A stretch of 31,122 nucleotides of DNA from IMG/VR virus record IMGVR_UViG_3300027906_000083, positions 1-31,122 of that record; one strand, 5' to 3'. Of this stretch, positions 1-31,122 are shown piece by piece (within the stretch, counting starts at the first letter, position 1; each line of letters starts with the position of its first letter). A program made the position numbers and the translations under genes. The notes under the pieces are model-generated. The model saw only the letters and a program-made list of their open reading frames with translations. It was not told where the DNA came from and searched no databases. This DNA comes from a virus.

Positions 1-341
1 TGTATTGGTACTAGTAAATCAAATCTACATTTAATTACAATGTCGTATCTAAACTTTTCGTTTAGTTCGTGTGTTCTTTTTAATCTATTTGATTGTTGTA
101 TGCTGTGTAGCATATTGCCACAGAAGCCTCTATGTTTCCAAGGAGTTTCAACAAATGATGCTACTGGGTGTAGCATTTCATTAAGTTTATCCCAATCCTC
201 TTGTGGCTGTCCATCGTCCCAGCTATGGTAAAAGTGATCAACGTTTTTTATATCTTCAAAGAATCTTAACAAGTAAGGAACAGCTCGTAAGCCGGTTCGT
301 AATTGTCCACTCCAACAAATTGCTACTCTAGGCAAGCTCAT
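1..341 (-). CDS. SGQLR-motif glycosyltransferase-like protein, C-terminus cut by window edge
   Basis: An open reading frame of about 113 codons enters from position 341 and runs off the left edge without a stop. The start is fixed by a strong ribosome binding site, AAAGGAGG at 354-347, five bases before the ATG. The start overlaps the end of the preceding gene by 14 bases. The protein begins MSLPRVAICWSGQLRTG and near residue 100 has YDIVIKCRFDLL. Both motifs align with the preceding gene (IAVCVSGQLRG and YDICVRMRYDN), so the two are tandem paralogues. The SGQLR N-terminus with a later D-containing motif is what I associate with uncharacterised glycosyltransferase-like proteins of marine phages. 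The function is inferred and no catalytic residue is proven. That it is a real gene is well supported; its activity is not. Confidence 0.75.
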   Translation of the reverse strand, partial: MSLPRVAICWSGQLRTGLRAVPYLLRFFEDIKNVDHFYHSWDDGQPQEDWDKLNEMLHPVASFVETPWKHRGFCGNMLHSIQQSNRLKRTHELNEKFRYDIVIKCRFDLLVPI

Positions 342-1059
342 GAGAACCTCCTTTGTAGTAATCTTTTTCACGTTTAAGTTTAATAGGCATATATGTCTGT
401 ACTGGTTTAATATTGTTAGCCTTCATATGAAATGCTAAAACGTGTTCAGGCCCGTATGCTTTATCGTCGCTTGTTTCAAACCATTGACGTTTGTATTTTG
501 GTATACAGCTATAAAAGTCACACATACGATCATAATCAAAACTTGTTGTAGCAAAGTAAACATCACTACATCTATACCTATGACCTTTATCAAAACTTTG
601 ATGTATAACGTGTGCTTCGCCCATCTTCATTTGTGATATGTTATAAGGACTTTCAACAAAGTTATCGTATCTCATTCTTACACATATATCATATTCCATA
701 GCATAGTCGTATTCATACTGTTGTTTTAAATGTCCTGCCATCATAACACCATAAAACTGGCTATGGTAGTTAGGGTCGAAGACTGCCCATTCTTTGTCTA
801 CTTCAAAGTCTATTGGATCTTCTATAAGCATCTTCTTAGGCTTTAGTATCTTTTTAATTTCGTTAAATTCTGTATCAGTAATGTCTTTAGCTTCGTGATC
901 TTTTAGTTCATGAGCAACGGCATTAGGAGCCGTTTTATTTGTCCAAGTGTGTAAGAAATAATCTATTTGACAATTATCAGGAAACATTTGTCCCCACGTT
1001 TCAACACACTCACGCCAAGGGCCTCTTAATTGTCCACTAACACATACAGCTATCTTCAT
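328..1059 (-). CDS. SGQLR-motif glycosyltransferase-like protein
   Basis: A 243-residue protein starting MKIAVCVSGQLRGPW. An in-frame ATG five codons upstream (1074) is possible and has GAGG before it, but only three bases away. The start at 1059 forms an ATGA overlap with the stop of the upstream gene, the junction type common in this operon, and aligns with the N-terminus of the downstream paralogue. Visible features are SGQLR at residues 8-12 and YDICVRMRYDN at 123-133, where the acidic residue may play the role of a DxD metal/nucleotide-sugar motif. No signal peptide or membrane segment is seen, so it is probably cytosolic. Its paralogue follows immediately with a 14-base overlap. The glycosyltransferase assignment rests on weak motif resemblance and on the surrounding glycosyltransferase-like genes. 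Confidence 0.7.
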   Translation of the reverse strand: MKIAVCVSGQLRGPWRECVETWGQMFPDNCQIDYFLHTWTNKTAPNAVAHELKDHEAKDITDTEFNEIKKILKPKKMLIEDPIDFEVDKEWAVFDPNYHSQFYGVMMAGHLKQQYEYDYAMEYDICVRMRYDNFVESPYNISQMKMGEAHVIHQSFDKGHRYRCSDVYFATTSFDYDRMCDFYSCIPKYKRQWFETSDDKAYGPEHVLAFHMKANNIKPVQTYMPIKLKREKDYYKGGSHELA

Positions 1060-1301
1060 GTTATCCAATTCCATATTCCTCGTAAAGCAAGTAACATATA
1101 CATTAATTCCATTAATGCTCGAGGTGTGTCTTTATCTTTTATGCCCATATAAATCCATATACTACAAGAGAACAAAGCAACGACCCAGCCCATCCATTGT
1201 ACAGCAGGATCACCACCACTTAGAATAAACGCTCCTACCATGGCTAGAATAAATCCTATCCATCGCCAGCCATCTATTTCTTTGTAGTATCTTATTTTCA
1301 T
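1056..1301 (-). CDS. Small membrane protein (DUF6552/PnuC-C-terminus-like)
   Basis: An 81-residue hydrophobic protein with about three predicted membrane segments: roughly residues 14-29, 33-52 and 62-80. The C-terminal half (GIKDKDTPRALMELMYM followed by a hydrophobic stretch ending GIWNWI) resembles the last helices of PnuC-type nicotinamide riboside transporters and a family of short proteins I recall as DUF6552. It is far too short for a full transporter. It overlaps its neighbour on each side by four bases (ATGA), so it is translationally coupled. I infer an inner-membrane location; the role is unknown. It may act together with the next membrane protein, whose gene lies directly upstream. 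Confidence 0.6.
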   Translation of the reverse strand: MKIRYYKEIDGWRWIGFILAMVGAFILSGGDPAVQWMGWVVALFSCSIWIYMGIKDKDTPRALMELMYMLLALRGIWNWIT

Positions 1302-1612
1302 AGTTCGTTTATTACCTGATCAAATACTTCTTCGCCTAGAATGTTATACAATAACACACCTAAGAATATAAACCATAATAACCAAAATACATAATAGCCT
1401 AGTTTAGTCCAACCTAATCCTAATATCTTGTATACTGTTTTCATAGGCAAATACTTTTCAAATAGTGTAGTAATATCCCATACAAATTTAAGCATAATAA
1501 TCCACATGAATGCTCTAAAGTATTTGTTCTTTATATCAGACACTTTAAAATTTGCCTGTGCTTCTTTTACTTTTTTATCGTGTGCTTTATATTTTTCCCA
1601 AAGTTTTTTCAT
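1298..1612 (-). CDS. Hypothetical two-helix membrane protein
   Basis: A 104-residue protein with a highly charged lysine-rich N-terminus (first 25 residues) and a helix around residues 33-50. A strongly hydrophobic segment follows at about 72-93 (YYVFWLLWFIFLGVLLYNIL), then a short acidic tail. Positive N-terminal charge suggests the N-terminus faces the cytoplasm. It is joined by four-base ATGA overlaps to the gene on each side. No family is recognised. Being coupled to a second small membrane protein suggests that the pair forms a membrane complex, which is only inference. Confidence 0.6.
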   Translation of the reverse strand: MKKLWEKYKAHDKKVKEAQANFKVSDIKNKYFRAFMWIIMLKFVWDITTLFEKYLPMKTVYKILGLGWTKLGYYVFWLLWFIFLGVLLYNILGEEVFDQVINEL

Positions 1613-2046
1613 TTTATTTGTCCTATGTAGTCACTACATATACCAGCAACGTTTTTATATTCTTCCATAGATTCTACTTTACCCATATGACAAACAATAC
1701 TCTTATTTGTATAGATATTGTTGTTGCTGTGTGTCCATATATAACCACTTGATGTTAATGTTACGTCATCTTCTTGATGCCAAAAAAAGTTTGGCACTTT
1801 ACTATCAATCATAAAATGTAATGCTTGTTCGTTTTTAGCATGGCACCATAAGCCGGGTATCTGTAACATTTTTTCATTTACAGAGTGACTAGGTCTATCG
1901 TGTCCTAAATATACCATACTGTTCTTTACCCAAACATCTATTTCTACATCATAACCTTCAGCTAACGCTTCGAAGATGTATACAGGGTGATTCTCTCTTT
2001 CAAGGTTAGGCCCGTTTATGTTTCCACGATGACTTATAAGTTTCAT
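1609..2046 (-). CDS. Short glycerophosphodiester phosphodiesterase-like protein
   Basis: A 145-residue protein with the start of the GDPD (PF03009-type) signature: SHRGN at residues 5-9, REN at 17-19, E35-I-D37 and LGHD with His49. In known GDPDs the His-Arg pair, the Glu/Asp metal ligands and the second His make up the catalytic centre, so the catalytic half looks intact. The protein is clearly shorter than typical GDPDs of about 240 residues or more, so a full TIM barrel is unlikely unless it is minimal or oligomeric. Possible substrates are glycerophosphodiesters or another phosphodiester, such as a teichoic-acid or glycan linkage. It overlaps the ferredoxin reductase gene upstream and the membrane protein gene downstream by four bases each. 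Similar short forms occur, to my recollection, in other marine phages. Confidence 0.75.
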   Translation of the reverse strand: MKLISHRGNINGPNLERENHPVYIFEALAEGYDVEIDVWVKNSMVYLGHDRPSHSVNEKMLQIPGLWCHAKNEQALHFMIDSKVPNFFWHQEDDVTLTSSGYIWTHSNNNIYTNKSIVCHMGKVESMEEYKNVAGICSDYIGQIK

Positions 2047-2750
2047 CCAACAAATGCCTTTTCCTGTACAAAGTTTCCTGCTGTTGACTTGTTACCTTCA
2101 TGCCATCCTCGTTCTGTTAGGTAGCTTTTCATTTCTGTATTAAAGGCAGTACTACCACACAGCATAACTTTATCTTTTTCTGGAGTAGCTTGTTCAAATA
2201 CTTTGCCTTCTTTGATTAAGTTTGTAATTCTTCCTGGTCTATAAAATTCTTCTCTAGTAACTGTTGGAATAAAAGTACAATTAGATTCCCTTAATATATT
2301 ATGGTAAGCATCTTGTTCTTGAATAGTTCTAGTAGTCCATGTAACATAAATTTTATCAAAGTCGCTGTACGTTGCTGGATCACGTAGCAAACTCATAAAA
2401 GGAGCAATACCTGTTCCAGTTGCCATCAACCAGAGGTTGCCACCTAGTTCAATGTTTTGTGTTATTAATGTTCCTGTAGTTTTGCCTCCTACATATAAGT
2501 CGTCACCAACTTTGATATGTTGTAGCTTACTTGTTAAAGGACCATCAGGTACTTTAATACTATAAAACTCTAGCTCTTCATCATACGGTCCACTACAAAT
2601 ACTGTAAGCTCGTTTAGGAGCAGAGTCATAATCACCCATGCCTACCATAACAAACTCGCCTGCTCTAAACCTAAAAGTTTTAGGTCTCTCTGTTGTAATT
2701 TTAAATAGTGAATCGGTGTAGTGTGTAACACCTGTTACTTTAACGATCAT
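2043..2750 (-). CDS. fpr: Ferredoxin/flavodoxin-NADP+ reductase (Fpr-type)
   Basis: A 235-residue FAD enzyme that exchanges electrons between NADPH and ferredoxin or flavodoxin. The FAD-binding RAYSICS motif is at residues 47-53. The NADP-binding GTGIAPF motif falls near residues 108-117 and a CGS motif lies near 195. The C-terminus FVQEKAFVG matches the bacterial Fpr subclass, whose last residues stack on FAD. The length fits the family. The start at 2750 is chosen because GGAGG at 2763-2759 lies eight bases upstream and the ATG overlaps the previous stop as ATGA. An upstream in-frame ATG at 2765 would place that site inside the gene. It sits among glycosyltransferase-like genes, and no ferredoxin or flavodoxin gene is visible in the window, so the partner must be host-encoded or elsewhere in the phage. 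Confidence 0.9.
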   Translation of the reverse strand: MIVKVTGVTHYTDSLFKITTERPKTFRFRAGEFVMVGMGDYDSAPKRAYSICSGPYDEELEFYSIKVPDGPLTSKLQHIKVGDDLYVGGKTTGTLITQNIELGGNLWLMATGTGIAPFMSLLRDPATYSDFDKIYVTWTTRTIQEQDAYHNILRESNCTFIPTVTREEFYRPGRITNLIKEGKVFEQATPEKDKVMLCGSTAFNTEMKSYLTERGWHEGNKSTAGNFVQEKAFVG

Positions 2751-3235
2751 AAAAAATGCCTCCATTTAATTTTTAGGTTAGCATATTCAATCGATTTCAT
2801 CTTAGATTTCCACTCCTCTATTAATGCCATATCCCATTGTGCTTGTTGGGTATTGTCCATATCCCACGGAGTAGGTTTAACCCAACTCCACTTTTTGTCT
2901 TTGTTTAGTCTGTTACTTAAACAGTCAAACCCTACAGTATGAACTTCAGTTGCTCCTTTGTCGACAGCATATTTCATTTGTAGTGTTCCAGTAATATCTT
3001 CTTCATCGGCTGTACTAGGTATAATAAAATTATCTCGAGTATTCCACTTGGTTATTATATCACCAGTATAGTCTTCGCTAATTGTTTCTGCTGGATCTTT
3101 ATCTGCTACAGCAATACAATCAACTTTAAATTCTCTGTATTGATACTTTGTACCAATTTTATAATCGTATGTATCGTTAACTATATGTAAGTTATTTCTT
3201 AAACTTACACCATTACCTATACATAGAATTTTCAT
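2747..3235 (-). CDS. Rossmann-like GNG protein, DUF115/sialyltransferase-like
   Basis: A 162-residue protein opening MKILCIGNGVSL, a beta strand plus glycine-rich loop at residues 7-12. It also has VDCIAVAD at 38-45 and EVHTVGFD at 97-104. This order (GNGxSL near the N-terminus, a second strand, then a VGFD-type strand) resembles the DUF115/MptE-like and GT42 sialyltransferase folds that bind CMP- or other nucleotide-linked substrates. The match is by pattern only. The protein lacks the C-terminal half of a full GT42 enzyme. The last 35 residues are rich in Trp and Lys. It overlaps both neighbours by four bases (ATGA), within a run of glycosyltransferase-like genes, which supports a role in sugar transfer or sugar-nucleotide binding. 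Confidence 0.6.
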   Translation of the reverse strand: MKILCIGNGVSLRNNLHIVNDTYDYKIGTKYQYREFKVDCIAVADKDPAETISEDYTGDIITKWNTRDNFIIPSTADEEDITGTLQMKYAVDKGATEVHTVGFDCLSNRLNKDKKWSWVKPTPWDMDNTQQAQWDMALIEEWKSKMKSIEYANLKIKWRHFL

Positions 3236-4152
3236 TTAGCATCTCTTTCCGTTAACATAATACCAAATCGTTTAGGATTAGTATAAACCATCTTAAACCA
3301 TCTACTAGCATCAGCGTCTAGGTCTGCTATTCTAAATTGTAAATCTCTTCTTAGTAACTGTCCGTATTCAGCAATAGCTTCATTTCGTAAAGCTACATTA
3401 TCAAACTTTTCTAATTGTTCTTTACACCAAGGTTGCATGAAATCATAATTAGCAATTTGTGTATGGTCCCAACGTTCAACGTTAACCATGTAAGTACTCA
3501 TTCTAGCACCTAGTATAGCCCAGTCGCCGTACGGCATATCTCTTCCTACACTACACCAAATAGCTAAACGGTGTAAGTTCTTCCAATGATTTTTTTCTAA
3601 GTATTCCCACTTGTCTGGAAGTATACCTTGATCTAAACTTAACTTAACACCTTCACGTACTCCTGCTCTAAAGGCTTGTTCTGGACTTCCGTTAACAACA
3701 ACATCACTCATAGTGTCTGCCATTTGGAAGTATGTAACCATCCAACAAAAGTCTACAGCGTCTTGTTCGTTTGTTGCTTTCTCATGACTTTCCATATTAG
3801 TAATGATGTGTTTTGGCCAAAGTTTAACACCACCGTTTCCATATGCCAAACCGTTGATAACATTATGTCCACACCAACTGAATACATAGTCCTTTTGTGT
3901 TTCATCATCTATTTCTAATTGTTCGTCAAAGAATTCTTCACGTACTGTATTATCGCCATCGATAGTAAACACTCTATCTGTTTCACTTATTTGCCCAGCT
4001 TTATTATGTGCCGCATCAAATCCTTTAACACCGTGTACACGTTTAGCCCATGGGCATTTACTTTTTAAATCAGCCCAGTTCTTTTCAGCATTGGGTTCAT
4101 CATACGAAATGTATACTACATCAAAATCGCTTACTTTATATCTATTAATCAT
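3232..4152 (-). CDS. Glycosyltransferase-like protein (GT-A type, DGD motif)
   Basis: A 306-residue protein. The N-terminus DVVYISYDEPNAEKNW (residues 11-26) and VFTIDGDNTV (61-70) are typical of a GT-A nucleotide-sugar-binding half: a strand, then a D-x-D metal site (D65-G-D67) at the end of a second core strand. A CGHNVINGLAYGNGGVKLW segment at about 94-112 could line the acceptor or sugar pocket. The C-terminal third is Trp-rich and helical. It overlaps the upstream gene by eight bases and the downstream gene by four. Donor and acceptor cannot be read from the sequence. I recall similar proteins in marine T4-like phages, often simply annotated as glycosyltransferases. Confidence 0.7.
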   Translation of the reverse strand: MINRYKVSDFDVVYISYDEPNAEKNWADLKSKCPWAKRVHGVKGFDAAHNKAGQISETDRVFTIDGDNTVREEFFDEQLEIDDETQKDYVFSWCGHNVINGLAYGNGGVKLWPKHIITNMESHEKATNEQDAVDFCWMVTYFQMADTMSDVVVNGSPEQAFRAGVREGVKLSLDQGILPDKWEYLEKNHWKNLHRLAIWCSVGRDMPYGDWAILGARMSTYMVNVERWDHTQIANYDFMQPWCKEQLEKFDNVALRNEAIAEYGQLLRRDLQFRIADLDADASRWFKMVYTNPKRFGIMLTERDAK

Positions 4153-4714
4153 TGACTGTCCTATAGCTTACTAACATCTCTAAATTATTTCTAGATATGA
4201 GAGATATTTGTTTTGTGTTAATGTATTCTGGTATATCGAACTCATGTTTTCCAGTTGATTGAAAATCAATTCTCTTTAACATTTTTGAATATTGCCCTTT
4301 GGGTGTAACCCAAATTGTTTTCTTATCAGGAAGACTACCTTTAGATTCTAGTTTTAATTTCCTAGTATCCACGTTAAATTCAAAATTAAATAAACGTTTA
4401 GGATTGTACTCATTGATAAGATGAACACGGTTGGAAGATGACATAGCATCTTTACTAATATTTATTAATTGAGGAGGACTCTGACTACAGTCTACCATCC
4501 ATGCTTTTAAGCTACCCTCAGATAGTTCTACATACCTTTCTTTGCTTACTCTAATAAACTTCTCATCTTTCATATCCTCAGATTCACGAGGACTTAATAA
4601 AAGTATTTGTCCAAAGTCGTTATGGTAAACCCTATGCTGACTAGCATTAGTAGTAGGGGTAACGTCCATACTAAACAGTTGATCAACTAGGGACTGTACA
4701 TCTTCTTGTTTCAT
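4145..4714 (-). CDS. Hypothetical protein in glycosyltransferase operon
   Basis: A 189-residue protein of unknown family. No signal peptide, membrane segment or recognisable catalytic motif is visible. The composition alternates short strands with polar loops (for example LFNFEFNVDTRKLKLES near residues 107-124 and KTIWVTPKGQYSKMLKRIDF near 131-150), suggesting a mostly beta fold. It may be a structural or accessory subunit rather than an enzyme. It starts in an ATGA overlap with the GT8-like gene upstream and ends with an eight-base overlap with the next glycosyltransferase-like gene, so it is expected to be made together with them. Function unknown. Confidence 0.6.
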   Translation of the reverse strand: MKQEDVQSLVDQLFSMDVTPTTNASQHRVYHNDFGQILLLSPRESEDMKDEKFIRVSKERYVELSEGSLKAWMVDCSQSPPQLINISKDAMSSSNRVHLINEYNPKRLFNFEFNVDTRKLKLESKGSLPDKKTIWVTPKGQYSKMLKRIDFQSTGKHEFDIPEYINTKQISLISRNNLEMLVSYRTVND

Positions 4715-5589
4715 TTTGCTAGTTCCTCTAATCGGTTAATATGGTCATCTGTAAGCCACTTCTTAACGTGATAATGTAATGGCTTTGTTTGTAAGTAATT
4801 GTTAATAAAGCATCTGCCTTCTTCGTCCCAACTATCCATTAAGTATTCTGTCCAATCTAAGTCTTGTACTTTATAATCTAATAGTCCTTGACATTTACTT
4901 TTTAAGTGTACAAAAGTAAAACTAGGAATAGGTTTAACTTTATCTTTCCATTCTAATAATCTAATAGCAAGTCCATAAACTTCATCTGTAGCAGGCCAAC
5001 GTACTTTATTGTGTCTAATATATTCCCAACTATAGTCGTCCCAATTTTTAAATATGTCTTCACATAAATTAAAAAACTTTCTTGCTTCTTTACTTTGTCT
5101 AAAATAAGTTAAGGCCGCGTATCCTCTGTATAAATTATTTCTATCAAACTGTTTACTATAATAACTTACATCTGCTTTATGTCCTTTAAACGTAATAGGA
5201 TTGTTACACATTTGTACAGGAAAGCGTCTAGCTAATATATTCCACCAGTCGCTGTGATCGTGTGTAAACAACATATCAGCATCTAAACAAATTGTTTCTT
5301 TGTAAGGTGTCATATGATATGCTTTCCACCAGTTATGTAATTTCCAGTTATGAGGTAATGCTTCGTCTGTCCAAGGAATAGTAACTACTTCATCAAATAC
5401 TTCTTTGTAGTTTTCTGGCAAACGTTTTTGATCTTCTTCTGTCATACCAACTGCTAGGTATGGTGCTTCTGTTTGACTTGCTTTTAAACTTAAAGCTAAA
5501 GCATAAGCCATTCGAGGATAGTCACCAAACTTCTCGCTGTATTGTGCTATTGTAAAAAAGCCTCGCTGTCTTTTATATTCTCTAGCCAT
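4711..5589 (-). CDS. GT8-like glycosyltransferase (DAD motif)
   Basis: A 292-residue protein. MTPYKETICLDADMLF (residues 93-108) has the hallmark D-x-D of family 8-like GT-A enzymes (D103-A-D105). It is preceded by helices carrying NWKLHNWWKAY, in the place where GT8 enzymes have K and Y/W residues ahead of the metal site. A later FVHLKSKCQG (about 226-235) may supply the conserved His-Lys that contacts the diphosphate. The upstream gene product has the same motif at the same residue number (LTPYDETILIDSDYLI), so the two are diverged tandem duplicates. It overlaps the upstream gene by eight bases and the downstream gene by four. Donor and acceptor are unknown. The class assignment is likely right. 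Confidence 0.75.
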   Translation of the reverse strand: MAREYKRQRGFFTIAQYSEKFGDYPRMAYALALSLKASQTEAPYLAVGMTEEDQKRLPENYKEVFDEVVTIPWTDEALPHNWKLHNWWKAYHMTPYKETICLDADMLFTHDHSDWWNILARRFPVQMCNNPITFKGHKADVSYYSKQFDRNNLYRGYAALTYFRQSKEARKFFNLCEDIFKNWDDYSWEYIRHNKVRWPATDEVYGLAIRLLEWKDKVKPIPSFTFVHLKSKCQGLLDYKVQDLDWTEYLMDSWDEEGRCFINNYLQTKPLHYHVKKWLTDDHINRLEELAK

Positions 5590-6406
5590 AAAGTTCTACA
5601 AACCTATCGTAATATTTTTCTATTTCAAATTTATTCAGTAAATGAACATTTGTATCTTTTAATCTTACAGGACCTTCGCCTGTGTTAAGTGTTATACTTC
5701 CTTTGTTTACTTCTATAATTGATTCAGGAGCATAGCTATTAATTTGTCTTGTAGGTAACGGTTTCATCCATCCATCAGTATGTCCGTTTACAATATGTGA
5801 TGCTATAGCGGCCGTTAAATCATTTCTATAAAATGTATAAGGACTGTTATACGTTGTAGTATAAAAGTCATTGTTTTCTTTTATTTCTTTTGCTACTGTA
5901 AACCATTGTTCTGTTTCTTCACACTTTCTAAAGTAACATACAGTAAACCAATGTATATTTGGGTAACCATCTGTAATAACTTGTTCGTAAATATGTTCTT
6001 GATGTTTAGCAGGAGTTCTGCTTGTTGTGTTCATTAGCATAGGTTCTACATTTTCCCATACATTGTTTAATAATGAATTTTGTATTAAGTAGTCGCTATC
6101 TATTAATATAGTTTCGTCATATGGTGTTAAGTCGTATGCTAATAGTCTATCTAAGTTATACCAAGTTATGTCTTGTCGTTTACCTTCAACGTAAACGCCT
6201 CTACCATTAACAATTTCTATATCATTTAAGAATATTACTTTATCCCAAACGTCACTAGTGTTGTCTTTATAATCTTCTTCAAATGTAATTAAGGAAATAG
6301 GAACATTAAGATAATGCTTGGCCATTAGCCCAGCCACCTCTGCCTGCTTTATATAATTAAACTGTTCGTTATTTTTGGCAAATATTAATAGGCCTTTAGT
6401 CGTCAT
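5582..6406 (-). CDS. GT8-like glycosyltransferase paralogue (DSD motif)
   Basis: A 274-residue protein with a GT-A style N-terminus (KGLLIFAKNNEQFNYIKQAE, residues 4-23) and LTPYDETILIDSDYLI at 93-108 (D103-S-D105 as the presumed metal site). IHWFTVCYFRKCEETEQWF at about 151-169 corresponds to the YRGYAALTYFR segment of the next gene product. NVHLLNKFEIEKYY near the C-terminus gives the possible C-terminal His-x-x-x-Lys. It is probably a nucleotide-sugar-dependent transferase in the cytosol. The start at 6406 overlaps the upstream gene by 11 bases. It is paired in tandem with a diverged copy, suggesting successive sugar additions to the same acceptor; that step is inference. Confidence 0.75.
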   Translation of the reverse strand: MTTKGLLIFAKNNEQFNYIKQAEVAGLMAKHYLNVPISLITFEEDYKDNTSDVWDKVIFLNDIEIVNGRGVYVEGKRQDITWYNLDRLLAYDLTPYDETILIDSDYLIQNSLLNNVWENVEPMLMNTTSRTPAKHQEHIYEQVITDGYPNIHWFTVCYFRKCEETEQWFTVAKEIKENNDFYTTTYNSPYTFYRNDLTAAIASHIVNGHTDGWMKPLPTRQINSYAPESIIEVNKGSITLNTGEGPVRLKDTNVHLLNKFEIEKYYDRFVELYG

Positions 6407-6746
6407 AAGTTAATATCTCTTCTACACTTCTTGCTGTTACTATTTTATTTTGTTCTGCTATAGCACGATTTTGTTCTTGAACGTAAGTATCTAATATAAG
6501 TTTCATAAAACTTTTAACTTCTATTTCGATTGGATTATTGTTTCTGTCGTCTATGACAGCTTTTTCGTAACCTTTACGTTCGAGTAAATCTAATAAGTTT
6601 AGTAGTGTAGGATTGATATTAAACATACCACCGTTATGCCCGATAGTAAGTCTTTCGTCTTTTAACTCTTTAAGTAATTCTAATTGACGATTTTGGACTT
6701 GTCTGTAATTTGCTTGTTTGAATAGATCTGTTGTTTCTTGAGTCAT
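6396..6746 (-). CDS. Small hypothetical protein, first gene of accessory operon
   Basis: A 116-residue protein starting MTQETTDLFKQ. An in-frame ATG at 6800 would add 18 residues, but that start lies at the transcription start expected from the promoter just upstream, and a GAAGGA ribosome binding site (6757-6752) sits five bases before the ATG at 6746. I therefore prefer 6746. The protein is mostly helical and charged, with ERLTIGHNGGMFNINPTLLNLL in the centre (about residues 31-52). It shows no membrane segment. The C-terminus EEILTYDD overlaps the next gene by 11 bases. No family is recognised with confidence. As the promoter-proximal gene it could be expressed most strongly. Confidence 0.65.
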   Translation of the reverse strand: MTQETTDLFKQANYRQVQNRQLELLKELKDERLTIGHNGGMFNINPTLLNLLDLLERKGYEKAVIDDRNNNPIEIEVKSFMKLILDTYVQEQNRAIAEQNKIVTARSVEEILTYDD

Positions 6747-6768
6747 CGATTTCCTTCTTCTATAAACT

Positions 6769-6807
6769 AAAAATAGCGAGTTGTGATTTAACACATACAC
6801 TCGCTAT
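6769..6807 (-). terminator. Hairpin with T-run overlapping the promoter
   Basis: Minus-strand inverted repeat ATAGCGAGT (6807-6799) and ACTCGCTAT (6781-6773) with a 17-base loop. The loop itself contains TGTG/CACA that can extend the stem, and TTTTT follows at 6773-6769. It has the form of a rho-independent terminator for transcripts coming from the fibre gene ending at 6845. Its 5' arm overlaps the -10 element and lies almost entirely upstream of the predicted transcription start. Alternatively the dyad is a repressor operator. Confidence 0.6.
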
Positions 6808-6834
6808 TATATAGTCTTTGGATTAGGGTGTCAA
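6806..6834 (-). promoter_or_regulatory. Perfect-consensus sigma-70-type promoter
   Basis: On the minus strand TTGACA (6834-6829) and TATAAT (6811-6806) are separated by exactly 17 bases, the ideal housekeeping sigma-70 promoter. Transcription should begin near 6800-6798, giving a leader of about 53 bases before the ATG at 6746. It would drive the accessory operon (6746 to 1 and beyond) with host RNA polymerase, separately from the late structural genes. Confidence 0.85.
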
Positions 6835-6844
6835 GTATTTTTTA

Positions 6845-7777
6845 TTAGAATGATTCCGTAGTAGCAAACCCAGGTGTAGCAATAGTGTACACACTTGATT
6901 TTCTTACTGTAAAGTCAGCCTTTGTACCCGATTCAACTGTATCAACAGCACTTGGTGCCGTTGGAGTATGTTGATCGTCTAAAGTAATTTGGAAAGTAAC
7001 AACCGCTCCACTTACTTTAGCTTGAACTAAAACATCGTTGGCACTATAAGCACCTGAACCAATGTTAGTTCCTTCAAAAATTGTTTGGTAAGATCCATTT
7101 AAATCATAAAATCCAACCGTTGTACTTGGTGTTCCGCCTGAACCTGTTCTTGTAGTTCCAGTATAACCCATTTTGATAGTTCCTATTGAAGTATCAAAAA
7201 TAGCGTCCCAGTTCTGTGACTGTGTAGTTGTAGCTGTTGGTTGGTCCAAAGTAATATGGAGTTCACCACCAGTATTAAAAAAGTATCTAGCCGCGGCCGC
7301 ATCAGCAAATGTAACTGTTACATCTGTATTAATAGCCGCCGTGCCTACTTCACCACCCCAAGCACTACCTCTTGTTGAAGTGTGTTGTGATGCTAATGTA
7401 GTTTGTTGACCTGAGTCAACGTTTTGGTAATTTGTATCAATGTTAGTGATTGCTGTACTTAAATCGTATGAGTACGAAGCACCACCAATTGTTTGTGATC
7501 CGTCAAAAGCGTGGATCGTTCCTGAACTTGCTGGATACCCTGTATCAGAAGCACCAGGAATAGCTACTGTAGTACCTTGGTGGTTTGCCGCATTGTTAAC
7601 AGCGCCTAATAATGCTGTCCAATGTGCCGCTGTAATCTGGTCCGTAGACGAAACTGTAGACAAGTCTGTTTGTCCATATCCCTTACTGCCAGATCCTGCA
7701 CCAATTACTCCATTTACGGTGCTTACAAAAGAATTGTAATCACTCGCTGTAATTGTATTACTCGATGAATATGCCAT
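6845..7777 (-). CDS. Tail-fibre-like structural protein
   Basis: A 310-residue protein of low complexity rich in Ser, Thr, Gly and Ala, with no cysteine or signal peptide. The N-terminus (MAYSSSNTITASDYNSFVSTVNGVI, then GYGQTDLSTV and TAAHWTALLGAVNNAANHQG to about residue 70) is a block I recall at the start of structural proteins in marine phages. The middle (about 155-235) reads as beta strands (AARYFFNTGGELHITLDQ and QNWDAIFDTSIGTIKMGYTG). The C-terminus has QAKVSGAVVTFQITLDDQHT. It follows another fibre-like gene by 54 bases; AAGGGA lies about 10 bases upstream of the ATG. It is the last structural gene before the accessory operon. It is probably a tail-fibre tip or decoration protein; no precise family is assigned. 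Confidence 0.65.
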   Translation of the reverse strand: MAYSSSNTITASDYNSFVSTVNGVIGAGSGSKGYGQTDLSTVSSTDQITAAHWTALLGAVNNAANHQGTTVAIPGASDTGYPASSGTIHAFDGSQTIGGASYSYDLSTAITNIDTNYQNVDSGQQTTLASQHTSTRGSAWGGEVGTAAINTDVTVTFADAAAARYFFNTGGELHITLDQPTATTTQSQNWDAIFDTSIGTIKMGYTGTTRTGSGGTPSTTVGFYDLNGSYQTIFEGTNIGSGAYSANDVLVQAKVSGAVVTFQITLDDQHTPTAPSAVDTVESGTKADFTVRKSSVYTIATPGFATTESF

Positions 7778-7816
7778 TTTTTATTTCCCTTAATCCGTTT
7801 TAATAATTAATAATTC

Positions 7817-7840
7817 ATTAATTAGCTTACACTAATTAAT
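7817..7840 (-). terminator. AT-rich stem-loop at end of fibre gene
   Basis: Nine-base inverted repeat ATTAATTAG / CTAATTAAT with a six-base loop, overlapping the stop codon of the 490-aa fibre gene. It is followed only by mixed A/T rather than a clear T-run, so it may stall polymerase, protect the mRNA 3' end, or be chance in AT-rich DNA. Confidence 0.3.
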
Positions 7841-9304
7841 TATCACAAAAGCTTCAACAGTACCCACATTATGAGTATTTTTGTCTTTCAACGCTCTGCC
7901 TATACAATTGAAATAGTTTGCTTCGCCTTCGAGTGCGGATCTAGCTATTCCATTACCAGCACTTACAAGTCTGTCACCTTTAGTAACTTTACCTGTAACT
8001 CTGACTGGAACTCTTCCACTTACTGCTACAGCAGGATGACTGGCGTTGCTTCCTGCTTTAGAATTCATTAAGTAAGCTGGTCTTGTTGAAACAACACCAA
8101 ACACTTTGTTACTTAATTCATCGTTAACTTTTGTAATTTCTTCTGCTCCACCTAAAGCAACAATAGTACCTGGTTCAATATGACTGTCAGCCGCAAATCT
8201 CTCTGCCAAGTCAGCGTATTGTGCCGATGTACTTTGCCCTTCAAATGTTGTAGCAAATACTTGATTAAACTTTTTACTTGTACTACCTAAGTCTCTAGTG
8301 TTGTTAGCGTCTGGTACCAAGTCACCTTGTATACTAGCACTACCATCTCTTAATACAGCACTACCACTAGCTGATAATTGAGCGTCTACATATTGTTTAG
8401 TCGCCGCTCCAAGTGTATTTGTTGGATCACCTGCTAAAACTAATTTAGCTGTAGCACCATCAAATGTTGCTACTGTAGTTGGTGTTCCACCATCGTTAAC
8501 TTGAATAATTAAGTCGCCGTCTGATGTTTGATTAGCTATTGTTACGTCACTTCCTGATACTGAAATTTTAGCATCACTGTCAGCACCAACTGTAAGACCT
8601 GTATCATTTGATATACCTAATGTTCCTGAAGTAGTATCATTAGTGTTTGATCTTAAGTAATTTGCCGCCGCTACGCCACCTAAAGCATCTGAGTCTTCAG
8701 CTGTTCCATGGAACTTTGCTGTACCCAATGTGGAGTTAACATTGTAACCTTGCTTAATAGTAGCAAAGCCTGATATTGAACTGTTAGGTGTAAACGTTGA
8801 GTCTTTTGAAATTATAGCAACAATAGTGTCACTTACATACATTTGAACTACAACGTGATCCGTAGCACCTGTATCTGTGACTGTAGTAATAACTGGACCA
8901 GATTGTCCAGAGCCTTGTGTAAACGCTGGACCAATTAGTGTCCATCCGCTACCATTGTAAACTTTTAACTGAGTGTTTGTAGTGTCCCACCACAAGTCAC
9001 CAGTTACACCACTTGCTGGTGTAGAACCAGAAGCAGTTGAACTTGAAACTGTTTTAAATGTAGCACCAGTATAAACTTTAAGTAAACTGTTGGTGCTATC
9101 CCACCATAACTGCCCTGCTAAAGGACTGCTTGGTGCTGATGTATTAGAGAAATTCTCTAGTAATTTTACGAAGTTCTCATTTAATAGCTCGCCGTAACCA
9201 CTATAGTTCTTACCAATCATTATTAGATCAGTTGTATTATCTATAGTACCGTCACTGACAGTAGCTAGTAAGGCTCCGCTTGTTTTGTTAACTGTATATG
9301 CCAT
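7832..9304 (-). CDS. Tail fibre protein with C-terminal YADLAE-type domain
   Basis: A 490-residue fibre-like protein. The N-terminal domain (IDNTTDLIMIGKNYSGYGELLNENFVKLLENF, split across about residues 21-52) is very common in marine myoviruses. It is followed by two copies of a repeat, GQLWWDSTNSLLKVYTG (about 64-80) and GDLWWDTTNTQLKVYNG (about 101-117). A beta-rich shaft follows, including LAGDPTNTLGAATKQYVDAQL near 290-310, a typical fibre coiled segment. The C-terminus starts NTRDLGSTSKKFNQVFATTFEG, then YADLAERF and GTIVALGG, and continues to the end (about 340-490). This resembles C-terminal fibre domains found in many phages and sometimes linked to chaperone or autoproteolytic functions. 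An AATAAATA motif (9330-9323) and GGAG seven bases before the ATG precede it. Confidence 0.8.
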   Translation of the reverse strand: MAYTVNKTSGALLATVSDGTIDNTTDLIMIGKNYSGYGELLNENFVKLLENFSNTSAPSSPLAGQLWWDSTNSLLKVYTGATFKTVSSSTASGSTPASGVTGDLWWDTTNTQLKVYNGSGWTLIGPAFTQGSGQSGPVITTVTDTGATDHVVVQMYVSDTIVAIISKDSTFTPNSSISGFATIKQGYNVNSTLGTAKFHGTAEDSDALGGVAAANYLRSNTNDTTSGTLGISNDTGLTVGADSDAKISVSGSDVTIANQTSDGDLIIQVNDGGTPTTVATFDGATAKLVLAGDPTNTLGAATKQYVDAQLSASGSAVLRDGSASIQGDLVPDANNTRDLGSTSKKFNQVFATTFEGQSTSAQYADLAERFAADSHIEPGTIVALGGAEEITKVNDELSNKVFGVVSTRPAYLMNSKAGSNASHPAVAVSGRVPVRVTGKVTKGDRLVSAGNGIARSALEGEANYFNCIGRALKDKNTHNVGTVEAFVIIN

Positions 9305-9322
9305 TTATGTACTCCACACTAG

Positions 9323-9330
9323 TATTTATT
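9323..9330 (-). promoter_or_regulatory. Putative T4-like late promoter AATAAATA
   Basis: On the minus strand AATAAATA lies 18 bases before the ATG of the 490-aa fibre gene, in the 36-base gap after the preceding gene. It fits the relaxed late motif NATAAATA used by T4-like cyanophages. The ribosome binding site GGAG lies between it and the ATG. AT-rich DNA makes chance matches possible. Confidence 0.5.
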
Positions 9331-9340
9331 ATCGTAAGCA

Positions 9341-10009
9341 TTAATTTACGCTAGACAGATTAGTTAAAGTTTGAATTCTTACAGTATATTCGATCTCAAT
9401 TAAGCGATTTAAGGACTTTTGTACGGGGTGAAATACCACATGAGTTAATAATTTTCCTGTATTAACTGTTCCAACCCAACTTTTTAGTCCTAATTCGTCA
9501 AATACATAAGTTCCATCAAAGTTATTAGTATTATCAAATGCTGATTGATCTGATGGTTCGCCGTAATCTAATAGACAGCTAACAACAATATCTGTATAAA
9601 CAGTACCCTCCACGTGGGTAGTTGTAATCTTATTTCTGTTAGAGTCATTATTTAAAGCTGATAATGTATCTACTACTTTGTAATATGTTTGGTTATAAAG
9701 ACTGCTATTTGTACCGCTGTTATTAGCAGGTTTATATGTAATTACTCCAGTAGGATCAACACTAGTACCGCCGTTTCCTAAAGCTAATTCATGAATAAAT
9801 CCTGTTGTCTTATTTGATAAAGACAATGCTAATGCTTCACTCATATTTTCAAAGTGTATAGCATTACGTTTATTCACAAATTCTTCGCCTGTTTCAGGGT
9901 CAAATATACGAATATGGCCCTCAACATTCACGTTACCTGTGTCGTCTGGTTTTTTATTGATCTCTTTTTCTGTGTTCATATCTTTACTATCTTCTTTTGC
10001 TTTATTCAT
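9341..10009 (-). CDS. Putative virion structural protein
   Basis: A 222-residue protein starting in a charged Lys/Asp/Glu segment (residues 1-28). A beta-rich domain follows, opening VEGHIRIFDPETGEEFVNK and then NAIHFENMSEALALSLSN. The centre has FIHELALGNGGTSVDPTG and the C-terminal third YVFDELGLKSW, LTHVVFHPVQKS and EIEYTVRIQTL. Proteins with this VEGHIRIFDPETGEEF opening are, to my recollection, found next to baseplate and fibre genes in marine T4-like phages. It may correspond in position to a baseplate or fibre-attachment component downstream of gp6, but I see no convincing match to T4 gp8 to gp11. It follows the giant gene by four bases; an ATG at codon 11 is an alternative start. Confidence 0.65.
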   Translation of the reverse strand: MNKAKEDSKDMNTEKEINKKPDDTGNVNVEGHIRIFDPETGEEFVNKRNAIHFENMSEALALSLSNKTTGFIHELALGNGGTSVDPTGVITYKPANNSGTNSSLYNQTYYKVVDTLSALNNDSNRNKITTTHVEGTVYTDIVVSCLLDYGEPSDQSAFDNTNNFDGTYVFDELGLKSWVGTVNTGKLLTHVVFHPVQKSLNRLIEIEYTVRIQTLTNLSSVN

Positions 10010-10013
10010 ATAT

Positions 10014-13000
10014 TTAGCTCTTTATATAAGTTGGTTTTTCTATTAAGAACTTTGCTTGTAAAGTATTTGAATTTTGTAGGCCAAGTCCGTCACTAGGATT
10101 TCCACCTGATACTTTATACCAAGTTTTGTCATGTGCTGACGGTATTTCTTGTCTTCCACTCATATCTACTACTTTACTTCCTTTAGAGTGAGTTGCTAGT
10201 ACACCTGTTCCTCTAGTTCCTCTTCTAAGTCTTGATAATTTCTTAGTAGTAAGGTCTAGTTCCAAGTATTCAATCCTCTCACCATTTATATACACTACAC
10301 CAGGTATAGCTTTATCTATATCTGGCACTGGTAATCTATCTGGATCAGAAACTGTAATCTCTGAATCAGTAGATTTTAGTTCTGCTCCTAGTTCGGTTGT
10401 ATTATCTTTTGCTAATCTGTAATAATAATTTTTATCAAATAAATCTTTAAATATTCTAAATCCTAAAGCTGGTTTAATAATTTCTTCTGTAAACTGAGTT
10501 ATTATTGTAATATCACTAGCATTCAATGTCTCAGAAAAAACTAATTTGCCACCTTCAAGTTTATAGTCTTGGTTTGGTAACATTTTAACACCGTTCTTAG
10601 TAACCCATAAGTATGAAACATCTACTGGTGTTGTGAAAACATTAAATTCTGCTATGTTAACAACACTGGCCGTTACAGCATCAAAGCTAACTGTTTCATA
10701 TCCTCTAACGTCAAATCCAATATTAGTTGTAATAGCATTACTACTTCCACCTTTAAATGTTTCAGTTGTCATTTTTAAGTTATCATGATTATTAAATGTA
10801 GTAACACAAACGGAATCATTACCTGTCCAAGTTCCGCCTGTTATTGTAAGCGAAGTTGCTGATGATAAAATATATTCAGCATTTGTAACATCTGCTACAT
10901 CAATTTTAGAATTAGCCGGAGGTGCCTCATCTAACTTAACAGCTTTTATTGTACTATCAGATCCTTCAACAATACTATAGTTTGTAGTTTGTACACCATT
11001 AATATAAACTCTAGTATTTGCTTTTACTAAAGTAGAATGGTCTATGTCTGCTGTTGTAGTTAAGTCATATGTCGCTGTACTTGAATCATTTGTTAAGTAT
11101 GTAAACACTGGTGGACGTAATCTTTGTCCGTTAAGTTCAACAATAATTTTATCTACTCTTGCTAGGTCGGTGTCTGATCCATCAGCTAATGTAAATGTTC
11201 TTGTGCTATCATTAACAGTATATTCGTCAACAGTAACTTTACTATATGTTCTTGTTGAACTTTCAGGAACATCAAAAGCATGGAAGTGAACAAGGTCACC
11301 GTTACCTAAAGATGCTACTGCCGGTGTCCAAGTTGTTGTAGTTCCACCATCACTGCTTGATAATGTTCCTGCTGTTGCATGACCACCGTTAACTATAATA
11401 AATGTTTGTTTGTTTTCTACAAGACTATAAGAAACAGGTAATACTACTTCTGTTTCTCCACCACTTGCTCTAAATTCATAATCTAATAATAGTTTGTCAC
11501 CTGTAACACCAAAAGCTGTTATAGAAATAATTTCGTTATTAGCTGGTGCTGTGTTAAGTCTAATAACACCATCTGCCCAAAGTACAGTATAATTACTTGC
11601 TGATATTCTACCTGATGTTTTCGAGTACACAAAAAGCTCTTGTACAGATGAGTGGAATAGATCTGGACTTAATCCAGTAGTGGATACATTACCAAATTTA
11701 AATACTTTATTTGATCCGTCACCTTTGTAATTAATAACACTTATAGGCATACCTAAAGCACCGTCGCCATCAGCATCTCTACTCGATGCTGTGAATACGT
11801 TAATGTTTAGTGTATCAAATACTCTGCCTGGTACAAACTCTTCTGGAGCGTGAGAACTGTAAGCATCAACAAATTTGCTACTACCATCAACAATAATATC
11901 TTCTGGTCTTAGTCCTAATTGTGTATCATCAAACTTACTTTGCATATCTAAGTCAATGTTTTTATTGCTTAATACAAATCTTCCATCTTTGTCTACTTCA
12001 AAGTTATCAAACTCTTGTGAGTCAAATCCACCTTTGTCCATTCCTGGATTAGCTGTAAACAATGGACCTTCAACTTTAGTTCCTGGGTAAGTTATACCTT
12101 TAAATATTTGTCCTAAGTCTTTTCCGTCTTGTCCAGCTTTTGGAATATAGTATGCCATAGTTCTATCCATAGCATTGTTAAATGTAGCATCTTCTTTAAC
12201 AGTTAATTTAGTACTGTCAAATGTTGTTCCTGAAGTAAAGGCTTCATTAACTGTGTATGCTTCGCCGTTATGTTGAATTATATCTGCTGTTGTATATTCA
12301 GTACTAGCTTTCCATTCTTTAACTGATGAACTGTATCTAATTCTATCAAACTTAATAGTTTCTTTAATTTTTCTAGTTTGCTCGTTTTTCATTTGAGCAT
12401 GAAGTATACCATCTAACGTTGGACTACCACCGTCTACTGTTATTGTTGGTGCTTTTAAGTAGCCACTTCCTTTGTTTGTCATTGTTACTTCATTAATATG
12501 ATTGTCAATAATATCACAAGTAGCTGTCGCTGTAATACCACCTGTAACTAAAGTACCGTCTGGATTCTTAGGTGCTTCAATAGTAATAGTAGGTGCTGTT
12601 TGATATCCGAAACCCCATTTACTAATAGTTAAGTCGTCAATATAGTAACTGTGATTTTCTTTCCACATTTTATATTGATTACTGTTGTTGATGTTTGTAA
12701 TATCATGACTTTGTTCTTTGTTAGGCGACCTAAATGTTTTAGTAACTTTATCATAACTACTTGGTAAGTCAAAGTCAGTAGTGTCACCTTCGTAAGTTTC
12801 TAGTTTATTATAACCTAATACATATTCTCTAACATTAGAGTGATAAGGTTTTACTTCGTTAATATATTCTTTAACAAACTCTTGGTTGTCTCTTTGGTAA
12901 GTTGGAAACTGATCTAATGCTCTTAATTTATGTTTAACATTTACAAAACTAGTTTTGAATATCCAATCAACATAAGGTTGTTCTTGTAAAGCAAATCTTA

Positions 13001-16000
13001 ATAGAACAAACATTAATTTATTGTGTTCATCTTCTAGTGGGCCAACTAGTATTTGTTCCTTAACTGTTTCAACAATTCTTCTTGTTTCAATTTGTGGTTC
13101 TAAGTCAAGTAAATTAAAGTCGTAACCATCAGCATCATAACCTAAGTTAGAAGTAATGTAATCGTATACAGAAGTATCAAATTCTATTGTACCGCCTTTT
13201 TGTCCTATAAGGTCGTACTGGGTATCTTTCTTACAATATAGTGACCATTGAGTACCTGTTGTAATTTTAATAATACTGCCATCAATCATTTCAGTTTTGT
13301 AAACATCATTGAAGTTATCAAATCTATAATCAATATTTGTATCAACTGAATATCCTGTATCGTACCAATCTATAAGTTTCCAAAACTTTTTAGTATCGTA
13401 ACTTTGTGATCTAGTTCTTAACCAAGTTCTGTCGCCTTGTAATGTGTGTATGCTCCAACGACCGTTAATATCTGAATCTGTTTCAACTAGTACTTTATAT
13501 CCCGGATCGTGTAATGCTTCTCTAACATAACCTAGTTCAGTAAATGTTAAAACTTTTTCATCATATAATCCTGATGTTGATTTTGGTAACGGCTCTTCGC
13601 TGTTTAACAATGTAAAGTCTAAGTTGTCTGATATGTTATATTTCTTAATAACATTGTTAACATAAGATGTATATTCTTTCATAGCAAGATATCTATTCAT
13701 GAATACACTTTGTCTTGGTCTAATTTTAATTCCGTATCTGTCTCCAGCACTTAATTTAATGTCTGGAACTTTATTACCTTCTGAGTCAGCACCTGCTAAA
13801 CTATCTTTAATTTTTTCAAACAGTTCACTTGGTATAGCACTCTTAGGATTGTTTTCTTGTACTAATGACCACTCTGTGTGTAATGATTTATCATTTGGTT
13901 TTCTATCGTAATCAACAGCTAATACAACATTGTCAGCTTCTAAATACTGATCACAATTTGCTAATGCTATTGAATTTTTGCCTGTAAACATAGCAAATGA
14001 TTTTTTATTTGTTATAGGGTCTACAATTAAATTATAAATCTCACCTACACTTAAATTTTTACTAGGGTGTGCTTCAACTATTGAAGTTGCCCAGAAATAG
14101 TATTTGGTTTGTAATTGTTTTGTAACATCATTTATACTTGTTATTTCTACATAAGCACTATCGCCATACTTTGCTGTTCCGCCTGTGTATGAGCTAGGCT
14201 TAACTGATGATTCAACCCATTGACAAATTTGTATCTTACTACCTGGGAATACTCCTCCCCAGAACGTACTCTTGTAATCGTCATTGCCTTGTTCGTATTG
14301 TATAAATTTAACTTTACTTAAATCCCACCAAATTTGTCCTACCCTTGTAGGTTGCCAATAGTTACTACCATCGTTAACACTCTGAGTTCCATCTGTATAA
14401 TTGTAGATAGCAGGATCAAATGATGTTTTAAAATCTATTTCTTGTTCAGCTTCGCCTATAATTTTTCCTTTTAACGGATCAATATAATCTAAGTAAGTTA
14501 ATATTTTATTTGTAGCGTTATTGTATAAGAATACTTTGTTAATTCTATCTACGTCAACTAGTGTTTCTTCTTTTTCGTCGATAGCAAATAGCTCGCCTGT
14601 TTTATTATAATGAATTACTCTACCAGTATCAGTTGTTCCAAATGAATGATCGTCTGACGGAGAACCTACAAACACACTATCTTTACAAATAGCTATAGAA
14701 TAACCAAATTGGTCGTTAACATCTAAGCTACTTGTATATAAACTGTCTGCTTCTACATATCCTGATGCTAGTTTTTGGAATATATGAACACTACCTGTAA
14801 AAGTTTTTTCAGAAGTAAATCTTGTAGCATTTCCATCTAGCTCTGTTTTCTTAGCATCAAAGTTTGTTCGTACAGTTGTTGATCCTGTAGGACAGCCAAC
14901 TACTACTTGTTTACCTTCTCTACTAATTTCAATAACTTCACCAAATTTAAAGTTAGAAGAATCTTTGTTTAATTCTATTTTTTTAGAACCTGCAAAAGCG
15001 TGTAGGTTTAAGTCTTTGTGTAAGCTACCTGTTTGATCACCTGTTATGTGAATACTTCCTTTACGAGGATTAGAAGATGTTATTGTTAAAACACCATTAC
15101 TACCTGTTGCTGTGATACCAGGAATATTCTTATCGTTAATATCTTTTATAATTTCGTCTAAGTCAGTACCTGTTGCTGTAACTCTGTAACCATTTATGTA
15201 CATTGATTGGCCAGTTGTATAAGACCCTATTGTTCTTGTAAGGTAGTTTACATTATTTTCCCATTTTTCTGTACGTTCAAATATTTCTATTATACCTGAG
15301 TTTTCGTTAAGTCCTTCCTTTTCAGGAACGCCAACAAATATTGATCCAGCTTCTTCGTCAATTCTAACAGCACTTGAACCAAAGTTTCCTTCAGCCTGTG
15401 GCCAGTTAGGTGCTAAACTATGTAGTGGTAAAAAGTTCTCAGTCCAAACTGTTATCTCGTCACCTTTAGCTGGTGCTGTAGTAAACGATATAGTAGAAGT
15501 GCCGTCAACTTTAGCGTAGTTAATTGTGCTATCATCATTTTCTCTACCTACTAATACTCCGTTTTGATATACATTGTTGTTTACCATTCCAATGTCACTT
15601 GTTGTTACTTGGAAGTCTTTAGTAGTTCCATCACCAGTAAATGCTTCATAGTGTCTTGCATATACTTCAACACTTCCCATTCTTGTAACAGAATCAGCAC
15701 CTACTACACTTTCATTTGGATTTCCAATTACAATGTATTTTCCACAAGCATCAATATCTAATGAATTACCAAAGCCGGCTATTGTGCCTGTTATTGAATG
15801 ATTCATTACCCAGCCATGTACATCACTAACACTAATTGATTTTCCTACAGCTGGTGCTACAGTAAACGTAATAGTTCTAGTTGTACCATTGTATGAATAA
15901 TCTCTGTTAGCTATCATGTCAACACCTTGTATTCTAACATACAATTCTTCTGCTTTATTAAGATGGCGATATGAGGCATCTAATATAAATGATGTTGTAC

Positions 16001-19000
16001 TTCCATCACCAATAAATTCTTGTTGTAATGATTCTGCGTTTGTGCCTTGAGCTCTATGGTAAACAAATACTTTTTTGTCGCCTGGAGCTGAAACTATACA
16101 CCATTGTCCGTTAGCACTCATTTTAACTTTAGTACCAAATTTAGCCGATGATGTTAATCCTGTCGGTTGATCTAATGTTCCTGCTAAGAAGCTACCACCT
16201 TTTGTATCTCTATAATAAAATAAAACAGCACCTTTACCGCTATTAGTATTAGGAGCACCTACAGCCACCCATCTTGTAGTGTCTGACCATTCTTCGTATT
16301 TTAATTGTCCTGTAGTTCTAGGTTCGTATATTCCTGTAGAAACACTTTTACCTAATTCACTTATGTTTGTTGCTGAACTTTGTATAACACCAAATTGTAC
16401 TAAATCTTTTGGTTGTGGTGTGTATACATGAAACTTATTAAGTTCTGGCTGACCAACTACTAACCATTGTCCGTTATATTCAGAACACATAGCATCACCG
16501 AATCGTTCCCCTTGAACAGGTGCCAATGGTGCTAATGTTTGTTGTTGATCATATGATGTGTTTCTTTTAACTACATACCATCTTTTATCTTCGTCTTCGT
16601 CGACATAAAACTTGTCATTTAGTTGCCAGCCTAATTTAGGCTTACTAACATCTTCTGTATTTCTGTATCTAATACTAATAAATTTTAATATTGAAGCATC
16701 GCCGGCCTCTGTTGCTACTTCTTTAGTACCGTCTGTAGTAAACGAGTTTACATTTGGTACTGTTTTTACAACATATACACCATCACGTTTAGTACTATAA
16801 TTTTTAATTGCTACAATATCGCCAACACTTAATGAATGTGTATCACTAGTAGTCCAAGTATATGTACTTCCGTCTTGTCCGCCATCACAGTTTATAACAC
16901 GTTCACCTGTTGAATCTAAATACTTCATATCCCATTCGTCGTCAAGGTCTTCAGCTACCCATAAAGTGTAGCCTACTTTCATGTCTTTAACCATTGGCGA
17001 TAACGTTGCCGCATCAGAGCCATAAAATAACGTAGCGTCAGCGTCTATTAATTTAGGATATCCAGCATTTGGATATAAATTATCGTAAAATGTTTTTTCA
17101 TTGTGTCCTTGTACAAAACTTTTTCTTGTAGGAACCCAGTCATATGTAACATCACTAGGTGCTTTAAATAATTCGTCTGTAGTAAATTCAGTTTTACTTT
17201 CTATAGATGTTTTATCTTGTGTAGAGTTAACTGTTTTTATTACTTGAGGATTGTCTTTAAATCCTTCCTCGTCTAATTTAATTTCAACTCTAGAGTTAAC
17301 ATCAACAGCACCGTACTCAGCTTGTCTAATAGCCCATTCTTCATAGAAAGAAATATCACTACTAATCTGATCAAACTTACTTCTAACAAGTTTGTCAACA
17401 GCATTCTTTGTACCTTTTTCTTGTAGCATACCTTGATAAAATTTAACCTGTGAAACATCATCAAGTCCTATTTTATTAAAGTAACTTCTGTTCTGATAAC
17501 CAATAGAACCTTTGCCGTACTTGTCAGTTTCACTTTCTAAATTAACAGCATTAACATCGTAGAAGCTTTCAAAGTTTCTGCCTAACGTATCAAAGTTAGG
17601 AAGTAGTCCTATCTTAAATGAATCTGTTTGTGTCCAGTGTTCGTATACAAAAAGGTTTCCACTTGTATGATTAGATACTGATGTATAATATGATCCTTTG
17701 TAAGTAACAATGTCTCCTCTAACGTAATCATTGTTTGCTAACCAACCAGGAACATCACCGTCATTGTAAATAAATCCTTGTGCTGTTAAACTTCCGTCCC
17801 AGCCACCTGTTTTAAATCCAACAAGTCTAATTCTAAACTGTCTGTTACCTAAGCTAGGTTGATAAATGATATCGTTAAATCGTGTTATGTTATTAAAAAC
17901 TAAAGCGTGTTCGTATTCAACAAGTTTAGTATTAACAAAGTATATTCCACCATTGTCAGAATTTGGATAAAGTTCAAACTCGCCATCTTGTCTGCTCATC
18001 TTATAAGTGCCAGGACGCATCGGCTCGTAGTTTTGATTTAATACGTTTGTTCTTGCTTGACTATTTGATAAAGCGTCAGCAATACCAACATTTGTTAAAC
18101 ATCTAATTCTATTAGCACTTGGACTTATAGTAATAACTGATCCTTGCAACCAACCTTGTCTTGACCAATGTAAAAATTCCTTAACACTCATTAACCAGTT
18201 TGCTACAATTTTCTGTGAACCAAAATCTTCCATTCGGTTATCAAAGTCATAACCTTGTTTTGTTAACCAACGTTGATAAGCAAAGAAAAAGTCAGCGACA
18301 TCTTGCTTGTTAGTAAACGTATGTCCGTATGGTATTTCTACTACTTTTGTGTCGTCATATTCTTCGTATTCTGTAACACGATCCTGACCAACATCATGAA
18401 TTTTAAAGTTGCCATTTTTAATTGGAACGTATGTTTTAAACTTTGGATTGTTTAAGTCGTAACCATATACAGTAAACCCTGATGTATTAAGTTGTACAAT
18501 AACACCACTATAAGGTAATGACTTAATTGGTCCTGTCTTATGAAGATGAATACTGTAATCCTCATCGGGAATATAAACTGAATTACTTGTACTTGTAGGT
18601 GATACTTGTTCAGCTAATACTTTAATTAACTTTTTATCTGTATACCCTTGTATCTTATGTACAAGTTTAATGTCTAATGTTTTTAAAACGTTTTGTAAGT
18701 TTGTAGTAACATTAATATTTTGCCAACGTAAGTATTCAGCAACAAAGTTACCACAGCCTTCGTGTCTGTCAGTTGGTATATCAACTTTTAAATCTTTAGG
18801 TTGTTGTCTTTGGTTTGTAGACAACATTACAATTTGGTCAATTAATTTATTTCTAACCATTTGACTCTTATTGAATAGTTGACTAAAATACTCTGACGGT
18901 CTAATTAAACTGAATAAGTGTTGTAAACTAAATGAGTAACTACTTGAATTTCTCCAGGCCATTTCAGCTGGACTACCATCGCCAAACTTCCATGAATGAC

Positions 19001-22000
19001 TTGGTGACAAGTCTTCTGAGTTTTTTGTAATAACATCAATTGGTGATTTAATTTCGCCATGTTCAGTAACAGGCATCATAGAGTAAATATCTACTCTAGC
19101 ATATTTTTCCTCTACTGTATATTCTGTAGTACTAGTATACCTATGTCCCTTTTCTACATCGTCCCATAGTACTTTATTGCCTGAGGTGTAAGGTGCTACG
19201 CCGTAACGGTCTTCCCACCAGCTTGGTTTTTCTGTCCAACCAAACATTTCCCAAGCCCTAGTGTGTGGGCTATATGTTTCGTAGTAGTGTAAATATAAAC
19301 CTTTCCAGCCACCTTGTGGTAACAAGTTACCTTCTATTTTGTCTACAAAGTTTTTGTAATTCCATGTAAAAGAGTTATTAGCATTAAACGTTGTATTTTC
19401 TGTATACGGTATTCTATGTCTAGTACACCATCTTAAAAATTCATCTTCTAGTACTTGATTTACTTCAGCTACACTAAAGTTTGTTGTTCTCCAACGACTA
19501 GGTAAATGTGTTTTAATATCAAATACATTTTCTTCGTATGCTGTTTTACAGTTGTTATAAATTCTTTTTTCTAATTCTAATATAATAGCATCTCTAGTAT
19601 CACCGTATGCTATTGTTCTACTGCCATCGTGTCCTACAATAACATTTTGAGTTACAGCATAAGTGTCATCACTTACAATCTCTGGTTTATACTTTGGATA
19701 CAAACCTAGTTTAGTAGGAGTAGCAGGCACATAGTTTCCTAGTGTATTTGAGTAGTCTACTATTTTTAATGTGTCACCAATTGCTATTGCTTTACTAATT
19801 CTAACGTTTGAGCTATCAGTTTCAAATGTATATTCACTGCCGTGGTATAATTGTACATTGTTTAAGTAAACTAAAACTGCTCTATTACTAGAAACAGAAT
19901 TGTTATGTACAGATATAATCTCGTAAGTTTTATCTCTATCATCTGTTATAGTATACGATGTTTCTGTAGCGTCAGCACCATATGGAACCATGTCTGATGT
20001 GTAAAAAGGAAACGTTGAACTCTTGTTAGAGTTTAAGTTTACCATAATTTTATCAACTGTGTCTTCTATTTCAGTTAAGTCTAACCCGTCCATTGTTTCT
20101 AAAGCACTTACAAATTTTGATTTGAATTTTTCGTATTCAATATTACTGTGTCTTAATGCTTCAACAAAATTTAATTCACCGTATTGGTTTAACAACATAG
20201 GTAAAATTAATGGTGAACTGTGTTGTAAAATTAGTCCTTCTGTTTTCTTATAATCTTCTAAGTCTCTAAGATTGTTACTTCCTTGTAACGACCCTGTAAA
20301 GTATTTGTTAGTTTCTACTAAAGCAGAAATGTGGTTCTGTAATTGTCCTAAAGTAATATCAGTAAACTTGTCGTTGTATCCATTACTTTCTAAGTTTTTA
20401 GGAATAGTATAAAATGCTTTTTTACTAACTGTCTTACTAATAAACTTAATAACAATACTATCAGATACAGCTAATGTGTCGTTTATTTTACAAACATCTA
20501 AACCTTCTATAACCTCAATGGAAAAGTTTGTTGTTCTTTTATTGTTAATGTAAACAAATACGTTAGGCAAAGCATTTGTTGAAGCTTCAACAGGAGCACC
20601 TATGTTATAGCTTTTAATTTTAGTATCTTTAACAGTATATTCAACTTGTTGGAATTGTCTACTTTTGCTAATACTTTTTGTCCAACCATTACTGTATGAA
20701 ACTGTTTGATCGTATGGGTCATGTATTTTAACAAAGCCTGTTGCTGTTGCTTGAGAACCAACTCCAGATTCTTGTTTATAGTTAAATGTTCCGTTTCCGT
20801 AAATGTTATCAAATTGGATATCACCTACGTTATTAAATGTTCTATATTTGAGAGGAAATCCTAGTATGGTATCGTCCCTGCCAGAACCAACTGAATACTT
20901 AAATAATTCGTTTCCTAAAAAGTCACTTGATGGATAAGTTGCTTCTGTGTTAAAGCTAATACCTTCGCTATCAAATAACTTGTAATTAGGTGATTGGTTT
21001 ACTGTTGTTTTCTTCTGTGCTAGAATCCATTCAGTACCATTCCACCAAAAACTTTTTCCTTTGCCTGAATCACCTTTAGAAATATAAATGCTATCGTTAG
21101 TACTAATAACAGTTCCTGAATCTTTTAATACTAATGTGTCTGCTGTCGAGTCAGCATCAATGTCTTCATAACTTACTTCCCAAATAGTTTTTCTAGTTTG
21201 TAAGTCAGCGTCTTTTGTAAAGACTACTTTAGTACCCACTGACAAGTTTGTTTTATCAACAAAGTAACCATATGATCCGTTAATAGTTGTTAAAGCATCT
21301 TTCTCTATTTCGTCTACAAGATCAACACCTGTTATTCCTTTAACACCATGGTTATATAATTCTATTCCTGAATCAAATTGTATGATAGGTCTAGTAGCTC
21401 TATTAAGTTCGTCTACGACAATAGTTGTTTTATTATACTTTGCTGTATTTGAAATAACGTCTTTATGGAACCATCTGTTAGATCTACTCCAAGCATTGTA
21501 ATCGTTTGATCCTCTTGTTATAGTAATATAATCTTTTGTGTCTAAGTCAACTTCTGGTGTTGTTAATGTAACGTCAACTAGGTGAATTTTACTTCCTACA
21601 CCCTCAACATAGAATGTATTGTTTTTATAAACAGTACTATTGATCGTACTATCAAAAGTTATTTTTAATCCGTTTGTAAAAACAACACCATTGGGTGATG
21701 TATATTGTGATTTTCCTAAAAAGTCTTCTGGCTCAATTGTTTCAGCATCAGCATCTACAATCTTAATAACACCGTATCCTTTTTTGTTATCTCCGTGTTG
21801 ATAATATAATGTATCTTTGTTTGCTGTTAAGACAGGAACAATAGTAACGTAGCTTGTTTCTTGAGCTCTATAAAAAGTTCTACCAGCATACGTTGAACCT
21901 TCTACTACATTAACTCTATCATCATATGTTACAGCACTAATTTTATTAAGAACAAGTATACCATCTACTTCTGATATTTTCCAAATACCTATTCTATCTT

Positions 22001-23036
22001 CTTGTTTAACAGTACCATCTTCTTGAGCAAACCCTAATCTATCAAAAGGATGTTTGCTGTAGTCAGCTTTGAATGTCCAGTTGTCGTTGTCAATTACATC
22101 ATTACTATCTTGTAAAAATATAACAGTTTTTCCTATCAACACTCTTTGGTCATCAATACCATTGTGTTGTTCAATTAAATCTTCTAGTCTACGTCCTTGT
22201 ACATCTTTGTAAGGAATATTTGTTACAAGATTAACATCTGGTAATAGTTTAAGATTGTTTTCATAAAATGCTTGGGCGTCTAATGGCGGTACAGTAAATG
22301 TAACACCCTCTGAAGGAATATCTGCTCCTAGATTTTCTCTTCCACCGTTGTTTGTAACACCATAAATTTCTCTAGAACTTTTACTAGTTGTAATTCTTTG
22401 TTGGCCACTAATGTCTCCTGGCTCTGTTTGTATATAAAACTCATCTAAGTGATTTGTATCAAAAGTGTAGTTACCGCCACGTGCCAAATATAGTGTAGGG
22501 TTTCTACCTTCAAGTTCTGTTATGTTGTATTCTTCTTTATCAGCATCATATACAAAGTTGTAAGTTCCTGATTGTTTTACTTCTCCTCCTGAGATCGATA
22601 CTGAAGCAGGCCCGTCTTTAAGCCAGTAATAACTTCCGTAGTTTATAAGAGGATCAAAGTTTACAAAGCCAGCCCAGTTATAAAATTCTTGAGAAAATAA
22701 CTTGTCGTGGTCAGTAATATCAACGCCATCATCAGCTAGTTTATGTAATAAGTCATCGTATCCAATTAAGCCTTGAACAGTACTATTACTGTCAATTGTA
22801 GAATCTTTCTTTGTTACAATGGCCGGTTCTAGATTATAACTTTTTCTATAACCTGTTGATGGCAAGTAGTTGTCTTTACTTTTAAAACTTGGTGCGTGCC
22901 TACGTCCAATAAATCCATCAACCTTCAAAAGGTTGGAACTATTCATTAATTGGTCAAGTGTAGCACTTAAGAACTTTTTGTTACGTTCTGTTTGGTATGC
23001 TTTAGGTAGAAATGAACTTGTTTTTCTTTTGGCCAT
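10014..23036 (-). CDS. Giant modular baseplate/tail structural protein (4340 aa)
   Basis: An unbroken 4340-codon gene directly after gp6 (stop and start overlap as TAATG; GGAGG 12 bases upstream). The position after gp6 suggests a baseplate wedge/peripheral protein or giant fibre, perhaps taking the place of T4 gp7; I cannot show homology. The N-terminus is basic (MAKRKTSSFLPKAYQTERNK). Seven FG-GAP-like repeats occur at about residues 2179, 2225, 2298, 2420, 2549, 2695 and 2777. Each has an FG/LG start and a VxVGxP-type strand, and together they would form an integrin-like propeller. Chitin-binding-like W-x-GD-x-V-x-Y-x-G-x-x-Y blocks occur near 1764-1800 and 3572-3605. GYxxAPTITI repeats lie near 3473 and 3523. 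Many beta modules with a V-Y-I-N-G core occur, for example near 823, 1049, 2362, 4005 and 4143. The C-terminus contains VVYINGERIEY near 4242. No transmembrane segment was noticed. Confidence 0.85.
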   Translation of the reverse strand: MAKRKTSSFLPKAYQTERNKKFLSATLDQLMNSSNLLKVDGFIGRRHAPSFKSKDNYLPSTGYRKSYNLEPAIVTKKDSTIDSNSTVQGLIGYDDLLHKLADDGVDITDHDKLFSQEFYNWAGFVNFDPLINYGSYYWLKDGPASVSISGGEVKQSGTYNFVYDADKEEYNITELEGRNPTLYLARGGNYTFDTNHLDEFYIQTEPGDISGQQRITTSKSSREIYGVTNNGGRENLGADIPSEGVTFTVPPLDAQAFYENNLKLLPDVNLVTNIPYKDVQGRRLEDLIEQHNGIDDQRVLIGKTVIFLQDSNDVIDNDNWTFKADYSKHPFDRLGFAQEDGTVKQEDRIGIWKISEVDGILVLNKISAVTYDDRVNVVEGSTYAGRTFYRAQETSYVTIVPVLTANKDTLYYQHGDNKKGYGVIKIVDADAETIEPEDFLGKSQYTSPNGVVFTNGLKITFDSTINSTVYKNNTFYVEGVGSKIHLVDVTLTTPEVDLDTKDYITITRGSNDYNAWSRSNRWFHKDVISNTAKYNKTTIVVDELNRATRPIIQFDSGIELYNHGVKGITGVDLVDEIEKDALTTINGSYGYFVDKTNLSVGTKVVFTKDADLQTRKTIWEVSYEDIDADSTADTLVLKDSGTVISTNDSIYISKGDSGKGKSFWWNGTEWILAQKKTTVNQSPNYKLFDSEGISFNTEATYPSSDFLGNELFKYSVGSGRDDTILGFPLKYRTFNNVGDIQFDNIYGNGTFNYKQESGVGSQATATGFVKIHDPYDQTVSYSNGWTKSISKSRQFQQVEYTVKDTKIKSYNIGAPVEASTNALPNVFVYINNKRTTNFSIEVIEGLDVCKINDTLAVSDSIVIKFISKTVSKKAFYTIPKNLESNGYNDKFTDITLGQLQNHISALVETNKYFTGSLQGSNNLRDLEDYKKTEGLILQHSSPLILPMLLNQYGELNFVEALRHSNIEYEKFKSKFVSALETMDGLDLTEIEDTVDKIMVNLNSNKSSTFPFYTSDMVPYGADATETSYTITDDRDKTYEIISVHNNSVSSNRAVLVYLNNVQLYHGSEYTFETDSSNVRISKAIAIGDTLKIVDYSNTLGNYVPATPTKLGLYPKYKPEIVSDDTYAVTQNVIVGHDGSRTIAYGDTRDAIILELEKRIYNNCKTAYEENVFDIKTHLPSRWRTTNFSVAEVNQVLEDEFLRWCTRHRIPYTENTTFNANNSFTWNYKNFVDKIEGNLLPQGGWKGLYLHYYETYSPHTRAWEMFGWTEKPSWWEDRYGVAPYTSGNKVLWDDVEKGHRYTSTTEYTVEEKYARVDIYSMMPVTEHGEIKSPIDVITKNSEDLSPSHSWKFGDGSPAEMAWRNSSSYSFSLQHLFSLIRPSEYFSQLFNKSQMVRNKLIDQIVMLSTNQRQQPKDLKVDIPTDRHEGCGNFVAEYLRWQNINVTTNLQNVLKTLDIKLVHKIQGYTDKKLIKVLAEQVSPTSTSNSVYIPDEDYSIHLHKTGPIKSLPYSGVIVQLNTSGFTVYGYDLNNPKFKTYVPIKNGNFKIHDVGQDRVTEYEEYDDTKVVEIPYGHTFTNKQDVADFFFAYQRWLTKQGYDFDNRMEDFGSQKIVANWLMSVKEFLHWSRQGWLQGSVITISPSANRIRCLTNVGIADALSNSQARTNVLNQNYEPMRPGTYKMSRQDGEFELYPNSDNGGIYFVNTKLVEYEHALVFNNITRFNDIIYQPSLGNRQFRIRLVGFKTGGWDGSLTAQGFIYNDGDVPGWLANNDYVRGDIVTYKGSYYTSVSNHTSGNLFVYEHWTQTDSFKIGLLPNFDTLGRNFESFYDVNAVNLESETDKYGKGSIGYQNRSYFNKIGLDDVSQVKFYQGMLQEKGTKNAVDKLVRSKFDQISSDISFYEEWAIRQAEYGAVDVNSRVEIKLDEEGFKDNPQVIKTVNSTQDKTSIESKTEFTTDELFKAPSDVTYDWVPTRKSFVQGHNEKTFYDNLYPNAGYPKLIDADATLFYGSDAATLSPMVKDMKVGYTLWVAEDLDDEWDMKYLDSTGERVINCDGGQDGSTYTWTTSDTHSLSVGDIVAIKNYSTKRDGVYVVKTVPNVNSFTTDGTKEVATEAGDASILKFISIRYRNTEDVSKPKLGWQLNDKFYVDEDEDKRWYVVKRNTSYDQQQTLAPLAPVQGERFGDAMCSEYNGQWLVVGQPELNKFHVYTPQPKDLVQFGVIQSSATNISELGKSVSTGIYEPRTTGQLKYEEWSDTTRWVAVGAPNTNSGKGAVLFYYRDTKGGSFLAGTLDQPTGLTSSAKFGTKVKMSANGQWCIVSAPGDKKVFVYHRAQGTNAESLQQEFIGDGSTTSFILDASYRHLNKAEELYVRIQGVDMIANRDYSYNGTTRTITFTVAPAVGKSISVSDVHGWVMNHSITGTIAGFGNSLDIDACGKYIVIGNPNESVVGADSVTRMGSVEVYARHYEAFTGDGTTKDFQVTTSDIGMVNNNVYQNGVLVGRENDDSTINYAKVDGTSTISFTTAPAKGDEITVWTENFLPLHSLAPNWPQAEGNFGSSAVRIDEEAGSIFVGVPEKEGLNENSGIIEIFERTEKWENNVNYLTRTIGSYTTGQSMYINGYRVTATGTDLDEIIKDINDKNIPGITATGSNGVLTITSSNPRKGSIHITGDQTGSLHKDLNLHAFAGSKKIELNKDSSNFKFGEVIEISREGKQVVVGCPTGSTTVRTNFDAKKTELDGNATRFTSEKTFTGSVHIFQKLASGYVEADSLYTSSLDVNDQFGYSIAICKDSVFVGSPSDDHSFGTTDTGRVIHYNKTGELFAIDEKEETLVDVDRINKVFLYNNATNKILTYLDYIDPLKGKIIGEAEQEIDFKTSFDPAIYNYTDGTQSVNDGSNYWQPTRVGQIWWDLSKVKFIQYEQGNDDYKSTFWGGVFPGSKIQICQWVESSVKPSSYTGGTAKYGDSAYVEITSINDVTKQLQTKYYFWATSIVEAHPSKNLSVGEIYNLIVDPITNKKSFAMFTGKNSIALANCDQYLEADNVVLAVDYDRKPNDKSLHTEWSLVQENNPKSAIPSELFEKIKDSLAGADSEGNKVPDIKLSAGDRYGIKIRPRQSVFMNRYLAMKEYTSYVNNVIKKYNISDNLDFTLLNSEEPLPKSTSGLYDEKVLTFTELGYVREALHDPGYKVLVETDSDINGRWSIHTLQGDRTWLRTRSQSYDTKKFWKLIDWYDTGYSVDTNIDYRFDNFNDVYKTEMIDGSIIKITTGTQWSLYCKKDTQYDLIGQKGGTIEFDTSVYDYITSNLGYDADGYDFNLLDLEPQIETRRIVETVKEQILVGPLEDEHNKLMFVLLRFALQEQPYVDWIFKTSFVNVKHKLRALDQFPTYQRDNQEFVKEYINEVKPYHSNVREYVLGYNKLETYEGDTTDFDLPSSYDKVTKTFRSPNKEQSHDITNINNSNQYKMWKENHSYYIDDLTISKWGFGYQTAPTITIEAPKNPDGTLVTGGITATATCDIIDNHINEVTMTNKGSGYLKAPTITVDGGSPTLDGILHAQMKNEQTRKIKETIKFDRIRYSSSVKEWKASTEYTTADIIQHNGEAYTVNEAFTSGTTFDSTKLTVKEDATFNNAMDRTMAYYIPKAGQDGKDLGQIFKGITYPGTKVEGPLFTANPGMDKGGFDSQEFDNFEVDKDGRFVLSNKNIDLDMQSKFDDTQLGLRPEDIIVDGSSKFVDAYSSHAPEEFVPGRVFDTLNINVFTASSRDADGDGALGMPISVINYKGDGSNKVFKFGNVSTTGLSPDLFHSSVQELFVYSKTSGRISASNYTVLWADGVIRLNTAPANNEIISITAFGVTGDKLLLDYEFRASGGETEVVLPVSYSLVENKQTFIIVNGGHATAGTLSSSDGGTTTTWTPAVASLGNGDLVHFHAFDVPESSTRTYSKVTVDEYTVNDSTRTFTLADGSDTDLARVDKIIVELNGQRLRPPVFTYLTNDSSTATYDLTTTADIDHSTLVKANTRVYINGVQTTNYSIVEGSDSTIKAVKLDEAPPANSKIDVADVTNAEYILSSATSLTITGGTWTGNDSVCVTTFNNHDNLKMTTETFKGGSSNAITTNIGFDVRGYETVSFDAVTASVVNIAEFNVFTTPVDVSYLWVTKNGVKMLPNQDYKLEGGKLVFSETLNASDITIITQFTEEIIKPALGFRIFKDLFDKNYYYRLAKDNTTELGAELKSTDSEITVSDPDRLPVPDIDKAIPGVVYINGERIEYLELDLTTKKLSRLRRGTRGTGVLATHSKGSKVVDMSGRQEIPSAHDKTWYKVSGGNPSDGLGLQNSNTLQAKFLIEKPTYIKS

Positions 23037-26000
23037 TAGTATCCGGAGCCTCCGCTAGTACTTGATGACGAACTCGCCGCCTGCGAAGTAGTGTCAACAG
23101 TAGTATCTAAACTTGATATTGTACCACCTGCTTGTATTTTACTTGCTGTTATGCTGTCAATAATTTCTACATCATCAACAGTAGCACCACTAATTAATAT
23201 TTCATCATAGTTACTGCGGATTTGGAATAAGCTACCAAATACTTGTGATGTGCTCTTAGGAACAATAACTACTGAATTAATTCTTGTAGCTAAAGCATTG
23301 TGTAAGAAAGCACTTAATTCTGAGAAGTAAAAAGTATCACCAAAGTCCCAGTTAGCAATAGCAAAGTAACTATTAATAGCGTCTATTAATGCTGATTTAA
23401 CTTCGGAATCACTAATACCTGAACCTGTATTTTTTACAACCTTAAATGATGCTTGTAAACTAGTGTCTGCTTTACTACCAAACAAAGGTTTAAACTTTGC
23501 TGAATGGTATATTAAAGTATCTGAAATACTTTTAGAATCTTCAATTGAACTAAATGAAGTTCTTAAACTTTCTGCTGTTGGCAGAGTAGGTTTAATAACC
23601 TTTTCAGTTGAATCTAAAATCCATTCTCTATAAGAGTCTGAATATGCTTGAGTTAAAATGTACATATCAATTATATTACTTGGGCTTGGATCAATACGTC
23701 TATTGTTTGGAGCATTGTGTTTGTATTGGAATTTCAAATCATTTCTTCCAACAAATACTTTATAAGCATTTTTAACAGCTGGTAAAACATTACCAGCATT
23801 TATTTCTGTGCCTGGAGAAACAGGAAACGTTGTAATTAATGTGTTTGTGTTGTCTCTTACTAGCTCTACAAATTTATTTTCTGATACAAGATAAAATACT
23901 TGTCCTTCGTTATACAAGTTTATAACTGCTGATACTTCTTTTAATGTTTTATATTCGTGGTTAACAGTTGTATCTACTATAGGTTGATAACGTTCAATAT
24001 TATCATAATCTAAGAAACGTTTAAAGAAAACAAACTTTCTATCTTTTGCTGAACCACTAGCATCATCTGTTCCAACAATTTTAGCAAACATTTCTGGGTT
24101 GTCTGTAACACTATCATTATCAGCATCGCCAAATGTTACTTTAACTTTTGTATTATCTTTATAACCATCTACTTCAGTTACCATATCAGTAATGTCTAAA
24201 GGATAGTCACGTTCTAATGGACTATGACTAGTTGGTTTGTTATTAATTTTTAAAACTGTACATCTGTCTTTAATAGTACTACCAGTTACGCTATCATAAA
24301 TTTTAACTGACTTATCAAAGTAAAATCTTGTTTCTTCTCTACTAGCAAAGTAGTAATCAAGTTGTCTACTTCTCATGGTATACGTTTCGCCGTTAGTTGT
24401 AAATTGTATCATCCAACTAGCATCTAATTTAGCACCAGTTGTTGAACCAGTATTACTGTCATTGTATTCTTTATCAACAGCAAGATTGTCTGATGTAATT
24501 GTATGCCAAGTGGCTGTATTGTAATCGTATCTTAAACCAAAGTCTTTATACTCTTTAATATCATTTTTAATTGCTGTTTCTAATGCTACAGGTAAATCAC
24601 TTACCCATTTAGGAAATGCTTTTTCAACTGTTGCTCCTGTTGGAACTACTTCATTAAGTGTTACAGCACCAACGCCTGTTGATTTGTAACCAGCACCCTT
24701 TGTACCAATGCCGTCATTGTCTATTAATTTTATAGATGACCAAATGTCCGAACTTGCTCCTAAATGATTTAAGTCAGTTCCAAGCATCATAGAACCGTTT
24801 TTCATAAAGTGATAACCAGTTGTTGGTAAAAACTTAATCATACTGTTAAGTGATAGGTATTGATTTAAGTTTGTGGTGTTGCTAATTTGTAACACCTCAT
24901 TGTTCTCATCAATAAAGTATCCTGTACAAGTTGTCGCTGTTGCTGTAACTTGTACCCATTTAGCTGTAGTTGTAAAAACCTTTGGAGCAAACTTATCTAA
25001 ATAAAAATGATACATTTCTTTACTAGCAATATTTGGTTCTAGTACTGTTTTAATTGTGTTAATGATTTCGTTATCATTTGTAAAACTAAATGTATCTTTC
25101 TTATTTGTGTACTCTTTATAAAACACACCATCATCACTAAAGATGTTTGTGCTACTAAATTTTCCTGTGTTATCTTTAACATCTAAGAATCTACTAATAC
25201 CACTTGATGCTCTATTAACAGCTTTTGATTTAATAATACTTGTAAATCTTGTTAATGGATAAATGTTATAATCTTCACCATTAATCATTCTGTTTTGTGT
25301 GTAGTAAGCCTGCGGTGCTAGTTGTTTAATTCTAGCCAATGACTCGTTTCTACTTGCTGTGTTAACACCTTGTTGAAGGCTTAATGCCAACGTCATTGTT
25401 TCTTGTTGGTTGCTTCTACTAACATAGTTAAAACTTAATTGTATGTCTTGAATGTCGTTACTTTTTAAAGCGTAGGTTGACCCAGCACTTTGTCTGTAGT
25501 AACATCTAAATCTTCCTTTAGGTATATCAGCAAATACACCGTCGCCAAATACTAATTTAATTTGGTCATTAACTCTTGATTCTACTGAATATAATTTTCT
25601 GTTTGATTGACTTAAACTATTGTAGATAACATTGGAACCACTTACTGAAGGAACTTTAGTCCATTCATCTCCTATCGAACCATCATCATTGATAGCATAT
25701 AGCCAAACGTCTGTGTTATTAATATTATCAAAGTCTAAATCAAATGTTAAGTTAGGCAAACCTGATGTTAATTCAAAGTCCGATTGCCCTAGCTCACCTT
25801 GTTTAAAGTAAGCAAAAAATCCTGTGTTTGTTGAAGCATTGCCTTTACCATCTGTTCTGTATAACAAGTTATATGTTGATCCTGGTGTAGGTGCTTTCTC
25901 ATAAATGTAATCTTGCCCTGCTATTGTTCCGTTAACTAATTCAAATGTAAATTCACCTGAGTTAACTGAAGCATTAAATGGCAAGTAAGGTTGTGTTCCT

Positions 26001-26578
26001 GGTATTAAGTTAAGTTCGTATTGCTGTGTCTTAATACTACCAATAGTTTTTTCTAATGCCGGCTTACCAACTCTTTGAGCAGATGTTAGCGAAGCATTAA
26101 TAATAGTATTATATTGTTCTTCATAATCAGAATTAACTGGGTCATTCCAAAAAATTGTTCTTTCACTTAGATTATTATTATTAGAATCGTAAACTTCTTC
26201 TGTTGTGCTAACACTAACAATTTTTAGTAAGCCACTAGCAGGAGTATTTCTTTTTGGCTGATAGGATAGCAAGTTAGCCAATCGTAAAATTGAATCTCGT
26301 CTTTGTGCTGTTTCTAAAAAGTTTTCTCTAGCATTTAAATCTTGTCTGTACGCTAAACTTTGACCAAAGAAAGCAATTAAGTCAATAAGAGCAATATACT
26401 CTGAGCTTTCAGTAAAGTCGTTAAAGTCCTCAGGAAATTGTTTCCTTAGGTATGATATCATTGTAGTTCTTAACGTTTCAAAGTCGTAGCTTTGAAAGTC
26501 AGCACTTTTAAATGTCTGATATACCTTCTGCCAGTTTTCGCTGACAAATAAATTTGTTTGTCTTGTACTAGTAGCCAC
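23036..26578 (-). CDS. 6: Baseplate wedge protein gp6
   Basis: T4-type gp6 homologue, a core subunit of the baseplate wedge that dimerises to form the inner ring around the tail hub. The first 110 residues carry the recognisable gp6 start: NLFVSENWQKVYQTF, then TMISYLRKQFPEDFNDF, IALIDLIAFFGQSLAYRQDLNAREN and NLLSYQPKR. The C-terminal region (about 1020-1150; SFKVVKNTGSGISDSEV and WDFGDTFYFSELSAFLHNAL) fits the gp6/baseplate J-like end. At 1180 residues it is nearly twice T4 gp6 (about 660), the extra being in the middle. The start is GTG at 26578, overlapping gp25 by 11 bases, with AGGAG nine bases upstream. The C-terminus is Ser/Gly-rich and ends SGY. Confidence 0.93.
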   Translation of the reverse strand: MATSTRQTNLFVSENWQKVYQTFKSADFQSYDFETLRTTMISYLRKQFPEDFNDFTESSEYIALIDLIAFFGQSLAYRQDLNARENFLETAQRRDSILRLANLLSYQPKRNTPASGLLKIVSVSTTEEVYDSNNNNLSERTIFWNDPVNSDYEEQYNTIINASLTSAQRVGKPALEKTIGSIKTQQYELNLIPGTQPYLPFNASVNSGEFTFELVNGTIAGQDYIYEKAPTPGSTYNLLYRTDGKGNASTNTGFFAYFKQGELGQSDFELTSGLPNLTFDLDFDNINNTDVWLYAINDDGSIGDEWTKVPSVSGSNVIYNSLSQSNRKLYSVESRVNDQIKLVFGDGVFADIPKGRFRCYYRQSAGSTYALKSNDIQDIQLSFNYVSRSNQQETMTLALSLQQGVNTASRNESLARIKQLAPQAYYTQNRMINGEDYNIYPLTRFTSIIKSKAVNRASSGISRFLDVKDNTGKFSSTNIFSDDGVFYKEYTNKKDTFSFTNDNEIINTIKTVLEPNIASKEMYHFYLDKFAPKVFTTTAKWVQVTATATTCTGYFIDENNEVLQISNTTNLNQYLSLNSMIKFLPTTGYHFMKNGSMMLGTDLNHLGASSDIWSSIKLIDNDGIGTKGAGYKSTGVGAVTLNEVVPTGATVEKAFPKWVSDLPVALETAIKNDIKEYKDFGLRYDYNTATWHTITSDNLAVDKEYNDSNTGSTTGAKLDASWMIQFTTNGETYTMRSRQLDYYFASREETRFYFDKSVKIYDSVTGSTIKDRCTVLKINNKPTSHSPLERDYPLDITDMVTEVDGYKDNTKVKVTFGDADNDSVTDNPEMFAKIVGTDDASGSAKDRKFVFFKRFLDYDNIERYQPIVDTTVNHEYKTLKEVSAVINLYNEGQVFYLVSENKFVELVRDNTNTLITTFPVSPGTEINAGNVLPAVKNAYKVFVGRNDLKFQYKHNAPNNRRIDPSPSNIIDMYILTQAYSDSYREWILDSTEKVIKPTLPTAESLRTSFSSIEDSKSISDTLIYHSAKFKPLFGSKADTSLQASFKVVKNTGSGISDSEVKSALIDAINSYFAIANWDFGDTFYFSELSAFLHNALATRINSVVIVPKSTSQVFGSLFQIRSNYDEILISGATVDDVEIIDSITASKIQAGGTISSLDTTVDTTSQAASSSSSTSGGSGY

Positions 26579-27005
26579 TTGCTGATGCTCCTGTATTTTC
26601 TGATCCTGAATTATTATTGTTTAATACTGTATTATATGAAATATTCGCCGCTTCTTGATTAAATGTAAGTAACATATCTTCAACCTGGTTAGTAGGAATG
26701 TATTTAAGTGTTATAGTAACTTGAATTCCATGTTCGTATGAAGAAGGAACTACTTCCAATATTTCAAGTCTAGGATCTGATCCAGCTATAGCTGTAATAT
26801 TGTCTACTATTAAACCATGGGCTTCTTCAGTAAATGGGTCAAATAACATATCCCATATTACACAACCAAAGTCGGGTCGCATAACTCTTTCACCTTTTCT
26901 AACGTTAAGATTGTTAATTAAGTCTTGTTTAACTAATCTATAGTCGGTTAAGGTAACTGAAGCAAAATCACTTCCATTAGTTGAAAATCCTTTGTATATA
27001 CTCAT
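26568..27005 (-). CDS. 25: Baseplate wedge protein gp25
   Basis: A 145-residue GPW/gp25-family protein. It starts MSIYKGFSTNG and contains LVKQDLINNLNVRKGERVMRP, then DFGCVIWDMLFDPFTEEAH (about residues 24-65), the family signature. In T4, gp25 with gp6 and gp53 forms the wedge core, and gp25 starts sheath assembly. I prefer the start at 27005, which matches the usual gp25 N-terminus; an ATG at 27026 adds seven residues. Neither has a ribosome binding site. GATAAATA (27018-27011) ends five bases before this ATG, so the mRNA may be leaderless. The gene overlaps gp6 by 11 bases and, like gp6, ends SGY. Confidence 0.92.
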   Translation of the reverse strand: MSIYKGFSTNGSDFASVTLTDYRLVKQDLINNLNVRKGERVMRPDFGCVIWDMLFDPFTEEAHGLIVDNITAIAGSDPRLEILEVVPSSYEHGIQVTITLKYIPTNQVEDMLLTFNQEAANISYNTVLNNNNSGSENTGASASGY

Positions 27006-27018
27006 ATAAATATTTATC
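27005..27018. promoter_or_regulatory. Palindromic two-way late promoter element
   Basis: Plus strand TATAAATA (27005-27012) and minus strand GATAAATA (27018-27011) overlap around the 12-base perfect palindrome ATAAATATTTAT (27006-27017). Both fit the T4/cyanophage late consensus. The plus copy lies 34 bases before the radical SAM ATG. The minus copy lies five bases before the gp25 ATG. The two genes are divergent, so both need a promoter here. Confidence 0.6.
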
Positions 27019-27046
27019 GTAATCATTAAGTGAGTATATAATTTGT

Positions 27047-28264
27047 ATGTTCGATTTTAAAAATATTAACAGTTTTCAGGTAGAAACGTCAAGCTATTGT
27101 AATCTAGCTTGTCCTTTATGCCCTAGACATATAATGGGAACCAGTGTATTAACGCCTGGGCTACGCCAAAGGCACATACGATCTCCACAATGGATTAAGT
27201 TTTTAGAGAATATGGATAGCGTTGTTACTGAAAATAATCCATGTAATATGGTATTTTGTGGATGTCATGGCGATCCTTGTATGACACCCGACTGGGAAGA
27301 TATTATAATTGAAACAGCAAAGCGTCCTTATATTATTGATGTAGAAACAAATGGTAGCATACAGTCAGCTGAAAGTTGGGCTAGAGTAGGCAAGGCTATG
27401 GCAGAGGGTGAAAAAAAGTACCCTGGAATGGAAAAAGTTATAACATTTAGTATTGATGGTCTAGAGGACACTAACAAATTATATAGAATTGGTGTTAAAC
27501 ACGATAAAGTGATGGCCAATGCTAAAGCCTATATAGATGCCGGCGGTAAAGCTCGTTGGAAATATATAGTATTCAAGCACAACGAACATCAAGTAGAAGA
27601 AGCTAGACAGTTAGCAAAAGATATGGGCTTTTGGGAATTTGATAAACACGTTTCTACTAGGAATTTTGAATACAATCATGCTGAACTTGAAAAGAAAAAT
27701 AAAGAAGCATTAGCCCATTTACCTAAAGACGAAGTAATAGGCGAACGTATTAAAGTAGAAGATATGTCAGATACAATAAAAGAACTATTACCTAGCATTG
27801 AAGTTGAAACAGATATTAAGAAAGTAGCAAAGATTAGAAAAGGAATAGAGCAACAAGAGTCAGATACTAAAACAGAATTAAACATAACTGAAGAAGGAGC
27901 AAAGATTTACAAAGAAGTTGTTGAATCGTCTGACTTATCAACTATAAGTTGTGACTTTAAAGAAGATAGAATGATGTATATTGATGCTGAATTCTTACTA
28001 TGGCCTTGTAACCATATCGCGGCCACTAAACAAGAAGATATGACACACTTTAATAAACTTGTAAAAGAATACGGCGAAGGTTGGAATAGTTTACAAGAGC
28101 ATACTCCAGAAGAAATATTTAATCACGAATACTTTCAAAAAGTATTACCTATGACTTGGAAAGATCCTAATCACAAACTTTGTACTTACGAATGTCAAGA
28201 AATGTGTGGTGGAGGAGTTAGTCAAAAAGCCTGGCAGGCAAGTACTAATAGAGAAGAAATTTAG
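27047..28264 (+). CDS. Radical SAM / SPASM-type enzyme
   Basis: A 405-residue protein and the only plus-strand gene in the window. YCNLACPLCPRH (residues 17-28) holds the CxxxCxxC motif (C18, C22, C25) that binds the radical-SAM [4Fe-4S] cluster. CGCHGDPCM near 71-79 lies where radical SAM enzymes have the glycine-rich GGEP loop. The C-terminus has a SPASM-like set of cysteines: ISCDF and LLWPCNH near 303-325, and CTYECQEMCGGG near 383-394. SPASM proteins often modify peptides or proteins, or activate partners. A lysine/glutamate-rich helical insertion separates the halves (about 215-290). It sits between gp25 and the PAAR gene and is transcribed against both, so it probably has its own promoter (27005-27012). 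The substrate is unknown; a tail protein is an attractive guess only. Confidence 0.85.
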   Translation: MFDFKNINSFQVETSSYCNLACPLCPRHIMGTSVLTPGLRQRHIRSPQWIKFLENMDSVVTENNPCNMVFCGCHGDPCMTPDWEDIIIETAKRPYIIDVETNGSIQSAESWARVGKAMAEGEKKYPGMEKVITFSIDGLEDTNKLYRIGVKHDKVMANAKAYIDAGGKARWKYIVFKHNEHQVEEARQLAKDMGFWEFDKHVSTRNFEYNHAELEKKNKEALAHLPKDEVIGERIKVEDMSDTIKELLPSIEVETDIKKVAKIRKGIEQQESDTKTELNITEEGAKIYKEVVESSDLSTISCDFKEDRMMYIDAEFLLWPCNHIAATKQEDMTHFNKLVKEYGEGWNSLQEHTPEEIFNHEYFQKVLPMTWKDPNHKLCTYECQEMCGGGVSQKAWQASTNREEI

Positions 28265-28265
28265 T

Positions 28266-28283
28266 TGTGGCAAAAATGCCACA
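28266..28283. terminator. Hairpin between convergent genes
   Basis: Perfect seven-base stem TGTGGCA / TGCCACA with an AAAA loop. It fills the 21-base gap between the stop of the radical SAM gene and the stop of the PAAR-like gene, which converge. It is the best GC-containing stem in the region. No T-run follows on either side, so it may act as a two-way terminator or mRNA-end stabiliser. Confidence 0.5.
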
Positions 28284-28285
28284 GA

Positions 28286-28597
28286 TTATTCATTAGCAAA
28301 TACTGTGGTTTGTGTTACAGCTTCAACTTTAGCATCACAAGAATAAACATCTCCAACTCTTGCTACAGCTTTATCATTAGCAAAAACATTTGAACTAGCA
28401 CTTACTATAGCTGTTGAATATACCGGTGGACAATGTGTATGTGCTTCGTTTAAGTCGTCAAGTCTGTGTATACCATGATCAACAACAAATACATCTGAAC
28501 TTCCTGATTCTGTTAGAATAGTACCAGGCGCTACACAAACAGCATGGACTGTATTAACTGTATCTCCTGATCCTTTTGTTCTTGCTATTAATGGCAT
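28286..28597 (-). CDS. PAAR-like tail spike tip protein
   Basis: A 103-residue protein of the size and pattern of PAAR-repeat proteins, which fold into a small metal-bound cone that sharpens the spike under a gp5/VgrG needle (T4 gp5.4). The motif VARVGD is at residues 78-83. Candidate metal ligands are His41, His44, His53, His55, Cys56 and Cys87. The sequence is Val/Ala/Ser/Thr-rich, with strands such as VFVVDHGIHRL. Its ATG overlaps the stop of the hydrolase gene (TAATG) with a GAGG ribosome binding site inside that gene. Lying two genes after the gp5-like hub strongly supports the assignment. Confidence 0.8.
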   Translation of the reverse strand: MPLIARTKGSGDTVNTVHAVCVAPGTILTESGSSDVFVVDHGIHRLDDLNEAHTHCPPVYSTAIVSASSNVFANDKAVARVGDVYSCDAKVEAVTQTTVFANE

Positions 28598-29442
28598 TAT
28601 CTTGTATCCTCAAATCCACCGCCTTTTGAAGCGTCAGTTTCTATAAACAAAGGAGAATCTACATCACTAGGCAATGCCCAATTTCTTTTAATAGAAGTAA
28701 TCTTACCAGTACTAAAACTTTTAATACATAAGTTGTTTCCTTGATTACCTCCTAAGACGTTTACTCTTCTTGTTTTTTTATTATAACCTCTAAAGAAACC
28801 TATGTGTCCAGAACCCCCGCCGTAACTAAAAATAATAATATCGTTTTTCCTAACATTGTTCCAGTTACCAACACCTATTTCAACACCATAGCCTTTCCAT
28901 GCTTGACTACTAGCTGATCTCATTGAGGCTATGCCGGCTTGGTCTAATGCCCAACTAACGTAGGCCGCACACCATGGATAGCTTCCTGTAGGATTTAATC
29001 TTGTCCAAGCAACACACTTGTCAATGTGAGGTCCTCTGTTTGACGGACTTTCTGCCCACCCGCCTCCTTTAGCTTGACCTAAGTGTCCCATAAGCACACC
29101 TTCTAAATCTCCCCAAGCACCTGTTGATGTTGCTACTTTTTTATCAGCACTACCATCACCCCATTCTGCTTTGTCATTTGATCTTGGTGCTTCAGGATCT
29201 GATGGTGTAATTGATTCAGGTATATGATTAAATTGAGGAACGTCACCGTTACCAGTAACACCTTCCTCTCCGCCTGTGTAATCTGATTGTGTATATGTTA
29301 CACTCTTTGATGAAATATAACTAGTTTCACCTGTGCTTATTGGTCTATAATCTTCGTTAGGAGGAGTAATATAATAAGTTTCAAATTCTGAATATGTTCC
29401 TTCGTCTTTTTTCCAATTACTTGTTGGTACTAAAACTGCCAT
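28597..29442 (-). CDS. Tail-associated CHAP/NlpC-like peptidoglycan hydrolase
   Basis: A 281-residue protein. Residues 1-105 are a polar, low-complexity, Ser/Thr/Asp-rich region without cysteine, perhaps an attachment arm. The C-terminal domain (about 112-258) has a cysteine-peptidase/amidase pattern: YPWCAAYVSWALDQAG with presumed nucleophile Cys158, KNDIIIFSYGGGSGHIGFF with His213, and VLGGNQGNN with Asn233. This matches the TIGR02594/CHAP type that cuts peptidoglycan peptides. It lies between a gp5-like hub that has no lysozyme domain and the PAAR tip, so it probably supplies the local cell-wall digestion that T4 gp5 does itself. Start and upstream stop overlap as TAATG, with AGGAG seven bases upstream. 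Confidence 0.8.
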   Translation of the reverse strand: MAVLVPTSNWKKDEGTYSEFETYYITPPNEDYRPISTGETSYISSKSVTYTQSDYTGGEEGVTGNGDVPQFNHIPESITPSDPEAPRSNDKAEWGDGSADKKVATSTGAWGDLEGVLMGHLGQAKGGGWAESPSNRGPHIDKCVAWTRLNPTGSYPWCAAYVSWALDQAGIASMRSASSQAWKGYGVEIGVGNWNNVRKNDIIIFSYGGGSGHIGFFRGYNKKTRRVNVLGGNQGNNLCIKSFSTGKITSIKRNWALPSDVDSPLFIETDASKGGGFEDTR

Positions 29443-31007
29443 TATTGTGCTCCTGATGTCAAGTTACCTTGAGTATATTGTAAGTTACCATTATTATCTA
29501 CAAAGACACTTTGTTGTTCTGTTCCTGCTGTTGTTTTGTCAACTGTAAATGCTATAGGATCTAAATCTTCGTGTTGATCCCATGGTTCGTGTTGAGGTAC
29601 TCTTGCTGTAGGTAATGCTGTATCGGCCGCTAATGGTATATCAGCTTGGTGTACTGCTGGTGGATTACTTGCTGAGTTAAGGTGTATTTGTGTAGCTTTG
29701 GTTAAAATATTTCCACCGTCTGCTTCTAAACTAATATCTGCTGTTCCGTGTATCGACGTAACACCTTTACTAACAATATTAGTAGTTCCTTGTGCTACCA
29801 TTGTTTGATTTGTTTCAGCATAATTGGCAAAGAATGTTCCGCTGTTCATTGTTGTACTTTGCCCAGCATTTGTTTTTAATGTTGTACCTGCTGTTAAGTT
29901 TGTAGACATAGCCGACTGAGCAACAATTTTTCCACCTGCTCCTATGTTAACTGTTCCGCCAACACTTAGGTTAAAGTTTCTATCTGCTGTTAAGTTAAAG
30001 TCACCATGTGTATGTAAACTTATTGAGTCGCCAGCAAAGATATCTATCTTACCTGACTTTGTCATTTCAATCCAAGAAGTACCTGCCTGGTTAGCAATAT
30101 AAATTAAATCCTTTTCGTCATTAATTAATACTTGAGCACCTTTACCCGAACGTAATCTTATTAAATTATTTTCACCACCTAGTTCACCGTCGTCCATTGT
30201 AAGAGAATGTCCAGGCTTTCTAGATAAAATATCTAATTCACTAGCACTCAACCCGTATGGCTGTTTCTGCCATTTTTCTAATAATTCTGAATCGTCAGCT
30301 GGATCAGGAACAGGTCTTCCTTTTGTTGACATACCAACAATTCCTTTTGGAGCCTGTCTAGCAGAACTAGAACTTGTTGTTCCTCTAATTGTATCAAACA
30401 ATAATCCTTGAGCATAAAGTATCCTAGTCATTAAATTATCAAAAGCATACTTAACTTTAGACAAAGCACCCATAGTTGGAGAACTAATAGATTTAAAATT
30501 CTTTTCTAGTACAGGAAATTCTATACCAGTATTGTACCATTCTTCTTTATCCGATTCTGTGAAAGCTATTTCTTCTTTATTCATAGCAACACCACGTCCG
30601 GTTGTTGTAACGTTAACAAATGGTTTAGGTATAAAAGCAATTATGTAACCTTGAGATCTGTTACCACTAGCAAATGTAACTAAACAGTTTGTTCCAATAT
30701 CTGGTTCAGATATTGTCATGCCATAACTAGAACCAGCATCATGTTCTTCTTTAGATCTTCCTGAAGTTCCTGAACGATATGATGTAACACCATAGTGAGG
30801 TAAAGCAATAGTAACATCAATCCAAGTACTTGGATCATTTCTATTAATAGCATTACCTTGATCTAATAAAGCGACCGCCACTCTGTTATTTTTTGATGGG
30901 TCACCAACTGCCATAACTTCAGCAATATATGGACCAGCTGGTAGTTCACCTGCTCTATAGGCACCGCCGGCTTGTTGGGGATCTGTTTTAAAAACGTATC
31001 TTGCCAT
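29442..31007 (-). CDS. 5: Baseplate central hub/spike protein, gp5-like without lysozyme
   Basis: A 521-residue protein that would form the central spike below the tail tube. The N-terminal 140 residues look like the gp5/VgrG OB-fold (AGELPAGPYIAEVMAVGD, then NNRVAVALLDQG and PDIGTNCLVTFASGN). A linker follows, then KPGHSLTMDDGELG and LIRLRSGKGAQVLINDEK (about 265-298). From about 300 to 450 there are repeated short strands (KIDIFAGDSISLHTHGDF, NLSVGGTVNIGAGGK, TNLTAGTTLKTNAGQ) typical of the gp5/VgrG triple beta-helix needle. No lysozyme domain lies between the two parts. The start overlaps the previous stop as TAATG, with GGAGG 12 bases upstream. The hydrolase and PAAR genes follow. Confidence 0.85.
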   Translation of the reverse strand: MARYVFKTDPQQAGGAYRAGELPAGPYIAEVMAVGDPSKNNRVAVALLDQGNAINRNDPSTWIDVTIALPHYGVTSYRSGTSGRSKEEHDAGSSYGMTISEPDIGTNCLVTFASGNRSQGYIIAFIPKPFVNVTTTGRGVAMNKEEIAFTESDKEEWYNTGIEFPVLEKNFKSISSPTMGALSKVKYAFDNLMTRILYAQGLLFDTIRGTTSSSSARQAPKGIVGMSTKGRPVPDPADDSELLEKWQKQPYGLSASELDILSRKPGHSLTMDDGELGGENNLIRLRSGKGAQVLINDEKDLIYIANQAGTSWIEMTKSGKIDIFAGDSISLHTHGDFNLTADRNFNLSVGGTVNIGAGGKIVAQSAMSTNLTAGTTLKTNAGQSTTMNSGTFFANYAETNQTMVAQGTTNIVSKGVTSIHGTADISLEADGGNILTKATQIHLNSASNPPAVHQADIPLAADTALPTARVPQHEPWDQHEDLDPIAFTVDKTTAGTEQQSVFVDNNGNLQYTQGNLTSGAQ

Positions 31008-31122
31008 TAGTAAGGAAATCCTCCATTATCTCGATAACCAGTTGAACTAGATTTTTGTGAATCTTTTTTCACTGAATGATCAACTACAAAAGTTGATTGC
31101 CCAGGAACTGTAGTTATTGCCT
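31007..31122 (-). CDS. C-terminal fragment of an upstream structural gene
   Basis: The last 37 codons of a minus-strand gene entering from the right edge. It reads AITTVPGQSTFVVDHSVKKD at its visible start and ends SSSTGYRDNGGFPY, with TAA overlapping the hub gene start as TAATG. The Gly-Gly near the end is encoded by the GGAGGA that serves as ribosome binding site for the hub gene. The fragment is too short to identify. By position it should be another tail or baseplate component. Confidence 0.6.
   Translation of the reverse strand, partial: AITTVPGQSTFVVDHSVKKDSQKSSSTGYRDNGGFPY

Follow-up and report, generated by a model that had tools for sequence, protein, structure and literature searches.

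A consensus promoter nested in a terminator-like hairpin between the virion genes and a second gene run of a large marine-type phage

How can genes that lie directly downstream of virion genes, on the same strand, be transcribed from their own promoter and yet be kept out of read-through from upstream? The question is raised by a 31,122-nucleotide stretch of virus DNA (the window), a 31-kb virus record with T4-superfamily baseplate genes whose source is a large marine-type phage; the nearest annotated phages, Agrobacterium phage Atu_ph07 among them, are of the jumbo type and share about 36% protein identity. Virion genes on the minus strand reach down to 6845, a second gene run on the same strand starts with g116, and between the two lies an element in which a promoter and a terminator-like stem together make up a 66-base part. 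A nucleotide search of annotated phages with positions 5000-9000 of the window gave no match, the g116 protein had no match in annotated phages either, and searches of g116 against Pfam and PHROGs returned nothing. A mechanically assigned GTG start of g116 at 6800 was rejected; the true start is the ATG at 6746. Further upstream, positions 10014-23036 form one uninterrupted reading frame for 4340 aa between a baseplate wedge gene and tail-fibre-like genes. The features are, in the direction of minus-strand transcription:

27011-27018, minus strand: GATAAATA, resembling a late promoter, ahead of the gp25-like baseplate gene; read-through RNA could plausibly start here
6845-7777, minus strand: last gene before the element, 310 aa, ending with its stop codon roughly 10 bases ahead of the -35
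6829-6834, minus strand: -35 hexamer TTGACA, part of a 12/12 consensus pair, conserved in the five close relatives (L001-L005)
6806-6811, minus strand: -10 hexamer TATAAT after a 17-nt spacer, kept in L001-L005; its three final bases form the outer end of the hairpin 5' arm
6799-6808, minus strand: hairpin 5' arm AATAGCGAGT, which shares bases with both the -10 and the predicted start and has compensatory changes in relatives
6798-6800, minus strand: predicted transcription start, 6-8 nt after the -10 by the spacing rule; each candidate start was folded
6782-6798, minus strand: loop of 17 nt with a small inner helix (TGTG/CACA), differing in length among relatives
6772-6781, minus strand: hairpin 3' arm ACTCGCTATT, the partner of 6808-6799
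6769-6773, minus strand: T run directly 3' of the stem, with 5-8 T in close relatives
6396-6746, minus strand: g116, 116 aa, the first downstream gene, with ATG at 6746 and a Shine-Dalgarno-like GAAGGA at 6757-6752
328-6406, minus strand: remainder of the downstream gene run, gene order kept in relatives
5582-6406 and 4711-5589, minus strand: two proteins with DxD motifs like those of glycosyltransferases (by eye)
2043-2765, minus strand: oxidoreductase with NAD/FAD-binding domains, part of the downstream run

The minus strand from 6834 to 6806 reads TTGACA-17-TATAAT; no other site in the window matches 12/12, and chance alone would give 0.16. An earlier note on this DNA had described this promoter as sharing bases with the 5' arm of a terminator-like stem, and this observation is confirmed: A6808 and A6807 of the -10 hexamer are paired. 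The T run and the stem are present as described, but the stem is one pair longer than the proposed 6807-6799 / 6781-6773: it consists of 10 perfect base pairs (6808-6799 / 6781-6772) with 17 nt between the arms, and the first two T of the TTTTT at 6773-6769 are the partners of the two -10 bases. The element thus has the two hallmarks of an intrinsic terminator, a stable G-C containing hairpin and a U tract behind it; counting against termination, the T run is only 5 long and the base of the stem is A-T rich. No T run flanks the stem on the opposite (plus) strand, indicating that a terminator at this site would work in one direction only. The 3' arm ends at 6772, leaving the Shine-Dalgarno at 6757-6752 outside the hairpin, so that the ribosome site is not covered.

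Chance is a poor explanation of the overlap: the window has a single copy of the dyad and 100 shuffles have none, and perfect stems of at least 9 bp with a T-rich tail number one on the minus strand versus 0.05 per shuffled strand. Read-through RNA can form the hairpin, as the earlier note had argued, with a computed fold of -16.3 kcal/mol (z -5.1, no shuffle equally good). A transcript from the promoter itself, beginning at the predicted 6800-6798, would lack eight or more of the ten 5'-arm bases, again in line with that note; starts placed 6-9 nt after the -10 give RNAs that fold at -2.9 to -4.7 kcal/mol, and the stem beside the T run cannot be closed in RNA from the predicted starts.

Five IMG/VR records (L001-L005) encode g116 at 84-88% identity, and in all five the 12/12 promoter, the stem and a run of 5-8 T recur between the same genes, with unchanged gene order on both sides of the element and with inter-arm lengths of 11, 14 and 16 nt, compared with 17 in the window. 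Their read-through RNAs fold at -14.3 to -17.9 kcal/mol versus 0 to -5.7 for their own starts, with the exception of L002, whose own RNA reaches -9.3 kcal/mol at one candidate start. In the largest relatives, of which 204 and 120 kb were covered, none of the other consensus promoters carries such a stem, and the nested element is single among the 10 and 6 consensus promoters and the 28 and 11 hairpins of G001 and G005, respectively. When IMG/VR was scanned for the dyad, 93 stretches were found, with the promoter context only in relatives; a scan for TTGACA-TATAAT-AGCGAG found 53 stretches, with the second arm only in relatives.

A search by a downstream gene yielded 54 loci with much the same gene order. 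In L270-272, L273, L274, L321, L325 and L331, g116 is about 50% identical and a sigma70-like promoter has its -10 touching or overlapping a hairpin arm, but the arms are ATAGTAGAGT or ATAGTAAGGG in place of ATAGCGAGT; L270-272, L321, L325 and L331 combine their new arm sequences with 4-6 T. Altogether, 10 distinct sequences have kept promoter and stem together at this junction, with compensatory changes; loss of the stem from relatives that keep the promoter had been set beforehand as the outcome that would speak against the element, and it was not seen. The T run (4-8) follows the stem directly in 8 of the 10, is interrupted in L273 and is absent in L274. Covariation was scored on arms aligned without their loops, because MAFFT mis-registered the stems of distant relatives; the register is therefore chosen by pairing, and there are only three arm families. 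Six of the ten pairs have changed on both sides and 98% of cells are paired (ten pairs, five distinct rows), a score reached by 0 of 500 shuffles and destroyed when the partner was slid by 1-3 columns. A layout kept by relatives with different sequences points to selection, and we consider it likely that the element is a one-way transcription insulator with its own promoter that blocks read-through only.

Three other explanations have to be weighed. The hairpin may serve mainly RNA stability or processing, capping the 3' ends of upstream mRNAs or forming a 5' hairpin on downstream ones, with weak or no intrinsic termination. This would fit the stem without T run in L274, the own transcripts of L273 and L274, which retain a (shortened) 5' hairpin of -6 to -10 kcal/mol, and the strong hairpins without T run beside a TGGTATAAT-like promoter in L280 and L287-L289; yet it is unlikely, given the T run directly behind the stem in most sequences of the class and the almost structureless own transcript of the window group. 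The dyad could also be a DNA operator, bound by a dimeric repressor over the -10 and start site, with the T run being incidental. The position over -10 and start is the classical one and the closest relatives share identical arms, but clades have different arm sequences at one and the same position, the T run is on one strand only and each examined genome has a single copy of the dyad. Moreover, the distance between the arms takes the values 3, 5, 9, 11, 14, 16 and 17 nt over relatives and window and varies even within the AGTAGAGT family (3, 5, 9 and 16 nt, the L270 value being read off the sequence), unlike the constant half-sites at constant spacing of a rigid operator. The operator, which the earlier note had allowed for, is weakened by these spacings and we regard it as quite improbable. 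Finally, an ordinary promoter and an ordinary terminator might overlap in a crowded gap without any interplay, and while gaps in these genomes are short and the layout is rare (one clear case in RB49, none convincing in scans of T4, S-PM2, HTVC008M and KVP40), its retention in 10 distinct sequences despite changed arms and loop, and its recovery as stem plus T tail in just one of 20,000 local shuffles of the 76 bases, make such an accident highly implausible.

A one-way insulator needs transcription that arrives from upstream. A gp55-type late sigma (phrog_234) was identified in relatives (4 of 4 records, E about 1e-25); in T4, this type of sigma acts together with the host core polymerase. 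The motifs GATAAATA and GTAAATAC are enriched about 19-22 fold in intergenic regions (G001) and are also found upstream of virion genes; CGATAAATA precedes the gp25-like gene in the window and in two relatives and is also found near the 490-aa gene in two relatives, where the window has a degenerate version. With a late sigma in relatives and late-promoter-like motifs upstream, late RNA should read into the element, and we infer that it likely does. The search for the sliding clamp phrog_223 had no match in relatives, but it matched nothing anywhere and is hence uninformative. An imperfect inverted repeat (arms 26995-27014 / 27021-27040) lies between the gp25-like gene and a divergent plus-strand gene (27047-28264) with a radical-SAM-like CxxxCxxC motif (by eye). 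The repeat region, 26995-27047, holds the minus-strand GATAAATA (27018) and the window's sole TATAAATA on the plus strand (27005-27012), and the pair are perhaps back-to-back late promoters. TATAAATA occurs once on both strands of the window versus 5.8 times expected from shuffles, as if stray late-promoter motifs were avoided.

The insulator would operate as follows, with promoter activity, start site, termination and timing all deduced from sequence. RNA from the upstream virion genes, probably begun at late (gp55-type) promoters, would contain both arms, fold the hairpin and stop at the T run; a polymerase starting at the sigma70-type promoter would begin inside or after the 5' arm, be unable to form the hairpin and continue into g116 and the following genes. 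The earlier note's interpretation, a separation of late structural from host-polymerase transcription, is supported in its outline, but since gp55-type sigma works with the host core polymerase in T4, the split would be between sigma classes and transcript origins rather than between host and phage polymerases. If this is true, incoming transcription is stopped and new transcription is started at one place by simple cis logic. The proposed purpose, to keep the g116 genes out of late read-through expression, is directly testable with reporters.

Other relatives are built differently at this junction. A plain hairpin with a T run, without clear promoter overlap, is present in L306 and L276, while in L317, L310 and L318 terminator-like hairpins are followed by a separate promoter-like site. 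In L287-L289, a late-like TAATAAATA is followed by a strong hairpin and then by a GGTATAAT promoter-like site (TGGTATAAT in L287 and L288); L280 has the strong hairpin and the promoter and lacks the late-like motif. The hairpin upstream of g116 in L280 and L287-L289 ends immediately before the GGTATAAT promoter-like site, and its arms belong to the ACAAACCCTAG family in three of these four loci and are unrelated in L289. In L336-L338, the 3' arm of the hairpin is the g116 Shine-Dalgarno itself, so the ribosome site is covered as in a T4 gene e-type leader; a TAGAAT -10 lies in the loop, z is about -6 and the own RNA is almost unstructured. This conserved hairpin (AACTCCACTT / AAGTGGAGTT, about 60 bases before g116) may be a translation switch of the gene e kind that includes a sigma70-like promoter. 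L264, L292, L296 and L302 have no clear hairpin at this junction. L283, L284 and L295 have weak dyads with a shuffle z close to 0, which were left out of the count. A common thread at the junction would be that arriving RNA is kept from expressing g116 while the local promoter is spared. Whether a discriminator of read-through has been selected at the junction in a wide group of jumbo-type phages is close to an even question, and we lean slightly against it; the means would differ by lineage, being a promoter nested in a terminator, a terminator and promoter in tandem, or a promoter nested in a ribosome-site hairpin. The junction would then be a natural series of different solutions to one problem.

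Among known systems, the composite promoter-terminator cassettes of T4-type phages called PeSL (promoter early stem-loop), reportedly described by Arbiol 2010 and Comeau 2014 (both cited in PMC4503421), are one of the two closest. The window element has the strong sigma70-type promoter and the fused stem-loop terminator between genes, but not the many dispersed copies (there is one nested element per examined genome, the window being a 31-kb fragment) and not the hyperplastic, shuffled region, as gene order is the same on both sides in the five close relatives. On account of copy number and shuffling, it is not classified as a PeSL, though it would work like a nested one. Promoter-terminator pairs in RB49 are mostly tandem with the terminator first (six cases, one of them weak-looking), and at least one is truly nested: at 3201-3150 on the minus strand, a 12/12 promoter lies inside a terminator with an 11-bp stem, and its own RNA likewise lacks the 5' arm. 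There, the 5' arm is in the spacer between -35 and -10, whereas in the window it starts in or just after the -10. This RB49 element is present in 58 phage records, and the GEC-3S record annotates the overlapping promoter and terminator. At many of its early promoters (about 2800, 36960, 38200, 39100 and 42330), RB49 (L182) also has 7-10 bp dyads whose arms lie on either side of the -10 and which lack a T run (e.g. GGGAGTAT-GCTATA-ATACTCCC); they look like a separate recurring motif. The parts of the window element are ordinary; their nested, covarying and position-fixed arrangement is unusual. Its logic is that of T4 gene e (also soc, 49 and I-TevI), where an inhibitory RNA hairpin has its 5' strand encoded within promoter DNA: long upstream RNA folds the hairpin, and RNA from local late promoters lacks the 5' strand and escapes (PMC3014915). 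Gene e has a late local promoter and a hairpin that keeps early read-through RNA from being translated. The window has a sigma70-type promoter, and its hairpin is closed off by a T run at a distance from the ribosome site. In both, the own RNA is without one strand of the hairpin, with a different effector and the opposite timing.
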